64,000 bases of DNA from an uncultured Lachnospiraceae bacterium (GTDB lineage Bacteria; Bacillota; Clostridia; Lachnospirales; Lachnospiraceae), in NCBI GenBank assembly GCA_902779305.1, contig CACZBD010000010.1, forward strand, positions 62,001 through 126,000, in the 5' to 3' direction. The notes under the pieces were generated by a model that made no database searches, was not told the origin of the DNA, and saw only the letters and a list, made by a program, of their open reading frames with translations. How positions within the stretch are numbered: position 1 is the first letter of the stretch; each line of letters starts with the position of its first letter. Positions 1-64,000 of this stretch are shown one piece after another. A program made the translations under genes and the position numbers.

Positions 1-171
1 AAGTATGATCTTGATATTCGAAATGATCAGGATATGAACAGGGCATTGGAGGCGGTTCAGGATATGGAGAAGAATTACCCGGCAAACCGTGAGAAGATCC
101 TGAGTATTCTTCCGAAATATCTGGATAATACTTGCTTTGAGGAAATATCCGCTTATTTTGGTCTGAAATGA
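1..171 (+). CDS. 3' end of an unidentified protein gene, cut by the window edge
   Basis: Only the last 56 codons are visible, in frame 1, ending with TGA at 169-171. The tail is charged and probably helical and ends in ISAYFGLK. It has no motif I can assign. The next gene is an FrhB-like iron-sulfur protein of the sort often found beside polysaccharide pyruvyl transferases in surface-polysaccharide loci, so this could be the C-terminus of such a transferase, but that rests on neighbourhood alone. The open frame has no stop across the whole visible part. Confidence 0.6.
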   Translation, partial: KYDLDIRNDQDMNRALEAVQDMEKNYPANREKILSILPKYLDNTCFEEISAYFGLK

Positions 172-292
172 AAAATGATGTGAACATAACTTGTAAATAG
201 CTGAATTTTTTCTGAAAACTATATCGGTGGGGCAACTTTGTCTTTCCAATAACGTATCATAAAACTAATTAAAGAGGTGCGGAATATGCTAA

Positions 293-1594
293 ATGCGATT
301 GCTAATACGCATCTATATACAGGTAGAAAACTTGATTAATAATATCAGCGTTGTAACAAATGAGCATCTTTGCATTTCCTGTGGCGCATGCATAGGAGTT
401 TGCCCGGTAGGAGCGGTTTCCTTTTGCAGAACGGAAGGGATGTATGAGGCGAATGTTTCTGCGGCCTGCATTAACTGCGGAAGATGTATTTCCATATGTC
501 CGGGTAAAGGGCTGGATTTATCCGAAATGGAGAATAAATACGGCTGCAACGCTTCCTCTAATCCTTTGCTTGGAAACTGTGTTCTGTCTGTTACCACTGC
601 CACAAAAGATCCGGTCATAATAGAGAAAGCAACAAGCGGAGGCTTCGTTACAACTATAGTTCAACATCTTTTGACAGAGTCTGTATATGATGGTGCTTTT
701 CTTGTGGATACAGATGACTACAGTGAGTTGGTACAGACTGTACATAAACGCAAAGGCGATTCTTTGCTTTCCACGGTTCGTTCTCGATATGTTCCCATTT
801 CTCACGCAGATACATTTAAGTACATCGAAAGTCACCGGGAGGAAAGGCTGATAGTAATCGGGACTGGATGCTTCGTGGAAGCTTTCATCAGATTTTTGAA
901 GTTGTATAATCTTCCCAGAGAGCAGTATCTGATTATAGGATTGTTTTGTGATCGGACTTTGACTTATAATGTTTTCTCATATTTCTCAAAGCGTTTTGGG
1001 AATGGAAGCGGGCTAAAGGGAATGAATTTCCGTGATAAATCAGTAAATGGATGGCCCGGCGGAGTCAAATTATATTTTTTTGATGGTAGACAGAGGAGTC
1101 TTTCGGCAAAAAAAAGGATTTTTGTGAAAGACTATTTTACGCCTGAGAGATGTATTTACTGTATTGATAAACTGAATATTTTTGCTGATATTTCTGTTGG
1201 AGACAATTATACGGATCAGCATCAGGATAAAAGGGGGAGCAGTTCCGCCATTATCCGGTCCCAAAACGGACTCGAAGCATGGTTGAGGAGCAGAGACTTG
1301 TTTATATCTTATGAAAGTGATCTGGAGCAGATTGCCAAAGCGCAAAAAATGGAGAACAGGAAGAAAAATATTCTTTTCCAGAAGATGAAACAATCCGGAG
1401 TTTTATTCAATAATGTTGATTTGTTGGAAAAAGACTCATTTGAAAAAAAGGACTGTCATGACTATTCGAAGCTGTTAAGCAGATGTGAGAAGGGAAAGCG
1501 ATTACGTATCGGCGCTATTGAGTTGGATGTGTTTCTTAACAGGATTAAAGGCCTGCTACTTTTTATAATGGGAAGAATTAAACTTTTTTTGTAG
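293..1594 (+). CDS. Coenzyme F420 hydrogenase/dehydrogenase beta-subunit (FrhB)-like iron-sulfur protein
   Basis: The N-terminus carries two ferredoxin-type 4Fe-4S motifs, CISCGACIGVCP and CINCGRCISICP (roughly residues 27-70). An FrhB-type body of about 330 residues follows, including ATSGGFVTTIVQHLL, GTGCFVEAF and ISVGDNYTDQ. In Firmicutes and Bacteroidetes this family sits in exopolysaccharide clusters next to pyruvyl transferases, where it is thought to act in redox chemistry on sugars; the exact substrate is unknown. The protein is cytoplasmic with a hydrophobic C-terminal end. The start is uncertain: ATG 293 is poorly spaced from AGAGG near 273-277, while TTG 332 is also in frame. A short overlapping frame at 286-339 has the better-placed site. 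GC content is visibly low here compared with genes after 2466. Confidence 0.8.
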   Translation: MRLLIRIYIQVENLINNISVVTNEHLCISCGACIGVCPVGAVSFCRTEGMYEANVSAACINCGRCISICPGKGLDLSEMENKYGCNASSNPLLGNCVLSVTTATKDPVIIEKATSGGFVTTIVQHLLTESVYDGAFLVDTDDYSELVQTVHKRKGDSLLSTVRSRYVPISHADTFKYIESHREERLIVIGTGCFVEAFIRFLKLYNLPREQYLIIGLFCDRTLTYNVFSYFSKRFGNGSGLKGMNFRDKSVNGWPGGVKLYFFDGRQRSLSAKKRIFVKDYFTPERCIYCIDKLNIFADISVGDNYTDQHQDKRGSSSAIIRSQNGLEAWLRSRDLFISYESDLEQIAKAQKMENRKKNILFQKMKQSGVLFNNVDLLEKDSFEKKDCHDYSKLLSRCEKGKRLRIGAIELDVFLNRIKGLLLFIMGRIKLFL

Positions 1595-1636
1595 GTTTGA
1601 TTCATCTAAAACAGGCCCATTTCTAAAAATGAGAAA

Positions 1637-2371
1637 ATGATTGCATTGAAAAAGTTGTGGAAACATTTTGCAAATACCGGGAAGAAATTCATTCGACGGC
1701 TGGACCGGAAGAATGTTGTCTTTTCTATTGGCGAAAACTGTCTCACAGATGATTTGCTCTCCCGTAACAACCTGAAAAGTTTCTCATCGCCATATTCGAC
1801 CGGAAGGTCCAATATCGAATATATTCTCGCCTTTGAGCAAGAGCAGTTTTCCTCATTTTTGTGCCCTGACTATCTCACTTATGAAACGGTTGATAATAAG
1901 AGAGTTGTACGAAATTCCAAATATGTGTCGGTAAAGAATTCGTACCATCCTTCTGTATTAAACGGCTTTGAGTTTACGCATCATGATGTATTGGGAGATC
2001 GAAAGGCAAGACAGACAATGCAAAAGAGATGCGAAAGGCAGCTAAGGTTAAAAAACAAAAACATCGTAATGCTCTACCATCACCGGTATTGCGAAAACAC
2101 AGATGTAGACTTTCTTTGTATGCAGTTGTCCGAGTTGGCACAGCTTTACCGGGAACGTGGCAACAAGGTCAGTGTTTTGTGGTTCACACAGATTCCGGGT
2201 ACAGATCCCCAAAAACGGAGAATCGAGAAACTGATCACAGGCGATACGAACGGCTACACGTTCTATACGGAACAGGAGTGGAAAGGAAGCGACCCGCAGA
2301 TCTTTTTCGGAAGAAGCGATGATGACCTTTTCAGGGAGATGATTCGTGATATAAAAATGTCATTGAAGTGA
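1637..2371 (+). CDS. DUF1796-like putative papain-fold protein
   Basis: A 244-residue soluble protein with no signal peptide. The N-terminal part (about residues 27-70) reads FSIGENCLTDDLLSR followed by FSSPYSTGRSNIEYIL, resembling the SLGxNC...FDW pattern of DUF1796 putative cysteine peptidases. These are often found in surface glycan clusters and have no proven activity. The Cys in GENCL would be the candidate nucleophile and the HH in YHHRYCEN a candidate partner. This start gives a reasonable N-terminus and lies 42 bases after the FrhB-like gene, so the two are probably co-transcribed. Base composition matches the preceding AT-rich gene rather than the following one. The family call is moderate, and no specific function is claimed. 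Confidence 0.5.
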   Translation: MIALKKLWKHFANTGKKFIRRLDRKNVVFSIGENCLTDDLLSRNNLKSFSSPYSTGRSNIEYILAFEQEQFSSFLCPDYLTYETVDNKRVVRNSKYVSVKNSYHPSVLNGFEFTHHDVLGDRKARQTMQKRCERQLRLKNKNIVMLYHHRYCENTDVDFLCMQLSELAQLYRERGNKVSVLWFTQIPGTDPQKRRIEKLITGDTNGYTFYTEQEWKGSDPQIFFGRSDDDLFREMIRDIKMSLK

Positions 2372-2404
2372 TCTGTTTTTTATCTGTATTTTGGCAAAAA
2401 AAAC

Positions 2405-2449
2405 TGTTATACTGTAAAATGAATAAAAATGTGGCCGGTCAGCCCGGCC
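2405..2449 (+). promoter_or_regulatory. Extended -10 promoter and 5'-leader hairpin before the cupin gene
   Basis: TGTTATACT at 2405-2413 fits an extended -10 element (TGN-TATACT), with no good -35 at 17 bases. Downstream, GGCCGG at 2433-2438 and CCGGCC at 2444-2449 form a GC-rich stem with a five-base loop in the leader, 16 bases before the start at 2466. The site lies where base composition jumps from AT-rich to GC-richer. It probably starts the long operon that follows. Confidence 0.5.
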
Positions 2450-2465
2450 GATCGGGGTATCAGGA

Positions 2466-2897
2466 ATGAGTTTACATGAACGTTGTCCGATCATCTGTTT
2501 TGACGATCTGGGCGATGAACGCGGGAAGCTTGTCGTGATCGAAGGAAACGAAAGCATTCCGTTTGAGATCAAACGTGTTTTCTATATTTACGGATCGGAT
2601 GCCACGGTGATCCGCGGGCAGCATGCAAACAGGGAATCGGAATTTGTTCTCGTCAATGTGGCCGGACGCAGCAAGGTGCGGATCACGGACGGCGAGGAAG
2701 AGATCCTTGTGGAGCTGAACAAGCCCATGATCGGCGTTTATATTCCGCCGATGGTTTGGAAGGATATGTATGATTTCTCACCTGATTCCGTGCTGTTGGT
2801 GCTTGCCAGCACGCATTACGACGGAGACGAATATATCCGTGATTATGATACTTATATTCAGGAGATCCGTAAAAATCAAAAAGGGAGTCCTTCATGA
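2466..2897 (+). CDS. FdtA/QdtA-type cupin, dTDP-4-keto-6-deoxyhexose 3,4-isomerase family (WxcM-like)
   Basis: A 143-residue single-domain cupin that matches the FdtA/QdtA/WxcM C-terminal family. Visible hallmarks are DERGKLVVIEG near the start, the RVFYIYG strand, RGQHANRESEFVLVNV with its conserved His, and the IPPMVWKDMYDFSPDSVLLVLAS stretch (conserved segment around residues 95-117) with the Trp. Family members move the keto group of dTDP-4-keto-6-deoxyglucose from C4 to C3, on the way to 3-amino sugars such as Fuc3NAc or Qui3NAc. No dTDP-glucose synthase, dehydratase or aminotransferase partner is in this window, so its substrate must come from elsewhere or differ. It overlaps the following CotH gene by four bases (ATGA), which suggests translational coupling. 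Confidence 0.85.
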   Translation: MSLHERCPIICFDDLGDERGKLVVIEGNESIPFEIKRVFYIYGSDATVIRGQHANRESEFVLVNVAGRSKVRITDGEEEILVELNKPMIGVYIPPMVWKDMYDFSPDSVLLVLASTHYDGDEYIRDYDTYIQEIRKNQKGSPS

Positions 2898-4999
2898 GCA
2901 GTGCCGGTAATCGATTTGTAAAACCGGTATTGTTCTTTGCTGTCTGTCTGTCGGCTGCAATGTTTCTGATCGCATCACTGTCCGTCCCAAAAGCGGACTT
3001 AAAGATCACGGAAGTCTGTCCCCACAACGAGACGGTCCGGTATGATCCCGTCGGGTATTACAGTGACTATATCGTGCTCACAAACGAGTCCGATGCATCG
3101 CTTAATCTCGAAAATTTCAGTCTGTCCGATGATCCGGAGAATCTTCGCAAATATGCATTTCCTTCCGTTACGATCCCCGCAAAAGACAGCATTACCGTCT
3201 GGGCCGCAAAAGCGGATGTGATCAGCGCGCCCTATATCGATGAGGATTCACTGTATACGGGATTCAAACTTAACGATCATGAATCTCTTTTTTTATGTGA
3301 TGCGAGCGTTCAGGTGATCGATTCCGTAAGGATTCCGAACCTGAAAGCTGACCAGGCCTATGTAAGGGATCCGGGAAGCGGGAAATGGTCCGCAATAAGA
3401 GCTTCGGAACCGACTGCCGATGACCTGCCGGTATCGGATGAGATTACCCCGGTATCCTTTTCTGTTCCTGCAGGATTCTATGAAGGACCGTTTCTGCTTG
3501 AACTTTCAGCGGACGGAAACGAGATTTTTTTCAGTCTGGACGGCTCGGATCCCAAAACTGCCGGCATAAGCTATACATCACCGCTACCTGTTAATGACCA
3601 AAGCGGTGAAGCCAACTATCTTTCCGCACTTGGCCCCATCTCGGTACGAGATGTATATATGCCTGAGGAACCGGTGGACAAGTCCACGGTGATCCGTGCG
3701 GTGGCAAGAAGGGCTGACGGGACTTTTTCCGTGGAAACGTCCGCGACCTATTTTGTCGGATCCGACATGCTTGAAAAATATCTGGGAACGCCCACGCTTT
3801 CCGTGATCGCGGATCCGGAAGATCTGTTCTCACACCGGGATGGCATCTATGTGAACGGACAGGTCTGGGAAAATGTGAAAGACAAGGCCGAAACACTGGA
3901 TTTCTTTAATTCCTTTTTGGCGCCGACCAATTACAACATGCGAGGGGAAGGCTGGAGAAGACATGCGGATCTGACCTTGTTTTCACCGGATGGTGTTGAT
4001 CTTTGCAACGAAGATGCCAGGATCGGGATCCGGGGCAACTATACCCGGTATGTCAACCAGAAATCCTTCAGTCTTTTTCCGGAGGATACGCAGAAACTGT
4101 TTGATGGGCTGTTCTTTGACGGGAATACATTGGTGATCCGTACCGGCGGAACGGAAGATATGTATGAAACGAACTTCCGTGATGCGATCAACAACGAGAT
4201 CGCAAGGAATCTTGCCGTCGGCTCGCAGCGCTCCGTTTGCTGCCAGGTCTTCTTAAACGGGGAATTCTGGGGCTGCTACAATCTGCAGGAACGCTTAGAT
4301 CCTTCCTTTGTCGCAGCAAGGTACGGGATTGATGAAGAGAATGTAAATCTGATCAAGAATTTTGAGGCTGTATCTGGCAAGAAGGAGGATCTGGATAAAT
4401 ATCTGGAACTGGAGGCGTTTTTAGCCACGGAGGACCTTTCTTCCGATTTGAATTATCAGCGTTTTTGCAATATGATGGATATTGACAGTCTGATCGATTA
4501 TTACTGCTGTGAGGTCTTTTTTGCCAATGATGATGCATATGACAACAACGTTGCACTCTGGCGGAGCAGAAAGATCGGACTTGGACCTTACGAGGATGGT
4601 AAATGGCGGTTTTTGCTGTTTGACACGGACTGTTCGGACGGATATAGGGAAAACGCCGCGGCAAATGTGGATTCGTTTGTCGACGGCCAGTGCCGGGATA
4701 TCAATCCGGATACGGACAGATTTTTCGCGCCGCTGATGAAAAACGCCGCGTTCCGGGAACGGTTCCGGAACCGGTTTTTGGAACTTTTGGCGGGTGATTT
4801 TTCCTACGAGAGGATCGAACCGATCTTAAACGGAATGGAAAATACCTACAAACGCCCGATGACCTTATCGATCAGACGTTTCAAGGATCCGAATTACAGT
4901 GAGGAACAGTATCTTATGAGCGTGCAGGTCGTACGCGATTTCTTCAGGGAGAGAGGCGGCTATATTTGCGAGTATCTGATGCAGCATCTGGGAAACTGA
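2894..4999 (+). CDS. Exported CotH-kinase-family protein with lamin-tail domain
   Basis: A 701-residue protein with an N-terminal membrane/signal segment (about residues 9-29). A lamin-tail-like domain follows (about 34-130, LKITEVCPHN... to the SITVWA strand), then a chitobiase C-terminal-type segment (FFSLDGSDPKT, about 210-290) and a CotH kinase domain (about 300-690). Recognisable CotH features are YNMRGEGWRRH, GIRGNYTRYVNQKSF, FRDAINNEIA, GCYNLQERLD and the acidic FLLFDTDCSDGY segment. CotH proteins are atypical secreted kinases; the best studied phosphorylates spore-coat proteins. Here the gene sits directly before VTC and DUF4956 genes, a recurrent trio in bacteria whose joint function is not established. 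No spore genes are near, so a role at the cell surface is more likely than in spores. Confidence 0.88.
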   Translation: MSSAGNRFVKPVLFFAVCLSAAMFLIASLSVPKADLKITEVCPHNETVRYDPVGYYSDYIVLTNESDASLNLENFSLSDDPENLRKYAFPSVTIPAKDSITVWAAKADVISAPYIDEDSLYTGFKLNDHESLFLCDASVQVIDSVRIPNLKADQAYVRDPGSGKWSAIRASEPTADDLPVSDEITPVSFSVPAGFYEGPFLLELSADGNEIFFSLDGSDPKTAGISYTSPLPVNDQSGEANYLSALGPISVRDVYMPEEPVDKSTVIRAVARRADGTFSVETSATYFVGSDMLEKYLGTPTLSVIADPEDLFSHRDGIYVNGQVWENVKDKAETLDFFNSFLAPTNYNMRGEGWRRHADLTLFSPDGVDLCNEDARIGIRGNYTRYVNQKSFSLFPEDTQKLFDGLFFDGNTLVIRTGGTEDMYETNFRDAINNEIARNLAVGSQRSVCCQVFLNGEFWGCYNLQERLDPSFVAARYGIDEENVNLIKNFEAVSGKKEDLDKYLELEAFLATEDLSSDLNYQRFCNMMDIDSLIDYYCCEVFFANDDAYDNNVALWRSRKIGLGPYEDGKWRFLLFDTDCSDGYRENAAANVDSFVDGQCRDINPDTDRFFAPLMKNAAFRERFRNRFLELLAGDFSYERIEPILNGMENTYKRPMTLSIRRFKDPNYSEEQYLMSVQVVRDFFRERGGYICEYLMQHLGN

Positions 5000-5004
5000 T
5001 CACG

Positions 5005-5703
5005 ATGCGCCATGAGGAAAAGTTCATCTGTTCGGAACGGCAGCTCACGTTGTTATCTTCGCGCCTAAGTTCCCTCCTCCCCTATGACGACAACCAGTCC
5101 GGGGACGGATACCGGATCCGGAGCCTTTATTTTGATACACCGGAGAGAAAGTTCTTCAGAGAGAGCGTGAATGGTGTGGATCACCGCAGAAAATACCGGA
5201 TCCGCTTCTATAACCTGGACGCTTCTTTTTGCAGGATGGAGCGAAAGGACACGGAAGGGAGACTGAAGCAGAAGCATTCCGCTAAGATCGCGCAGGAAAC
5301 GGTCAGAGAACTTCTTGACGGGGGCACTTTTTGTGATTCGGAGAATGCGCTGATGCGGGAAGCGTATCTGCTGCAGGAATCGGAAGGGCTGCGCCCCTCT
5401 TCGATCGTTGATTATTTCCGCACGGCGTTTACATATCCGACGGGAAATATTAGAATTACCTTTGACAGGAATATTTCGTGTACGGACAGGGTTTCCGAGT
5501 TTTTTGACAAGCATGCGTTGCTGCTTCCGGTGATGCCTGCTGACCGCCATATTCTGGAAGTCAAATATGACGGGATCCTGCCGGGATTCATTGCCAGAGC
5601 GCTCGATACCGGGTCGCTTCAGCAGGTCTCGTTTTCAAAATATGCATATGCCATGTCCCTGCTTTTGGGGAACGGAAGGAAGGAAGAAGGATATGAGCTT
5701 TAA
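5005..5703 (+). CDS. VTC-domain polyphosphate polymerase-like protein (triphosphate tunnel fold)
   Basis: A 232-residue protein starting MRHEEKF. An earlier in-frame ATG at 4966 lies inside the CotH gene and would add only unrelated residues. VTC/triphosphate-tunnel-metalloenzyme hallmarks are visible in order: EEKF near the start, IRSLYFDTP, HRRKYRIRFY, the MERKDTEG...KQK basic pair, RTAFTYPTGNIRITFD, ILEVKYDGILPGF and SFSKYAYAM. Eukaryotic Vtc4 makes polyphosphate from ATP in this tunnel; the bacterial homologues are linked to CotH and DUF4956 but their product is not settled. Its end overlaps the next gene by 11 bases, so the two are likely made together. The acidic and basic tunnel residues look intact. 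Confidence 0.85.
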   Translation: MRHEEKFICSERQLTLLSSRLSSLLPYDDNQSGDGYRIRSLYFDTPERKFFRESVNGVDHRRKYRIRFYNLDASFCRMERKDTEGRLKQKHSAKIAQETVRELLDGGTFCDSENALMREAYLLQESEGLRPSSIVDYFRTAFTYPTGNIRITFDRNISCTDRVSEFFDKHALLLPVMPADRHILEVKYDGILPGFIARALDTGSLQQVSFSKYAYAMSLLLGNGRKEEGYEL

Positions 5704-6364
5704 GGATATGATCAAATCGTCTGTGCTCAACAGCTTCAGTACGGACATCACTTTGCAGAGGATCGCGCTGGTGCTTGCGGTCTCGCTCGTACTCGGCATC
5801 TATGTGTTCATGGTCTACCGGATGGCCGTCAACAATGAATTCTACTCCAAGGATTTCAACAGATCCTTAGTCTTAATGGCTGTTGTGACCGCCGGGATCG
5901 TGCTCGCCGTACAGTCAAACCTTGTGATCTCTTTAGGTATGGTCGGCGCACTTTCCATCGTCAGATACCGTACCGCGATCAAGAGTTCCCTGGATCTGTT
6001 CTTTTTGTTCTGGGCGATCAGCATCGGGATCATCTGCGGGGCCGGACTGTATCTGCTTGCGATCGCGCTCTGTCTTGTGGTCACGCTCGGCCTGTTTATC
6101 ACGGGCAGAATGGCAAGTCCCGTAAGTCTGGGGCTCCTCGTGATCAACTGCGCCTCTTTGACGGATGCAGAGAAGGTCACGGAGAATGTGAAAGGACTGA
6201 CAAAATATCTGCGGCTTAAGAATAAAACGGTTTCGTCTGATAACGTGGAACTGATACTCGAATATAAAACCTCCGATGAAAAAGCATTGGAAGAAGCCCT
6301 TTCGAAGGATGATGCGGTCAGGCGTTTTGCCGTGATGAATTATGACCGGGAGACTCGGATATGA
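5693..6364 (+). CDS. DUF4956 membrane protein
   Basis: A 223-residue protein beginning MSFKDMIKSS at 5693, preceded by GGAAGGAAGAAGG within the VTC gene. It has about four membrane spans between residues 20 and 145 and a cytoplasmic C-terminal domain. The signature GMVGALSIVRYRTAIK is the conserved DUF4956 motif (basic residues just after the third span). Genes of this family regularly sit beside VTC and CotH genes, as here, which suggests a membrane partner of the polymerase/kinase. The reaction or transported molecule is unknown. It overlaps both neighbours (11 bases with VTC, 4 with the next membrane protein), so it is part of one translationally coupled set. Confidence 0.85.
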   Translation: MSFKDMIKSSVLNSFSTDITLQRIALVLAVSLVLGIYVFMVYRMAVNNEFYSKDFNRSLVLMAVVTAGIVLAVQSNLVISLGMVGALSIVRYRTAIKSSLDLFFLFWAISIGIICGAGLYLLAIALCLVVTLGLFITGRMASPVSLGLLVINCASLTDAEKVTENVKGLTKYLRLKNKTVSSDNVELILEYKTSDEKALEEALSKDDAVRRFAVMNYDRETRI

Positions 6365-8376
6365 AACTGATCAAAACGAAGTGGAAATGGACGGAAGTGG
6401 CGATCCTTTGCGCACTGCTGCTGGAATTTCTGTTTGTTGTCTATGCGAATCTGGTTAAGATTCCGGCAACGATGGACAACGATGTCGCAAAGCTCTTTAC
6501 GCATGCAATTGAAATTTGGAATACGAAGAAGATCTTTATCCCGAATTGGGTGAACGAAACCATGCTGGAACTGGATACGGCTCTTCTTTTTGCGGTCCCA
6601 ATCTATGGATTATGCGGGAACATTTATGTGGCGTTTGGCCTGTCCAATGTCCTGATCCTTTTGGCGTTCTATTTCTTTTTTTCAGGCATTTTAAGAAGAA
6701 TGAACCAGCCGCTTAGCGTGATCCTGATATCCTGCGGCCTTCTGACGATCCCTTATTCTTTCGGACAGCTCCTGTATTTTAACATGATGTTTTTCTCCGG
6801 CGGTTTTTATGGGATTAAGATTCTGTTACCGCTGATGCTGGTTTGGCTGCTGACAACGCCCGTAAATGAACGGAAGGTACTGTTCTGGATCATTGCAGTC
6901 ATTTCCGTCGCCTTTTCTTTCATCTTCTCAGTTTCCACGGGCCCGTACTCTCTCCTTTGCGCGATCTTTCCGGTTGCGATCTGCTACCTGTGGTTTTCCG
7001 TGGGAGAAATGGGAAAAGGAAAAGAACTGTTGTCAGGATGGCTTTTCAGCATTCCGAATCTGTTGCTTTACGCGCAGGGGATCGCTGCCATTTTCGGAAT
7101 CTATGTGAGCGGGAAAATGCAGGTCGATTCCACCGGCAGCAACATGAAGATACTCGATTATCATGATTTCATCGTCAATGTGCAATATATCTTCTCGGAC
7201 TTCTTTGAGCTGATCGGATCTTTCCCGAACGGAGCGGTAAAGATCATGTCGGTCAAAGGAATCTCTTCCTTTGCACATTTTCTGGTTGCATTGCTGGCCC
7301 TGATCGCGATCATTGCGATCGTTGCAAAATACTTCCGCCGTCTGAAACACACACAGGAGATTGCCATATCACAGAAGAGCATTTATTATCTTCTATGCGT
7401 GTTCCTTTGGAATATGCTTGTCCTCTTGGTTTGCGAGATCATGGGACAATGCCGGTATCTTCTGATGGGACTTGTTCCGATGATCCCCCTGATCGTGGCA
7501 TTTTACCGGGAAATGGTCATAAAAGTTGCAGGAACAGTGCAGCGCGGTTTTCTGCATCTTGCGTTCTTCGGACTATTGGTGCTTATGGCACTTCTGTCAG
7601 ACTATACAATCCTGCAGGATGACTGTATCCCGCAGATGATCGGGGAGAATCGTAAGTACAATGCGGTGGTCGATCTGATCCGCAACGATCCGGAACGGCA
7701 GGTGTTCTTGTGGAATGATGAAGGCATGGCCGAATACCTGCGTGTTTTTGACTATAAGAGCGGCCGGGAATACCTTGCCTATATGGAAGCAGACGGGGGT
7801 GTGTCCGTACATGACTATTATGCGGATCGGACGGATGCTTCTTACTTCACGCCGGATCATATTCTGCTGATCAATGATAACAACGGTTCGATCGATGATC
7901 TGCCCGTATTTCTGCGTGACTGCTATACAGAGGTGGATTCCTACCAGGATATTCATATTTATCGTGCGAGTATAAATCGTATGGATGGGGTAAGCGGATA
8001 TCGGTTTAATCCTCATTCGATCGACTATTGCTATAGTTCAGGGTATGTGATCCAAAACGGAGAATTGGATGCGGAAGGCGCTCTTCTTGTAAAAGGAAAC
8101 GGGGAAGCCTGTATATCTTCGCCGTGGTTGTCCTGCGCAGCGCAGCAACTGCGCATAATGGTTGATTATGAAACGGTTTCCGGCGCAGGCGAGGTTGGGC
8201 AATTGCAAGTCTGGGATGCGGACCGGCATGAATTGATCGCATCTGCCGCACTGCTTGCGGACAGTGTGGAAACAGTGATCGAAGACCTCGAATTGCAAGA
8301 CAGAAACATAGCGGTACAGGTGGTTGTAAACAACGGAGCTTCGTTGAAGATCAGGCGATTCGTATATGACAGGTAA
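6361..8376 (+). CDS. Large multi-span membrane protein, possibly GT-C-type glycosyltransferase
   Basis: A 671-residue protein not recognised as a named family. Hydrophobic segments at about residues 12-30, 75-110, 120-160, 175-235, 300-325, 345-365, 370-390 and 395-420 suggest ten or more spans. The C-terminal 250 residues are soluble and likely outside the cell, with a beta-rich end (for example LELQDRNIAVQVVVNNG). An acidic pair follows the first span (TMDNDVAKL), where GT-C enzymes often carry catalytic Asp residues. It overlaps DUF4956 by four bases and precedes a GT2 glycosyltransferase, so a role in moving or building a surface glycan is likely. The GT-C assignment is inference only. 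Confidence 0.6.
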   Translation: MKLIKTKWKWTEVAILCALLLEFLFVVYANLVKIPATMDNDVAKLFTHAIEIWNTKKIFIPNWVNETMLELDTALLFAVPIYGLCGNIYVAFGLSNVLILLAFYFFFSGILRRMNQPLSVILISCGLLTIPYSFGQLLYFNMMFFSGGFYGIKILLPLMLVWLLTTPVNERKVLFWIIAVISVAFSFIFSVSTGPYSLLCAIFPVAICYLWFSVGEMGKGKELLSGWLFSIPNLLLYAQGIAAIFGIYVSGKMQVDSTGSNMKILDYHDFIVNVQYIFSDFFELIGSFPNGAVKIMSVKGISSFAHFLVALLALIAIIAIVAKYFRRLKHTQEIAISQKSIYYLLCVFLWNMLVLLVCEIMGQCRYLLMGLVPMIPLIVAFYREMVIKVAGTVQRGFLHLAFFGLLVLMALLSDYTILQDDCIPQMIGENRKYNAVVDLIRNDPERQVFLWNDEGMAEYLRVFDYKSGREYLAYMEADGGVSVHDYYADRTDASYFTPDHILLINDNNGSIDDLPVFLRDCYTEVDSYQDIHIYRASINRMDGVSGYRFNPHSIDYCYSSGYVIQNGELDAEGALLVKGNGEACISSPWLSCAAQQLRIMVDYETVSGAGEVGQLQVWDADRHELIASAALLADSVETVIEDLELQDRNIAVQVVVNNGASLKIRRFVYDR

Positions 8377-8401
8377 ATATGCCGTGGCAGGAGAACTATG
8401 G

Positions 8402-8407
8402 TATAAT
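8402..8407 (+). promoter_or_regulatory. Extended -10 promoter before the GT2 glycosyltransferase
   Basis: TATAAT at 8402-8407 is preceded by TGG, giving an extended -10 sequence (TGGTATAAT). No convincing -35 lies 16-18 bases upstream. AAAGGAG at 8427-8433 is the ribosome binding site for the start at 8439, so a short leader is consistent. It may be an internal promoter within the longer operon. Confidence 0.4.
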
Positions 8408-8438
8408 TAGCTATTATGGATCGCGCAAAGGAGCGGCT

Positions 8439-9434
8439 ATGGATAAGATCGCAGTATTAATCCCGTGCTATAATGAGGAAATTTCTGTTGCCAAGGTTGT
8501 TGCGGATGCGAAAGCTGTGCTGCCTGAGGCAACAGTTTATGTGTATGACAACAATTCGACGGATGAGACGGTGCAACGTGCGCTTGGCGCGGGTGCCGTG
8601 GTGCGGCATGAGTATTTGCAAGGCAAGGGAAACGTGATCCGCAGGATGTTCCGGGAGATTGATGCGTTCTGCTATATCATGGTGGATGGGGATGATACCT
8701 ATGACATGAAGTCAGCCCGTAAGATGGCAGACCTTGTATTGGAACATCAGGCTGATATGGTGGTTGGGGACAGACTTTCTTCCACCTATTTTACCGAAAA
8801 CAAACGACCTTTCCACAATTTTGGCAATTCATTGGTGCGGGGCAGTATCAACCGACTGTTTGACTGCGACATTCGGGATATTATGACCGGATTCCGTGCT
8901 TTTTCCTATCAGTTCGTGAAATCTTTTCCGGTACTTTCCAAAGGGTTTGAGATTGAAACGGAGATGACGATCTTCGCGGTCAATAATAATATGCAGGTTG
9001 AGAATGTTGTGATCGAATACAGGGACAGACAGGAAGGCAGCGTATCCAAACTCAATACATATTCTGACGGACTCAAGGTCCTTTGGACGATCACGAGACT
9101 TTTCCGGGAATACCGGCCGCTGCAGTTCTTCAGTATCTTAGCAGCGATCTTAACTGTCCTTGCTGTGATCTTTATCATACCTGTGCTGGTTGAATGGGCA
9201 AAGACCGGACTGGTACTGAGATTTCCGACTTTGATCGTGTGCGGTTTTGCCGTGATCGCTGCGATCCAGTCTTTCTTTGCAGGGCTGATGCTACATAATA
9301 TCGCTCGTCGTAACCGGATGGAGACGGAACTCAGAAGGATCGATCTGGAAAGTGTACTTTGGCAAACGAACAGATCGGATATGAAAAAGACAGAACAGGA
9401 CAGCAACCTCAAAGAGCGGACAGGAGGAGAATGA
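8439..9434 (+). CDS. GT2-family glycosyltransferase, polyprenyl-phosphate-sugar synthase type
   Basis: A 331-residue protein beginning MDKIAVLIPCYNEE, with AAAGGAG well placed ahead of ATG 8439. An in-frame start at 8379 would put the promoter-like TATAAT inside the gene. The catalytic GT-A domain (about 1-230) shows CYNEE, YDNNSTDET, GKGNVIRRMF, the metal-binding MVDGDDTYD, and DIMTGFRAFSYQF. Two membrane spans lie at about 240-265 and 275-300. This layout is that of GT2 enzymes that load a sugar onto polyprenyl phosphate for GT-C transferases (DPM1/GtrB/ArnC-like). It overlaps the next membrane gene by four bases, and that neighbour could be the acceptor-side transferase or flippase. Sugar identity cannot be read from the sequence. 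Confidence 0.88.
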   Translation: MDKIAVLIPCYNEEISVAKVVADAKAVLPEATVYVYDNNSTDETVQRALGAGAVVRHEYLQGKGNVIRRMFREIDAFCYIMVDGDDTYDMKSARKMADLVLEHQADMVVGDRLSSTYFTENKRPFHNFGNSLVRGSINRLFDCDIRDIMTGFRAFSYQFVKSFPVLSKGFEIETEMTIFAVNNNMQVENVVIEYRDRQEGSVSKLNTYSDGLKVLWTITRLFREYRPLQFFSILAAILTVLAVIFIIPVLVEWAKTGLVLRFPTLIVCGFAVIAAIQSFFAGLMLHNIARRNRMETELRRIDLESVLWQTNRSDMKKTEQDSNLKERTGGE

Positions 9435-11392
9435 GCTTGCGGGGACTTATCATTCTTCTGATCGTGGGATTCATGATCGCCTATATTCTGCACAGAGAGA
9501 TCGAAGAGGTGCTTCCTCCGTTTGTGATGACGCTTTTACTTGGGATTTACGGACTCGGGATCCTGAAAAAATCACATCACGCTTTCTTACTCTCCATGTG
9601 CGTATTTGGAGTGATCGCCGTCACGTTTACGGTTGTGCTTATCAGAAGATATCGGATGAAAAAATCTTTGGCGGCGCAGTCCGATACAAAAAGATTTGGC
9701 GCGAGAGCGGGTTCTCGATTTGTCGAAACGATCCGTTCTCATGTGGGGTTCATCGTCTTTCTGTTAGTATGCGTTCTGATGATCTGGTGCTATCATACGC
9801 ATTTCGTGATGGTCTGGGATGATTTTCATTATAACGCGACCTTCCCGAAGAACTGCTATGCCTATGGAACAATGCCGGCAGGATTACAATCCGCGACACA
9901 TTACAAGAGCTACCTGCCGTTGCTGCAACTTTTTTTCTACTGGGGATTTCAGGCAGACGGATTCAGTGAACCGCTCATGTTCCAATACAAGATGGTACTG
10001 ATCTACGTGCTGATCCTGCCACTGTTTCGAAGGATCAATGAACGCGGTATTCTATCTAAGGTAGCAATGGGCATCAGTGCTACAATTTTACCGTTTCTGT
10101 TCATGTATGAAGTGCAGGAAAGCCTGTCAATGGACACGGTGATGGCCCTGCTGTTTGCTTATTCGCTTGTCGAGATCCTTTTTACAAAGGAGCGAGACCA
10201 TTTTAGCTTCTACCGGATCCTGGTCGTTTTACTGTGTCTGACGCTGATCAAAACGATCGCCGTGATCTTTACGGGAATCTGCCTGGCAACATGGATTGCT
10301 GTGTATGCAGTCCACAGACGTAGTGAAAATCATACGGCAGTACGGACGGGAGATGACAGTGGAACTGAAACAAAGAAAAAGAAACCGTGGAAGGAATGGA
10401 TGGTGATCGCTGCTGTCGGAGCAGCAAATATTGCCGCCTATTTCAGCTGGAAGATCTTCTGTTCCCGAAACGGAAATACAAATTATCTTTCAAACAATTT
10501 GCTCAGTAATCTTCGAAACGGCAAGGCAATTCCGGATTATGCCGGAGATACCGCTCTCAGATTTCTCAAGAGCCTGTTTACGTTTCCGCTGAACCTTGGG
10601 CCAATGGGGCTGAGTATTGGTGGCATTCTGGCAGCAGGTCTGATCGTTCTGTCGATCTTGCGGGTGAACAGACAGCTTCAAAAGACAGATGTCGCCGCTG
10701 CTATCATGCTTGTTTTAGGACTCGCGGGTTATCTGTCAGTGCTGATCTATACATACATTTTTGTGTTTGAACCGTGGGAGGCGGAGAGTTTATCCAGCCT
10801 CGACCGGTATCTTGGCACGTATGCCACGACACTTTGCTATGTGATCCTTTATCGGATCTCAATGCAGGGGCAGAATTTACCGGAGAAAACGGAAGAGGAG
10901 AAAAAGTGCGGTAAGCTTTACTTCTCAAAGCCGGTTACGGGAATCCTTCCGATGCTGACAATTGTGCTGCTTGCTACATTGCCATATGGAAATCTTAAGA
11001 ATGTTTTGGTGCCGGGACGATATCTTCAGGCCCGGGAGCAGATGTATGCAGACAGACAGGAAGTACATGCGGAAATGGAACCATTCATGTCTGGTGAATA
11101 CCGGATGGGAACCATGCTTTCTGTCAATTGCGAAGGGAACACGATCTATGATCGCGGCATTGATTATGAGGTGTTACCGAATATTTCGAGACCGCTGAAC
11201 ATTGTGGAGATTGCGCCGGATCAGCGACAGGAAGCATTGGATCAGCGGATTTCGGATCTGGATCCGGACTATATTTATTTTTCGGCGCATGAGCGCGCCG
11301 TGGAAGATATTTCCGTATACAGGCTTCCGGATAACTACGAACCGCTTAACGGGGTCTTGGGAATGTTTCATAAAAAAGACCGGGCGTTTTGA
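9431..11392 (+). CDS. Large polytopic membrane protein, unidentified (GT-C-like)
   Basis: A 653-residue protein starting MSLRGLIILLIVGFMIAYIL at 9431, directly after AGGAGGAGA at 9422-9430. The upstream in-frame TTG at 9359 is not favoured. It has about twelve hydrophobic segments, a loop after the span ending near residue 130 with MVWDDFHYN (a possible acidic catalytic motif) and a soluble C-terminal tail of about 120 residues. The DDxxY acidic pair after an early span and the soluble C-terminal end recall GT-C glycosyltransferases. Its start overlaps the GT2 gene stop, which supports a shared pathway of lipid-linked sugar made by GT2 and used by this protein. No named family was recognised. 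Confidence 0.65.
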   Translation: MSLRGLIILLIVGFMIAYILHREIEEVLPPFVMTLLLGIYGLGILKKSHHAFLLSMCVFGVIAVTFTVVLIRRYRMKKSLAAQSDTKRFGARAGSRFVETIRSHVGFIVFLLVCVLMIWCYHTHFVMVWDDFHYNATFPKNCYAYGTMPAGLQSATHYKSYLPLLQLFFYWGFQADGFSEPLMFQYKMVLIYVLILPLFRRINERGILSKVAMGISATILPFLFMYEVQESLSMDTVMALLFAYSLVEILFTKERDHFSFYRILVVLLCLTLIKTIAVIFTGICLATWIAVYAVHRRSENHTAVRTGDDSGTETKKKKPWKEWMVIAAVGAANIAAYFSWKIFCSRNGNTNYLSNNLLSNLRNGKAIPDYAGDTALRFLKSLFTFPLNLGPMGLSIGGILAAGLIVLSILRVNRQLQKTDVAAAIMLVLGLAGYLSVLIYTYIFVFEPWEAESLSSLDRYLGTYATTLCYVILYRISMQGQNLPEKTEEEKKCGKLYFSKPVTGILPMLTIVLLATLPYGNLKNVLVPGRYLQAREQMYADRQEVHAEMEPFMSGEYRMGTMLSVNCEGNTIYDRGIDYEVLPNISRPLNIVEIAPDQRQEALDQRISDLDPDYIYFSAHERAVEDISVYRLPDNYEPLNGVLGMFHKKDRAF

Positions 11393-11434
11393 TAAACGGA
11401 ATGAAACCGGTCTGATCGTAAGGGATCATTTAGA

Positions 11435-13231
11435 ATGCTCACAATCTTACTGAACTGGATCTACATCTTCGTGACAACTTATATCGTCGGACACGCGGCG
11501 CTGCATTTTTTTGCGGAGCGGTTTCATTATGAAAAGAAACTGCGGCGTCTGCCGGTTTTGCTGACGGGCTTTGCGATCGTTACGGCTTATGCCGGATATT
11601 TCAGTATTTTTCACGGTGTCGGCGCGCTTGCAAATATCATTCTGCTGATCCTCTGTATCCTTCTGATCGCCTATGAATGGCCCTATTACCGCAAAATTCA
11701 GGTAAAACTGCTTACTTACACCAAAAATCTCAAACATTATTTTTCAGGACAGGATCAAAAGGAAGGTTCCGGCATGGGAAGCGGCATGATCCTGCTGCAG
11801 CTGCTGAGGTTCGGCGTCGGGGTGCTGCTCATTTTCGCGATCCTATTTTTCACCTGTTACGGGACCTTTCATTCCGACACCGGTCTGTATCATGCGCAGT
11901 CGATCCGCTGGATCGAGGAATACGGTGTGATCAAAGGACTCGGACTTCTGCAGAACCGCTTCGGTTACAACAGTTCTTTCTTCTGCGTGAGTGCTTTGTA
12001 CAGTTTCGTATTTTCGGGGCAGTCCCTGCACGGTGTGAACGGCTACATGGCTGCGCTCGTGACACTCTATGCATATTTTTGCATTACAAACGCCTTTCTT
12101 CACAGATCCTTCGGAAAATTACATACGGTCGTTGCGTTTGCGCCGATCCTGTATACCGTGATCGGAGGATTGGAACTGATCTCCCCGACAACGGATGCGA
12201 TCCTTCTGTATCTGGTCTTCGCCATCGCGATCCGCTGGACAAAGCTGATCGATGAAGAGGAGCAGGACGTCCTTCCGTTTGCGCTTTTGTGCGTTTTGTG
12301 TGCCTTCCTGGTGTCGGTGAAACTTTCGGTCGGCGTGCTGATCCTTTTGACTGTTGACGTGGCCGTGCGTCTGATCCGGCAAAAAAAAGTCAAAGTGATC
12401 TTTTGCTCTTTAGGATCCGGTCTTGTCCTGATCCTGCCGTATTTTATCCGGAACGTGATCATTTCCGGCTGGCTGATCTATCCGTTCCCGGCGATCGATC
12501 TGTTCGATCTGCCGTGGAAGATCCCTGAGGTGAGCGCAAGAAACGATGCCGCAGAGATCACGACCTGGGCAAGATACGTAAAAGACGCGGAGCAGATCGA
12601 CCAGAGCGTTCTGGAATGGGCGCCTGTCTGGTGGAGAGGGCAGTCTTCGATGGAACGGCTGTTTTCCCTGACTGCGCTTGTTTCTTTGGTGATCGGTCTG
12701 GTCTGGTGCATCGTCGCCCTGATCCGTCTGATCAGGAACCGCAAACAGACATGGAATCTGAAACTGCAGAGAATGCTGTTTTTCGAGCTCGTGATCATGT
12801 TAAGTTTTGTATTCTGGTTTTTCTCGGCGCCGCTGATCCGTTACGGCTATCTCTACCTGCTGTTACTGCCGTTAACAACAGTGGCGGTCCTGATGAACGA
12901 TCCGGCGGTTCCTTCCACGCTGCAGATCCTGATCCCCGGGATCATCACCTGCATGCTCTTATATCCGACCGGGAATCTGATGTATCATGACATCAGCTAC
13001 ATGCATCACAACTGGAGCCGCAAATACGCGGTTCACCAGAAAGAATATCCGCAGGCGGAAGTTCTGGAAAAGTCATACGCAGGAACGACGTTCTATTATC
13101 CCAAAGACCCCGGCAACAATGTGTGGTATGATGCATTTCCTTCGGTCCTGTTTGAAGAGAACTTTACCTTTGCAGAGCCGCTCGGAGATTCGGTGGCGGA
13201 CGGCTTTGTGATCCGTGAACAGACTAGGTAA
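11435..13231 (+). CDS. LIC_10190-family-like polytopic membrane protein
   Basis: A 598-residue protein with about twelve to thirteen membrane spans. The loop FHSDTGLYHAQSIRWIEEYG followed by GLGLLQNRFGYNSSFF (about residues 145-190) resembles the conserved loop of LIC_10190-type membrane proteins found in Leptospira and other surface-glycan loci. The acidic DTGLYH element sits where GT-C enzymes hold their catalytic Asp. The C-terminal 80 residues are soluble, with PKDPGNNVWYDAFPS. It lies 42 bases after the previous membrane protein, with no terminator between, and 11 bases before the SDR gene. Role: probably glycosyl transfer at the membrane, inferred from fold type and context. Confidence 0.65.
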   Translation: MLTILLNWIYIFVTTYIVGHAALHFFAERFHYEKKLRRLPVLLTGFAIVTAYAGYFSIFHGVGALANIILLILCILLIAYEWPYYRKIQVKLLTYTKNLKHYFSGQDQKEGSGMGSGMILLQLLRFGVGVLLIFAILFFTCYGTFHSDTGLYHAQSIRWIEEYGVIKGLGLLQNRFGYNSSFFCVSALYSFVFSGQSLHGVNGYMAALVTLYAYFCITNAFLHRSFGKLHTVVAFAPILYTVIGGLELISPTTDAILLYLVFAIAIRWTKLIDEEEQDVLPFALLCVLCAFLVSVKLSVGVLILLTVDVAVRLIRQKKVKVIFCSLGSGLVLILPYFIRNVIISGWLIYPFPAIDLFDLPWKIPEVSARNDAAEITTWARYVKDAEQIDQSVLEWAPVWWRGQSSMERLFSLTALVSLVIGLVWCIVALIRLIRNRKQTWNLKLQRMLFFELVIMLSFVFWFFSAPLIRYGYLYLLLLPLTTVAVLMNDPAVPSTLQILIPGIITCMLLYPTGNLMYHDISYMHHNWSRKYAVHQKEYPQAEVLEKSYAGTTFYYPKDPGNNVWYDAFPSVLFEENFTFAEPLGDSVADGFVIREQTR

Positions 13232-13242
13232 GGAGTGGAAAG

Positions 13243-14037
13243 ATGGCAGAGAACATAGGAAAGCTGGAACATAAGATTGCACTGATCACAGGAGCGACTT
13301 CCGGGATTGGTGAGGCTTCCGCCCGGTTATTTGCAGAGGAGGGGGCTTACGTGATCCTTGTTGGAAGAAATGAAGACAAGGGGCAGCAGATTGTTTCTGA
13401 GATCAGGGAAAAAGGCGGTTTATCCGAATTCTTCGCTTGTGATGTGACGGATGAAGTGTCGGTTACAGCCCTTTTTGATCATGTTAAAGCTAAGTTTTCC
13501 CGATTGGACATTTTGTTTAACAACGCGGGATTGCTGTTGACCAATCCCTTGGAGAAACTTGATACGGACGAATGGCTCCGGATATTTGATATCAATACGC
13601 ATGCGGTCATGTACATGTGTAGAGCGTTCATGGATCTTCTGATCAAAAGCCACGGAACGATATTAAACAATGCTTCCATTGACGGTCTGCAGTCCAATGT
13701 CAGAGGCCGCTCCTCTTATATGTACGCTTCATCAAAAGCGGCAACGATCCAGTTCACGCAGCATTTGGCACTGAATTATTCGGACAGGGTTCGCGTGAAT
13801 TGCCTTTGCCCCGGACTGACAGAAACGAATCTTTTTACGAATCGTGATTTTTCACGTTTTAATGATACGATCCCGATGGGACGAGTCGCAAAGCCGATTG
13901 AGATCGCAAAGGCTGCCCTGTTCCTGGTGTCGGAGGATGCTTCTTATGTCAGTGGCAGCGTTTTTGTAGTAGATGGAGGAGCATCTCTTGCATCCGGAAA
14001 TACGCCAAAGCCTGTTGAAACGAAAGGATCGGAGTGA
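13243..14037 (+). CDS. Short-chain dehydrogenase/reductase (SDR)
   Basis: A 264-residue classical SDR. TGATSGIG (about 15-22) binds the dinucleotide, NNAG (about 91-94) is the structural motif, and the catalytic set is Ser in NNASIDG and Tyr/Lys in YASSK. The C-terminal GSVFVVDGGAS strand is typical. AAGGAGTGG sits 8 bases upstream of ATG 13243. It opens the sugar-modification block (SDR, epimerase, aldolase, TPP enzyme, cyclase, nucleotidyltransferases, kinase), so it probably oxidises or reduces a hydroxyl/keto group on the same intermediate. The substrate cannot be deduced. Its stop overlaps the region of the next gene's ribosome binding site, so the two are coupled. Confidence 0.88.
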   Translation: MAENIGKLEHKIALITGATSGIGEASARLFAEEGAYVILVGRNEDKGQQIVSEIREKGGLSEFFACDVTDEVSVTALFDHVKAKFSRLDILFNNAGLLLTNPLEKLDTDEWLRIFDINTHAVMYMCRAFMDLLIKSHGTILNNASIDGLQSNVRGRSSYMYASSKAATIQFTQHLALNYSDRVRVNCLCPGLTETNLFTNRDFSRFNDTIPMGRVAKPIEIAKAALFLVSEDASYVSGSVFVVDGGASLASGNTPKPVETKGSE

Positions 14038-14042
14038 ATCGC

Positions 14043-14966
14043 ATGAATGCAATGGTGATCACCGGAGCAACATCTTCTCTGGGAGTGGCACTGATCGATG
14101 AGTGCATTCGAAACAAAACGAAGGTATTGGCGTTGGTCCGGCCGGGCTCTGCGAATCTTGAGCGGATACCGGCTCATGAGAATGTGCGGGTTGCAGAGTG
14201 TGCTTTGAATGAACTGGACCGTTTTTCCGATACGGATCGGAAATATGATGCTTTTGTGCACCTCGCCTGGGAGAGTTCTGCAGACACCGCAAAACGTAAT
14301 TTGATCCGTCCGCAACTGGAGAATGTCATGTATGCTCTTGATGCGGTAGAATTGGCCGGGAAGCTTGGCTGTGAAGTGTTTGTTGGTGCCGGTAGTCAGG
14401 CCGAATATGGGAGAACAAAGGAAACGATTACGGAGGAAACGCCGACAAATCCGGAAACCCCATATGGAATGGCAAAATTATGCGCCGGGCAGATGACAAG
14501 AGCGTTATGTACAGAGAAAGGGATCCGTCACGTTTGGCCAAGAATTTTTTCCTCATACGGACCAAATTATCTGGCTCATACTGTGCTTAATTACACGATC
14601 CTGGAACTGCTGCAGAAAAGAAGCCCACAATTGACAGGCGGGGAACAGGTCTGGGATTTTATTTACAATGAGGATGTGGGGAGAGCATTGTATCTTTTGG
14701 CTGAAAACGGAAGGGACGGAGAATGCTATGTGATCGGATCGGGAAAATCGCAACCGCTCAAGGAATATCTGACAACGGTCCGAGACTTGATCGATCCTGC
14801 TTTGGAACTTGGTTTTGGAAAGATCCCTTATGGGAAACAGACCGTTATGCATCTTTCCTGTGATATTTCCAAAGTAAGAGATGAGGTCGGATTCGTTCCC
14901 CGAGTATCATTTACTGAGGGAATACAAAGAACGATCGCATGGGACAAAGCGCATTTGCTGAAATGA
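14043..14966 (+). CDS. NAD-dependent epimerase/dehydratase (extended SDR)
   Basis: A 307-residue extended SDR beginning MNAMVITGATSSLG. The start at 14043 is chosen because GGAG at 14031-14034 is correctly spaced; the GTG at 14034 overlaps that site. The Rossmann motif is GATSSLG, the catalytic pair is in YGMAKLCAG (YxxxK), and the Ser is in GAGSQAEYG. HLAWESS replaces the usual HLAA, and NEDVGRALYLL is typical of the family. It is closest in style to nucleotide-sugar 4-epimerases/4-reductases. Given the cytidylyltransferases downstream, a CDP-linked sugar is a reasonable guess for the substrate. It is separated from the aldolase gene by 37 bases, with no terminator. Confidence 0.85.
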   Translation: MNAMVITGATSSLGVALIDECIRNKTKVLALVRPGSANLERIPAHENVRVAECALNELDRFSDTDRKYDAFVHLAWESSADTAKRNLIRPQLENVMYALDAVELAGKLGCEVFVGAGSQAEYGRTKETITEETPTNPETPYGMAKLCAGQMTRALCTEKGIRHVWPRIFSSYGPNYLAHTVLNYTILELLQKRSPQLTGGEQVWDFIYNEDVGRALYLLAENGRDGECYVIGSGKSQPLKEYLTTVRDLIDPALELGFGKIPYGKQTVMHLSCDISKVRDEVGFVPRVSFTEGIQRTIAWDKAHLLK

Positions 14967-15003
14967 TCTCCTGAGGAAAATTTTGATAAAAAAGGAAATA
15001 GGC

Positions 15004-16614
15004 ATGGGTAAAATTCAGCTACTGGATTGCACATTAAGAGACGGCGGCTATCTCAACGACTGGAAGTTCGGCCACGATAACATGGTAACGATCTTCGAGC
15101 GGCTTGTCAGCGCCGGAATGGATATCGTAGAGATCGGTTTTCTGGATGACAGAAGACCGTATGACAGAGACCGGAGCATCCTGCCCGATACGGCAAGCAC
15201 GAGGAAGACGTATGGGGAACTCGACAGGAAGGATTCGATGATCGTCGGCATGATCGACTACGGGACCTGCTCGATCGATCATGTCGAGGAATGCAGCGAT
15301 TCCTTTCTGGACGGGATCCGTGTGATCTTTAAAAAAGAGAAGATGCATGCAGCGATCGATTTCTGCACGCAGATCAAGGCGAAAGGCTATAAGACTTTTG
15401 TGCAGGCCGTTTCGATCACCAGCTATTCCGATGCGGAATTCAAGGAACTGACCGATATGGTCAATGAACTGGAACCTTATGCTTTTTCCCTTGTCGACAC
15501 TTACGGGCTGCTGCATAAACAGCAGCTTGCACACTATTTTAACATGGCGGATGAACAGCTGAAGGAAACGATCGGTTTAGGGTATCATGCGCACAACAAT
15601 TTCCAGCTCGCTTATGCGAACTGCATCGAGGTCCTTGAAAAAGACTTAAAGCGCAGGCTCATCGTCGACGGCACCCTGTACGGCATGGGCAAGAGTGCCG
15701 GGAACGCACCGACGGAACTCCTGGCCATGTACATGAACGGGAATAATGAGAAGCATTATCACACCAGCCAGTTGCTCGAAGCGATCGATGTGACCATGCT
15801 CGATCTCTACGAACGCATGCCCTGGGGATACCGGTTTAAATTCTTTTTGTCGGCGAGCAACGACTGCCATCCGAACTATGTTACATATCTGCAACAGAAA
15901 AAATCGTTGTCTGTGAAGTCTATTAACGAAATATTAAGCCGGATCGAGCCGGAAAAAAAGCTGTTATATGATGAAACATACATCGAGAAACTCTATCTGG
16001 ATTACCAGAGCAGGGATTGTGAGGATCATGCGGCGTACCGGGATCTGATAAAAGAACTGTCCGGCAGGGAAATTCTTGTCATGGCACCCGGCCCGAATCT
16101 GTACCGGCAGAAGGACCTTGTGGAAACTTGTCTGAAGGAGCGTCCGGGGACTTTGACCATTGCGGTCAATTTCGTGCCGGAAGGGTTTGAACAGTCACCC
16201 GATTACCTGTTTTTGTTCAACGCAAAGCGCTACACCGGCATGGCTACCGCCGTCAGCGTCCTACAGAAGAACACAAAGACTAAGATCGTTGCGACTTCGA
16301 ATGTGACCAGTGCCGGAACGGATTTTGACATGGTATTAAACTATGAGAGACTCTTAGATCACGAGGCGCAGATCCGGGAGAACCCGCTGTTCTTTTTGCT
16401 CGATCTGTTCCGGGATGCGGATGTTAGGCACATCGCGCTTGCGGGCTTTGACGGGTATCAGCTTGCAGCGGAAACCAACTATGTACATGAAAACATGGAA
16501 TACGGTTTCACGAAAGAAAAAGCGGACGCGATCAATGAAGATGTGAAAAATGCGCTCGTTCGTTCGGGTCTGCTTGACAAGATCACCTTCGTGACGGATT
16601 CCCTGTATGTATAA
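15004..16614 (+). CDS. DRE-TIM aldolase-domain protein with extra C-terminal domain
   Basis: A 536-residue protein starting MGKIQLLDCTLRDGGY at 15004 after AAAGGAA. The N-terminal half (about 1-290) is a DRE-TIM metallolyase/aldolase barrel related to 4-hydroxy-2-oxovalerate aldolase and HMG-CoA lyase. TLRDGG carries the catalytic Arg-Asp and GYHAHNNFQLAYAN carries the metal-binding HxH. The C-terminal domain (about 345-536) begins GREILVMAPGPNLYRQ and looks like a Rossmann-type sugar/nucleotide-binding fold, possibly related to MptE/DUF115-like domains; that is a guess. A TPP enzyme follows, so an aldol or decarboxylating step with pyruvate or a 2-oxo acid is likely. Such aldolases are annotated in O-antigen and capsule loci without known products. 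Confidence 0.82.
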   Translation: MGKIQLLDCTLRDGGYLNDWKFGHDNMVTIFERLVSAGMDIVEIGFLDDRRPYDRDRSILPDTASTRKTYGELDRKDSMIVGMIDYGTCSIDHVEECSDSFLDGIRVIFKKEKMHAAIDFCTQIKAKGYKTFVQAVSITSYSDAEFKELTDMVNELEPYAFSLVDTYGLLHKQQLAHYFNMADEQLKETIGLGYHAHNNFQLAYANCIEVLEKDLKRRLIVDGTLYGMGKSAGNAPTELLAMYMNGNNEKHYHTSQLLEAIDVTMLDLYERMPWGYRFKFFLSASNDCHPNYVTYLQQKKSLSVKSINEILSRIEPEKKLLYDETYIEKLYLDYQSRDCEDHAAYRDLIKELSGREILVMAPGPNLYRQKDLVETCLKERPGTLTIAVNFVPEGFEQSPDYLFLFNAKRYTGMATAVSVLQKNTKTKIVATSNVTSAGTDFDMVLNYERLLDHEAQIRENPLFFLLDLFRDADVRHIALAGFDGYQLAAETNYVHENMEYGFTKEKADAINEDVKNALVRSGLLDKITFVTDSLYV

Positions 16615-16676
16615 AGCTTCCGCCATGAAGAGACACCCTTAAACGAAGAAAAAAGGCATTTAGAAAAAGGATTTTT

Positions 16677-18506
16677 ATGAAGATCAAGGTTTCCGATTAC
16701 ATTGCCGAATATGTCAGAGATCGCGGCATCCGCCAATGCTTCAGCGTTGTCGGCGGTGGCGCGATGCACTTAAACGATTCCCTCGGACACAAAGAAGGAC
16801 TGAAGACGATCTATCATCATCATGAGCAGGCAGCTGCCATCGCGGCGGAGGCCTATTTCCGCGTGAACAACGAGATCGCGCTTCTTTGCGTGACGAGTGG
16901 CCCCGGCGCGATCAACGCCTTAAACGGTGTGGCCGGCGCCTATATGGATTCCGTTCCGATGATCGTCCTTTCGGGACAGACCAAGACGTCGCTGACGGTG
17001 CAAAACAGCAGACTGCCGCTTCGCACGCTCGGCAATCAGGAATTCGATATCATTCCCTGCGTCAAAGGCATGACCAAATACAGCGTGATGATCATGGATG
17101 CAAAAGAGATCAAAAAGCATCTGGACATCGCATTTTCCATGGCTTTATCGGGGCGCATGGGCCCCTGCTGGCTGGACATTCCGCTGGATATTCAGGGCGC
17201 CTATGTGGAAACGGAAGAACTGAAAGCGTATGATCCCAAAACGGATGGTGCTGTCACGGAAAATACCAACGGCTTTCCGCTTCCGAAGATGGTTCCGACG
17301 CTTGAAGATGCTGACTGGAATGCGCTCTTAACAAAGATCCGGCAGGCAAATCGTCCCGTGCTTTACGGCGGCAATGCGATCCGCTTATCCGGCGCTCATG
17401 AAGACTTCCGGAAGCTTGTCGAAAAACTGAAGATCCCCGTTGTGACGGGGTGGAACTGCATCGATCTTCTCGAAACGGACCATCCGCTTTATGTGGGACG
17501 GGCCGGAACGATGGGAGACCGGGCAGGCAATTTTGCCGTACAGAATGCGGATCTTGTGCTCTCTTTGGGATCGCGCTTAAGCATTTATCAGGTCGGTTAT
17601 GATGTAAAGACCTGGGCGAAAGAGGCCTATATCGTGGCAGCGGATATCGACCCCGCGGAACTGCTGAAGCCGACGATCCGCGTGGACTTTCCGGTCTGCT
17701 GTGATGTGGCTGATCTTATCAAAAAACTGCTGGCTGAAGATGTATGCGCAAATGACACCAAATGGCAGGAACGCTGCAGGAACTGGAAGGAAAAATATCC
17801 CGTGGCGCTTCCGAAGCATTATGCGCAGGGAGATTGCAATATCTATGCGTTTATGGACACGTTAAGCAGAGCTTTGCCGGAAAATGCCGTCACGGTCGTC
17901 GCAAACGGCTCCGCTTCCGTAGTGGGTTCCCAAACCTATTATATCCGTAAAGGCCAGCGCTTTATCATGAACTGCGCACTGTCTTCCATGGGCTATGACC
18001 TGCCGGCATCGATCGGTGCCAAAGCGGCAGCTAAGAACCGGGATGTGATCTGCATCGCGGGGGACGGAAGCATTCAGATGAATCTGCAGGAACTGCAGAC
18101 GATCTTAACAAACAACCTTGCGGTCAAAATCTTTGTGATCAATAACGAAGGCTATCATCAGATCCGGCAGACACAGCATAACATTTTCGGCGATCATACG
18201 CCGGTGGGGCTCGGGCCGGAAAGCGGCGATCTGTCTTTCCCCTCGATGGAAAAGCTTGCGGCGGCCTATGGCTACCCTTACCTGTCCTGCAGGAAAAATC
18301 GGGATCTGAAAGATTTTGTCGAGAAAGCGCTGCACACGGACGGCGCACTGATCGCGGAAGTTTTCACGGATACAAAACAGATCTACGAACCGAAATCCGC
18401 TACGAAAAAATTAGAGGACGGATCGCTTTATTCACCGCCATTGGAGGATCTGGCGCCCTTCCTTCCCAAGGAAGAACTGGAAGAAAACATGCGTAAGGAT
18501 TTTTAA
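16677..18506 (+). CDS. Thiamine pyrophosphate-dependent enzyme, acetolactate-synthase-like
   Basis: A 609-residue protein with the complete three-domain layout of the acetolactate-synthase superfamily. The N-terminal Pyr domain has HHHEQAAAIAAEAY with the catalytic Glu, and VTSGPGAINALNGV. A central domain follows, then a C-terminal PP domain with the TPP/Mg motif starting GDGSIQMN and ending NN (about residues 463-490). AAAAAGGA lies just before ATG 16677. In surface-sugar loci such enzymes add a two-carbon unit from pyruvate to a keto sugar (YerE in yersiniose synthesis) or cleave cyclic diketones (IolD). No ilvC/ilvD/leu genes are here, so branched-chain amino acid synthesis is unlikely. 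With the aldolase and cyclase neighbours it probably serves an unusual sugar. Confidence 0.88.
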   Translation: MKIKVSDYIAEYVRDRGIRQCFSVVGGGAMHLNDSLGHKEGLKTIYHHHEQAAAIAAEAYFRVNNEIALLCVTSGPGAINALNGVAGAYMDSVPMIVLSGQTKTSLTVQNSRLPLRTLGNQEFDIIPCVKGMTKYSVMIMDAKEIKKHLDIAFSMALSGRMGPCWLDIPLDIQGAYVETEELKAYDPKTDGAVTENTNGFPLPKMVPTLEDADWNALLTKIRQANRPVLYGGNAIRLSGAHEDFRKLVEKLKIPVVTGWNCIDLLETDHPLYVGRAGTMGDRAGNFAVQNADLVLSLGSRLSIYQVGYDVKTWAKEAYIVAADIDPAELLKPTIRVDFPVCCDVADLIKKLLAEDVCANDTKWQERCRNWKEKYPVALPKHYAQGDCNIYAFMDTLSRALPENAVTVVANGSASVVGSQTYYIRKGQRFIMNCALSSMGYDLPASIGAKAAAKNRDVICIAGDGSIQMNLQELQTILTNNLAVKIFVINNEGYHQIRQTQHNIFGDHTPVGLGPESGDLSFPSMEKLAAAYGYPYLSCRKNRDLKDFVEKALHTDGALIAEVFTDTKQIYEPKSATKKLEDGSLYSPPLEDLAPFLPKEELEENMRKDF

Positions 18507-18538
18507 GAAGATAGACCTGATCACGGAGTGAAAGTAAG

Positions 18539-19648
18539 ATGAAGATCAAATCCCATGTAAAAGAATACGAGGTGATCTTTGAAGAAGATCCCATGTTTTT
18601 GGAACGCTTCTCACCGGAAGCACTCGAAGATGCGACCGGAAGGAAAAATGCCGGAAGCGGTGCCTTTTATGTGATCGATCAAAAGGTGTTCGATCTGTAT
18701 CCGCAGGCATTTGCAAAGATCCCGGAAGAGAGAAGATTTTTGCTTAAGGCTTTGGAAAGCAACAAGACGATCGAAACAGCGCTTTCGATCTGCGAGGCAA
18801 TGACGGCGATCCCTGCCAAAAGGAATGCCACACTGATCTCTGTCGGCGGAGGGATCACACAGGATATCACGGGTTTTGCGGCAAATATTCTCTACCGCGG
18901 TGTGCACTGGATCTTTGTGCCGACAACCCTGCTTGCTGCCTGCGACAGCTGCATCGGCTCGAAGACGTCCTTAAACTACCGTTCCTATAAGAACCTGCTC
19001 GGAACGTTTTATCCGCCGGATGAGCTGCATATCTGTCCGCCGTTTTTTGCGACACTTTCCAAAATGGATTTTTTGAGCGGACTCGGAGAAGTGGTCAAGT
19101 TCAACCTGATGGCGGGTGAGGTCGATGCGATCGAAAAGGATATAGAAACCCTGCTTGCAAGAGATGCCGGCACGGTAAGGCATTATGTGCAAAAATCACT
19201 TGATTTCAAGAAACCTTTTATCGAGGCGGACGAATTTGATACAGGTATCCGGGTGCATCTGAATTTTGCGCACACATTCGGTCATGCGTTTGAGGCGGTC
19301 ACGGAGTATGCGATCCCGCACGGAACGGCCGTTGCCATGGGAATGATCATGGCCAATGCCATTGCATGCAAAAGGGGTAGCATTCCGGGTCAGATCACAG
19401 AGCGCATGGACAGCGTGCTTGCAAAGATCATCGATCTGAACCTGCTGAAAGAGGAAAACGGGTTCAAAGGGCTTGATACCTTTTCAACGGAGACGTTTCT
19501 TGATAAAATCAAAAAGGACAAAAAGCAGGTGGATGAAAAGATCACGGCCGTGCTGTTCACGGATGAAAAACTGACACTTTCCGTTGTTCATGATGTGCAG
19601 CCCGAAGAGATCCGGGATGCGTTCCTGCACCTGCGCGAGGTATTATAA
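18539..19648 (+). CDS. 3-dehydroquinate-synthase-family sugar phosphate cyclase-like protein
   Basis: A 369-residue protein of the AroB / sugar-phosphate-cyclase superfamily. Seen are SVGGGITQDITGF (NAD binding), DSCIGSKTSLNYRSYKNLLG, GEVVKFNL with a metal-binding Glu, and HTFGHAFE plus PHGTAVAMGM with two metal-binding His. Known members cyclise heptulose phosphates to dehydroquinate, 2-epi-5-epi-valiolone or 2-deoxy-scyllo-inosose. The KxxLNY and KNLLG segments look closer to DHQ synthase than to valiolone synthases, but the residues that separate subfamilies cannot be judged without an alignment. No other aromatic-pathway genes are near, and the neighbours are sugar activation genes. A hairpin repeat lies three bases after its stop. 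Confidence 0.8.
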   Translation: MKIKSHVKEYEVIFEEDPMFLERFSPEALEDATGRKNAGSGAFYVIDQKVFDLYPQAFAKIPEERRFLLKALESNKTIETALSICEAMTAIPAKRNATLISVGGGITQDITGFAANILYRGVHWIFVPTTLLAACDSCIGSKTSLNYRSYKNLLGTFYPPDELHICPPFFATLSKMDFLSGLGEVVKFNLMAGEVDAIEKDIETLLARDAGTVRHYVQKSLDFKKPFIEADEFDTGIRVHLNFAHTFGHAFEAVTEYAIPHGTAVAMGMIMANAIACKRGSIPGQITERMDSVLAKIIDLNLLKEENGFKGLDTFSTETFLDKIKKDKKQVDEKITAVLFTDEKLTLSVVHDVQPEEIRDAFLHLREVL

Positions 19649-19650
19649 GT

Positions 19651-19719
19651 GTTCACAACCGAAAAGACATTTCCTCACTCGCTCAATATGCTCGCTCAGA
19701 AAGTTTTTCGGCTGTGAAC
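19651..19719 (+). repeat. Hairpin repeat, copy A (conserved loop, paired arms)
   Basis: The arms GTTCACAACCGAAAA (from 19651) and TTTTTCGGCTGTGAAC (to 19719) pair with one mismatch. Between them is a core of about 35 bases, beginning ACATTTCCTCACTCGCTC and ending CTCGCTCAGAAAGT, that recurs in copies B (36146-36211) and C (36237-36307, inverted). It lies in the 139-base gap between the cyclase and the first nucleotidyltransferase. A T-rich tail is lacking, so it is not a standard terminator. Confidence 0.75.
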
Positions 19720-19734
19720 TGCAGGTTTATTTAC

Positions 19735-19766
19735 TTTCACAATCGAAAAGACATTTCTTCGGTTGC
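19735..19766 (+). repeat. Partial copy of the hairpin repeat (left half only)
   Basis: TTCACAATCGAAAAGACATT (from 19736) repeats the left arm and start of the core of copy A with one base changed (TTCACAACCGAAAAGACATT). It then diverges into TTCTTCGGTTGC, with no matching right arm or second half of the core. It abuts the ribosome binding site AGGAAGG at 19771-19777 of the next gene. It looks like a decayed or truncated duplicate of copy A 16 bases away. Confidence 0.6.
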
Positions 19767-19787
19767 TTACAGGAAGGATATCAGTTC

Positions 19788-20561
19788 ATGAAAGCTGTGA
19801 TTTTGGCCGGTGGTATGCAGAGTACCATCAATGACAGTTACGAAGGAATCCCCAAGCCTATGGCGGAGATCGGTGAGAAACCGATCCTTTGGCACATCAT
19901 GAAATATCTGGATGCTTACGGGATCTCTGAATTCATTATCTGCGGCGGGTATAAGGTCAATATGCTCAAGGACTACTTCCGCGATTATTATATCTACGCT
20001 TCGGACATTACGGTCGATCTTGAGAACAATACCGTGACCTGCCACAGAAAGCAGACCGAGGACTGGAAGGTCACGGTCGTGGATACGGGGCTGGATACCT
20101 CTGTTGCAAAGAGGATCCTGCAGGTGGAAAATCACATCGGCGATGAGGATTTTCTGGTCCTTACCGGGGATACGGTCAGCAACATCGATGTGAACAAACT
20201 GCTTGCCTATCATAAGGAGCACGGCAAAACGCTGACACTTGCGGTGGCAAAGCCTACCGGCAGAAGCGAGATGCTTCCGATCGATGAAGACGGCGCCTAT
20301 CTCGATGCTGCGTCTGCGGCCCTGCCGAAGAATCAGGCCTGGACCGAACTCGGCATGCGTGTTTTCACGAAAGAGATCTTCCGGTACCTGAAAGAGGATT
20401 ACGAGCTGGAGGAACCGCTTTACCGCAGGCTTGCCGAAGACGGCAGCTTCATCAGTTATTTTCATGACGGCTTCTGGCTTGCCATGGAGACAAGAAGAGA
20501 TAAGGTCAACTTAGAGCGCATGTGGGCAAAAGGAGAAGCGCCCTGGAAGATCTTTTCATGA
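19788..20561 (+). CDS. Cytidylyltransferase-like protein with altered signature loop (RfbF paralogue 1)
   Basis: A 257-residue protein starting MKAVILAGGMQ at 19788 after AGGAAGG; the open frame extends upstream only through the repeat. Overall it parallels the next gene: KPMAEIGEKPILWHIMKY, IICGGYK, WKVTVVDTGL, GDTVSNIDVNKLL and the end GEAPWKIFS. It differs where active enzymes read GGxGTRL: here the loop is GGMQSTINDSYEG, with no Gly-Thr-Arg-Leu. The downstream YGDGVADLN becomes TGDTVSNID. It may be a regulatory or non-catalytic partner of the second copy, or use a different substrate. It is 16 bases ahead of that copy, probably a tandem duplication that has diverged. Confidence 0.82.
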   Translation: MKAVILAGGMQSTINDSYEGIPKPMAEIGEKPILWHIMKYLDAYGISEFIICGGYKVNMLKDYFRDYYIYASDITVDLENNTVTCHRKQTEDWKVTVVDTGLDTSVAKRILQVENHIGDEDFLVLTGDTVSNIDVNKLLAYHKEHGKTLTLAVAKPTGRSEMLPIDEDGAYLDAASAALPKNQAWTELGMRVFTKEIFRYLKEDYELEEPLYRRLAEDGSFISYFHDGFWLAMETRRDKVNLERMWAKGEAPWKIFS

Positions 20562-20577
20562 TAAAAAGGTGGATACC

Positions 20578-21354
20578 ATGAAAGTAGTGATCCTGGCGGG
20601 AGGCATGGGAACACGCCTCGGGGAGGAAACCGTCAGCAAACCGAAACCGATGGTGGAGATCGGAGGGAAGCCGATCCTATGGCATATCATGAAGACGTAT
20701 TCTTCATACGGATTTCATGACTTTGTCATCTGCTGCGGCTATAAAGGCCCGATGATCAAGGACTATTTCATCAACTATAACCACTACCAGTCCGACTGCA
20801 CTTATCTGACCGGCACGCAGGAGATCGAAACCGTGCATTCCCGTGTGGAGCCTTGGAAAGTCACCCTGGTCAATACGGGGCTGAAGACGATGACAGCCGG
20901 CAGGATCTTAAGGGCGAGGGAATACATTGGCGAAGAACCGTTCCTTCTGACCTACGGAGACGGAGTTGCGGATCTGAATATCCCGGAACTCCTTGATTTT
21001 CACAGAGCGCACGGAAAGATCATCACGATCTCGACCACGCAGCCGCCCGGGAGATTCGGCGCCCTTTCCATCGACGAAGGCGGCGTCATCAGAGGCTTTA
21101 AGGAAAAAGCAAGAAAAGACCAGTCCTGGGTCAACATCGGCTATATGGTCTGTGAACCGAAGATCTATGAATACTTAGGGGACGGCGCGGAAATGCTCGA
21201 AGCCGGACCGTTTGAAAAACTTGCAGCCGATGAACAGATGGCGGCTTATCCGCATCCGGGATTCTGGTCGCCGATGGATACGATCCATGACAGGGATTAT
21301 CTGGAAAAACTCTGGCAGAGCGGGGAAGCACCCTGGGCAGCCGGTTGGAAATAA
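20578..21354 (+). CDS. Glucose-1-phosphate cytidylyltransferase (RfbF)-like
   Basis: A 258-residue nucleotidyltransferase with a full signature: MKVVILAGGMGTRLGEET, KPKPMVEIGGKPILWHIM, FVICCGYKG, NTGLKTMTAGR, TYGDGVADLN (metal-binding Asp), PPGRFGALSID and VNIGYMVCEPK. This is the RfbF pattern, CTP + glucose-1-phosphate to CDP-glucose. ATG 20578 follows AAAAAGGTGG; a GTG at 20569 overlaps that site. CDP-glucose 4,6-dehydratase (RfbG) is absent from the window, so either CDP-glucose is used elsewhere or the sugar phosphate is another product of the neighbouring aldolase/TPP/cyclase genes, perhaps phosphorylated by the following GHMP kinase. Confidence 0.85.
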   Translation: MKVVILAGGMGTRLGEETVSKPKPMVEIGGKPILWHIMKTYSSYGFHDFVICCGYKGPMIKDYFINYNHYQSDCTYLTGTQEIETVHSRVEPWKVTLVNTGLKTMTAGRILRAREYIGEEPFLLTYGDGVADLNIPELLDFHRAHGKIITISTTQPPGRFGALSIDEGGVIRGFKEKARKDQSWVNIGYMVCEPKIYEYLGDGAEMLEAGPFEKLAADEQMAAYPHPGFWSPMDTIHDRDYLEKLWQSGEAPWAAGWK

Positions 21355-21403
21355 ATCTTTTCGCACTATGTGAGCGGAAGATACTATTTTTGGAGGAAAG
21401 AAT

Positions 21404-22378
21404 ATGATCATTGCAAGAAGTCCACTGAGAATATCACTTGGAGGAGGCGGAACGGATCTGCCGTCTTATTATGAGCAGCGGGAAGGGTTCCTGATCTCCG
21501 CCGCGATCGATAAGTATGTTTACCTGACTCTGCATCAGACTTTCGAGGAAGGCTTCTTCCTGAAGTATTCCAAGTTCGAAAGAGTCCAGAGCATTGACGA
21601 GATCCAGCACCCGATCATCCGGGAAGCGCTGAAAATGCTGGATTGGAAAGACAATCATATTGAGATCTGTTCCATGGCCGACATTCCGGCAGGCACGGGA
21701 CTCGGATCTTCTTCGAGCTTTACAACGGCACTGCTTCGCGCGCTTCACACCATGCAGGGCAATATCGTCAGCACGAGAACGCTTGCAGAAGAAGCCTGTG
21801 AGATCGAAATGAACCGCCTGAAGGAGCCGATCGGCAAACAGGATCAGTATATCGCTGCTTACGGCGGTATCACCTGTATGGATTTTCATAAGGACGGTTA
21901 TGTCTGGGTGGATCCTCTGAACATTACCAAAGAGACCCTTTATAATCTGGAGGACAATCTCTGCCTGTACTTTACCGGCTTTTCGAGATCTGCGGGCTCG
22001 ATCTTAAAAGAGCAGGATGATAAGAGTAAAGACAAGAACGAGGATATGATCAAAAATCTGGACTTTGTCAAAGACTTGGGATTCCAGAGCAAGGCAGCTT
22101 TTGAAAAGGGCGATCTGGACACGTTTGCGGACATCATGAACGTGCACTGGGAATACAAGAAGAAACGCTCCGGCGGCATGAGCAATCCGCAGATTGACGA
22201 GTGGTACGACCTTGCAAGGAATAACGGCGCGCTTGGCGGCAAGATGATCGGCGCCGGCGGCGGCGGATTCCTGCTGTTCTATACCAAGGACAAAATGCGC
22301 CTTCGTGATGCCTTGAAAGACACCGGCATGAGTGAAGTCCGTTTCCGCTTTGAGATGGAAGGGGCAAAAGTCTTGTAA
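21404..22378 (+). CDS. GHMP kinase, heptose-7-phosphate kinase (HddA)-like
   Basis: A 324-residue GHMP-family kinase. It begins MIIARSPLRISLGGGGTDLP, carries the ATP-binding PAGTGLGSSSSFTTALL (about 95-111), KQDQYIAAYGG, and the third motif GGKMIGAGGGGFLL near the C-terminus. This is the HddA / D-glycero-D-manno-heptose-7-phosphate kinase group; related kinases act on C1 of other sugars. TGGAGGAAAG precedes the start. It closes the sugar block directly after the two cytidylyltransferases, consistent with kinase then nucleotidyltransferase activation of one sugar. No GmhA isomerase or GmhB phosphatase is present, so a heptose route is incomplete here and the substrate is open. Confidence 0.85.
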   Translation: MIIARSPLRISLGGGGTDLPSYYEQREGFLISAAIDKYVYLTLHQTFEEGFFLKYSKFERVQSIDEIQHPIIREALKMLDWKDNHIEICSMADIPAGTGLGSSSSFTTALLRALHTMQGNIVSTRTLAEEACEIEMNRLKEPIGKQDQYIAAYGGITCMDFHKDGYVWVDPLNITKETLYNLEDNLCLYFTGFSRSAGSILKEQDDKSKDKNEDMIKNLDFVKDLGFQSKAAFEKGDLDTFADIMNVHWEYKKKRSGGMSNPQIDEWYDLARNNGALGGKMIGAGGGGFLLFYTKDKMRLRDALKDTGMSEVRFRFEMEGAKVL

Positions 22379-22403
22379 TATTTTTTCCTATTTGATAATA
22401 TAG

Positions 22404-22412
22404 TGTTATATT
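22404..22412 (+). promoter_or_regulatory. Extended -10 promoter before the SH3b protein gene
   Basis: TGTTATATT at 22404-22412 fits an extended -10 (TGN-TATATT) in a 105-base AT-rich gap. No -35 with 17-base spacing was found. The gene starts at TTG 22484 after GGAGG at 22471-22475, leaving a leader of about 65 bases. Confidence 0.35.
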
Positions 22413-22483
22413 ATGTAACTTAAACACAATATATAGATCATCGTGGGGATAAGATAATTAATAAGACAAGGGAGGAATGAGCT

Positions 22484-23581
22484 TTGAAACGCAGAAAAAA
22501 GAGACAATTGCAGACGCTTGCCATCCTGGTGGCGGCGCTGATCATCATCGCTGCCGTAGTGGGCCTGATCATTTGGGGCGTTGTGGCACTGGCGAAGAAT
22601 TTAAGCGGCGGAAAGCTGGAATCGATCACGCTGTCGCCCGCGTTTGCCGAGACGGAGCTGGATGTGAACCAGACATTCAGTTTTACGATCCAGGCAAATC
22701 CTGAAAAGGCAAAACTCAAAAATCTGGAAGCCATCGCGGATAAAGATAATGTAACCTTTGAGGTTTCCGAAGACGGAACGACGGCCACCATGCACACCTA
22801 CAACGAAGGTGTTGTTACGGTCTGCGTGAGACAGGATAAAGTGGAAAGTAACTACCTGACCTTCAATGTCGTGGACAGGGCGGCCGCGGAGGCAGCCAAA
22901 GCGGCCGAGGAAGCGGCAGCGGCACAGGCGGCGGCCGAAGAAGCGGCAAAAGCACAGGCAGCGGAAGAAAGCCTTGCCAAAAAAGTGCAGGCCTATGTCC
23001 GTACCAATGACAAGGTCCGGATCCGTAAGAGCCCTTCTACGGATACCAACGACAACATCATCACAACCTGCGAGATCGGTGATGTATATCTAAGACTCGA
23101 GGAAGTGGATGACTGGAGCAGGATCGTCTATGAAGACGGCGAAGCCTATATCAAATCGGAATTCTTAGATGTGCTGACCGATGAGGAAGCGGCAGCGGCG
23201 CAGGAAGACCAGAAGAACAAAGAGATCGAGGATGCCCTGAAGAAGGCTGAAGAGCAGTCCAAACAGGCAGCTGCGGCAGATCCCGTAGCAGCGGCGGCAG
23301 CAGATGCAGCAAAAGCAGCGGATGCGGCGGCAGCGCAGGCAGCAGCGGCCCAGGCTGAAGCAGATGCGGCGGCAGCAGCCCAGGCAGCGGCGGCAGCACA
23401 GGCGGCATCTTCTGGTATCAACTTAAATGGTTGTGTTGTCAATGCTGCGGAATATAAACATCTTTTGGACAGATTCAGGTTTGCGACGCCGAACGGAACG
23501 GATGAAGAAGCAAAAGCGGAGGTTCTGCTCCATTCAGGAGGCGAGATCGAGCAGATCCTGCAGTTCGACGGATACAGATAA
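22484..23581 (+). CDS. Membrane-anchored protein with Ig-like and SH3b domains and Ala-rich linkers
   Basis: A 365-residue protein with a TTG start (GGAGG 8 bases upstream). It has a short basic N-terminus, one membrane span (about residues 11-38), a Big-like beta domain (about 45-125), an Ala/Glu-rich segment (about 127-165), a bacterial SH3 domain (about 166-230; VRTNDKVRIRKSPSTDTN, VDDWSRIVYEDGEAYIKSEF) and a long Ala/Gln-rich segment (about 255-310). A conserved-looking tail ends EIEQILQFDGYR. SH3b domains often bind peptidoglycan, so a cell-wall-facing protein is likely. It is alone between a promoter-like site and a strong terminator, so it is probably its own transcription unit. No enzymatic domain is visible. 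Confidence 0.8.
   Translation: MKRRKKRQLQTLAILVAALIIIAAVVGLIIWGVVALAKNLSGGKLESITLSPAFAETELDVNQTFSFTIQANPEKAKLKNLEAIADKDNVTFEVSEDGTTATMHTYNEGVVTVCVRQDKVESNYLTFNVVDRAAAEAAKAAEEAAAAQAAAEEAAKAQAAEESLAKKVQAYVRTNDKVRIRKSPSTDTNDNIITTCEIGDVYLRLEEVDDWSRIVYEDGEAYIKSEFLDVLTDEEAAAAQEDQKNKEIEDALKKAEEQSKQAAAADPVAAAAADAAKAADAAAAQAAAAQAEADAAAAAQAAAAAQAASSGINLNGCVVNAAEYKHLLDRFRFATPNGTDEEAKAEVLLHSGGEIEQILQFDGYR
22880..23411 (+). repeat. Low-complexity Ala-rich coding repeats (GCN runs)
   Basis: Two stretches, about 22880-22975 and 23255-23411, are built mostly of GCA/GCG/GCC Ala codons interrupted by CAG, GAA and AAA. They encode Ala/Gln/Glu/Lys-rich, probably helical or coiled-coil linkers on either side of the SH3b domain. 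They create long shadow frames on the opposite strand, which are not genes. Confidence 0.75.
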
Positions 23582-23623
23582 GAAATCGTTCAGTTCATAT
23601 TATTAACTGAAAGAAACAGATCA

Positions 23624-23667
23624 GGCGGATACAGCACCCTTATGGGAAATGCTGTATCCGCCTTTTT
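23624..23667 (+). terminator. Intrinsic terminator after the SH3b protein gene
   Basis: GGCGGATACAGCA at 23624-23636 pairs perfectly with TGCTGTATCCGCC at 23650-23662, a 13-base-pair stem with a 13-base loop. TTTTT follows at 23663-23667. It stands between the + strand SH3b gene and the - strand gene ending at 23688. Only the + direction has a T-run. Confidence 0.9.
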
Positions 23668-23687
23668 CTATTAATTTACAGGATCAC

Positions 23688-24374
23688 TCACTGCGTGATC
23701 ATCTCAAGAAGTTTCAGCGCAGCATCGGTGTTTTTGATACAGGAAGTAAAGGCGAATACGGGTTCACTTTCGGGAATGAAGGTGCCGTGTTCGCTGATTT
23801 TTTGCAAATATGGGGAATTGATGATATAGAACCCCGCCGGATAGGTCTTTCCTTCACAGGTGGCGTGATAAATCGGATAGCCTTTCTGTTCGAGCACATC
23901 GATCTCTTCCTGCGTCATCAGATCGCGAAGATCGGCAAAGGCGCCTTCGGGTGCATAGAATTCCATGACCTCAAGAGGCGCTGCCATGACATCGATCTCA
24001 CCCGCAGAAAAGAGACCTAAGATCTTCTGCTGGCTTGCCATGGTCATCTGGTCGCCGGCTCCGGGCTGCAGGTTTAAGGCAGTCTCGATCGCGCAGTTGT
24101 ACTTTTCACTGTCTACGCCTGCGTATTCCAGAAAATCCGAAGTGATGTCGCCATCCCCGTCATAGGAAAGGACCGTGTTCATAAACTCCGCGTTCAGATA
24201 AACGGGACGGCTTGATCTGATCCAGTCGCGGATAAAAAACGATAATGCCGCGATCACAACGATCGCCACAATGATATGAATTTTGTAGTAGTCCCAGATG
24301 TATTTGATCTTTTCCGAAAAAGTCATGTCCCTGACTTTTTTCTGTTCCTCTTTGATCTCGTCGCTGAGCGCCAT
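23688..24374 (-). CDS. Single-span membrane protein with extracytoplasmic domain, unidentified
   Basis: A 228-residue protein with an N-terminal cytoplasmic helix rich in charged residues (about 1-30), one membrane span (about 31-49, YKIHIIVAIVVIAALSFF) and an outer domain of about 180 residues. The outer domain has a periplasmic-binding-protein feel (LGLFSAGEIDVMAAPLEVME, YPAGFYIINSPYLQ). Similar uncharacterised proteins with this YYKIHIIV start are common in Lachnospiraceae, from memory. It is the only - strand gene in the first 60 kb, is monocistronic, and faces the SH3b gene tail to tail. A promoter is visible on the - strand. No function is claimed. Confidence 0.75.
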   Translation of the reverse strand: MALSDEIKEEQKKVRDMTFSEKIKYIWDYYKIHIIVAIVVIAALSFFIRDWIRSSRPVYLNAEFMNTVLSYDGDGDITSDFLEYAGVDSEKYNCAIETALNLQPGAGDQMTMASQQKILGLFSAGEIDVMAAPLEVMEFYAPEGAFADLRDLMTQEEIDVLEQKGYPIYHATCEGKTYPAGFYIINSPYLQKISEHGTFIPESEPVFAFTSCIKNTDAALKLLEMITQ

Positions 24375-24415
24375 TTTTTACTCTCCAAATCCTGATCTTC
24401 TCTGCAGTAAAAATA

Positions 24416-24457
24416 ATGTTAGCACCCGAAAACCGACAGGTCAAGAACAGATGTTTC
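24416..24457 (-). promoter_or_regulatory. Promoter of the - strand gene, with adjacent LexA/DinR-like box
   Basis: Read on the - strand, TTGACC (24439-24444) and TAACAT (24416-24421) are separated by exactly 17 bases, giving a good -35 and a fair -10, 42 bases before the start at 24374. Directly upstream, GAACAGATGTTTC (24445-24457, + strand reading) matches 13 of the 14 positions of the Gram-positive DinR/LexA consensus CGAACRNRYGTTYC. The box may be chance, but its place abutting the -35 is suggestive. Confidence 0.45.
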
Positions 24458-24514
24458 TGTTTACATTCGATAGTGATTATAGTAATCTTTATAGGAAAGA
24501 CGGAGGAGAACATC

Positions 24515-24808
24515 ATGAAAAAACTAACAGGTTATCTAGTCCTTGGTGCAGTTGTTTTTGGTACGGGAATGCTTTTGTTCGGGCTGAATGTAAATGCGTA
24601 TATCGACCCGTCCGTTTCCACCTATCTCATTCAGGCCGTAGCCGGCATCATCTTTGCCGTCGGCGCTGCGCTCGGGATCTATTTCCGCAAAGCCAAAAAG
24701 AAGATCAACAAAACCCTGAACATTGATGAAAATAAAGGGAAAGAGGTGGAATCCGACGAGATCATCTTAAGCACGGAAGATGAGAAAACGGAGAACCCGG
24801 AGAACTAA
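24515..24808 (+). CDS. Small AYIDPS-motif membrane protein (module copy 1)
   Basis: A 97-residue protein starting MKKLTGYLVL at 24515 after CGGAGGAGA. A first hydrophobic segment (about 5-27) reads as a signal peptide/anchor ending VNAYIDPSVSTYLIQAVAGI. A second span (about 33-55) precedes a basic stretch (FRKAKKKINK) and an acidic tail. The motif AYIDPS plus QAVxGI recurs in the 91-residue protein at 43129. Both genes sit immediately upstream of a YidC-TagF fusion gene, here by 15 bases. Related AYIDPG-type small proteins occur near envelope genes in other bacteria, with no known role. It may be a partner subunit or substrate of the fusion; that is inference from conserved pairing. Confidence 0.82.
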   Translation: MKKLTGYLVLGAVVFGTGMLLFGLNVNAYIDPSVSTYLIQAVAGIIFAVGAALGIYFRKAKKKINKTLNIDENKGKEVESDEIILSTEDEKTENPEN

Positions 24809-24823
24809 AGCAAGGTACGTAAA

Positions 24824-26734
24824 ATGGAATACTTATATCGTTTTTTAGGGTGGATCATGAATGGTTGCTACGCGCTGCTGCATCAGTACGGGCTGGCAAT
24901 CATTCTATTCACGTTTATCAGTAAGATCGTGATCCTGCCGGTGTCGTTGTGGACCTATTTTAATTCCATCACGATGATCAAGATCACGCCGGACAGTAAT
25001 TTTATCAAAGCAAAATATTACGGGCAGCCTGACGAGATCGCGGAAGCGCAGTCGAAACTGTTCAAAGAGAAAAAGTACCATCCGATGGCTTCCACGATCC
25101 CGCTGATCATCCAGCTGATCCTGTTGATGGGCGTGGTCGGCGTGATCCGTCAGGGGATCGAAAATCCGGCCATCGATATGAACTTTTTGGGGATCAACCT
25201 TGGCATGGTTCCTTCAAAAGAGGGTGTCCGTCTCTTGTGGTCGCCTCTTGTGGCCGGCTTTTCCGCATGGCTTTTATGCATCGCGCAGAATACCAGCAAT
25301 GTGCTGCAGGCGGAGCAGTCTAAACTGAACAAGATCGGCACCATGGTCTTTTCTGTCGGACTGTCCCTGTATCTTGGCTGGTTCGTGCCGATCGGCACGG
25401 CCTTTTACTGGGTATGCTCCAATCTGCTTGCCATCGTGCAGCTCTACATCACGAACTGGATCGTGCGTCCGAGAAGATTCGTGGACTACGAGCGCCTCGA
25501 GGAGAGCAGAAGACAGCTTGCGTTGATGAAAAGCGCAGGAGGTTCCAAAAAGAAAAAGGAATCGTTCTTTTCGCCTGTCCGCAAAAAAGAGAGAGCGGAT
25601 TACAAGCGGTTCTTTTCCATCCTCAACAAGCATCTGGTGTTCTATTCCGAGAGCAGCGGGTTCTATAAGTATTTTAAGGGAATGATCGAATGGCTTCTTA
25701 AGAATACGAATCTGACGATCCACTACATTACGGGGGATCCGGACGATCAGGTCTTTGAACTTGCAAAAGAACAGGAGAAACTGAAACCGTATTATATCGG
25801 TGAAAATCGCCTGATCACGCTGATGATGAAACTCGAAGCCGATGTGGTCGTCATGACGATGCCGGATCTTGAGACCTATCATATCAAACGCAGTTATTCC
25901 AGAAAGGATATCGAATATATTTATGTCCAGCACGGCATGGGCAGCAACAATATGGGCATGCGCAAAGGGAGCCTGGATCACTTCGATACGATCTTCTGCG
26001 CAGGGGAACATCAGAAGATTGAAGTGGAACAGACCGAGAAAGTGTACAGCTTGAAGAAGAAAACGCTCGTGGAAGTGGGCTATCCTCTGATCGATGAGAT
26101 GAGAGCCGCCTACGAGGCGAAAGAACATCCGAAACACGAGCGGCCGAAGATCCTGATCGCGCCCAGCTGGCAGAAAGACAATATCATTGACAGCTGTTTG
26201 GAACAGATCCTTGATGTTTTAAAGGGCAAAGGATATGAGATCATCGTCCGCCCGCACCCGCAGGAAGTGCGCTTAAAGAGGGATTACATCGAAAGCATCA
26301 AGAAACGCTACGATTCGGATGAGATCGAGATCCAGACTGATTTTTCCTCGAATAATCCGGTGCTTGAGGCGGATCTTCTGATCACGGACTGGTCAGGGAT
26401 CACCTGGGAATATGCTTTTACAACACTGCATCCGGTCCTGTTCATCAACACGCCGATGAAGGTGGAGAATCCCGATTACCAAAAGATCGCGATCGAACCG
26501 CTGAACATTACCTTAAGGGATCAGATCGGAAAGAGCGTGGATCCGGATCAGCCGGAGCTGGTCGCAAAAACCGTGGAAGAACTGCTTGCAAAACAGGACG
26601 AATATCACGCGCGGATCGATGCGCTTTCAGACCGCTATATTTATAATCACGGCACCTCCGCTGTGGTCGGCGCAAAATACATTGTTGAAGCGATCAGGAA
26701 GAAAACGTCGAAGAGAAAGCAGGAACCGGTCTGA
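24824..26734 (+). CDS. YidC/Oxa1 insertase domain fused to TagF-like glycerophosphotransferase (copy 1)
   Basis: A 636-residue protein in two parts. Residues about 1-215 are a YidC/Oxa1-type domain with about five spans: the segment ILFTFISKIVILPVSLW has Lys34 where YidC groove enzymes have Arg, then AKYYGQ, KKYHPMASTIPLIIQL and PIGTAFYWVCSNLLAIVQ. A basic linker follows (about 215-260). Residues about 265-630 match CDP-glycerol:poly(glycerophosphate) glycerophosphotransferases, with His370 in QHGMGSNNMGMRKG, His478 in RPHPQ and Asp522 in ITDWSGITWEYAF. TagF enzymes add glycerol phosphate from CDP-glycerol to wall teichoic acid. The insertase domain would hold the transferase in the membrane, or position a lipid or protein acceptor. 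A second copy lies at 43411. Confidence 0.9.
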   Translation: MEYLYRFLGWIMNGCYALLHQYGLAIILFTFISKIVILPVSLWTYFNSITMIKITPDSNFIKAKYYGQPDEIAEAQSKLFKEKKYHPMASTIPLIIQLILLMGVVGVIRQGIENPAIDMNFLGINLGMVPSKEGVRLLWSPLVAGFSAWLLCIAQNTSNVLQAEQSKLNKIGTMVFSVGLSLYLGWFVPIGTAFYWVCSNLLAIVQLYITNWIVRPRRFVDYERLEESRRQLALMKSAGGSKKKKESFFSPVRKKERADYKRFFSILNKHLVFYSESSGFYKYFKGMIEWLLKNTNLTIHYITGDPDDQVFELAKEQEKLKPYYIGENRLITLMMKLEADVVVMTMPDLETYHIKRSYSRKDIEYIYVQHGMGSNNMGMRKGSLDHFDTIFCAGEHQKIEVEQTEKVYSLKKKTLVEVGYPLIDEMRAAYEAKEHPKHERPKILIAPSWQKDNIIDSCLEQILDVLKGKGYEIIVRPHPQEVRLKRDYIESIKKRYDSDEIEIQTDFSSNNPVLEADLLITDWSGITWEYAFTTLHPVLFINTPMKVENPDYQKIAIEPLNITLRDQIGKSVDPDQPELVAKTVEELLAKQDEYHARIDALSDRYIYNHGTSAVVGAKYIVEAIRKKTSKRKQEPV

Positions 26735-26735
26735 T

Positions 26736-27212
26736 ATGAAGAAGAGATTCCTGATCATCGCCGTGATCGCAATGAGCCTCGCGCTTGCCTGGGCTGTTTC
26801 CGCTTATTTTTTTCAGGTTGCCATTGTACAGGGACGTTCCATGGAACCCTCGATCAGGCACCTGACGCCTGTTCTGATCGACAAACGTGCCACAGACTTT
26901 TGCCCCGGAGAGATCGTTGCCTTTCATTGCGAGGGCCTGTCCGCGGTGCTTTTTAAACGTGTGGCAGGAGTCCCGGGGGACAGGATACTGATCAAAGACG
27001 GCACCCTTTACCGGAACGGAGAACCTTCGACGTTTTATCCGGAAGGTGCTTTTACGGATGCGGGGATCCTTGGGGAAGAGACCGAACTTGCAAATGATGA
27101 ATATATCGTGATCGGCGACAATATCGCGGAAAGCAAAGACAGCAGAGATCCTGACGTCGGGTGCGTGAAGGAAAATGACATGATCGGGAGATTATGCTAT
27201 ACTTTTTGGTGA
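26736..27212 (+). CDS. Signal peptidase I (S26 family), short form
   Basis: A 158-residue protein beginning MKKRFLIIAVIAMSLALAW at 26736, just after the fusion gene stop at 26734. One N-terminal span anchors it (about 4-28). The catalytic Ser is in QGRSMEPS and the Lys in FKRVAGVPGD. The GDNIAESKDSRDPDVGCV box near the end is the conserved family domain (GDN..S.DSR..G.V). It is at the short end of the Gram-positive range. Signal peptidases remove signal peptides outside the membrane. Position between a membrane transferase fusion and a polytopic membrane protein suggests a dedicated enzyme for proteins of this locus, perhaps the AYIDPS protein, but a general housekeeping role cannot be excluded. 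Confidence 0.88.
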   Translation: MKKRFLIIAVIAMSLALAWAVSAYFFQVAIVQGRSMEPSIRHLTPVLIDKRATDFCPGEIVAFHCEGLSAVLFKRVAGVPGDRILIKDGTLYRNGEPSTFYPEGAFTDAGILGEETELANDEYIVIGDNIAESKDSRDPDVGCVKENDMIGRLCYTFW

Positions 27213-27240
27213 TCTGTCGGTATAAAGGAGTACATTGCAA

Positions 27241-29403
27241 ATGGATGAAGTGCGAGGAAAACAGAGACTTAGCCGCAAGAATAAGATTGCGGCTGTTTTT
27301 ATCGTCTGCGTGCTTTTTATCATTATTGCCGTATACTGCTTCAACAGCGAAAAAAAAACCTACCGGTATGATATCGATCTGACGACTTTAGAACAGGCAG
27401 GTAAAGATACGGACCTTGCAACGGAGCCCTTCCTGAGCACTTCTTTTTTCGTGCTGCCCGTCGGACGGTATCTGACCGAGATATCCTATTCCGCGAATGC
27501 GGACTGCAGCGTTTTCGTACAGGGCAACAATGACTGCGTGTTTTCGATCGCGCTGCCTGCAACGGGCGGTGAGATCCAAACGGTTTCGGATGAATCCCTG
27601 ATCCTGCCCTGCGGGACGGATAAGGGCAAACTGCAGTTTTACGATCCCGAAGGATCCGGGCTTTCGATCGAAAGCATCCGGATCAGTTCCTTTACGCATA
27701 TTTACACGGATTATTACGCCTATCTGGTGTTGGCGCTTCTGATCGCACTTGGTCTCATCGCACTGATCCTGATTTCCGATAAACTCAAGATCACCAAAGA
27801 GCAGAGCATCTATGTGCTGCTGATGCTTTTCGTGCTGATCCTGATCAACATTCCCTATTTCACAAAAGGATTGTATTTTGAGATCGATACCCAGGGGCAT
27901 TTGAAACGGATCGAGGCCATCGTGCAGGGACTTCGTGACGGACAGCTCCCGGTCCTGATCGGCCCCAATTATGCGAATCAGTACGGGGAACTGGTGGCAT
28001 TGCAGCCGAATCTGTTTTTGTATATTCCTGCTTTTCTTCGCAGGCTGAATGTTTCGATCACGGCCTCGTACCATATCTACCTGATCCTGGTGAATATCGC
28101 AACGGCGTTTATTGCAACGCTCTGCGCGGAAAGAATGTTCGGATCCTTAAGATGGGCACTGGTTGCCGGCATGGTTTATCTTCTCGAGCCTTTCCGCATG
28201 TATATGATGCTGGAACTCGGCGCAGGCGCCGGAACCGGAACGGCGCTGATCTTTCTGCCGCTTCTGATCACCGGCATGCACGAGACCATGCGCAGAAACG
28301 GACGGAAGTGGAAATATATCGCTTTCGGGCTCTGGGGCATTGCCTGTTCCCATGTCTTAAGCTTTGCGCTTGCATCGCTTCTTCTGCTTGCCTATATCCT
28401 GATCCATATCCGGAAAATGAATCTGAAGGTATTCTTATCGCTTGTCAAGGCGGCGCTTCTTTTCCTGGCATTATCCGTTGGCATCCTGTTGCCGTTTGCC
28501 TATTTTTACATGCAGGACTGGAATACATCCGCCCTGCAGTGGAGTGATTTTTACCACTATCCGCTCAAATGGAAAAAGGAGCTGCAGCATGCCATCGCAC
28601 TCGTGATCCTTGTCGTATCCTATATCGGGGTCAGAAAGACGGCAACGCTTTCGAAGTTTGGACGAGGGATCTTTGCGATCGGAATTCTGAATACGCTTAT
28701 TTCGTTTTCATATTTTCCATGGACGATCGTGCAGGGGATCCCTCTGTTTGATATGTTCCTGTCCATGCTGCAGTACCCGTCGCGTTTTCATTATCTGGCG
28801 GTTCCCGCGGTCGCGCTTGTTGCTGCGGAAGCGATCTGCACCAATCTGGATGCGAAAAACGCTTCCGGCAGAGTGATCATCGCTGTCATCACTGCGGTCC
28901 TTCTGATCGGCGCCGGGGTCAACATGTACCGCTACTACGCCGGCGGGAAGCTGTTTACGGATACGCAGACCGGATACATCAATACGGTCATGGAAGACTA
29001 TCTGCCGGCCGGGACCGAATCGGAGTGGTATGCATCGGATGCGGGTGATTTTTCCGATTATGATCTTGTCGAGGCATCGGATTACAGCAAGGTTTATACA
29101 AAGATCGACTGCACCTACACGAGCAGATCGGAAGGGCAGTACATGGAATTCCCGCTGTTTTACTACGAAGGGTACAGAGCTGTGAATGAGAGCGGTCAGC
29201 CCCTTAAGGTTGAGAACGGAGAGCACAACCGTGTGCGGGTTTATCTGGAAGAAGGTGAAGATCATGAGATTCACCTGCATTATGAAGTCAGGAGACTCTA
29301 CACCGCGATGTTCCTGTTTTCCGTTTTCTTCTGCGCGCTCGATCTGCTGTATGAAGGCATCCGGTTTATTTTTAAGATCAAACGCTCAAAGAGGATCATA
29401 TAG
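27241..29403 (+). CDS. Large polytopic membrane protein, possibly PTPS-related/GT-C type
   Basis: A 720-residue protein. ATG 27241 is preferred with AAAGGAG 10 bases upstream; TTG at 27235 is also possible. It has an N-terminal span (about 17-38), an outer beta-rich domain (about 40-160) and about ten spans between 165 and 560. The C-terminal outer domain of about 140 residues ends in a final span near 695. LYFEIDTQGHLKRIEAIVQG in the loop after the third span and MVYLLEPFRMYMMLELGAG recall 6-pyruvoyl-tetrahydropterin-synthase-related membrane proteins, which are GT-C-like. It is followed three bases later by the MBOAT gene, so it belongs to the same envelope-modifying operon. The family call is tentative. 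Confidence 0.6.
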   Translation: MDEVRGKQRLSRKNKIAAVFIVCVLFIIIAVYCFNSEKKTYRYDIDLTTLEQAGKDTDLATEPFLSTSFFVLPVGRYLTEISYSANADCSVFVQGNNDCVFSIALPATGGEIQTVSDESLILPCGTDKGKLQFYDPEGSGLSIESIRISSFTHIYTDYYAYLVLALLIALGLIALILISDKLKITKEQSIYVLLMLFVLILINIPYFTKGLYFEIDTQGHLKRIEAIVQGLRDGQLPVLIGPNYANQYGELVALQPNLFLYIPAFLRRLNVSITASYHIYLILVNIATAFIATLCAERMFGSLRWALVAGMVYLLEPFRMYMMLELGAGAGTGTALIFLPLLITGMHETMRRNGRKWKYIAFGLWGIACSHVLSFALASLLLLAYILIHIRKMNLKVFLSLVKAALLFLALSVGILLPFAYFYMQDWNTSALQWSDFYHYPLKWKKELQHAIALVILVVSYIGVRKTATLSKFGRGIFAIGILNTLISFSYFPWTIVQGIPLFDMFLSMLQYPSRFHYLAVPAVALVAAEAICTNLDAKNASGRVIIAVITAVLLIGAGVNMYRYYAGGKLFTDTQTGYINTVMEDYLPAGTESEWYASDAGDFSDYDLVEASDYSKVYTKIDCTYTSRSEGQYMEFPLFYYEGYRAVNESGQPLKVENGEHNRVRVYLEEGEDHEIHLHYEVRRLYTAMFLFSVFFCALDLLYEGIRFIFKIKRSKRII

Positions 29404-29405
29404 AT

Positions 29406-30878
29406 ATGCTGTTTAACTCGGTTGATTTTATTCTGTTTTTTCCGATCGTTACGATCCTGTATTTTGTGATCCCGAAAAAAGTCAGGTATCTCTGGCTTCT
29501 CTTTGCGTCCTATTATTTTTATATGAGTTGGAACGCCAAATATGCGCTCCTGCTCCTGTTTTCCACAACCGTGACGTATCTAAGCGGTCTTCTGATCGGG
29601 AAGAGCAACACGACCGGGAAAAAGAAAGCGGTCGTTGCCGCAAGTTTTATCCTGAATCTCGGGGTTTTGTTCTTTTTCAAATATATCAATTTTGCCGCGC
29701 TTGGGATCGCAAAGGTTTTGGGGCTCCTGCATATCAGCGCGAACATACCTGTTTTTGACATTCTTCTTCCGGTCGGGATCTCGTTTTTTACCTTCCAGGC
29801 GCTCAGCTATACGATGGATGTTTTCCGGGGAGATATTCAGGCGGAGAAAAACTTCTTCCGTTATGCTCTGTATGTTTCTTTTTTTCCGCAGCTTGTTGCG
29901 GGACCGATCGAGAGATCCTCGAACCTGTTAAAGCAGCTTTCGGCACCGAAACCTTTTGATTTTGAAAAAGCAAGGGACGGTTTTTTGCTGATGCTTTGGG
30001 GATACTTTTTGAAGCTGGTCCTTGCGGATAGGATCGCGATTGTTGTCGATACGGTTTATAACGATCATACGGCTTATACGGGCTGGTATCTGATCGTTGC
30101 GACGCTTTTGTTCGCGGTGCAGATCTACTGTGATTTTGCCGGCTATTCCACGATCGCCGTCGGCGCTGCGAAGATCCTCGGCATCGATCTGATGGAAAAC
30201 TTCGATGCACCGTATCTTGCGGAAACCGTGACGGACTTCTGGAAGAGATGGCATATCTCACTGACTTCGTGGTTCAGGGATTATCTTTACATTCCGCTTG
30301 GCGGAAACCGGAAAGGGAAGATCCGGAGGGATATCAACCGGTTGATCGTGTTTCTGGTGAGCGGCCTCTGGCATGGTGCAGCTTTCCATTTCGTGGTCTG
30401 GGGCGGGATCAACGGCCTGTATCAGATCATCGGCGGATGGCTTCGCCCGGTCAGAGAACGCATCAGCAGGATCTTAAAACTTCATCCGGATTCGCCCGGC
30501 ATCAGGATCCTGAAGATCCTTACAACGTTCCTGCTGGTTGATTTTTCCTGGATCTATTTTCGTTCGGACAGCCTGCACAGCGCTCATTCAGTCATCGCTT
30601 CGATCTTTGGAGCCGATAACCTGTGGATCCTGTTTGACGGTTCACTCTATCAGCTGGGACTAAGCGAGAAGAATTTCCGCCTGATGCTTGTTTGTATCTG
30701 TGTGTTGTTATTTGCGGACGTGATGAAGCGGCGCGGGATCTGTATCCGCCAAAAGATTGCGGAGCAGGACTATGTTGTACGCTGGCTGGTGATCGCAATT
30801 GCGATCGTGTTCATCCTGACATTCGGCATTTACGGACCGGGTTATAAGGCTGCGAATTTTATCTATTTTCAGTTCTGA
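29406..30878 (+). CDS. MBOAT-family O-acyltransferase (AlgI-like), copy 1
   Basis: A 490-residue membrane-bound O-acyltransferase. It starts MLFNSVDFILFFPIVTILYF, a typical MBOAT beginning, with ILLPVGISFFTFQALSYTMD, FFPQLVAGPIERS, FAGYSTIAVGAAKILGI, NFDAPYLAETVTDFWKRWHISLTSWFRDYLYIP (conserved segment at about 261-293) and the catalytic-His region SGLWHGAAFHFVVWG. AlgI and relatives pass acyl groups across the membrane to sugars outside. The SGNH-type gene downstream, 11 bases away, would be the outer transferase, as in AlgI/AlgJ-X or DltB/DltD pairs. The donor acyl group (likely acetyl) and the polymer modified are not identifiable from the sequence. Confidence 0.92.
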   Translation: MLFNSVDFILFFPIVTILYFVIPKKVRYLWLLFASYYFYMSWNAKYALLLLFSTTVTYLSGLLIGKSNTTGKKKAVVAASFILNLGVLFFFKYINFAALGIAKVLGLLHISANIPVFDILLPVGISFFTFQALSYTMDVFRGDIQAEKNFFRYALYVSFFPQLVAGPIERSSNLLKQLSAPKPFDFEKARDGFLLMLWGYFLKLVLADRIAIVVDTVYNDHTAYTGWYLIVATLLFAVQIYCDFAGYSTIAVGAAKILGIDLMENFDAPYLAETVTDFWKRWHISLTSWFRDYLYIPLGGNRKGKIRRDINRLIVFLVSGLWHGAAFHFVVWGGINGLYQIIGGWLRPVRERISRILKLHPDSPGIRILKILTTFLLVDFSWIYFRSDSLHSAHSVIASIFGADNLWILFDGSLYQLGLSEKNFRLMLVCICVLLFADVMKRRGICIRQKIAEQDYVVRWLVIAIAIVFILTFGIYGPGYKAANFIYFQF

Positions 30879-30889
30879 GGGAGTAAGAA

Positions 30890-32272
30890 ATGAAACGTAA
30901 GATTCTCAGACTCCTGAGTGTGATCGCATGCTGCTGCATTTTGCTGCTTCTGCTTACAAAATGCGCGGATGTGATGCGAAGAAAAGAGAGTGATCAGAAA
31001 TATCTGCCGTTTTTTGAACACGCAGATGACATTGATGTACTTTTTATGGGGTCATCCCATGTGATCAATGCGGTCTATCCCATGGAGTTGTGGGAACATT
31101 ACGGCATTACTTCGTATAATTTCGGAGGTCACCAGAATCAGCTGCCGACCACCTACTGGGTCATGGAAAACGCACTCGATTATGCAGAACCGAAGGTGGT
31201 GGTCATTGACTGCCTTTATCTGCTTCGAAACGACAAGACAGCTTCGACATTTGAAAATATGCACCTTTCCTTTGATGCGTTTCCGTTAAGTGTAACGAAG
31301 ACACGCGCGGTATTCGATCTGCTTGACCGGGAGGAAAGAAAGCGCCGGAAGAAGAATGCGGACGGAGCCGATACGGGTGAAAAACACGGCCGGCTCGATC
31401 TTTTGTGGGACTATTCGGTTTATCATGTGCGCTGGGAAGAACTTTCAAAGGAAGATTTTGTTGTAGAGGCGACCAAAGAATACGGTGCGGAAAGCCGTGT
31501 GCTGATCGCCAAGCCGGGACCTGTGATCAAGAACCCCGGAACGAAATATGAAGGGGAAACGGCCGGGATCCGCTACCTGAAAAAGATGATCGAAAGCTGC
31601 CGGAAGAAAGGGATCGATGTCGTCTTAACATTTCTGCCTTATCCGATCGGGAGCGAAAATCTCTGGCAGGCAGTGAATACGGTTTATGACATTGCGAAAG
31701 AGTACGATGTGCCTTATATTGATTTTTATAAAACGGATACGGTGGATCTTACAACGGACTGTTTTGACGCCGACTCCCACTTGAATCCGTCCGGCGCATG
31801 GAAGGTGACGGATCATCTGGGGAAATATCTGCGCGATTCATTGAATGTACCCGATCACAGAGGCGATGCCGCTTACCGGTACTGGGACGACGACTATGCC
31901 GTTTACCGGAGCGAAAAACTGGCAAGGCTGGATGAAGCCGGCGACCTGAACACCTATCTGATGCTGCTCTCCGATCCGGAAATGGAGTATGCCATGTCTG
32001 TGGGTGACATGAGGATCTATGAGGATGAGGTGACGGCGCATCTGCTTGCGGCAAAAGGGATCGAGCCTTCGGAAACGGCTTCTTCCATCCCCGACATTGA
32101 GGCGCCGCCTGTATCGGAGCATCAGATCGGCTTTATCGTATATGACAGAAAAACGAAAGAAGTGCTGCATATGGCCGGATTTGCGCTTCCTGAAGAAATC
32201 CCTGAGGAAGAGCGCAGGGCCAATGAATTCGGTGTTGTGGTGATGGACAGTTATGCACAGCGTATTTACTGA
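30890..32272 (+). CDS. SGNH/GDSL-type outer acyl-transfer protein, partner of MBOAT
   Basis: A 460-residue protein with an N-terminal signal/anchor (about 5-23, lipobox-like LLTKC at the end). The SGNH block I reads DVLFMGSSHVINAVYP, with the nucleophile Ser in GSSH. YNFGGHQNQLPTTYW and a later DADSHLNPSGAWKV segment supply the catalytic Asp and His (DxxHLN). This layout matches the outer partner of MBOAT proteins (DltD/AlgJ/AlgX type). The C-terminal 130 residues form an additional domain with YRYWDDDYAVYRSEKLARLD and IGFIVYDRKTKEVLHMAG that I do not recognise. It follows the MBOAT gene by 11 bases. The likely role is transfer of an acyl group to a surface polymer. Confidence 0.8.
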   Translation: MKRKILRLLSVIACCCILLLLLTKCADVMRRKESDQKYLPFFEHADDIDVLFMGSSHVINAVYPMELWEHYGITSYNFGGHQNQLPTTYWVMENALDYAEPKVVVIDCLYLLRNDKTASTFENMHLSFDAFPLSVTKTRAVFDLLDREERKRRKKNADGADTGEKHGRLDLLWDYSVYHVRWEELSKEDFVVEATKEYGAESRVLIAKPGPVIKNPGTKYEGETAGIRYLKKMIESCRKKGIDVVLTFLPYPIGSENLWQAVNTVYDIAKEYDVPYIDFYKTDTVDLTTDCFDADSHLNPSGAWKVTDHLGKYLRDSLNVPDHRGDAAYRYWDDDYAVYRSEKLARLDEAGDLNTYLMLLSDPEMEYAMSVGDMRIYEDEVTAHLLAAKGIEPSETASSIPDIEAPPVSEHQIGFIVYDRKTKEVLHMAGFALPEEIPEEERRANEFGVVVMDSYAQRIY

Positions 32273-32293
32273 GCACACGGAAAGGATCAGAGC

Positions 32294-33373
32294 GTGAAGG
32301 TTACGGTTATCGGTGGTGGAAATATCGGAACGCAGCTTGCCGTGCACAGCGCATGCAAAGGGCATGATGTTGCGATCTATACGAGCAGGCCGCAGGCGTT
32401 TTCCGATACGCTTACGATCATAGATGAGCAGGGGCAGGTGTTCCTTGCGGCATCGGGCATTACAGCGACAAATTCTGCAGAAGAAGCGTTTGCGGGAACA
32501 GAGTTGGTATTTGTGACAGTGCCTGCTTTTGCAATGGAAAAAGCAGCTGCATCCCTGATTCCCTATGTGTCGGAAGGCATGAAGATCTGCCTGATCCCCG
32601 GCACCGGCGGCGGAGAATGCGCTTTTGCGGCGTGTATCAGAAAGGGTGCCCTCCTGTTTGCGCCGCAGAGAGTTCCGAGTGTTGCAAGGCTTACGGAATA
32701 CGGGAAAACGGTCCGCTGCAGCGGCTATCGTGACCGGATGGTGGTTTCCGCGCTGCCTGTGTCATTTGCAAAAGATGCCGGTGCGCTCCTAACGTCCATT
32801 TTGGACATTCCCTGTGACATCCTTCCGCATTATCTTGCGATCACTTTAACGCCGTCCAACCCGATCCTGCATACGACAAGGCTGTATTCGATCTTTTCGG
32901 ACTACCGGCCGGGTAAAGTTTACTCCAAACTGCCGCTTTTTTATGAGGACTGGGATGATAAGACCTCAAAGCTTCTGCTTGCATGTGATGAGGAACTGCA
33001 GAAGATCTGCAGGAGTCTTCCGATGTTTGATCTTTCCGGTGTCAGATCCTTAAAGGAGCATTATGAAAGTCAAACGGCGGAGGCTCTGACGAATAAGATC
33101 TCGCACATCCCTGCATTCCGCGGACTGGCAACACCCTCGGTTGCGGTGGAAGGCGGCTATATCCCCGATCTTTCGTCAAGATATTTTACGGCTGATTTTT
33201 CCTACGGACTCAGTATCCTGAAACAGATCGCTGCCTTTGCAGATGTCGCGACACCGGCCATGGACAAGGTAATGGCCTGGTACCGTGCCCTTGCGCCTGA
33301 GCAGAAGGAGTTTTCCTATGCGGATCACGGGATCGGAAGTTTGGATGCGTTTGTGGAATTCTATTCCGGGTAA
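32294..33373 (+). CDS. NAD(P)-dependent octopine/nopaline-dehydrogenase-family protein
   Basis: A 359-residue protein with a GTG start, preceded by GAAAGGATCAG. The Rossmann motif is VIGGGNIGTQLAVHSACKGH at the N-terminus. The C-terminal octopine-dehydrogenase domain (about 185-340) includes ITLTPSNPILHTTRLY and SHIPAFRG. The family reduces imines formed between an amino acid and a 2-oxo acid (opines), and related enzymes make N-carboxyalkyl amino acids that can decorate sugars or serve as metallophores. In the middle of a surface-polymer locus it may form an unusual N-carboxyalkyl substituent, which is inference. It lies 21 bases after the SGNH gene, with no terminator. Confidence 0.82.
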   Translation: MKVTVIGGGNIGTQLAVHSACKGHDVAIYTSRPQAFSDTLTIIDEQGQVFLAASGITATNSAEEAFAGTELVFVTVPAFAMEKAAASLIPYVSEGMKICLIPGTGGGECAFAACIRKGALLFAPQRVPSVARLTEYGKTVRCSGYRDRMVVSALPVSFAKDAGALLTSILDIPCDILPHYLAITLTPSNPILHTTRLYSIFSDYRPGKVYSKLPLFYEDWDDKTSKLLLACDEELQKICRSLPMFDLSGVRSLKEHYESQTAEALTNKISHIPAFRGLATPSVAVEGGYIPDLSSRYFTADFSYGLSILKQIAAFADVATPAMDKVMAWYRALAPEQKEFSYADHGIGSLDAFVEFYSG

Positions 33374-33397
33374 AAAACCGACAGGGAGGACCATTTT

Positions 33398-34732
33398 ATG
33401 TATTGCAATCAATGCGGAAAACAGCTGCCGGATGAGGCGGCTTTCTGCAAGTTCTGCGGAGCAAGAGTCACAAATGAAGTAAAAACACAGCCGGAAATCG
33501 TGCCTTCTGCGCCCGCCATGGCGCAGAACGAAAAAAAGCCGTTTCCGTGGTGGATACTCAGCATTCCTGCGGCCCTCATCCTGGCAGGTGCAGTACTGCT
33601 GTTTGTGAAACTGGATCAGCAGAATACAACTGTTTCCGAACAAGTCAGCGAGACTGTGACAGAACCTGAGCAGGTGAGCGAATGGGAAGAGGAAAGTGTG
33701 GAGCCCGCAGCCGAAGAAGAGACGGTCATTGCAGAGGAAGCAGATTCCGATGCGGAAGCGGAAAACGTTGTTGAAGCTGCGCCGGAACGGCCAGAACCGA
33801 TCGTGTATACGGAAAGAAAAGTTCCGTTTCGTCGTGCCGATGCAACATCCTATTGTACATCGCCTTCCAAGGACGGACAGACTTATGAACCGTTTCGCGC
33901 GATAGACGGAAGTCTGACAACCGCCTGGCTGGAAGGAAAGGACGGTCTTGGGATCGGTGAGTCGCTGACGATCGAATTCGATAAGGCGGAAAGGATCACA
34001 AAACTGGTGGTCTATAACGGATTTCTGAATACAAAATACCGCTATGCGATCAACGGAAAAGTGACAAAACTCCTTGTGGAATTCAATGACGGGACCGCGC
34101 AGACGGCGGACCTCAAAGTCATGGATGTTCCGGAGGATAAAGTACCGTTCGGAAAGGATGAGATGAACCCGACGGAGATCCTGTTCGATCATCCGGTTAA
34201 TGCTTCCATGATGAAACTGACGATCCGTGACGCCGTTGCGGGAACCAAATATGACGATATCTGCATCAGCGAGGTGGAACTGTTCCGGGAAGTGCCCGAT
34301 AACGGAGAAGAAGCGGAGACCGGCGTAGCGGATGAGGAAATACTCAGCGCTTATGAAGCATACTTTGCAAGCGAATTTGCACCGACTCCGTATGGCGATT
34401 ATTCGGTCGCATTTGCATACATAGATGAAGATGATATTCCTGAAATGGTGGTCGAAGAGAACTTTGATATGGGAGATAATCACATTCTTCAGTATGCGGA
34501 CGGGATCGTTTACAGTACGGGAATCTTGGGAGGCGGTTTCACCTTTGAGCCTCGGAAAAATATCATTTGGTGGGGAGAAACGGACGGGGAGACCTTTTAT
34601 GAATCGTATTACCGGATCGCCGGACACGAACTCGTGACTGATAATCCGGGAATATCGGATCATAGCGGGTTTACCGGCGTGCCGTCATACTATCATACCG
34701 TGAGGGAGGCATATCAGAATATCGGAAGATGA
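33398..34732 (+). CDS. Zinc-ribbon, single-span protein with discoidin/NADase-type glycan-binding domain
   Basis: A 444-residue protein. A zinc ribbon at residues 1-25 (CNQCG and CKFCG) is followed by a proline-rich linker, a membrane span (about 48-70), an acidic stretch (about 72-130) and a discoidin-like domain (about 145-310). The latter has FRAIDGSLTTAWLEGKDG, typical of NADase-type glycan-binding domains, SLTIEFDKAERITKLVVYNG and ICISEVELFRE. A C-terminal domain (about 320-444) is unassigned. The zinc ribbon would be inside and the sugar-binding domain outside. The stop overlaps the start of the next gene, which shares the juxtamembrane wording NxTVSExVxxTV, suggesting a partner made together. 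Confidence 0.8.
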   Translation: MYCNQCGKQLPDEAAFCKFCGARVTNEVKTQPEIVPSAPAMAQNEKKPFPWWILSIPAALILAGAVLLFVKLDQQNTTVSEQVSETVTEPEQVSEWEEESVEPAAEEETVIAEEADSDAEAENVVEAAPERPEPIVYTERKVPFRRADATSYCTSPSKDGQTYEPFRAIDGSLTTAWLEGKDGLGIGESLTIEFDKAERITKLVVYNGFLNTKYRYAINGKVTKLLVEFNDGTAQTADLKVMDVPEDKVPFGKDEMNPTEILFDHPVNASMMKLTIRDAVAGTKYDDICISEVELFREVPDNGEEAETGVADEEILSAYEAYFASEFAPTPYGDYSVAFAYIDEDDIPEMVVEENFDMGDNHILQYADGIVYSTGILGGGFTFEPRKNIIWWGETDGETFYESYYRIAGHELVTDNPGISDHSGFTGVPSYYHTVREAYQNIGR

Positions 34733-35544
34733 ATATGAGAAAAGTCATTTATGCGATCGTGATCCTGGTTTCTGCGGCAGCACTTGTTGCGGATTGCTAT
34801 CTGGTTTATGCGATCATACAGAACAATAAAACTGTTTCCGAAGCAGTACCGCAAACGGTGGAGACCGAAGAGATTCCGGAAAAGGAACCTGCTCCCGATG
34901 CACAGGAGCAGATTCTGCAGACAGTTGACCCTGCCGAAGAGATTCCGGATGAAGAAGCCGAAAAACCCGAAGAACCTGTGCAGGATTTTTCGGATGCCGA
35001 AATCGAGAAGGATTTTAACGGGCCTTATGATCTCATTCATTTTCCTTCTGAAAATGAACGGTATACGGATGTCACCGGATGCAAAACTTTTGAAGATATC
35101 ATCGGGCATCTTGAGAGCGGACAGTGTTATGCGTATGTTTATATGTCCGGAAAGGAAGTTTTGCTCGTTTCGTTGCGTGCATTTAACGAATATCCCGATC
35201 ACCATTTTGCGATCGGCGCGGATGCATATTGCTACGATCAAAACGGTACATTGACGTTTTGCGGGGAACTCTGGGAGACGGGCCCCAGTTATCCGATCAA
35301 GATCGACGGCGGGATCCTGTCTATGGCGTGCAACGGATTTGCGCAGACCATAATGCTGGAAAATGACAGGCTTGTCACTGCGGAGTCCTGCTATGTCGAC
35401 CCGGACAGCGGCGAATATGTCTATTACACCGCGGACGGTGACGGCCCGATCGTTCAGGATCCGGTATACGGAGAAATGATCCATGATGCGATGTTTCAGG
35501 AATACTTCTGGGATGCAATGGACGTCGAATTTACCATGATCTAG
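34729..35544 (+). CDS. Single-span companion protein with acidic linker, unidentified
   Basis: A 271-residue protein starting at 34729 with a four-base overlap (ATGA) with the previous gene. It has a short cytoplasmic start, one membrane span (about 5-27), then QNNKTVSEAVPQTV, which resembles the QNTTVSEQVSETV following the span of the upstream gene product. An acidic Pro/Glu-rich linker (about 43-90) and a soluble domain of about 170 residues follow, including CKTFEDIIGHLESGQCYAYV and ESCYVDPDSGEYVYYTADG. I do not recognise this domain. The shared anchor region implies recent common origin or a common signal for pairing, with different outer domains. It is the last gene before a promoter at 35571-35599. 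Confidence 0.72.
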   Translation: MNMRKVIYAIVILVSAAALVADCYLVYAIIQNNKTVSEAVPQTVETEEIPEKEPAPDAQEQILQTVDPAEEIPDEEAEKPEEPVQDFSDAEIEKDFNGPYDLIHFPSENERYTDVTGCKTFEDIIGHLESGQCYAYVYMSGKEVLLVSLRAFNEYPDHHFAIGADAYCYDQNGTLTFCGELWETGPSYPIKIDGGILSMACNGFAQTIMLENDRLVTAESCYVDPDSGEYVYYTADGDGPIVQDPVYGEMIHDAMFQEYFWDAMDVEFTMI

Positions 35545-35570
35545 GACGTTTTTTCGGTCGTGCTTTTACC

Positions 35571-35599
35571 TTGAAAAGCCTACCAATGAATGCTATAAT
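35571..35599 (+). promoter_or_regulatory. Strong sigma-A promoter before the DUF6106-like gene
   Basis: TTGAAA at 35571-35576 and TATAAT at 35594-35599 are separated by 17 bases. The -10 is also preceded by TGC, so it has an extended -10. The start codon is at 35628, leaving a leader of about 22 bases containing CGAGG. Confidence 0.85.
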
Positions 35600-35627
35600 A
35601 TTTTAGATTATACATTCGAGGTAAATT

Positions 35628-36131
35628 ATGAACGAAGCATATGTGGAATACTTGGTGGGCAGAAAACCGAATCCGCTGACGAAGGTCTTGAAGGTTGCCT
35701 CGATCACGTTGGCGGTTCTTTTATGTGCAGTCGGTTTTATGTTTGTAAATTTCTATTTTCTGATCCCGGCGGTCGCTCTCGGCCTGGTGGCGTATTTTCT
35801 CCTGCCGAGACTGGACGTGGAATTCGAGTATCTGTATCTGGATAAAGAGATCACCATAGACAAGATTTTTTCCAAACAGACCAGAAAGCGGGCGATGGTG
35901 GTGGACCTCAACAAAATGGAGTTCATGGCACCGCTCACTTCGCATGAGTTTGATTCCTACCGGGCAAGAAAGGTCCCCGTAAAGGACTATTCTTCGAAGG
36001 ATCCGGATGCAAAACCTTATGGCATCGCCTATCATATGGGCGGCAATGACATGATCGTCGTGATCGAACCCAATGCGGAGATGCTCAAGGCGATCAAGAC
36101 GGTATTCCCCAGGAAACTGCTGGATTTTTAA
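35628..36131 (+). CDS. DUF6106-like membrane protein
   Basis: A 167-residue protein beginning MNEAYVEYLVGRKPNP. Two adjacent hydrophobic segments (about 23-63) form a hairpin membrane anchor. A cytoplasmic C-terminal domain (about 65-167) has a beta-rich look (VEFEYLYLDKEITIDKIF) and ends VFPRKLLDF. The N-terminal wording and length match DUF6106 proteins of Lachnospiraceae as I recall them; function unknown. It has its own strong promoter and is followed by a 212-base gap filled by two hairpin repeats before guaB, so it may be transcribed alone. The family name carries moderate certainty, the gene itself high. Confidence 0.75.
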   Translation: MNEAYVEYLVGRKPNPLTKVLKVASITLAVLLCAVGFMFVNFYFLIPAVALGLVAYFLLPRLDVEFEYLYLDKEITIDKIFSKQTRKRAMVVDLNKMEFMAPLTSHEFDSYRARKVPVKDYSSKDPDAKPYGIAYHMGGNDMIVVIEPNAEMLKAIKTVFPRKLLDF

Positions 36132-36145
36132 CTTCCGGGAGCATT

Positions 36146-36211
36146 GCGCAGAAAAAACGACATTTGCTCGTTCGCTTCATTATGCTCACTCGCAAAGTGT
36201 TTTTCCTGCGC
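36146..36211 (+). repeat. Hairpin repeat, copy B
   Basis: The arms GCGCAGAAAAAAC (from 36146) and GTTTTTCCTGCGC (to 36211) pair apart from an A-C mismatch; an inner TTTGC/GCAAA pair extends the stem. The core runs ACATTTGCTCGTTCGCTTC to CTCACTCGCAAAGT and matches copy A at most positions, while the arm sequence is wholly different from copy A. It begins 14 bases after the DUF6106-like gene. Confidence 0.75.
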
Positions 36212-36236
36212 GTATGGATATACAGAAAAATAAATA

Positions 36237-36307
36237 GGTTTCGGACAGAAGCACTTTTCGAGAGAACGTAGAATAGTGAACGAGAAAATGTGATTCAGGC
36301 CGAAACC
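36237..36307 (-). repeat. Hairpin repeat, copy C (inverted orientation)
   Basis: The arms GGTTTCGGACAGAAGCAC (from 36237) and the complementary segment ending GGCCGAAACC (36307) pair with a few mismatches. Read on the - strand the core is ACATTTTCTCGTTCACT...CTCTCGAAAAGTG, the same family as copies A and B. It is head-to-head with copy B, 25 bases away, and ends 36 bases before the guaB start. Its arms differ from those of A and B. Confidence 0.72.
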
Positions 36308-36319
36308 GGAACATTATAA

Positions 36320-37798
<1,479 letters not shown>

Positions 37799-37825
37799 GA
37801 GAAAAGACCGGGAGAATATCTGGAA

Positions 37826-38599
37826 ATGATCCATTATATCGCGCGCGATTTTAAGACCGCGCTGCACCGCAGATATACATATGCTTATGTGATCGGGATC
37901 TTTGTGCTTTGCCTGCTTTCCAACATTGCAGTTGTGGCATTCCGCATGATCTACGGCACCAATGAAGGAACCTACGCATACAACATCTTAAACTATACGA
38001 CATGGTGTTTTGTGGTTCCCTATTACAGCTGCATGTTCATAGCGGACATGGGATTCGGAAAAGTCTACCCGAACCCGCAGATCAAGGATAACATCACGAA
38101 GAACATGAGCAGGGCAGCGATCTATTTTTCCAAGCTGATCACAGAACTGCTCCTCGGTGTGCTCTTCCTGATCATCTCGTTTGTGCTGCTGATCGGGATC
38201 ACGACGGTCTTTCACTTTGCGGACGGGACTGTCAGATTATATGACATCAAGGATTTTATCGAAAAAATGTGGATCGCCATTCCTTTGTGGATCGCGGGCG
38301 TATCTTTCGGCAACATGTTCCTGTTCATTTTTGAAGATAAGAGAAAGGCATACGCCGGCTATTATATCCTGACACTATTGATCCCGCGTCTGATCATGCT
38401 CCTTGCATCCGAGCGGGTTGGGTTTGAGCCGTTCAAGTTCTTAAGAAGATACCTGATCTCGCAGGGCTTCAGCCTTCTGCCGTACCCTGCGGATCCGGAC
38501 AGAAATGTGACACTGATCGTTTCAACCGCCGTGATCTATACAGTGATCTCCTGTGTAGTCGGCATTGCGGTCTATCACAAGAAAAAAGTGAAGTATTAA
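37826..38599 (+). CDS. ABC-2-like membrane permease, no ATPase partner nearby
   Basis: A 257-residue protein with about six membrane spans (about 20-40, 60-75, 105-135, 150-175, 180-200, 230-250). The short N-terminal amphipathic start (HYIARDFKTALHRRYTYAY) and the paired spans followed by YFSKLITELLLGVLFLIISF are typical of ABC-2-type permeases. No ATP-binding subunit is encoded within the window, so this would be an orphan permease or use an ATPase from elsewhere. It lies 27 bases after guaB and 15 bases before the GGDEF-EAL gene. No substrate can be named. Confidence 0.65.
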   Translation: MIHYIARDFKTALHRRYTYAYVIGIFVLCLLSNIAVVAFRMIYGTNEGTYAYNILNYTTWCFVVPYYSCMFIADMGFGKVYPNPQIKDNITKNMSRAAIYFSKLITELLLGVLFLIISFVLLIGITTVFHFADGTVRLYDIKDFIEKMWIAIPLWIAGVSFGNMFLFIFEDKRKAYAGYYILTLLIPRLIMLLASERVGFEPFKFLRRYLISQGFSLLPYPADPDRNVTLIVSTAVIYTVISCVVGIAVYHKKKVKY

Positions 38600-38614
38600 A
38601 GAGAGGATGTTTCT

Positions 38615-41296
38615 ATGGTCTTTCACGGAAACGCCGATCATTCGTCGTTAAACAGCATGAAACTGGATGCAGCCACCCTGCAGAGAGCACAGGACACATA
38701 TTCCCTGCTTACCAATCTGTTCATTTTCTGCGTCAATGCAAAAGGGGAACGGATCACGGAAATGTCCGGGAATCCGAACGACATCACAAGGATCTTAGGT
38801 CTTGTGGAAGAGCATCGGATCGAAAATGTGCTCAGACAGGTGCTGACCAGTTCGGTGGAAGAACAGGTCGTTGAAGATACCAACTATTCCAATATCAAAC
38901 TGGCAGGAATCGCGATCCGCTCCAAAGGAAAGCTGGCATTCTGCTGGTTTGTTTGTGCTGTTCTGGATGATGTTTCCGATAAGGAAAATGCCGTATTAAA
39001 TATCAAATCCACTACCGACTACACCAGATTCATCAAATCTCTGGATCTGATGCGTGAGATCTCCCGGAAAGTATACGAAAATTCCGACCTTCTCGAAACG
39101 GCGGTTGCCGAATCCAAGAGGTCCAAATATTCCGAGCTGGAAATGGCTCGTTCCTTAAGGCGCAGTGAATCCATCGCCGCGATCGTCCAGATGCTGGACA
39201 GCGACGAGAGCTTTGAGGATATCAGTACGGCGATCTTAAAAGAAACGGCCCTGTATACGCAGGTGAGTCATGCCTATGTGGTCAGGCCGGGCGGTGAGAA
39301 CGGGGCAAATGATATTCTGGGCGCCTATATCGAAGACGGCGCGCAGTCCATCGATTCGATCTTAGAGCAGAACGACCTGTCGCTTGTTTCGATCTTTGGT
39401 GACAAGCCTGCGGTTGTTTCTTATAAGACCAAGATCGGTGATGACATGAGAGCACTGATGGATGAAAACGGCATCAGCGCGCTTGTGGCGCTCCCGATCT
39501 TTATCAACCGGCGTCCCGCGATGTATGCGGTATTTGTCGAGACCCATCCCCAGAAATGCTGGGAGATGGATGAAGTGAAATTTTTTGCGGATGCCGTGCG
39601 CGTTCTGCAGAACATCCTGACCAGAAGGATCCAGAAGAATTCCCTGGCAAGTTCTTTCAAGTCCCTTGAAGCCATTCTTGACAACGTCGGAAGCGCCATC
39701 TATGTCAAAGACATGGATACGGATGAGGTGCTGTTTGCCAACAGGATGTTCAAGAATACCTTCGATGCGGAAATGAAGAACGGGATGGTTGAAAAGCTGT
39801 TCGAGGCGGGGCTCAAATATGTTCACGGAACCTCCTATTCGGAGATCGAATATCCGGAAAAGAAACGCTGGTACGATCTGCACACCACCGTCATCACATG
39901 GGTGGATGGAAGAAAAGTCACCCTTTGTTCCATCTTCGACGTGACCGACAAAAAGCTCTACCAGCGCAAGATCGAGCAGCAGGCCAACAACGATTTCCTG
40001 ACGGGACTTTATAACAGGATGTGCTGTGAGCGGGATCTGCTGTCCTATATCGATGAGGCCAAGATCACGGGCAAAAAAGGCGCCGTGGTTTATCTGGATC
40101 TGGATGACTTTAAGCATATCAACGACGGTCTGGGACATCAGTACGGAGACGTGTTGCTGAAGGCGATCTCTCACAGCCTGCAGCGGATCGAAGGCGTGGA
40201 AAACTCCTGTTACCGCATGGGTGGCGACGAGTTTGTCGTGATCGTTCCTCCATCCAGTTACGAGCGTTTCAAGGATATCATCGAGGAGATCCAGATCGTA
40301 TTCAATAAACCCTGGTTCTTAAAAGGCGCCGATTATTACTGCACCAGCAGTATGGGTATCGTGACTTTTCCGGATGAAGGCGAGACCGTACAGGATCTGA
40401 TCCGTAAGGCGGATATTGCCATGTATGACGCCAAGAAGACCGGCAAGAACAGGACCGCATACTATGCGGAGAATTCCGATGCAGACTCCAACAAGCGTCT
40501 GGATATGGAAAAGAGCATGCGTGATGCGACGGCGGACGGCTACAAGGAATTTGAGGTTTACTATCAGCCCATCGTGGATGTTCATAAAGGGAATGCGGTC
40601 TGTACCGGCGCCGAGGCGCTGATCCGCTGGAATTCCATGGAACTCGGATTTGTGACACCGGGTGAATTTATTCCGCTTGCGGAATATCTGGGACTCATCA
40701 ATCCCATCGGCAATTTTGTGTTAAGAGAGGCCTGCACGGCCTGCAAACGCTGGAACGAGAGCGGACATCCCTATTATAAAGTCAATGTGAACCTTTCGGT
40801 GGTGCAGCTTCTGCAGAATGATATCGTGGAGTCCATCGAAACGATCATCAATGAAACCGGCATCAATCCGAGAAATTTAACGCTCGAGGTTACGGAATCC
40901 TTAGCGATCAATGACATGACCCGCATGAAGAAGATCCTCGGCAACATCAAAAAGCTGGGTGTAAGGATCGCACTGGATGATTTTGGTACCGGATACTCTT
41001 CCTTAAATCATGTCAGGGAACTGCCGATCGATGTGATCAAGGTGGACCAGAGTTTTGTGACAGAGCTTGCGACGGACCAGTATGCGCAGGCATTCGTACG
41101 TATGGTCGGCGAACTTGCCAATGCGCTTGGCGTGAAGGTCTGCGTGGAAGGGATCGAGACCGCCGAGCAGTACAGGGTGCTGGAGAACATGAACGTTCGC
41201 ATGATCCAGGGCTTCTATTTTGACAGACCGATGCAGCGGGAAGCTTTTGAAAAGAAATATGTGGACAACAATAGTGTTTTTGAAGGGAATGCATAA
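38615..41296 (+). CDS. GGDEF-EAL cyclic-di-GMP turnover protein with sensory N-terminus
   Basis: An 893-residue protein. The N-terminal region (about 10-140) may be a PocR-type ligand-binding domain. Then come a GAF-like region (about 190-335), a PAS-like region (about 345-450), GGDEF (about 460-620) and EAL (about 635-880). The GGDEF motif is intact (RMGGDEFVVIV). EAL catalytic residues also look intact: EALIRW, LEVTES, LDDFGTGYSSL, IKVDQSF, EGIETAEQ and QGFYFDRP. It could therefore both make and break c-di-GMP. No membrane spans are seen, so it is probably cytoplasmic. It ends two bases before the sulfatase-fold gene, which suggests co-transcription with envelope-polymer genes. Confidence 0.92.
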   Translation: MVFHGNADHSSLNSMKLDAATLQRAQDTYSLLTNLFIFCVNAKGERITEMSGNPNDITRILGLVEEHRIENVLRQVLTSSVEEQVVEDTNYSNIKLAGIAIRSKGKLAFCWFVCAVLDDVSDKENAVLNIKSTTDYTRFIKSLDLMREISRKVYENSDLLETAVAESKRSKYSELEMARSLRRSESIAAIVQMLDSDESFEDISTAILKETALYTQVSHAYVVRPGGENGANDILGAYIEDGAQSIDSILEQNDLSLVSIFGDKPAVVSYKTKIGDDMRALMDENGISALVALPIFINRRPAMYAVFVETHPQKCWEMDEVKFFADAVRVLQNILTRRIQKNSLASSFKSLEAILDNVGSAIYVKDMDTDEVLFANRMFKNTFDAEMKNGMVEKLFEAGLKYVHGTSYSEIEYPEKKRWYDLHTTVITWVDGRKVTLCSIFDVTDKKLYQRKIEQQANNDFLTGLYNRMCCERDLLSYIDEAKITGKKGAVVYLDLDDFKHINDGLGHQYGDVLLKAISHSLQRIEGVENSCYRMGGDEFVVIVPPSSYERFKDIIEEIQIVFNKPWFLKGADYYCTSSMGIVTFPDEGETVQDLIRKADIAMYDAKKTGKNRTAYYAENSDADSNKRLDMEKSMRDATADGYKEFEVYYQPIVDVHKGNAVCTGAEALIRWNSMELGFVTPGEFIPLAEYLGLINPIGNFVLREACTACKRWNESGHPYYKVNVNLSVVQLLQNDIVESIETIINETGINPRNLTLEVTESLAINDMTRMKKILGNIKKLGVRIALDDFGTGYSSLNHVRELPIDVIKVDQSFVTELATDQYAQAFVRMVGELANALGVKVCVEGIETAEQYRVLENMNVRMIQGFYFDRPMQREAFEKKYVDNNSVFEGNA

Positions 41297-41298
41297 CT

Positions 41299-43101
41299 AT
41301 GAAACTTAGAATTAAGGAAAGAATCACACTACTTATTGTGAGCATCTTTCTGACATTTACTGTTTGTATTTATGCACCGGTTTCGGTTTATGTATCCAAT
41401 AAAGACGAATTTTGGTTCAATCTCCGGATCATGATCACAACGCCGGTTGTCTTCTGGGTGGTTGCGACTCTTGTTATTGTTCTCCTGGGCATGTTATTGC
41501 CCGATAAACTGTATCATATTTATTTGTCCCTCGTCTTTGGAACAGGGCTTTGTTTCTATTTACAGGGTAATTTTCTGAGTCTGCGTGTCGGTATCTTAAA
41601 CGGAGCAAAGATTAACTGGGCTGATTACCGGGTGAAGATGTGGCTCAATGCCGGGATCTGGTTGCTGATCCTTTGTGCAGTTGTTGCGCTTTTTCTTTGG
41701 AAATCCAAAATGATGGGGAAAATAGTTATGTATATAGCGGCCTTATTAACCATCATGCAGATCGGCTCGCTGGTTGTGATGTTTACGTCTTCCCTTTCGG
41801 CAGAGGATATCACATCCCCTGTCCGTCCCGTAATCACTACAGAGGGGCTCTATGAAGTTGGAGAAGAGAATATCATCGTATTTGTTTTAGATACTTTTGA
41901 TGAGGAATACTTCAGATATATAACGGAAGAACATCCGGAGATCACTGATGAACTCGACGGTTTTGTATTCTATGACAATTATGCCGGAGCTTATCCAACA
42001 ACGGTGTATTCTATAGCACATTTTATGGGCGGAAAGCTTTTTCGCAATGAAATGCCCATGAAAGATTGGCTTGCGGATACCGTGGAGCATCCGCATTATT
42101 TTGATGAACTGACAGGACATGGGTATGAATTATATCTATATACTACAATGACTGAGCAGATTCCTCAAAAAATAAAGGAGAAAACAAAGAATTATACGAA
42201 AGCACCCATGCAGTTTTATAATACAAGGACATGCTTTTCGGTGATATATCGGCTGGCAGCGTGTCAGTATTTTCCGGATATCGTGAAGCCATATGTCTGG
42301 ATGGATGGAACGGAGATCGCATCAACCGGGAAACTGAGTAGTGAGTATCCGATTTATGATGATGCAAATGAACTGTTTAAGAGCAGACTGGACGACAGCG
42401 GCCTGAAAAAGAAAGAAGGAAAACAGTACAAATTTATCCATCTGTTTGGGGTACATGAACCTTACCGGATCGACGAGTGGGGAAACGAAGTGGATCCATA
42501 TTGGGAATGGCCCGATTGTGCAACGGGATGCATGCGGATCATGCTCGAGTATCTGACATTTCTTAAGGAAAACGGTGTGTACGATGATTCTGCGATCATC
42601 ATCACCGCAGATCATGGCTTTACGGAGGGCGTGTATCGAGGAGTACTTTCAAATCCTGTTTTTCTTATAAAAGAAAAGGGAGCGAAAGGTGAATTGAAGA
42701 CCTGCAGTTATGAAGCAAGTCAGGATAATTTCGGCGCGACTATTGCGGACCTTAGCGGTGCGGAGGATGTTTCTCCTTATGGATTGAGTATTCTTGATGC
42801 TACTGAGGACAGGCACTTTGACAGATACTGCTATCAATATGTGCTGGAAGAAGGCAAGCACTGGCCGACTATGGTGAACGGCAACCTTTATCTTGTTGAA
42901 TATCAGGTTCCGGATCTGTCAAATGACCCGTCAGGTTACCTGCTTACCGATGTGGAATACACTCCGACAGGAAGGAAGATTTCGCATAAAGCATATTGCG
43001 AGAACTGTTCAAAACCGGAGCCGTTATATGAAGATGTACAGGGATGGAAAGCACAACCGCACCTGCATATCGGTGACTATTTGTTGGATATGGATAAATG
43101 A
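41299..43101 (+). CDS. Membrane sulfatase-fold protein, LTA-synthase/phosphoglycerol-transferase-like
   Basis: A 600-residue protein with four N-terminal spans (about 10-32, 45-68, 73-95 and 115-160) and an outer alkaline-phosphatase-superfamily domain (about 195-560). It carries NIIVFVLDTFDEEYF with metal-binding Asp, YAGAYPTTVYSIAHFMGG with a candidate Thr nucleophile, FIHLFGVHEPYR and ITADHGFTEG with metal ligands. The layout resembles LtaS-type glycerophosphate transferases and other lipid-linked phospho-transferases. It directly precedes the second AYIDPS/YidC-TagF module, so it may build or modify the same polymer. A sampled line here (42181-42240) has only 20 G/C of 60, lower than upstream genes. 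Confidence 0.8.
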   Translation: MKLRIKERITLLIVSIFLTFTVCIYAPVSVYVSNKDEFWFNLRIMITTPVVFWVVATLVIVLLGMLLPDKLYHIYLSLVFGTGLCFYLQGNFLSLRVGILNGAKINWADYRVKMWLNAGIWLLILCAVVALFLWKSKMMGKIVMYIAALLTIMQIGSLVVMFTSSLSAEDITSPVRPVITTEGLYEVGEENIIVFVLDTFDEEYFRYITEEHPEITDELDGFVFYDNYAGAYPTTVYSIAHFMGGKLFRNEMPMKDWLADTVEHPHYFDELTGHGYELYLYTTMTEQIPQKIKEKTKNYTKAPMQFYNTRTCFSVIYRLAACQYFPDIVKPYVWMDGTEIASTGKLSSEYPIYDDANELFKSRLDDSGLKKKEGKQYKFIHLFGVHEPYRIDEWGNEVDPYWEWPDCATGCMRIMLEYLTFLKENGVYDDSAIIITADHGFTEGVYRGVLSNPVFLIKEKGAKGELKTCSYEASQDNFGATIADLSGAEDVSPYGLSILDATEDRHFDRYCYQYVLEEGKHWPTMVNGNLYLVEYQVPDLSNDPSGYLLTDVEYTPTGRKISHKAYCENCSKPEPLYEDVQGWKAQPHLHIGDYLLDMDK

Positions 43102-43128
43102 GCGTTTAGAGAAGGAGAATGATAGGAT

Positions 43129-43404
43129 ATGAAGAGAAAACTGCTTTTGTTAAGTTCTGTATTAATGAATCTGTCAGCACTGTTCATCCTGTTTCCGCTT
43201 CCGGTACAGGCTTACATCGATCCGTCCGCCGTTTCCTATGTTGCACAGGCTGTGATAGGAATCGTGGTGGCACTGATAGCATGTCTGACGATTTTCAGGC
43301 ATAAGATTGTTTCTTTTTTAAAAAAGAACAAAAATGAAGAGAAGAAAGAAGTACACTTTAAAGATCTTGATTCCAATGATACGGAATCCAAAGAGGACCA
43401 GTGA
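43129..43404 (+). CDS. Small AYIDPS-motif membrane protein (module copy 2)
   Basis: A 91-residue protein. Residues 1-25 form a signal-like segment ending VQAYIDPSAVSYVAQAVIGI. A span (about 38-60) is followed by a Lys-rich (SFLKKNKNEEKK) and then acidic tail. AYIDPS, VSY/STY and QAVxGI are shared with the 97-residue protein at 24515. Outside this the two differ strongly, so the motif block, not the rest, is under constraint. It is six bases upstream of the second YidC-TagF fusion, repeating the gene order of copy 1. The start at 43129 follows GAAGGAGAATG. Function unknown; obligate partner of the fusion is inferred. Confidence 0.82.
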   Translation: MKRKLLLLSSVLMNLSALFILFPLPVQAYIDPSAVSYVAQAVIGIVVALIACLTIFRHKIVSFLKKNKNEEKKEVHFKDLDSNDTESKEDQ

Positions 43405-43410
43405 CCGGGA

Positions 43411-45315
43411 ATGTTTAGTATTACACATTATATAGGCATCTTTTTCGCATGGATGCTGAAGACATGTTATTTTTTTGTGGGAAACTTTGGTTGGGCAATC
43501 TGGTTATTTACTTTTTTGACCAAGATTGTCATGTTACCGGTTTCCGTTATTGTGCAGTTGAATTCAATAAAGATCGTAAAACTGTATCCGGAAATGAACC
43601 GGTACCGTGCGAAATATTACGGAGACAGGGATATGATCTCCGAAGCACAGTATAAACTGTATAAACAAGCGAAATATCATCCGATTCTTGATCTGATCCC
43701 CATTTTTTTACAATTGGTCTTGCTGTTGGGTGTTGTAGAGGGCATCCGAAGCCTTATGGGGGACGGCTATGCAATGACATGGTTCGGACTGAATCTGGCA
43801 GAAGTTCCCATCAAAACCGGCGGCCCCATACTGCTGATCCCGTTCTTAGCAGCGCTTTCGGCTTTGATTATGTGTGCGACCCAGAACATGTCAAATGTCC
43901 TTCAGGCAGAGCAGAACAGGGTAAATAAGATCGTGACCCTTTCGGTTTCTGTTCTTCTCTCGTTATATTTGGGATTTTTTGTCCCTGCGGGGATTGGTTT
44001 GTACTGGATCGCGAGCAATCTTTTCTCTGTTGCACTCATGTATATTCTGAATTTCTTTATCAATCCGCGCAAACACATCGACTATGATGCATTGAAAGAG
44101 AGTAAGGCGGCATTGGAGAAATTGAAAGAAGAGGACAAACAGAAGAAAAAATCAAGAAGCAGAGAAGAACTTGCAAAGGAGAAAGAAGATTACAGACGCT
44201 TTGTGAAAGCCGGCACAAAACAGATTGTTTTTTATTCCGAGAAGAACGGGTTTTATAAATATTTCAAGGATATCATTGAATATATCATAAGGCGTACGGA
44301 TATCGTTATCCACTATGTTACCAGCGACATGAATGATGAGGTCTTCGGGCTGGAGTCCGATCAGTTTCATGTATATTACTGCGATGGGAACAAACTGGTG
44401 GTTCTTATGATGAAACTCGATGCGGATGTTGTGGTCATGACAGTACCGGACCTTCAAAGATATTTTATCAAACGTTCCCTGATCCGTCCGGATGCTGAGT
44501 ATGTATATATTGACCACGGGATCGGAAGTATCAATATGCTCCTTCGCAAACATGCTTTGGATCATTTTGATACTGTTTATGCGACCAATGAAACAAAACT
44601 CCGGGAAATCCGTGCGCAGGAGGAAACTTACGGACTGAAGCAGAAAACGGTGGTGGAGTGCGGGTTCAGTCTGATCGATAATATGATCCAAAACTATGAG
44701 AGGGAGCATGCGGACCAAAGTGATGTTATTTCCGAAGTCCCGAAGATCCTGATCGCACCATCCTGGCAGGATGATAATATATTGGATCTTTGCATTGATG
44801 AGATATTGGACCGGCTGCTAGGGAACGGATATCATATCATAGTCCGCCCGCATCCGCAGCATGTGAGGCATCACATGGAAGAACTGCGCTCGCTGGAAGC
44901 TAAATATGCAAGCCATAACGATTTTGAATTGCAGATTGACTTTTCCTCAAATAAAACGGTTTATGATGCGGACATCCTTATGACAGACTGGTCAGGAATC
45001 TGCTTTGAGTATTCATTTACTACATTAAAGCCGACATTGTTTATCGATACGCCGATGAAAGTAATGAATCCTGATTATGAAGAAATCGGTGTTATACCGA
45101 TGGATATTGAGATCCGCAACCGGATCGGGATATCCATAGCACCCGATAACCTGTCCGAAATAAACAATGCGGTCGAGAGGCTTCTTCACGAAGATGCCTT
45201 TAGCAGGCAGGAATTGAAGAAGATCCGTGAAAAGTACCTATACAATATCGGAAAGAGTGCAGAGGTTGGCGGAGATTATCTGATCAAGGCAGTCATCAGA
45301 AAAAGCAAGTCATAG
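43411..45315 (+). CDS. YidC/Oxa1 insertase domain fused to TagF-like glycerophosphotransferase (copy 2)
   Basis: A 634-residue protein collinear with the 636-residue fusion at 24824. The YidC-type domain occupies about 1-220: AIWLFTFLTKIVMLPVSV with Lys38 in place of the groove Arg, RAKYYGD, KYHPILDLIPIFLQLVLLLG and PAGIGLYWIASNLFSV. A basic linker (about 225-265) contains KQKKKSRSREELAKEKEDYR. The transferase domain (about 270-625) has His369 in DHGIGSINMLLRK, His481 in RPHPQHVRH and Asp526 in MTDWSGICFEYSF. Downstream genes predict CDP-choline synthesis, so the natural donor may be CDP-choline or another CDP-alcohol rather than CDP-glycerol. Its stop codon lies within a terminator hairpin. 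Confidence 0.9.
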   Translation: MFSITHYIGIFFAWMLKTCYFFVGNFGWAIWLFTFLTKIVMLPVSVIVQLNSIKIVKLYPEMNRYRAKYYGDRDMISEAQYKLYKQAKYHPILDLIPIFLQLVLLLGVVEGIRSLMGDGYAMTWFGLNLAEVPIKTGGPILLIPFLAALSALIMCATQNMSNVLQAEQNRVNKIVTLSVSVLLSLYLGFFVPAGIGLYWIASNLFSVALMYILNFFINPRKHIDYDALKESKAALEKLKEEDKQKKKSRSREELAKEKEDYRRFVKAGTKQIVFYSEKNGFYKYFKDIIEYIIRRTDIVIHYVTSDMNDEVFGLESDQFHVYYCDGNKLVVLMMKLDADVVVMTVPDLQRYFIKRSLIRPDAEYVYIDHGIGSINMLLRKHALDHFDTVYATNETKLREIRAQEETYGLKQKTVVECGFSLIDNMIQNYEREHADQSDVISEVPKILIAPSWQDDNILDLCIDEILDRLLGNGYHIIVRPHPQHVRHHMEELRSLEAKYASHNDFELQIDFSSNKTVYDADILMTDWSGICFEYSFTTLKPTLFIDTPMKVMNPDYEEIGVIPMDIEIRNRIGISIAPDNLSEINNAVERLLHEDAFSRQELKKIREKYLYNIGKSAEVGGDYLIKAVIRKSKS

Positions 45316-45328
45316 TACTTGCTTTTTT
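45300..45328 (+). terminator. Intrinsic terminator overlapping the end of fusion copy 2
   Basis: AAAAAGCAAGT (45300-45310) and ACTTGCTTTTT (45317-45327) pair perfectly around a six-base loop that contains the TAG stop codon. The right arm supplies its own T-run. It ends the operon beginning upstream with the sulfatase-fold gene. Confidence 0.85.
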
Positions 45329-45347
45329 ATATTGATAGGCATATAAT
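45319..45347 (+). promoter_or_regulatory. Promoter for the choline locus
   Basis: TATAAT at 45342-45347 lies 17 bases after TTGCTT at 45319-45324. The -35 is weak (TTG matched) and overlaps the terminator stem. Transcription would start near 45354, so the in-frame GTG there would be leaderless, and ATG 45408 is favoured as the start. Confidence 0.55.
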
Positions 45348-45407
45348 GCTCTTGTGTTCACGAAAAACAGTTTTTGCAATTTCGTGAAAATCATCCAGAG
45401 CTATCCT

Positions 45408-47159
45408 ATGAACAGACAAGAAGAAGATATTCTTACAACGATATATTCGAATCCATTTTCAGGGCAGCGTGTGCTCTCGGAACAGAGCGGACATTCGCTG
45501 GGGGTAGTTAACAAATCTCTCAGATCCCTTACAGAAGAGGGTTATTTGGATGAGAAGATGCAGCCGACACCAAAAGCGCTGCACGAGATCAAACTGAAAT
45601 CCCCTCGAAATGCCATTATTCTGGCTGCAGGATTCGGCATGCGTATGGTGCCGATCAATATGGAAACGCCAAAAGCGTTATTGGAAGTCCATGGGGAAGT
45701 ATTGATCGAGAGGATCATTCGTCAACTTTGGGAAGCCGGGATCCGTGATATTACAGTTGTAGTCGGATTCATGAAAGAACAATTTGAATATCTGATCGAT
45801 GAATTCGGGGTAAACCTTCTTGTCAATATGGATTATTCCGCAAAGAATAATCTTCACACACTTGCTTTGGCCGCTGCAAAACTATCCAATTCATATATCA
45901 TTCCCTGCGATCTTTGGTGCGAGATCAATCCTTTCAGAAAACATGAGCTGTATTCCTGGTATATGGTGAATGATCTGGTGGATGACGACAGTTCGGTAAG
46001 GGTTAATCGCCGTATGGAACTGGTATACACTCCGAAATCACTAGGCGGGAATACGATGATAGGGATTGCCTATCTTACAGAGGAACAAAGTAAGGTTGTC
46101 AGGGACAAACTTGTACGGATGGACGAAAACGCCTTGTATCGAAATGCTTTTTGGGAAGAGACGCTTTTCGAAGAAGGGCGTATGATCGTACAAGCCCGTG
46201 TGGTGCACGCCTATGAGGTGGAAGAGATCAATACCTACGAGCAGTTACGTGAAATTGATGAAAAATCCAATCATTTACAGTCTAATGCGATCAAAACAAT
46301 CGCGAAAACCCTGAGAGTACAAGAACAGGAGATCACGGATATTCGGGTCCTGAAGAAGGGAATGACCAATCGTTCTTTCCTGTTCAGTTGCGACCATGAT
46401 TCATATATCATGCGCATTCCCGGCGAAGGGACGGAGAAACTGATCAACCGGGAACAGGAAGCGGCCGTATATCGCGTGATCAAAGACCGGAAGATCAGCG
46501 ATGAGATCATTATGATCGATCCGAGAACAGGATATAAGATCACAAAATATTGGGAAAATGCAAGGGTATGTGATACCAATTCATTGGATGATCTTCGTAT
46601 ATGTATGGAGAAACTGCGACAGCTGCATCGATTAAAGCTGGAAGTTTCGCATGAATTTCATATTTTTGATATGATCGATTTCTATGAAGGATTATGGCCT
46701 GATGGAAGGTCGATATATAAGGATTATGTTCAGGTCAAGAAAAATGTGTTCTCGCTGAAGCCTTTTATTGAAAAAAATATTTCATGCAGATGCCTGACTC
46801 ACATTGATGCGGTGCCGGATAATTTTCTGATCCTTCCCGATCATGAAGTAAGACTGATCGATTGGGAATATGCGGCAATGCAGGATCCTCATGTCGATCT
46901 TGCGATGTTCTGTATCTATTCCATGTATGAGAAAGAACAGATTGACCGATTGATAGATATTTATTTTGAAAACAAGTGTCCGGAAATGGTCAGACTCAAG
47001 ATCTATTGCTATATTTCCGCCTGTGGATTGCTTTGGAGTAATTGGTGTGAATACAAGAGAAGTCTCGGCGTGGAATTTGGCGAGTATTCCCTGCGGCAAT
47101 ATCATTATGCCAAGGAGTATTATTCGCTTGTTTCCGACAAAATAGGAGCAAAACAGTGA
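45408..47159 (+). CDS. Trifunctional fusion: winged-HTH, LicC-like cytidylyltransferase, LicA-like choline kinase
   Basis: A 583-residue protein from ATG 45408. Residues about 1-58 form a winged helix (EDILTTIYSNPFSGQRVLSE, LGVVNKSLRSLTEEGYL). About 63-290 is a nucleotidyltransferase (IILAAGFGMRMVPIN, TPKALLEVHGE) like LicC, CTP:phosphocholine cytidylyltransferase. About 300-583 is a choline-kinase/APH domain: GMTNRSFLFSC, IMRIPG, then His465-Asp467-Asn472 in THIDAVPDNF and LIDWEYAAMQDP. Together the enzymes could turn choline into CDP-choline. The HTH is odd in a biosynthetic enzyme and may regulate the locus. The next gene overlaps its stop by one base. Confidence 0.87.
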   Translation: MNRQEEDILTTIYSNPFSGQRVLSEQSGHSLGVVNKSLRSLTEEGYLDEKMQPTPKALHEIKLKSPRNAIILAAGFGMRMVPINMETPKALLEVHGEVLIERIIRQLWEAGIRDITVVVGFMKEQFEYLIDEFGVNLLVNMDYSAKNNLHTLALAAAKLSNSYIIPCDLWCEINPFRKHELYSWYMVNDLVDDDSSVRVNRRMELVYTPKSLGGNTMIGIAYLTEEQSKVVRDKLVRMDENALYRNAFWEETLFEEGRMIVQARVVHAYEVEEINTYEQLREIDEKSNHLQSNAIKTIAKTLRVQEQEITDIRVLKKGMTNRSFLFSCDHDSYIMRIPGEGTEKLINREQEAAVYRVIKDRKISDEIIMIDPRTGYKITKYWENARVCDTNSLDDLRICMEKLRQLHRLKLEVSHEFHIFDMIDFYEGLWPDGRSIYKDYVQVKKNVFSLKPFIEKNISCRCLTHIDAVPDNFLILPDHEVRLIDWEYAAMQDPHVDLAMFCIYSMYEKEQIDRLIDIYFENKCPEMVRLKIYCYISACGLLWSNWCEYKRSLGVEFGEYSLRQYHYAKEYYSLVSDKIGAKQ

Positions 47160-47872
47160 TGCATACAGTCAAAAGAGCCATTATTGTGGCAGCAGGCATC
47201 GGGAAACGCCTGCGCCCGGTTACGCTGGATATTCCAAAGCCGCTGGTGCCGGTCAACGGTATCAGGATGATCGACACCGTTATTTTAGGACTTCATGAAA
47301 ACGGAATTAACGAAATTTATATTGTAGTCGGCTATCTGAAGGAGAAATTTCAATGCCTTACGCGAGAATATAAAGGTATCACATTGATCGAGAATCCGTA
47401 TTATGAGACCTGCAACAATATTTCTTCTCTCTACATGGCGCGTGATCATTTGGAAGAGGCAATGATCCTGGATGGCGACCAGCTGATCCTGAATAAGAGA
47501 ATCCTGTCTCCCTCTTTTGACAAGTCGGGATATAGTGCTGTTTGGACAGAGAATGATACTAAAGAATGGCTGATGAAGGAGGAGAATGGAAAGGTGGTTT
47601 CATGCAGCCGTGCCGGTGGAAAAGATGGCTGGCAATTGTACAGCATTTCCCGATGGACCGGGCTGGACGGAAAGAAATTGAAGGCTTTTTTGGAATACGA
47701 GTTTGAGGAAAAATCAAACCGGCAGATCTACTGGGATGATGTTGTAATGTTTTGTCATTTTGCAGACTTTGATCTGCAGGTCTATCCCATGCAAAAAGAA
47801 GATGTTCTGGAAATAGACAGTTACGGGGAATTATGCAGATTGGACAGCGATTATAAAGCACATAAAGCATAG
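47159..47872 (+). CDS. LicC-like nucleotidyltransferase
   Basis: A 237-residue single-domain nucleotidyltransferase starting MHTVKRAIIVAAGIGKRLRP at 47159, with AGGAGC upstream. A GTG three bases earlier is also in frame. IPKPLVPVNGIRMID follows the signature, NPYYETCNNISSLYMARDHL is the phosphocholine-type substrate region known from LicC (an N-Y-x-x-C-N-N pattern), and MILDGDQLIL holds the metal-binding Asp. It overlaps the stop of the HTH-LicC-LicA fusion by one base and precedes the BCCT transporter by 13 bases. It probably makes CDP-choline or CDP-ethanolamine; having two cytidylyltransferases in a row suggests two different alcohols. Confidence 0.85.
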   Translation: MHTVKRAIIVAAGIGKRLRPVTLDIPKPLVPVNGIRMIDTVILGLHENGINEIYIVVGYLKEKFQCLTREYKGITLIENPYYETCNNISSLYMARDHLEEAMILDGDQLILNKRILSPSFDKSGYSAVWTENDTKEWLMKEENGKVVSCSRAGGKDGWQLYSISRWTGLDGKKLKAFLEYEFEEKSNRQIYWDDVVMFCHFADFDLQVYPMQKEDVLEIDSYGELCRLDSDYKAHKA

Positions 47873-47885
47873 GAGCGGAGAAAAA

Positions 47886-49391
47886 ATGAAAAAAATAAAA
47901 ATTGACTGGACACTTACATTGCTGCCTTTACTTACCATCATATTGTTGGGCATTCTTTTTTTTATCATGCCTGAACAATCCAATGCAATTCTGAGCAGGA
48001 TCAGGTTCTTTTTCGGAGATACATTAGGAACCTATTATCTGATCATCGGATTGGCGGTTTTTCTGATCTCTTTGTTTCTGATCGTTTCCAAATATGGAGA
48101 CATTGTTCTTGGTGATCCGTCGGAAAAGCCTAAATATTCGTTTTTTGCATGGGGAAGCATGATGTTTACATGCGGTCTGGCGGCTGATATTCTGTTTTAT
48201 TCATTTTCTGAATGGGTCATGTATGCCACGAACCCACATGTGACGCAAATGGGGCCTTTTGAAGAATGGGCGCCTGTTTTTCCGGTTTTCCACTGGAGTC
48301 TCATCCCTTGGGCATTTTATCTGGTACTTGCAGTTGCCTTTGGCTTTATGCTTCATGTACGAAAAAGGGACAGGCAGAAGTATTCTGAGGCTTGCCGCCC
48401 TGTTTTGGGCAAATATACGGATGGATGGGGTGGAAGGATCATCGATCTTCTGGCTGTTTTCGCACTGATCGCAGGTACAGCTACGACTTTCAGTGTAGCA
48501 ACGCCGCTTATGTCGAGTATCCTGGTGGAACTGTTCCATATAGAGGTCAACAGAACACTTGTTACCATTATAATTCTGGTCATCACATGTGCCATTTATA
48601 CCTGCTCAGCTCTGCATGGGATCAAAGGAATGAATCTTCTTTCGAAAATCTGTATTTTTATGTTTTTCGGGCTGATCGTTTTTGTTTTCTTCTTCGGTGG
48701 AAAAACTCAATATATTATAGACACGGGCGTGGAGTCCCTTGGTAGGATGATCCAGAATTTTGTTGGACTTTCCACCTATACCGACCCCATGCGCACGAAT
48801 AATTTTCCGCAGGATTGGACGATCTACTATTGGGCATACTGGATGGTATGGTGTGTGGCTGCGCCATTCTTCATCGGCAATATTTCGCAGGGCCGGACGA
48901 TTCGCCAGACAGTGATCGGTGGGTATGTGTTCGGTGTGGGATCCACCATTGTAAGCTTTATTGTGTTGGGTAATTATTCTTTGGGACAGCAGATTTCCGG
49001 TGCTGCCGATTACATTTCGGAATATGCAGAAACCGGTGATCTATATGCCATGATCATTCATATCGTCAAAACCTTACCGTGTGCTCCGTTTATTCTGGTG
49101 GTAATCCTGCTCACGATGCTTGTATTTTACGCAACGTCCTTTGACTCGATCGCATATACGGCGGCCTGTTACAGTTATCATCAGCTGGGTGAAAATGAGA
49201 GCCCGCACACATGGATCAAACTATTATGGTGTATTTTGCTGATCATACTTCCGGTTGCGCTTGTTTTTTCGGAGAGTTCCATGAATAACCTTCAGTCGGT
49301 AAGCATCGTTGCCGCTTTTCCGATCGGAATCGTTATGATACTGATCATCTGGTCCTTCTTTAAAGATGCTAAAAAATATATAAAAATGTGA
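47886..49391 (+). CDS. BCCT-family (betaine/carnitine/choline) transporter
   Basis: A 501-residue protein with twelve membrane spans typical of BCCT symporters. Hallmarks seen are KYGDIVLGDPSEKPKYSFFA (the conserved GD..PE.S..SW-like block, here SFFAWGSMMFTCGLAADI), WSLIPWAFYLVLAVAFGF, WTIYYWAYWMVWCVAAPFFIG with the aromatic box region, SQGRTIRQTVIGG and FVTSFDS-like YATSFDSIAY. The usual EPxxH part of the SW-xxGxG motif is partly altered. BCCT carriers bring quaternary ammonium compounds into the cell, so this one would supply choline for the adjacent LicA/LicC enzymes. AGGAGCGGAG precedes the start. It is the last gene of the choline operon. Confidence 0.88.
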   Translation: MKKIKIDWTLTLLPLLTIILLGILFFIMPEQSNAILSRIRFFFGDTLGTYYLIIGLAVFLISLFLIVSKYGDIVLGDPSEKPKYSFFAWGSMMFTCGLAADILFYSFSEWVMYATNPHVTQMGPFEEWAPVFPVFHWSLIPWAFYLVLAVAFGFMLHVRKRDRQKYSEACRPVLGKYTDGWGGRIIDLLAVFALIAGTATTFSVATPLMSSILVELFHIEVNRTLVTIIILVITCAIYTCSALHGIKGMNLLSKICIFMFFGLIVFVFFFGGKTQYIIDTGVESLGRMIQNFVGLSTYTDPMRTNNFPQDWTIYYWAYWMVWCVAAPFFIGNISQGRTIRQTVIGGYVFGVGSTIVSFIVLGNYSLGQQISGAADYISEYAETGDLYAMIIHIVKTLPCAPFILVVILLTMLVFYATSFDSIAYTAACYSYHQLGENESPHTWIKLLWCILLIILPVALVFSESSMNNLQSVSIVAAFPIGIVMILIIWSFFKDAKKYIKM

Positions 49392-49397
49392 TATACT
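49389..49397 (+). promoter_or_regulatory. Extended -10 promoter before the NTP/PLP fusion gene
   Basis: TGATATACT at 49389-49397 is an extended -10 (TGN-TATACT) at the stop codon of the BCCT gene. No -35 was found at the standard distance. AAAGGAGGG at 49413-49421 is a strong ribosome binding site for ATG 49428. Confidence 0.45.
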
Positions 49398-49427
49398 GTA
49401 ACATATCATACAAAGGAGGGCTGATGC

Positions 49428-51245
49428 ATGCAGGCAATCATTCTGGCAGCCGGAATGGGAAAGCGCTTAAAGGAGCTGACCGAAAACAATACCAAGTGCA
49501 TGGTCAAAGTCAACGGAAAAACGCTTGTGGAACGCCTTCTTGGCCAGCTTGACAAAAGACATCTGTCGAGGATCGTGATCGTTACCGGTTACAAGGGCAG
49601 GGAACTCATCGACTATATCGATACCCTGCAAGTGAAGACCCCCATCGTATATGTGGACAATCCGATCTATGACAAGACGAACAACATCTATTCGCTGTCT
49701 CTTGCCAAAGAGTTTCTCAGAAATGATGATACCCTTCTTTTTGAATCCGATCTGATCTTTGAAGACAGTGTGATCGATCTTCTGATCGACGATCCGCGGG
49801 AAAATCTCGCTTTGGTGGACAAGTACCAGAGCTGGATGGACGGCACCTGCGTGACGCTTGACGATCATGATGCGATCGAGCAGTTCATTCCCGGAAACAA
49901 GTTTAAATATGCGGACAGAGACCGGTATTACAAAACGGTCAATATCTATAAATTCAGCAGATCTTTTGCCGGGGAATACTACATTCCCTTTATGGAGGCT
50001 TATCTTTCGGCTCTGGGCGAAAACGAGTACTATGAGCAGGTCTTAAGAGTCATCACCATGCTGGATGAACCCGTGATCCGCGGAAAGCGCTTAAACGGGC
50101 AGAAATGGTATGAGATCGACGATATCCAGGATCTGGATATTGCGATGTCGCTGTTTGCCGATGATGAGGAAGAGCGGCTTCATCGGATGCAGGAGCGTTA
50201 CGGCGGCTACTGGCGCTATCCCGGTATGCTGGATTTCTGCTATCTGGTCACACCGTACTATCCGACGAAGCGTCTGAAAGCGGAACTGCGCGCAAGCTTT
50301 GACCAGCTCCTTACCGCTTATCCTTCCGGCATGAAAGTCAATGCATTGCTTGCCGCCAAGTATTTCAACATTCATCAGGAAAATATCGTTGTCGGAAACG
50401 GCGCCGCGGAACTGATCAAAGCGCTTATGGGGCGTTTTTCGGGAAAAACCGGCTTCATCCGTCCGACTTTTGAGGAATATCCGAACAGGTATGCAGAAGA
50501 TCTTGCTATCGTTTATGAACCTGCAGAACCTGATTTTTCCTATACGGTCGATGATCTGACCGCCTTTTATGAAGGAAAAGAGATCAGCAACCTCATCCTG
50601 ATCAATCCGGACAACCCGAGCGGCAGCTACATTTCGCATAAGGACCTGTTAAGGCTCATCGAATGGGCAAAAGCGCATCGGAGCCGTCTGGTCGTTGATG
50701 AGTCGTTTTCGGATTTTGCCGTTGATGAACAGACCACCGTGATCACGCAGGAGATCGTGGATTCTTATTCCGGATTGTATATCGTAAAGAGTATCTCCAA
50801 ATCCCACGGCGTGCCGGGGCTTCGTCTCGGGATCCTGGTGTCTTCCGACACACAGACGATCGCAGAGATGAAGAAGGAAGTATCGATCTGGAACATCAAC
50901 TCCTTTGCGGAATTCTATATGCAGATCGCCGAGAAATACAAGAAGGACTATGCGGCGGGCCTGCAGAAACTGATCGAAACCAGAGAGCGGTTTATTGAGA
51001 AACTGAAGCAGATTTCCGGACTTCGTGTCATTCCGTCCCAGGCAAATTATGTATTGATCGAACTGGTCAACGGAAATTCCGCTTTGGAACTGTCCAAGAG
51101 GCTTCTGATCGATCATCATATCCTGATCAAGGATCTGAGCGCAAAGATCGCAAGCGGACAGTATATCCGGCTGGCTGTTCTTGATGACGAGAGCAATGCG
51201 GTAATAATCGAAGCATTAAGAAGTGAGTTGAAAAGTCGTGGCTGA
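49428..51245 (+). CDS. LicC-like nucleotidyltransferase fused to fold-type I PLP aminotransferase/decarboxylase
   Basis: A 605-residue fusion. Residues about 1-240 form a nucleotidyltransferase (MQAIILAAGMGKRLKEL, NTKCMVKVNGKTLVERLL, NPIYDKTNNIYSLSLA, FESDLIFED). Residues about 258-600 are a class I/II PLP enzyme like HisC or CobD: GNGAAELIKAL, INPDNPSGSYIS, VVDESFSDFA, then Lys458 in SISKSHGVPGLRLGILV and QANYVLIELV. CobD-like enzymes decarboxylate phosphothreonine or phosphoserine, so one protein could make CDP-ethanolamine from phosphoserine. HisC-like transamination is the alternative. Its composition is closer to earlier GC-richer genes (34 G/C of 60 in a sampled line) than to the choline operon just upstream. 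Confidence 0.85.
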   Translation: MQAIILAAGMGKRLKELTENNTKCMVKVNGKTLVERLLGQLDKRHLSRIVIVTGYKGRELIDYIDTLQVKTPIVYVDNPIYDKTNNIYSLSLAKEFLRNDDTLLFESDLIFEDSVIDLLIDDPRENLALVDKYQSWMDGTCVTLDDHDAIEQFIPGNKFKYADRDRYYKTVNIYKFSRSFAGEYYIPFMEAYLSALGENEYYEQVLRVITMLDEPVIRGKRLNGQKWYEIDDIQDLDIAMSLFADDEEERLHRMQERYGGYWRYPGMLDFCYLVTPYYPTKRLKAELRASFDQLLTAYPSGMKVNALLAAKYFNIHQENIVVGNGAAELIKALMGRFSGKTGFIRPTFEEYPNRYAEDLAIVYEPAEPDFSYTVDDLTAFYEGKEISNLILINPDNPSGSYISHKDLLRLIEWAKAHRSRLVVDESFSDFAVDEQTTVITQEIVDSYSGLYIVKSISKSHGVPGLRLGILVSSDTQTIAEMKKEVSIWNINSFAEFYMQIAEKYKKDYAAGLQKLIETRERFIEKLKQISGLRVIPSQANYVLIELVNGNSALELSKRLLIDHHILIKDLSAKIASGQYIRLAVLDDESNAVIIEALRSELKSRG

Positions 51246-51264
51246 TTTTTGAAAACACAAAGCG

Positions 51265-51330
51265 TATAATGAAATCACAAACAAGATGGCCGAAAGCTAG
51301 ATAATACCTAGCCGCCGGCAGTGTTGCACT
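51265..51330 (+). ncRNA. Candidate structured leader or small RNA with its own -10 element
   Basis: TATAAT at 51265-51270 is followed by a run of small hairpins: GCTAG/CTAGC (51296-51312), a GCCGCCGGC segment, and AGTG/CACT (51320-51330). A terminator then begins at 51331. The 95-base layout of promoter, folded region and terminator resembles a riboswitch or small RNA. The protease gene has its own promoter further on, which argues against simple control of that gene. No Rfam family was identified with confidence. Confidence 0.35.
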
Positions 51331-51372
51331 AAAAAAGTAGCGTGGTCCGTTAGGATGGAACGCTACTTTTTT
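51331..51372 (+). terminator. Strong (probably bidirectional) intrinsic terminator
   Basis: AAAAAAGTAGCGT (51331-51343) pairs perfectly with ACGCTACTTTTTT (51360-51372), a 13-base-pair stem with a 16-base loop. The A-run and T-run within the arms make it able to work in both directions. It closes the NTP/PLP fusion transcript and the short RNA candidate. Confidence 0.9.
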
Positions 51373-51433
51373 GTTATCAGTATTAGTCGATATTCGGTCG
51401 ATATATGTTGATAGGATGGATATAACCTATTTA

Positions 51434-51462
51434 TTGAAAGTGTACTATAAATAAAGTATAAT
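51434..51462 (+). promoter_or_regulatory. Sigma-A promoter of the secreted protease gene
   Basis: TTGAAA at 51434-51439 and TATAAT at 51457-51462 are spaced by 17 bases. The gene starts at 51525, leaving a leader of about 55 bases with CGGAG at 51512-51516 as ribosome binding site. Confidence 0.85.
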
Positions 51463-51524
51463 TACATTATGTGGCATATGTGACAATTCTGGCTTGGGTT
51501 TTTAAAAATCTCGGAGAATGATAT

Positions 51525-54500
51525 ATGAGAAGAAGGAGTAAGAGACTTTTAACAGCTATACTGGCTGTCATATTAGTACTGGGAAATGCTGAGACATTGT
51601 TAGCACAGTCAGATTTTTATGTTGAAACGGAGATAAGATCCGAAGAAACAACGTTTGAAGAGCAGACTCCAGAAGCAGATGAAGGAACCGGATTTCCGAA
51701 TGATCAGGAAGAATCTTTTGCAGAGGAATCGGAAGAGGAAGAGTATATCCCCGGTTTTGTAATGCCGGAGGATTACAGGGATCCCGATACCATTGAAGAG
51801 AACAGTGAACTCCTGCGGGGATCCTGGCTTGAATCCAGGTATGTGGATGAAGATCTTCTGAATGCGATCCCGCTGCGGGATCAAAAGTCATACAGTACCT
51901 GCTGGGCGGAATCATCCATCGGCCTCGCCGAATTCTCACTTTATAAACAGGGGCTGATCGATTCCTTGGATCTGTCCGAACTTCATCTGGCCTATTTTAC
52001 TTACAATTCGGTGACAGATCCGCTTGGCGGCACGTCAGGCGATCAGAGCCGGGAAAGTGACAATACGATCAGCCAGAGGCTTAAACACGGAGGTAACTAC
52101 GGTGATGCAGCCAATGCGCTTGCGGGATGGCTCGGCGCAGTGGATGAGGGTAAAGCACCATATACAGATGCGTCACGCATTAACAGCGGCGGTACCCTTG
52201 ATGAATCTGTCGCTTTCGATGACAGTGCGCATCTTCGGAATATGTACAGACTGAATCTGCGCACGAATCCGGATGAGGTCAAAAGACTTATCAAAGAGCA
52301 CGGAGCCGCAGGGGTCAGTTATTATATGGGAGGCGGACCCGGTCCGGCAACCAGCGCCAAGCTGTATAACAAAACTACAAACAGTTATTACTGCTATGAG
52401 GCGAACTCTCCGGATCATGGCGTTATGATCGTCGGATGGGATGATTTTTACTCCAGGGAAAATTTCTCAGTCGACCCGGGAAGAGACGGCGCATGGCTGA
52501 TCCGGAACAGCTGGACGACCGGTTATTACAGCGATAAGCAGCAGTATGGCGGATACTTCTGGATGTCCTATGCGGACCGGAGCCTTTCGAGTGAGGCTTT
52601 CGTGTTTGATTTTGAAAAGGCTGATGCTTATGACAACAATTACCAGTATGACGGCGGGATCAAGAGCTCATCTACGATAACCAAAGGCGCCAATGTGTTT
52701 ACGGTATCAGCCGCACCGGACGCTTTAGAGGAACTGGGAGCAATAACCGTAGCCACTTTAGGAACCGGTGTGGACTATACGGTGGACGTTTACAGGGATC
52801 TTAAGAATCCGGGCAACCCGGAGAGCGGTACGAAAGTTGCGAGCGAGAGCGGCATGTTTGTCTGTGAAGGCTATCACAGAGTCGAGCTTGCAAGTCCGGT
52901 CGTGATGGAAGAAGGAACCGTGTTCTCCGTAGTTGTTACGCTGAAGGGCGGAACGATCCAAAATGAGATCAACACCAGAATTACGTTCAGCGGCGGCATG
53001 TCCGCAATTTTACCGGCAAGCGCCCAAAGCGGACAGAGTTTTTCATGCGAGGGACGAACCTGGGATGATTACGGCGATCGTTACAAACGCAACCTCAGGA
53101 TCAAGGCTTTTACAAATAAGATCGAAACTGTCCCCGAAGACTTTATCACGGATATCGTATTTGCTGATGAACCCGGAACGGGTACACTTACTATTAACCG
53201 GGGGGATACATTTGAAACAGATTATACGGCATATCCGGAAACCGCGCGTGATAAAAGAGTGACCTGGTCATCTGCCGATACCGGTATCGCAACGGTTGAT
53301 ACGCAGGGTGTTGTGACAGCTGTGGCAAAGGGGAGCACGACGATCACCGCAACCGCCATGGCCGGTGGATTAACAAGATCATTTGATGTTGTTGTCACCA
53401 GAAACCTGACGGGGCTGAACATTACGTCCCCTTCACAGCAAAAACTGGTGGCCGGGAATTCATACCTCCTCTCTGCCGAAGCGTTGCCGGAAGCGGCCGA
53501 TTTCAGCGGAAATATCACATGGACGAGCTCGGATACGGACATCGCGGCAATCGATCCGGACGGGAACCTTGTCGTGAACGGAACCGGGGAGATCATCATA
53601 ACGGCTGCAGGAGACGGTGTCAGCGGGACAGAGCGTTACACATGTTTCCCTGCAGAACCCGTGATTTCCACGTCAAGATCGGGACAGACGGTTACCATCT
53701 CCGTTAATGCCGTTATAGGGGCAACCCGTTATGTTTTCTACAGAAAGATTCCAAAAAGCGCGAGTTCTGCGACGGTTGAGATCCATTCCGTAACGGCTGA
53801 GCCGGGACAGAGTGTATACGAGTATGCCGATGATATCACATCACTCGAGATACCTAACGGTTATCTGGTCTATGAAGTCAAAGCGGAAGGCACAGGCGCC
53901 GCAAGCAGGTCCTCGGTAAAGGTGGCGACTTCAAAGCGAGCTTATGTGATCACTTATGAGACCGGCATCGGAACGAATCTGGCAAACAATCCTGCAAAAC
54001 TTGTGGATGGTGAAACGATCAATCTGTATCCTCCCATAGCACCCGCGGGTTATTCTTCGATCGGATGGTGGTATGAGGAAGATTATAAAGATTATGTTTC
54101 AACGCTGCCGCTTAAAAAATATTCGAAGCCTGATTATAAGAATTATACGATAACGGCAAAGTATAAACCCAATACATACAGGATCGCATATTATCCGAAC
54201 GGCGGCACGGGATCCATGAGTGATACGACGGCATCTTACGGAAGCAGTGTATCATTGACGGCCAATGCATTTAAAAGGCAGGGCTCAACTTTTACCGGAT
54301 GGAATACGGAACCTGACGGCAAGGGCAAGGCATATAAAAACAAGGAATCGGTTTTGGATCTGACAACGGTTAACGGCGGCGTTGTACGTTTGTATGCGCA
54401 GTGGAAGACACCGGTGTCATCGATCAGCCTGTCCGAATCCTCCCTGATCATGTATACGGGAGAGGGCAGGAAACTGACAGAGACCGTATCCCCGCAATAC

Positions 54501-56954
54501 GCAGACGTTCGGGAAGTGCAGTGGACAAGCAGCAACGCAAATGTTGCAGAAGTTGATGCCGATGGCGTTGTGAGCGCATTATCCAACGGTACCGCAAAGA
54601 TCACATGCCAGGCAAAAGACGGAAGCGGGAAAAAAGCGACCTGTTCGGTAACGGTCAAAACCCGTGTGAAAAACGTGGAGATATCTGCGCCGCAGAGGCT
54701 TGCGGTAGGGAAAACATACAAGATCATTCCCGCGTTCAACACCGGGGATGTGGAACCAAGCGATAAGACGCTTGCGTGGTCAAGCAGCGATTCGTTTGTG
54801 GCCACGGTATCCCAGAGCGGTGCCGTGAGTGGGACCAATGCAGGCACAGTGACGATTAAAGCCGTATCCGCGGAACGCGATCCGGATGATCATGATATAG
54901 AGGGCACATGCGATATCAGGATATATGAACCGGTAACTTCCGTTAAATTTAACGGTAAAACCGCGTCTGTCGGCGCAAATGCCACCCTTATGCTCCCGGC
55001 TTTGATAACGCCGGCTGTAAGGGATGATGATCAGGAATATCAGGGCGTAAGCTTTGTTTCATCCAACCCGGATTATCTGAGCGTGGAAGAGGTGATCGAC
55101 GGTAAGATTGCAAAACTGAAGGCCAGTCTCCCGGATCAGGTTGATAAGGCGAGCGTTCAGGTGACGGCTACCGCAAAGGACGGGAGCGGGAAGCGTGCAA
55201 CCTGCACCGTGACTGTTATCAGACAGGTCACAGGGCTCACCGTCAGCGCACCCGGCGGACAGAACAGGATTGCGGTAGGAAAATCGCTGAAACTTACAGC
55301 AGCAGTCATGCCCGAACTTGCTCTGAACAAGCAGGTTGAGTGGGTAAGCTCGGATCCGGCCGTGGCAAGCGTTGACAAGTCGGGAAATGTCAAAGCGATC
55401 AGCGTCGGAGAAGCCGAGATAAGTGCAAAAAGCGCTTTGGACAACAGCGTTTCCGATACCTATCCCATTCAGACCTATACTGCGCTTACCGGGTTGTCGC
55501 TTAACGAAGCTTCTATCACACTTCATGCCGGCAGGCAATTTAAACTGGAAGTGGCGCCAAAACCTGCGGACGCGATTTTGACCGAAGTGACATACAGCGT
55601 TGCATCGGGCGACGCATACATAAATGTTGACAATACCGGCCTCATAACGGCCCTGAACGATCTTGGGGGAAAAGCATCTCAGCGCGCGGCTGTTGCGGTG
55701 ACGGCAAGCGACGGCGTGACTTCCAAAACGATCAGATGTAACGTGACTGTTACAAAAGACCCCGTTTCGGTTAAGTCTGTCAAAGCGGATAAGACCTCGC
55801 TTTCCATGGGACTGGGAGCAAAGGCGGCGATCTGTGTATCGGCACTTCCGGCTTCGGCGGATAACAGGGGACTGGAGGCGCCCGTGCCCGATCAGACGGG
55901 AATTGTTGAAGTGACGGATAAGGGTGACGGTAGCTATGAGATCAAGGCGGTCGGCAAAGGAACCGTTTCGGTTAAATTCGTTTCAGCAGACAATCCTTCC
56001 AGGAGCGCTTCCTGCAAAATAACGGTAGGCAATCCGGTTGGCACTGTTGCGATTACATCGTCCCTGGCCGGTCTTGTAGTCGGAAAGAAAGCCACACTGC
56101 GCGCATCGGTGGACGGCGTCGGTGGAAAAGCCGCCAATGCTTCGGTAAAATGGACGATCCAAAGCGCGAAGGATGCTGCCGGAAATGCTGTTTCAGACAG
56201 CGCAAAGATCGCGACCATAAATGAAAAGGGTGTTCTGTCGGCTATCGGCGCGGGCTCGGTAATTGTCCGGGCAACAGCCGAAAAGCCTGACGGCGCCGAT
56301 GATGCGGATACTGCATACTTTGCCGAGTGTACGATCAAAACATATATTCCCGTCACGAGGATAACGGCTGACAGGACGGGTATCAATATCAGACTGAACG
56401 GAACAGCGTTTGTCACGGTTGCCCAAATCCTGCCGGAAAACGCAACCGATCAAACGATCAGATGGACAAGCTCCAATGAAAATATCGTCCGGATCGTCAG
56501 TCCCGCATCGGCAACTACGGATGCATCAACCGGAGAAGCGCTTGAAATAAAAGCAGTGGGGACCGGAAATGCAAAGATCACGGGGACAGCTCTTGACGGA
56601 AGCAAAAAGAGCGTGACGGTCAATGTGAAAGTAACGGCGAGCGTAAAAGAGAGCGATGTCGCCATCACGCTGAAAACGATCCCACAGGGTGTGCAGGTCG
56701 ATCAGGCTTCGTTGGGTACAAAGACGCTTGTCATAACCGCTATGCCAGTGAAAAAATCCGTCACGCTGCTCCCTGTTTTGACGATATCTGCATTTGATGG
56801 GAAAGTAACCTTCAGGAGCACGGATCCCAACATAGCAACGGTCAGCGCAAGCGGTGTTGTCAGTGCCAAGGCACCGGGAACAGTAACGATCATCATGCGT
56901 ACATCGGACGGGGGATATGAGGCAAGGTGTAACATCATGGTTTTGAGTGATTAA
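51525..56954 (+). CDS. Secreted papain-like (C1) cysteine protease with InlB-type repeat and about eleven Ig-like (Big_2) domains
   Basis: An 1809-residue exported protein. It has a signal peptide (about 1-28, basic start then LLTAILAVILVLGNAETLLA), an acidic propeptide-like region (about 30-95) and a C1 protease domain (about 105-370). Catalytic residues look intact: Cys126 in YSTCWAESS, His298 in DHGVMIVGWDD and Asn328 in IRNSWT. A jelly-roll-like region (about 380-530) and then Big_2-type Ig domains follow, each ending in patterns such as WTSSNANVAEVDADGVVSAL. An InlB B-repeat/Flg_new region (about 810-965) splits domains 2 and 3. No LPxTG or other sorting motif is seen at the C-terminus. 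It is probably a surface or secreted adhesin-protease, in a unit of its own. Confidence 0.9.
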   Translation: MRRRSKRLLTAILAVILVLGNAETLLAQSDFYVETEIRSEETTFEEQTPEADEGTGFPNDQEESFAEESEEEEYIPGFVMPEDYRDPDTIEENSELLRGSWLESRYVDEDLLNAIPLRDQKSYSTCWAESSIGLAEFSLYKQGLIDSLDLSELHLAYFTYNSVTDPLGGTSGDQSRESDNTISQRLKHGGNYGDAANALAGWLGAVDEGKAPYTDASRINSGGTLDESVAFDDSAHLRNMYRLNLRTNPDEVKRLIKEHGAAGVSYYMGGGPGPATSAKLYNKTTNSYYCYEANSPDHGVMIVGWDDFYSRENFSVDPGRDGAWLIRNSWTTGYYSDKQQYGGYFWMSYADRSLSSEAFVFDFEKADAYDNNYQYDGGIKSSSTITKGANVFTVSAAPDALEELGAITVATLGTGVDYTVDVYRDLKNPGNPESGTKVASESGMFVCEGYHRVELASPVVMEEGTVFSVVVTLKGGTIQNEINTRITFSGGMSAILPASAQSGQSFSCEGRTWDDYGDRYKRNLRIKAFTNKIETVPEDFITDIVFADEPGTGTLTINRGDTFETDYTAYPETARDKRVTWSSADTGIATVDTQGVVTAVAKGSTTITATAMAGGLTRSFDVVVTRNLTGLNITSPSQQKLVAGNSYLLSAEALPEAADFSGNITWTSSDTDIAAIDPDGNLVVNGTGEIIITAAGDGVSGTERYTCFPAEPVISTSRSGQTVTISVNAVIGATRYVFYRKIPKSASSATVEIHSVTAEPGQSVYEYADDITSLEIPNGYLVYEVKAEGTGAASRSSVKVATSKRAYVITYETGIGTNLANNPAKLVDGETINLYPPIAPAGYSSIGWWYEEDYKDYVSTLPLKKYSKPDYKNYTITAKYKPNTYRIAYYPNGGTGSMSDTTASYGSSVSLTANAFKRQGSTFTGWNTEPDGKGKAYKNKESVLDLTTVNGGVVRLYAQWKTPVSSISLSESSLIMYTGEGRKLTETVSPQYADVREVQWTSSNANVAEVDADGVVSALSNGTAKITCQAKDGSGKKATCSVTVKTRVKNVEISAPQRLAVGKTYKIIPAFNTGDVEPSDKTLAWSSSDSFVATVSQSGAVSGTNAGTVTIKAVSAERDPDDHDIEGTCDIRIYEPVTSVKFNGKTASVGANATLMLPALITPAVRDDDQEYQGVSFVSSNPDYLSVEEVIDGKIAKLKASLPDQVDKASVQVTATAKDGSGKRATCTVTVIRQVTGLTVSAPGGQNRIAVGKSLKLTAAVMPELALNKQVEWVSSDPAVASVDKSGNVKAISVGEAEISAKSALDNSVSDTYPIQTYTALTGLSLNEASITLHAGRQFKLEVAPKPADAILTEVTYSVASGDAYINVDNTGLITALNDLGGKASQRAAVAVTASDGVTSKTIRCNVTVTKDPVSVKSVKADKTSLSMGLGAKAAICVSALPASADNRGLEAPVPDQTGIVEVTDKGDGSYEIKAVGKGTVSVKFVSADNPSRSASCKITVGNPVGTVAITSSLAGLVVGKKATLRASVDGVGGKAANASVKWTIQSAKDAAGNAVSDSAKIATINEKGVLSAIGAGSVIVRATAEKPDGADDADTAYFAECTIKTYIPVTRITADRTGINIRLNGTAFVTVAQILPENATDQTIRWTSSNENIVRIVSPASATTDASTGEALEIKAVGTGNAKITGTALDGSKKSVTVNVKVTASVKESDVAITLKTIPQGVQVDQASLGTKTLVITAMPVKKSVTLLPVLTISAFDGKVTFRSTDPNIATVSASGVVSAKAPGTVTIIMRTSDGGYEARCNIMVLSD

Positions 56955-57018
56955 GTATATGTGGAATTCTTCTATATCGTAAATAGGACTTGCGGATTAA
57001 CATAATGTATGATACACT

Positions 57019-57049
57019 AGGACTTGACTAGGACAGTCAAGTCCTTTTT
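57019..57049 (+). terminator. Terminator after the protease gene (perfect palindrome)
   Basis: AGGACTTGACT (57019-57029) and AGTCAAGTCCT (57035-57045) pair perfectly around a five-base loop. TTTT follows at 57046-57049 (TTTTT counting the last arm base). It is 64 bases after the protease stop and 74 before the TetR gene, so it could also serve as an operator for that regulator. Confidence 0.75.
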
Positions 57050-57122
57050 GCAGGGGGAAATGCAATTCAGATACGATGCTGGGGAGCTCGTATAACAGCT
57101 GTAATGTTTAAGGGGAAACATT

Positions 57123-57728
57123 ATGAATGCCAAGTTTTTTGATGTGAAGAAGGAGAAGCAGGATGCCATTATCAATGCGGCTTTGAAGGTCTTTGCCGAG
57201 AACGGGTACAAGAAGGCCAGCACAGATGTGATCGTGCAGACTGCGGGGATCTCCAAGGGGTTGTTGTTTCACTATTTCACGAGTAAGCAGGGATTGTATG
57301 CGTTTATCTTTGACTACAGCGTGAAGTACATGACACTTGAACTGACCCAATCGGTCAAGAAGGATGAGAATGACTTCTTTGAAGTCCAGCTCATGATCGA
57401 ACAGGCCAGGACCAGGGTGATGCGCAACTATCCGTACATGCAGCAGTTCTTAAACGGCGTGCGCTTTGAAGATCATCCGGAAGCGCTTGAGGCGCTCGGC
57501 GATCAGAAGGGCGCCATGCAGGCCGTTTACAACGGGATCTACAGGCAGACCGACAACGCCAGATTTAAGGATTATGTGGAGGTCGGCCGGGTGATCCAGA
57601 TGATCTCCTGGATGTCGGAAGGGTTTATCAGAGACCGGTTTCATGAAGGGGAAGTCGATCTGGATGCCATGAATGAGGAGTTTGGCAAATATCTGATGAT
57701 GTTGAAAAAACATTTATACAACATTTAG
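57123..57728 (+). CDS. TetR/AcrR-family transcriptional regulator
   Basis: A 201-residue protein. The N-terminal HTH (about 8-55) matches the TetR pattern: KKEKQDAIINAALKVFAENGYKKAS (within residues 5-30), TDVIVQTAGISKGLLFHYF and TSKQGLYAFIFDY. The rest (about 60-201) is an all-helical ligand-binding domain, including MIEQARTRVMRNYPYMQQFL. It is cytoplasmic. AAGGGGAAACATT precedes the start. No efflux pump or other common TetR target lies next to it; the methyltransferase gene downstream has its own promoter-like site. The 27-base palindrome at 57019-57045 upstream may be its own operator, which is inference. Confidence 0.9.
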   Translation: MNAKFFDVKKEKQDAIINAALKVFAENGYKKASTDVIVQTAGISKGLLFHYFTSKQGLYAFIFDYSVKYMTLELTQSVKKDENDFFEVQLMIEQARTRVMRNYPYMQQFLNGVRFEDHPEALEALGDQKGAMQAVYNGIYRQTDNARFKDYVEVGRVIQMISWMSEGFIRDRFHEGEVDLDAMNEEFGKYLMMLKKHLYNI

Positions 57729-57738
57729 TATTTTCTGC

Positions 57739-57767
57739 TTGCGTTTTGAACTTGGATACACTACAAT
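57739..57767 (+). promoter_or_regulatory. Promoter-like site before the RsmF-like gene
   Basis: TTGCGT at 57739-57744 and TACAAT at 57762-57767 are separated by 17 bases. The -10 matches five of six positions, the -35 about half. AAGGGG at 57786-57791 then precedes ATG 57798 by six bases. Confidence 0.5.
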
Positions 57768-57797
57768 TAGTGTCGTGGGAGAAATAAGGGGCTGGAT

Positions 57798-59390
57798 ATG
57801 CGATCTAAAGCATATACAGCTTTTCTTTTCGGATTTTTTCAAAACGCAGCTTACTGCGTTACTCATCAGCGGGACGGACAGATGGACAGAAGTTCTTTTC
57901 CACAGGAATTTGCAGACAGGATGCACCGGATGCTTTGGGGGGAGGACGAAGCATTTTTTGCAGCCTGTCTTGAACAGCCCCGTAAGGCGCTGCGCCTGAA
58001 CCCGTTGAAATCAATTTCTCCGGCGGCGGTTTTATCTTCCGAATACTGCAGAGAGCCTGTACCATGGGAATCCATGGGCTACTACTATGATGAGACTCTG
58101 GCTGCAGGACGGCATCCTTACCATGAGGCAGGAGTTTATTATATTCAGGAGCCCAGCGCCATGGCGCCGGTATCCGATCTGGATGTCCGGGAGGATGAAC
58201 GCATATTGGATCTGTGTGCTGCTCCCGGCGGGAAAAGCACACAGATTGCCGGAAGGATGAAGAATACCGGTCTGCTCATCAGTAACGAGATCCATGCAGG
58301 CCGCGCAAAGATCCTGTCCGGGAATATTGAACGGATGGGCCTTTCCAATACGATCGTAACAAATGAAACACCCGCACGTCTTTGTGAACATTTTCCCGCT
58401 TTTTTTGACAAAATCTTAGTGGATGCTCCCTGTTCCGGGGAAGGCATGTTTCGAAAGAACCCGGAAGCGATAGCCGAATGGAGCATGGAGAATGTGGCAC
58501 TTTGCGCAACGAGGCAGGATGAGATCCTCGATGCGGCCCATGAAATGCTGCGTACCGGCGGCCGCATGGTCTATTCCACCTGTACATTTGCGCCGGAAGA
58601 AAATGAGGGCACGATCCTGCGCTTTCTGGTGCGGCATCCGGAATACCGTGTGCATCCCATAACTTTGGCTGACGGAATGGAGCACGGGGATCTTACATAT
58701 CTGAAACGGCTGCGGGAGGCTTCTTTATGTGCATTGGAACCACATGATCTTCCGGAAGACGGCACGGATGTTTCCCCGGAACTAACCCTTCAGATCAGGA
58801 ATACGGTCCGCCTGTTCCCGCATAAGATCATGGGGGAAGGACATTTTCTGGCTGTTCTGATCAAAGGAAATGAAGAAACGCCTTCCCTGCAAAGAGAACC
58901 TGTGGCAGGGAAAAGCGCTTTGCCTGCAAAAGAGCTGTCCCTGTTCCGTGATTTTCAAAAGAAACAATTTACCCATCCATTGTTTCAGGAAAACCGCTCG
59001 CTGATCCTGTTCGGCGATCATCTATACCGTCTGCCGGACGGCGCGCCGAACTTAAACGGCTTAAAAGTGCTGCGGCCGGGTCTGATGCTTGGGACATTTA
59101 AGAAAGACCGGTTTGAACCTGCGCATGCATTGAGTCATTTCCTACAAATGACCGATTCGGTCAATTTTGTGGAACTGCCGGGAAACGGGATACTGATCAG
59201 GAAGTATTTGAACGGGGAAACGCTGGATCTTAGCGGGGATGAAGCCGGAAAGGAAGCAAAGATCCGGATCGGCGATGCGCACGCTCCGTGGGTGCTTGTC
59301 TGTGTCGACGGATGTGCGGCCGGGTTTGCAAAGCTTGCAAACGGGATCTTAAAGAACCATTATCCCAAAGGCCTTCGGATCCTTTTGTAA
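57798..59390 (+). CDS. RsmF/NOL1-NOP2-Sun family RNA cytosine-C5 methyltransferase
   Basis: A protein of 530 residues from ATG 57798 (good AAGGGG site), or 503 from ATG 57882, where family homology begins (FPQEFADRMHRMLW). It methylates a cytosine in 16S rRNA using S-adenosylmethionine. Seen are YYIQEPSAMAPV, the SAM-binding DLCAAPGGKSTQIAG, VDAPCSGEGMFRKNPEA with one catalytic Cys, and YSTCTFAPEENEG with the other. The C-terminal 200 residues form the RsmF-type extension. The first 28 residues from 57798 are not family-like and overlap a small hairpin (ACGCAG/CTGCGT, about 57844-57859), so the start is open. It is a housekeeping gene between the TetR and GH2 genes. Confidence 0.9.
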   Translation: MRSKAYTAFLFGFFQNAAYCVTHQRDGQMDRSSFPQEFADRMHRMLWGEDEAFFAACLEQPRKALRLNPLKSISPAAVLSSEYCREPVPWESMGYYYDETLAAGRHPYHEAGVYYIQEPSAMAPVSDLDVREDERILDLCAAPGGKSTQIAGRMKNTGLLISNEIHAGRAKILSGNIERMGLSNTIVTNETPARLCEHFPAFFDKILVDAPCSGEGMFRKNPEAIAEWSMENVALCATRQDEILDAAHEMLRTGGRMVYSTCTFAPEENEGTILRFLVRHPEYRVHPITLADGMEHGDLTYLKRLREASLCALEPHDLPEDGTDVSPELTLQIRNTVRLFPHKIMGEGHFLAVLIKGNEETPSLQREPVAGKSALPAKELSLFRDFQKKQFTHPLFQENRSLILFGDHLYRLPDGAPNLNGLKVLRPGLMLGTFKKDRFEPAHALSHFLQMTDSVNFVELPGNGILIRKYLNGETLDLSGDEAGKEAKIRIGDAHAPWVLVCVDGCAAGFAKLANGILKNHYPKGLRILL

Positions 59391-59425
59391 TCTGATTTTT
59401 TCCATGTAATAATTTTGTAACATCA

Positions 59426-59454
59426 TTGACAAGGCCCGTAAAATCGCATATATT
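59426..59454 (+). promoter_or_regulatory. Strong sigma-A promoter of the GH2-family gene
   Basis: TTGACA at 59426-59431 (perfect -35) and TATATT at 59449-59454 are spaced by 17 bases. The gene starts at 59491 after AAGGAAA. This shows the GH2 homologue is a separate unit. Confidence 0.88.
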
Positions 59455-59490
59455 TGAATGTAGCCTGATTACATTAAGGAAATACATTTC

Positions 59491-61983
59491 ATGGTTTTTC
59501 AATCGTTAAACGGAACCTGGATGATGAATGAAAAGGGTTCGGAAGCCTATATCGAGGCAAAGGTTCCGGGCTCTGTTTTGTCTGCGCTTTTAGTGCAGCA
59601 TCGGATCAGGGATCCCTATTTTGGAACAAACGAATATGCGGCAGAAGAACTCTTCAGGCAGGATTATTTTTTCTCGCGTGAATTCGAAGTGATGCCGGAA
59701 CTGTTGCAGCAGGACAGGATCCGTCTTTGCTGCAAGGGGATCGATACGATCGCGCATATCTATCTGAACGGGGTGCCGGTCGGAACTACCGCCAACATGC
59801 ACCGCACTTACTATTTTGACGTGAAGCAGCACCTTCGCTCCGGTGTGAACCTGATCACGGTGGAGCTGCTTTCTCCGCTGAACTATATCGAAAACTACCA
59901 TCCCGGTTATGATAAGGATATTACGCATGTGCCGCAGGGCAGCACACTGGGTGCCCAGTTCATCAGAAAACCGCACTCGCAGTTTGGCTGGGATATGGGA
60001 CCGAAACTGCCGGATCTCGGGATCTGGCGCAGCATCGATCTGATCGGTTACAGTCTGATCCATTTGGATGATGTCACGATCATCCAGCATCATGAGAAGA
60101 AAAATGTGCGCCTGGAGATCCGCGTGCATGCGGAACTTTTCCGCAGGGGTCCCTATATCATCCAGGCGGAATTAAGGCCGCCGAAGGGAAGGATCACGGC
60201 GATCACCGAGACCATGACAGACAGGGACTGCACCCTTTTTATGGATGTGGACAACCCGGATCTGTGGTGGCCGAACGGCTACGGTGAGCACCCGATCTAT
60301 CAGGTCAGTGTTTATGCGCTCGACATGAACGGTGTGCAGTGGGATTCCAAGTCTTTCAAGATCGGTCTTCGCACGATCACCGTTTCACAGGAGCGGGACG
60401 AATTCGGCAATGAGTTCTGCCTGAAAGTCAATAACGTCAAGATGTTTGCGATGGGCGCAAATTATATCCCCGAAGATGCGATCTATCCGTTTATCACAAA
60501 AGAAAAAATTGATTATCTGCTCAGATCCGCGGTCAAGTGTAATTTCAACACGATCCGTGTCTGGGGCGGCGGTTACTATCCGTCGGATGATTTTTATGAC
60601 ATGTGTGACGAATACGGCCTGATCGTCTGGCAGGATATGATGTTTGCCGGAAACCTGTATGAAATGACGGAGGATTTCAGGCGCAATGTCGAAGCCGAGG
60701 CTACGGACAACATCAAGCGGTTCAGGCATCATGCCTGCATCGGACTGATCTGCGGAAATGACAGGATCGAGCAGAGTATCGTAGATGGTTCCCTGCGTGA
60801 TCATTCGGAGGCTTTGAAGCAGGACTATCTGCATATCTTTGAAGAAGTGATCGCGGACGTAGCTGCTAAGTGCGCGCCGCAGATCTTCTACTGGCCTTCC
60901 TCTCCTTCATCGGGAGGCGGCTTGAATGCGCCCAATGACGAGACCGTTGGAGATTCGCACTGCTGGGATGTATGGTATGAACTGCATCCGTTCAATGCGT
61001 TTGACGATCATCGCATGCGCTTCTGTTCTTCCTTCGGATTCCAGTCCTTCCCGTCCATCAAGACGGTCAGGACTTTTACAAGAGAGGATGATCACAATAT
61101 CTTTTCGCAGGTCATGGAATCTCATCAGAAGAACGGCGGCGGAAACGGCAGGATCGTGTCTTACCTTTCCGAGAATTTCCTTTATCCGAAGGATTTTGAG
61201 AGCATGCTCTATGTGACACAGATCCAGCAGGCTCTTGCGACAAAATACGGCGTGGAGCACTTCCGCAGACAGCGCGGCTGCACGATGGGCGCGCTGTACT
61301 GGACGCTGAATGACAACTGGCCCGGTGTATCCTGGTCCAGTATCGATTATTTTGGTCGCTGGAAGGCACTGCAGTACATGGCCAAGAATTTCTTTGCGCC
61401 CGTTGCGGGTTCCATCAAGCGCGAGGGCAACGAGGTTTCCGTCTATATCCAGAATGAGACCAGGGATTATGAGATGCGGCGTGTCCGGATCAGTCTGCAG
61501 ACCTTTGATTTCCGTCTGTTGCATGAAGCGGAATATGAGGTGGACGTTGCGCCGGGTTCCGCACTTTTGGTCTGTGAAATGGACTACACCCCTTATATAG
61601 AAGGGATCGAGAATTCCGTCTTTATGGAAGCGGTGTTCATCGACGAGGAAGATAATGTGCTCTCTTCGGAGATCGAAGTGTTCGTGCCTTATAAGCGTCT
61701 GGCGCTCGATCTTTCAAGCATTTCCTATTCGGTGATCGAACTGGTGGATGAATACGTGATCCGGATGATGTCCGGCGGATTTGCGGCATTTGTGGAACTG
61801 GATCTGAAACAGGCCGACGCGGTGTTCTCGGAGAATTATTTCCATCTGACTTCCAAACGGGAAAAGGCCGTGCGCCTGAAGAAATCGGATATCAGATATC
61901 TCGATTACACCGTTCCCGAGATCCAGAACGGGTATGAACTCGAACAGCAGCTCGTGATCAGGACTTTAAGGGATACGTATTGA
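59491..61983 (+). CDS. Glycoside hydrolase family 2 (beta-mannosidase-like) homologue lacking both catalytic glutamates
   Basis: An 830-residue GH2-fold protein without a signal peptide. It has an N-terminal jelly-roll sugar-binding domain (about 1-180), Ig-like domain (about 185-290), TIM barrel (about 300-620, with NTIRVWGGGYYPSDDFYDMC, IVWQDMMFAG and LYWTLNDNWPGVSWSSIDYF) and C-terminal beta domains. Beta-mannosidases cut terminal mannose with an acid/base Glu in CGNNE and a nucleophile Glu in SEFGFQS. Here those segments read Cys421-Gly-Asn-Asp-Arg425 and Cys512-Ser-Ser514-Phe-Gly, so both are substituted. Hydrolysis by the normal mechanism is unlikely; it may bind glycans or use other residues. 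It has its own strong promoter and precedes - strand genes. Confidence 0.85.
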   Translation: MVFQSLNGTWMMNEKGSEAYIEAKVPGSVLSALLVQHRIRDPYFGTNEYAAEELFRQDYFFSREFEVMPELLQQDRIRLCCKGIDTIAHIYLNGVPVGTTANMHRTYYFDVKQHLRSGVNLITVELLSPLNYIENYHPGYDKDITHVPQGSTLGAQFIRKPHSQFGWDMGPKLPDLGIWRSIDLIGYSLIHLDDVTIIQHHEKKNVRLEIRVHAELFRRGPYIIQAELRPPKGRITAITETMTDRDCTLFMDVDNPDLWWPNGYGEHPIYQVSVYALDMNGVQWDSKSFKIGLRTITVSQERDEFGNEFCLKVNNVKMFAMGANYIPEDAIYPFITKEKIDYLLRSAVKCNFNTIRVWGGGYYPSDDFYDMCDEYGLIVWQDMMFAGNLYEMTEDFRRNVEAEATDNIKRFRHHACIGLICGNDRIEQSIVDGSLRDHSEALKQDYLHIFEEVIADVAAKCAPQIFYWPSSPSSGGGLNAPNDETVGDSHCWDVWYELHPFNAFDDHRMRFCSSFGFQSFPSIKTVRTFTREDDHNIFSQVMESHQKNGGGNGRIVSYLSENFLYPKDFESMLYVTQIQQALATKYGVEHFRRQRGCTMGALYWTLNDNWPGVSWSSIDYFGRWKALQYMAKNFFAPVAGSIKREGNEVSVYIQNETRDYEMRRVRISLQTFDFRLLHEAEYEVDVAPGSALLVCEMDYTPYIEGIENSVFMEAVFIDEEDNVLSSEIEVFVPYKRLALDLSSISYSVIELVDEYVIRMMSGGFAAFVELDLKQADAVFSENYFHLTSKREKAVRLKKSDIRYLDYTVPEIQNGYELEQQLVIRTLRDTY

Positions 61984-62016
61984 TTTTTACTGCATCCATA
62001 AACAGAAAAACGGATA

Positions 62017-63429
62017 CTAAAAACGGAAGTAGATAAAGGGATTGTATGATGAGACCACAAGCCGCATCGTACATGTCAGGAAAAGTAGAATCATGGCCAG
62101 GGCTCTCAAGATTTTGAGAGTCTTTTTATTTACGTGATTTTCCAAAAACGCAGAAATGGCAGGAAGCGTGGGCATAGAGCCGATGAGACCGATGATAAGA
62201 AACCATCCGTATTCTTTTGTGATCTGCATAAGCTGGCCGGTTAGTACATCCGTTTGAGATGAAAATGTAAACATTGTTTGTATATAGTGAGCGGCATTGG
62301 TTAGGGTAGCCGATTCAAACAGAACCCATCCGATTATGACAAAAAACAGAGTATATAGATGTCGGATGAATTTTGGCAAAGAAAAATGCCATCGATTCTG
62401 AATGATTTTTTCGAGGATCAGCAATATAGCATAATAAACTCCCCATGCCACGAAGTTCCAGGAAGCGCCATGCCAAAGTCCCGTCAGCATCCAGACGATC
62501 AAAATATTGAGATAATGTCGAAATCGTCCTTTTCTATTTCCGCCAAGCGGAATATAGACATAGTCGCGGAACCAGGTGGAAAGGGAAATATGCCATCTCC
62601 TCCAGAACTCGGTAATACTGTCGGCAGTGTAGGGATAGCGGAAATTCTCATCAAACGAAAAGCCAAATACTTTGCCAAGTCCGATGGCCATGTCGGAATA
62701 TCCGCTGAAGTCATAATAGATCTGCAGTGTGAATGCCAGTGCTCCGCACCATGATGTTACTATGGTCAATTCTCCGGGATTTGCCGAGAAATATCGGGAT
62801 GCGAGTTCTCCGACGGTATTTGCGATGAGTACTTTCTTTGACAGTCCCCAGACAAACCGGTAGATTCCGGTGTTGATCTGCTCCACGTTCACGGGACGAT
62901 GGTCAATCTGGGTGGCAATGGTTTCATATCTTACGATCGGTCCGGCGATCAACTGCGGAAAAAGGGAAATATAGAGAGCCAGTTTGAGGGGGTTTTTAAG
63001 TACCTGACCTCTATTGCGGCGGATATCAAGCACATAACTGAGTCCCTGAAAAGTATAGAAGGAAATACCGATCGGTAACAAGATGTTTTTGAGCGGAATC
63101 TCGATTCCGAACAGACTGTTTATATTTCCGATCAGAAAGTCAAAATATTTATAATAACCGAGAAGGGAAAGATTCAGAAGGATCGTCAGGATCAGGACCA
63201 GCCGGAAGGCAAACGGGCGTTGTTTTGTCCGATCGCTCAAAAGTCCGCAAACATAATTGATCAGAATCGAAAGCAGCATTACAAGAAGATAACGCGGTCC
63301 ACCCCATGCATAGAAGACCAGACTGGCACAGAGCAGAAGATAATTCCGCAATCTGACAGGAAGAAGGTAATAGAGTATGATCAAAATCGGCAGAAATAAG
63401 ATGATAAAAGTATAACTGGAAAAAAGCAT
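62017..63429 (-). CDS. MBOAT-family O-acyltransferase (AlgI-like), copy 2
   Basis: A 470-residue MBOAT protein on the - strand. It begins MLFSSYTFIILFLPILIILY and carries ILLPIGISFYTFQGLSYVLD, LFPQLIAGPIVRYE, YYDFSGYSDMAIGLGKVFGF, ITEFWRRWHISLSTWFRDYV and the His motif LTGLWHGASWNFVAWG. It is homologous to the MBOAT at 29406 and probably delivers an acyl group across the membrane for surface-polymer acylation. Its start is 20 bases after the upstream - strand DHHW-like gene, so the two form an operon entering from the right edge. It is convergent with the GH2 gene, with 33 bases between and no hairpin seen. Confidence 0.92.
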   Translation of the reverse strand: MLFSSYTFIILFLPILIILYYLLPVRLRNYLLLCASLVFYAWGGPRYLLVMLLSILINYVCGLLSDRTKQRPFAFRLVLILTILLNLSLLGYYKYFDFLIGNINSLFGIEIPLKNILLPIGISFYTFQGLSYVLDIRRNRGQVLKNPLKLALYISLFPQLIAGPIVRYETIATQIDHRPVNVEQINTGIYRFVWGLSKKVLIANTVGELASRYFSANPGELTIVTSWCGALAFTLQIYYDFSGYSDMAIGLGKVFGFSFDENFRYPYTADSITEFWRRWHISLSTWFRDYVYIPLGGNRKGRFRHYLNILIVWMLTGLWHGASWNFVAWGVYYAILLILEKIIQNRWHFSLPKFIRHLYTLFFVIIGWVLFESATLTNAAHYIQTMFTFSSQTDVLTGQLMQITKEYGWFLIIGLIGSMPTLPAISAFLENHVNKKTLKILRALAMILLFLTCTMRLVVSSYNPFIYFRF

Positions 63430-63449
63430 GATAAATCGATCGTCCTTTT

Positions 63450-64000
63450 CTAGTCAGATATTGTCAGGGGGTTTGCTCCCTGAATTACTACATAGTCACA
63501 TTTTACCTGTTTGATATATTCCATGATATCTCCTTCAAAAAGCCTCGGATCTATGGAATGCATTTCGTTAAATGAATAAACAGCCATCAATTCAAGAGCA
63601 TCTGTAAACGAATACCCGATGATAAGAATACTGGGCAGGTTTTTGCGATGGGTGCAGATTACAGTATTTCCGTAGTCACCGTTCATGAACCAGCCATATT
63701 CTTCAGACGGATCTTCCCGGATCAGAGAAAGATCAGATGGAATTCCAGATTCAAATCGTTCATATTCTGTGGGAAAATCGACCGGCAAAGCATATTCCAG
63801 ATAATCCTGGCCGTCATACTGTGTGTCACCGATCTGAGAGATCAGAGATCCCCAAAACTGTTTGTTCGGACGATAATACTGCATCTCATCCCATGGTGGT
63901 ATGGGAAGGGGTTTCTTTTCGGGCGATGAAGCTTCAATAGACTGAAGAAGTGCCTGATAGGCGTGATAAGCGCCTTTAAATGTATAATGATGATCTGTAT
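63450..64000 (-). CDS. DHHW-type (AlgX/SGNH-like) protein, 5' end missing
   Basis: About 183 C-terminal codons are visible; the open - strand frame continues to the window edge, with the stop (TAG) at 63450-63452. Near the edge it reads TDHHYTFKGAYHAYQALLQ, the DHHW signature with Tyr for Trp, which supplies catalytic Asp and His in AlgX/SGNH-type proteins. Later parts include SILIIGYSFTDALELMA and the end CDYVVIQGANPLTISD. Internal ATG codons could suggest a shorter gene, but the motif upstream of them shows the gene is longer. It is paired with the MBOAT gene downstream, as in AlgI/AlgX, and is probably extracytoplasmic. The signal peptide, if any, lies outside the window. Confidence 0.82.
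   Translation of the reverse strand, partial: TDHHYTFKGAYHAYQALLQSIEASSPEKKPLPIPPWDEMQYYRPNKQFWGSLISQIGDTQYDGQDYLEYALPVDFPTEYERFESGIPSDLSLIREDPSEEYGWFMNGDYGNTVICTHRKNLPSILIIGYSFTDALELMAVYSFNEMHSIDPRLFEGDIMEYIKQVKCDYVVIQGANPLTISD

Follow-up and report, generated by a model that had tools for sequence, protein, structure and literature searches.

A YidC-fold domain joined to a TagF-like transferase is one of several permuted fusions among four modules of a possible surface-tailoring machine

Why should the domain of a membrane protein insertase be joined to a transferase of the kind that builds surface polymers? YidC is a known protein insertase, and the question is raised by a stretch of 64,000 nucleotides from an uncultured Lachnospiraceae bacterium (contig CACZBD010000010.1, positions 62,001 to 126,000), hereafter the window, in which all the genes described below lie on the forward strand. 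The open reading frame at 24824–26734 encodes a protein of 636 residues, fusion 1. Its N-terminal part (24887–25456, residues 22–211) matches the YidC/Oxa1 family PF02096 (E 3.4e-27, 95.8 bits, cut-off 35), and its C-terminal part (25625–26449, residues 268–542) matches the Glyphos_transf family PF04464 (E 2.7e-14, 53.4 bits, cut-off 22.1); NCBIfam model TIGR03592 also scores just over its cut-off (85.3 bits, cut-off 84.3). The predicted structure (pLDDT 88.7) resembles both TagF and B. halodurans YidC. The top Foldseek hit is TagF (3l7k, E 6.5e-11), while the N-terminal domain does model as a YidC, with a TM score by target of 0.70 to 3wo7_A (rmsd 2.9, 23% identity). At the sequence level, the match of the transferase part to TarL (8va1) is weak (E 0.002). 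A preliminary description of this locus had credited the protein with a full transferase domain bearing His370, His478 and Asp522 motifs. The motifs stand, since His370, Arg476-Pro-His478-Pro and Asp522 are unchanged in all 44 aligned fusion sequences, but "full" is fair only of the catalytic portion, positions 12–293 of 367 in the Pfam profile being covered. The window carries a second pair of a small gene and a fusion gene (43129–45315), absent from that description: a small gene at 43129–43404 and, at 43411–45315, fusion 2, which has 634 residues, gives Pfam E-values of 6.7e-27 and 4.6e-13, falls narrowly under the TIGR03592 cut-off of 84.3 with 80.4 bits, and is 48% identical to fusion 1. 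A promoter scan at the locus gave a result close to chance, four promoters being found against a mean of 3.0 in shuffled sequences.

A frame carrying two such domains could be an artefact of sequencing that joins two genes. All 80 loci kept from genome_contigs encode both domains in a single frame, although some of these frames run off a contig end (for example L041, L069 and L093), and so do 11 of the 146 genomes sampled from the order. This recurrence, together with the second copy in the window, rules out the artefact, confirms that the fusion is genuine and bears out the earlier view of a YidC domain joined to a transferase of surface-polymer type. Proteins related to the fusion alignment are encoded on 508 stretches of genome_contigs; those kept belong to Clostridia, Erysipelotrichaceae and Saccharibacteria, the last being named in the titles of 13 of the 80 loci. 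Among 72,556 plasmid records, no place covered 80% of the fusion. In the loci inspected, the fusion lies among surface-polysaccharide-type genes. Its YidC domains form a clade of their own (FastTree split support 1.0). The protein is thus like the YidC/Oxa1 insertases (B. halodurans YidC, B. subtilis SpoIIIJ) in its fold, in the Lys or Arg of its groove and in its Pfam, NCBIfam and PDB matches, but differs from them by its union with a transferase, its separate clade and its surface-polysaccharide-type neighbours. In the genome studied here, which is 94% complete, neither a PF02096 domain other than those of the fusions nor a Jag_N domain was found, and the rnpA-yidC-jag locus therefore probably falls in an assembly gap; I do not believe that the fusion stands in for the housekeeping YidC.

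The gene encoding an AYIDPS protein 15 bases upstream of the fusion, pointed out in the preliminary description, is indeed there (24515–24808, the fusion beginning at 24824). The 97-residue product has a signal-peptide-like start ending in VNA, then YIDPS, one helix, and a basic followed by an acidic tail (IDENKGKEVESDEI); its counterpart in the second pair has 91 residues, with VQA preceding YIDPS. A Y[IVL]DPS gene lies within 500 bp of the fusion in 74 of the 80 loci, and somewhere in the locus DNA examined in 76; in each of the 11 fusion genomes of the order, the contig with the fusion also carries a Y[IL]DP gene. These figures support the small gene as a real partner of the fusion. The small protein could be assigned to no known family, the best matches being Phage_holin_3_6 in Pfam (19.6 bits, cut-off 28.4) and a model scoring 18.3 bits in NCBIfam (cut-off 40). 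Modelled alone, it gives two helices with a mean pLDDT of 71. The mature N-terminus, YIDPS or YLDPG, would lie outside the membrane and the tail in the cytosol. In this putative topology, in size and in existing with and without a signal peptide, the small protein presumably resembles Pf3 coat and M13 procoat, but it is set apart by its fixed YIDP motif and acidic tail, no sequence relation to them being shown.

The two forms differ in a neighbouring gene. Among the small proteins of 76 loci, 50 have a signal-peptide-like start, a class defined by length (at least 22 residues before YIDP), and 26 begin almost at YIDP; in all 50 long forms, Ala directly precedes YIDP. A gene for an S26 signal peptidase is nearby in 31 of the 50 long-form loci versus none of the 26 short-form loci, and when Saccharibacteria are left out the figures are 31 of 50 versus 0 of 13. 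In the window, this gene encodes a type I signal peptidase (26736–27212; PF10502, 1.3e-24) that, to judge from its linkage, probably processes the small protein.

Directly upstream of the second pair lies a gene (41299–43101) for a 600-residue, LtaS-like membrane phosphotransferase of the alkaline phosphatase superfamily, hereafter AP. The protein itself scores under the Pfam cut-off for Sulfatase (PF00884, 1.9e-4, 21.3 bits, cut-off 25), which several of its relatives exceed. The best PDB relative of the family profile is LtaS (2w5q/2w5r, 1.5e-10), by a match limited to the later part of the profile (365–530), and the alignment score of the nucleophile region with LtaS is insignificant. The catalytic residues are kept, with N, D, H and DHG in 20 of 20 sequences and Thr in 19, Ser replacing it in one; I take the Thr to be the nucleophile and the others metal ligands, as in the superfamily. 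With purpose-built profiles, AP was found in 57 of the 80 loci, the misses being due partly, not wholly, to contig ends. Unlike LtaS, which it resembles in these conserved residues, AP is in some loci fused to other parts of the system. With Y for the YidC domain, GT for the TagF-like transferase and S for the small YIDP protein, five of the 74 loci with an adjacent small gene have it as an S-AP fusion, four loci encode AP-Y-GT, and four loci, from three genomes, encode AP-Y together with S-GT. In these AP-Y systems, YIDPG is covalently joined to GT. All four modules in one chain were never seen among the loci examined. The YidC domain, the transferase, the YIDP helix and the LtaS-like domain are four modules that are permuted among natural fusions, and the YidC fold is built into an apparent surface-polymer enzyme in two ways, Y-GT and AP-Y.

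Does the YidC domain bear marks of a changed function? The preliminary description had read Lys34, in place of the groove Arg, as a hint of repurposing. Lys is indeed at the groove site, and this position is Lys in 84 and Arg in four of the 88 scorable Y-GT rows (two more being gapped). Ordinary YidCs, however, also have Lys or Arg there in 22 of 23 cases (18 Arg, four Lys, one Tyr) and, in the part of PMC8920935 consulted, the only active one of the E. coli YidC mutants tried with Y517A is the Lys mutant, R366K/Y517A. Lys34 is for these reasons no evidence of repurposing, and I reject the view that it marks a loss of insertase function. The accompanying idea of a groove that would present a lipid or polymer is better grounded than before, since YidC of E. 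coli can act as a lipid scramblase in vitro, as stated in the consulted part of PMC10491306. The groove residue of the four AP-Y proteins is Gln in two and Asn in two, so that Y may not work alike in the two architectures; a possible common origin of the Y-GT and AP-Y YidC domains has a grouping support of only 0.41 (FastTree).

Downstream of the second pair lie genes that might supply activated headgroups. The first (45354–47159) encodes a nucleotidyltransferase joined to a kinase, LicC-like and LicA-like, a probable source of CDP-choline, and the next (47156–47872) a LicC-like nucleotidyltransferase; both have NCBIfam matches below cut-off, and the Lic names are my own reading. They are followed by a BCCT transporter of choline/betaine type (47886–49391; TIGR00842, 7.4e-124, over cut-off) and by a 605-residue nucleotidyltransferase joined to a CobD-like PLP enzyme (49428–51245; TIGR01140, 4.2e-49, below cut-off), a possible supplier of CDP-ethanolamine or the like. 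Relatives of this last protein are near the fusion in 40 of the 80 loci by BLAST clustering, or 28 by best-label assignment. Genes resembling suppliers of CDP-choline, phosphonate or similar headgroups are near 48 of the 80 loci, a count that has no matched control, and are absent from the DNA examined of the other 32; the labels were assigned by best match to seed proteins, so some may belong to other sugar nucleotidyltransferases. Taken together, the neighbouring genes hint at more than one kind of headgroup. Such supply-like genes are common in surface-polysaccharide clusters. LicD is encoded in seven of 15 system genomes. The present genome is one of these seven, so that the fusion is not its sole candidate headgroup transferase; its single LicD gene is on another contig (C5), away from the LicA-like and LicC-like genes. 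No LicD was found in genomes G023 and G068, in which choline-type genes adjoin the fusion.

The four parts look as though they formed one machine, of a kind for which no description was found in the open-licence PMC literature, that decorates the cell surface with small phosphate groups. The scheme I favour is a transmembrane relay of which the fusion would be the cytosolic and membrane half. GT, a CDP-alcohol transferase presumed to face the cytosol, would load a small phospho- or phosphono-headgroup (choline-phosphate, ethanolamine-phosphate, aminoethylphosphonate or glycerol-phosphate) from its CMP or CDP form onto a membrane lipid or lipid-linked glycan; the YidC groove would let the loaded headgroup cross the membrane; and AP, outside, would pass it on to a surface polymer. 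S would hold GT and the membrane parts together and, where it has a signal peptide, be matured by the linked signal peptidase. The parts list is well supported, by the existence of the modules, their genetic linkage, the permuted fusions, the kept catalytic residues and the frequent company of supply-like genes. The relay also draws support from the choline-type genes that adjoin the fusion in the two genomes where no LicD was found, and from the lipid scrambling by YidC in vitro. The assembly of the modules into this machine I consider nearly, not quite, an even bet, and the specific notion that the YidC fold, with a YIDP helix at its groove, is a dedicated headgroup flippase of the relay, through which surface polymers would receive choline-phosphate, ethanolamine-phosphate or phosphonates derived from CMP/CDP donors, is more doubtful. 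Counted against the relay are the detection of AP in no more than 57 of the 80 loci, the lack of any four-module chain, the 32 loci lacking supply-like genes and the seven LicD-bearing genomes of 15, the 13 loci with TagG-like genes, which fit an ordinary exported polymer, the partial LtaS match, the Gln/Asn of the AP-Y groove, and YLDPG genes that occur without a YidC fusion.

The small protein suggests another role for Y, that of a dedicated insertase whose client is S itself, a Pf3- or procoat-like protein with a short N-tail out, one helix and a basic tail in, which would then serve as subunit or anchor of the transferase. Small single-span proteins of such topology are classic YidC-only clients. 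Translational coupling, with a 4-base overlap between the small gene and the fusion in 31 rows, argues for this role, as do the signal-less small proteins beginning almost at YIDP and the Lys or Arg kept in 88 of 88 scorable grooves. On the other hand, an ordinary-length YidC is also present in eight of the 11 fusion genomes of the order, and YIDPG is fused to GT just where the YidC domain, that of AP-Y, has lost its groove charge. Moreover, YLDPG genes occur in clusters without a nearby YidC fusion (G568, G527, G481 and G559), and in G224 the whole genome contains none. I regard the insertase explanation as fairly unlikely.

The YidC domain might instead be merely the membrane anchor and scaffold of a teichoic-type polymerase. 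TagF enzymes require membrane association, TagF is the top fold hit, and TagG-like ABC genes and TagD-like genes are found in 13 and nine of the 80 loci, respectively. The transferase indeed shares the GT-B fold and the catalytic His, RPHP and Asp motifs of the TagF/TarL polymerases (PF04464), but what attaches it to the membrane is a YidC domain or, for S-GT proteins, the YIDP helix, and polymerase activity is not implied. A plain anchor, moreover, would be expected neither to keep a positive groove residue in every scorable row nor to join AP in a second architecture, and in AP-Y systems GT is already anchored by its own YIDP helix; a mere anchor is thus improbable. Still less credible, and to my mind very improbable, is that the YidC domain takes the place of TagGH or Wzx as the exit route of the growing polymer. 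The groove of YidC opens towards both the cytosol and the lipid, and no TagG-like gene was labelled in the examined DNA of 67 of the 80 loci, but such a groove does not reach across the bilayer and 11 of the 13 Saccharibacteria loci do have TagG-like genes in the DNA examined.

If true, the relay would explain how cytosolic CMP/CDP-activated headgroups reach extracellular glycans in genomes without LicD, and lipid scrambling of the YidC type would gain a physiological role. The YIDP proteins would become a new family of small proteins to which a signal peptidase is linked, and the relay would provide the missing end steps of tailoring with phosphonate and phosphocholine in Saccharibacteria and in many anaerobes of gut and rumen. 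The later steps of phosphonyl tailoring are termed enigmatic in the consulted part of PMC6697681. The system resembles the Lic/Pnt pathways (LicA-C, PntC), as far as that part of PMC6697681 describes them, in having LicC/PntC-like nucleotidyltransferases, PEP mutase and phosphonopyruvate-decarboxylase-like genes nearby; the last step there falls to transferases that are LicD-like or unknown, whereas the present system would finish with GT and AP and include a step through YidC. A phosphonate (CMP-AEP) role for the nucleotidyltransferase–CobD-like enzyme of the window is unlikely, since a search of this genome (94% complete) found no PEP mutase. In the order sample, PEP mutase is encoded in five of 12 system genomes versus nine of 134 others, an enrichment that is suggestive only (Fisher 0.002, relatedness not corrected). 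In three of the five (G041, G051 and G084) its gene is no more than a few kb away from the modules, and in G073 and G072 it is on other contigs.

Fusion 1 of the window (24824-26734, 636 aa) is a single frame holding both a YidC/Oxa1 domain (PF02096, residues 22-211, 3.4e-27) and a TagF-like transferase domain (PF04464, residues 268-542, 2.7e-14), each above the curated Pfam cut-off. Its AlphaFold2 model, computed from an alignment of 44 relatives, had a mean pLDDT of 88.7. The top PDB match of the model was TagF (3l7k, E 6.5e-11), and the modelled N-terminal domain resembles B. halodurans YidC (3wo7_A; TM by target 0.70, rmsd 2.9). Against solved structures, the profile of the fusion alignment matched YidCs at 5.9e-23 and TarL at 0.002. 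The gene of the small AYIDPS membrane protein, hereafter S (24515-24808, 97 aa), ends 15 bases 5' of fusion 1, and the window contains a second such pair (S, 43129-43404; fusion 2, 43411-45315), the two fusions being 48% identical. As far as the literature was searched, no description of the fusion or of the YIDP family was found; the domain families are each known already, while their combination and the permutations reported below are, within that search, undescribed.

The fusion is present in 11 of the 146 genomes of the order, with six families represented. The same search detected a YidC of ordinary length in eight of the 11 and, at its threshold, none in G000 (the source genome), G052 and G068. 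Searches of G000 gave neither ordinary YidC nor Jag_N, and its rnpA-yidC-jag locus probably falls in an assembly gap. A contig scan returned 573 stretches matching a pattern, 508 of which encode relatives; the best 80 of these were analysed, and all have the two domains in one frame, a few frames reaching past the contig end. Their titles name Lachnospiraceae, Oscillospiraceae, Saccharofermentans, Erysipelotrichaceae, Solobacterium and others, including Candidatus Saccharibacteria (13 loci); judged by length, a few loci are one contig appearing twice (L105 and L157; L083 and L156), so that not all rows are independent. In a YidC tree, 89 fusion rows (of 90, one having been removed for length) form a single clade with a split support of 1.0. 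The small proteins of L039 and L006 read identical, so some strains probably contribute loci to both genome collections. Fusions also occur, with 96-100% of the query covered, in three short records titled Bacteriophage sp. (MT838376.1, MT836947.1 and MT836777.1), which are likely to be wrongly labelled bacterial contigs.

With an HMM of the small proteins, 74 of the 80 loci showed an S homologue no more than 500 bp from the fusion. Of these homologues, 67 are downstream and share the fusion's strand, two are upstream and five are inside a fusion with a third partner, described below. Two further copies, at 1.9 and 3.1 kb, bring the total to 76, and in 31 rows the S and fusion genes overlap by 4 bases. 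S was not found in the available DNA of L072, L074, L080 and L108, the last on a contig that stops 467 bases past the fusion. When 341 genomes of the class were searched for S, 13 matched with E values up to 0.01. Five of these matched strongly (E < 1e-10; G000, G073, G052, G371, G460) and all carry the fusion, which was not found in the four of the eight weak ones that were searched (G224, G231, G279, G434). The most divergent fusions (36-38% identity) also have an S gene on the same contig, with starts reading M-YLDPG (G072, G023), M-YLDPS (G051) or M-YIDPA (G068). Y-x-D-P and a Gln within the helix are conserved in 12/12, and the main group has a tail near IDENKNKEVESDDI.

Classed by length ahead of YIDP, without a predictor, 50 of the 76 S proteins are long and signal-peptide-like (at least 22 residues) and 26 are short (at most 21, mostly fewer than 10). 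Ala directly precedes YIDP in all 50 long forms, the HMM seed copies having been chosen with A, V or S at -1, and position -3 is A, G, S or V in 49. A type I signal peptidase (S26) gene lies nearby in 31/50 long-S loci versus 0/26 short-S loci (Fisher 1.7e-8), in 31/50 versus 0/13 without the 13 Saccharibacteria loci (5e-5), and in 34/41 versus 0/13 when the search was made more sensitive and 2 kb or more of sequence downstream was required (7e-8), common ancestry being removed only in part from these statistics. In the window, the signal peptidase gene immediately follows fusion 1. Mature S would expose YIDPS outside, cross the membrane as a single helix and keep its tail inside.

The third partner is an LtaS-like membrane phosphotransferase of the alkaline phosphatase superfamily (AP), encoded in 57 of the 80 loci (56 through the AP profile, one through a membrane-half seed only). 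LtaS was the top match of the 20-sequence profile (1.5e-10), covering the later part of the profile (365-530); over the nucleophile region the alignment score was insignificant. N191, D198, H386 and D438-H439-G440 occur in 20/20 sequences and T235 in 19/20. In the window, the gene immediately preceding pair 2 (41299-43101) encodes an AP that, taken alone, does not reach the Pfam Sulfatase cut-off. In L148 (4652-7376) and L154 (11558-13875), the fusion is immediately preceded by genes for a membrane protein and a 300-421 aa protein, with no Pfam match above cut-off; these pairs may be a split or divergent form of AP.

The modules are also found joined in other orders. S is fused to AP in L045, L046, L104, L105 and L106 (Sulfatase above cut-off in 5/5), and an AP seed detected AP-YidC-transferase fusions in L059, L061, L062 and L097; of the two run against Pfam Sulfatase, L059 scored above and L097 below cut-off. 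AP-YidC proteins (912-935 aa) occur together with S-transferase proteins (414-432 aa) in G041 (twice), G073 and G778, G073 having the YidC-transferase fusion as well. PF02096 and PF00884 were both above cut-off in the three AP-YidC proteins run (L176, L177, L182), and PF04464 was confirmed in the one S-transferase run (L176); the assignment of L178 rests on my own profiles. In S-transferase proteins, the YIDPGTGS helix occupies the place expected for the transferase membrane anchor, and the RPHP and D-F-S motifs are retained. In G778, about 5.6 kb, which includes PEP-mutase-type genes, separates the AP-YidC gene from the S-transferase gene.

The preliminary description had read Lys34, the groove residue of the YidC domain in fusion 1, as a sign of repurposing, an argument that fails because E. 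coli YidC works with Lys at this position (PMC8920935). Lys occupies it in 84 and Arg in 4 of 88 scorable YidC-transferase rows (two of 90 being gapped), versus 18 Arg, 4 Lys and 1 Tyr in 23 ordinary YidCs; the neutral groove of the four AP-YidC proteins (two Gln, two Asn) is notable. In vitro, lipids are scrambled by E. coli YidC and by other members of the Oxa1 family (PMC10491306). Taken with a transferase of the CDP-alcohol type in the cytosol and an LtaS-like one outside the cell, the simplest use for all four modules is a lipid-headgroup relay. In such a relay the cytosolic transferase would load a headgroup on an acceptor, the loaded headgroup would cross the membrane, and AP would transfer it onward outside. 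As rival readings, the domain could be a dedicated insertase of the small protein, a plain anchor or a polymer conduit.

In 48/80 loci, the DNA contains genes whose closest seed protein was of the NTP-CobD, LicA/LicC, PEP mutase or TagD kind, a count with no matched control; I read such genes as Lic, PntC-like and CDP-ethanolamine supply genes. The NTP-CobD group comprises 40/80 loci by BLAST clustering and 28 by best label, and part of it may be other sugar nucleotidyltransferases. Its type in the window, a nucleotidyltransferase fused to a CobD/HisC-like PLP enzyme (49428-51245), would perhaps yield CDP-ethanolamine from phosphoserine. LicA-, LicC- and BCCT-type genes stand beside the fusion in G023 and G068, genomes 90 and 94% complete in which LicD was not detected; LicD is present in 7/15 genomes with the system, including the source genome (contig C5). 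PEP mutase was not found in the source genome; G041, G051 and G084 encode one no more than a few kb from the modules, and in G073 and G072 the gene is on a different contig.

Some neighbouring arrangements were also recorded. In L179, L180, L181 and L183 (17-19 kb each, in which no YidC domain was found), a small AYLDPG/AYIDPG gene precedes one whose product, 453-474 aa long, has FRDPG or FRDPS close to the N-terminus, the one such protein run giving weak methyltransferase matches; this is a possible sister system. In the window, 13243-22378 reads as SDR, epimerase, aldolase-like, TPP enzyme, dehydroquinate-synthase-like, two nucleotidyltransferase and sugar kinase genes, a cluster that looks like an unusual nucleotide-sugar pathway. 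Downstream of fusion 1 (29406-32272), an MBOAT acyltransferase and a protein with a weak GDSL match, below cut-off, suggest that the same polymer is also acylated. Finally, 51525-56954 encodes a probably secreted protein of 1809 aa in which an N-terminal part resembling a peptidase and numerous repeated domains were recognized by eye.
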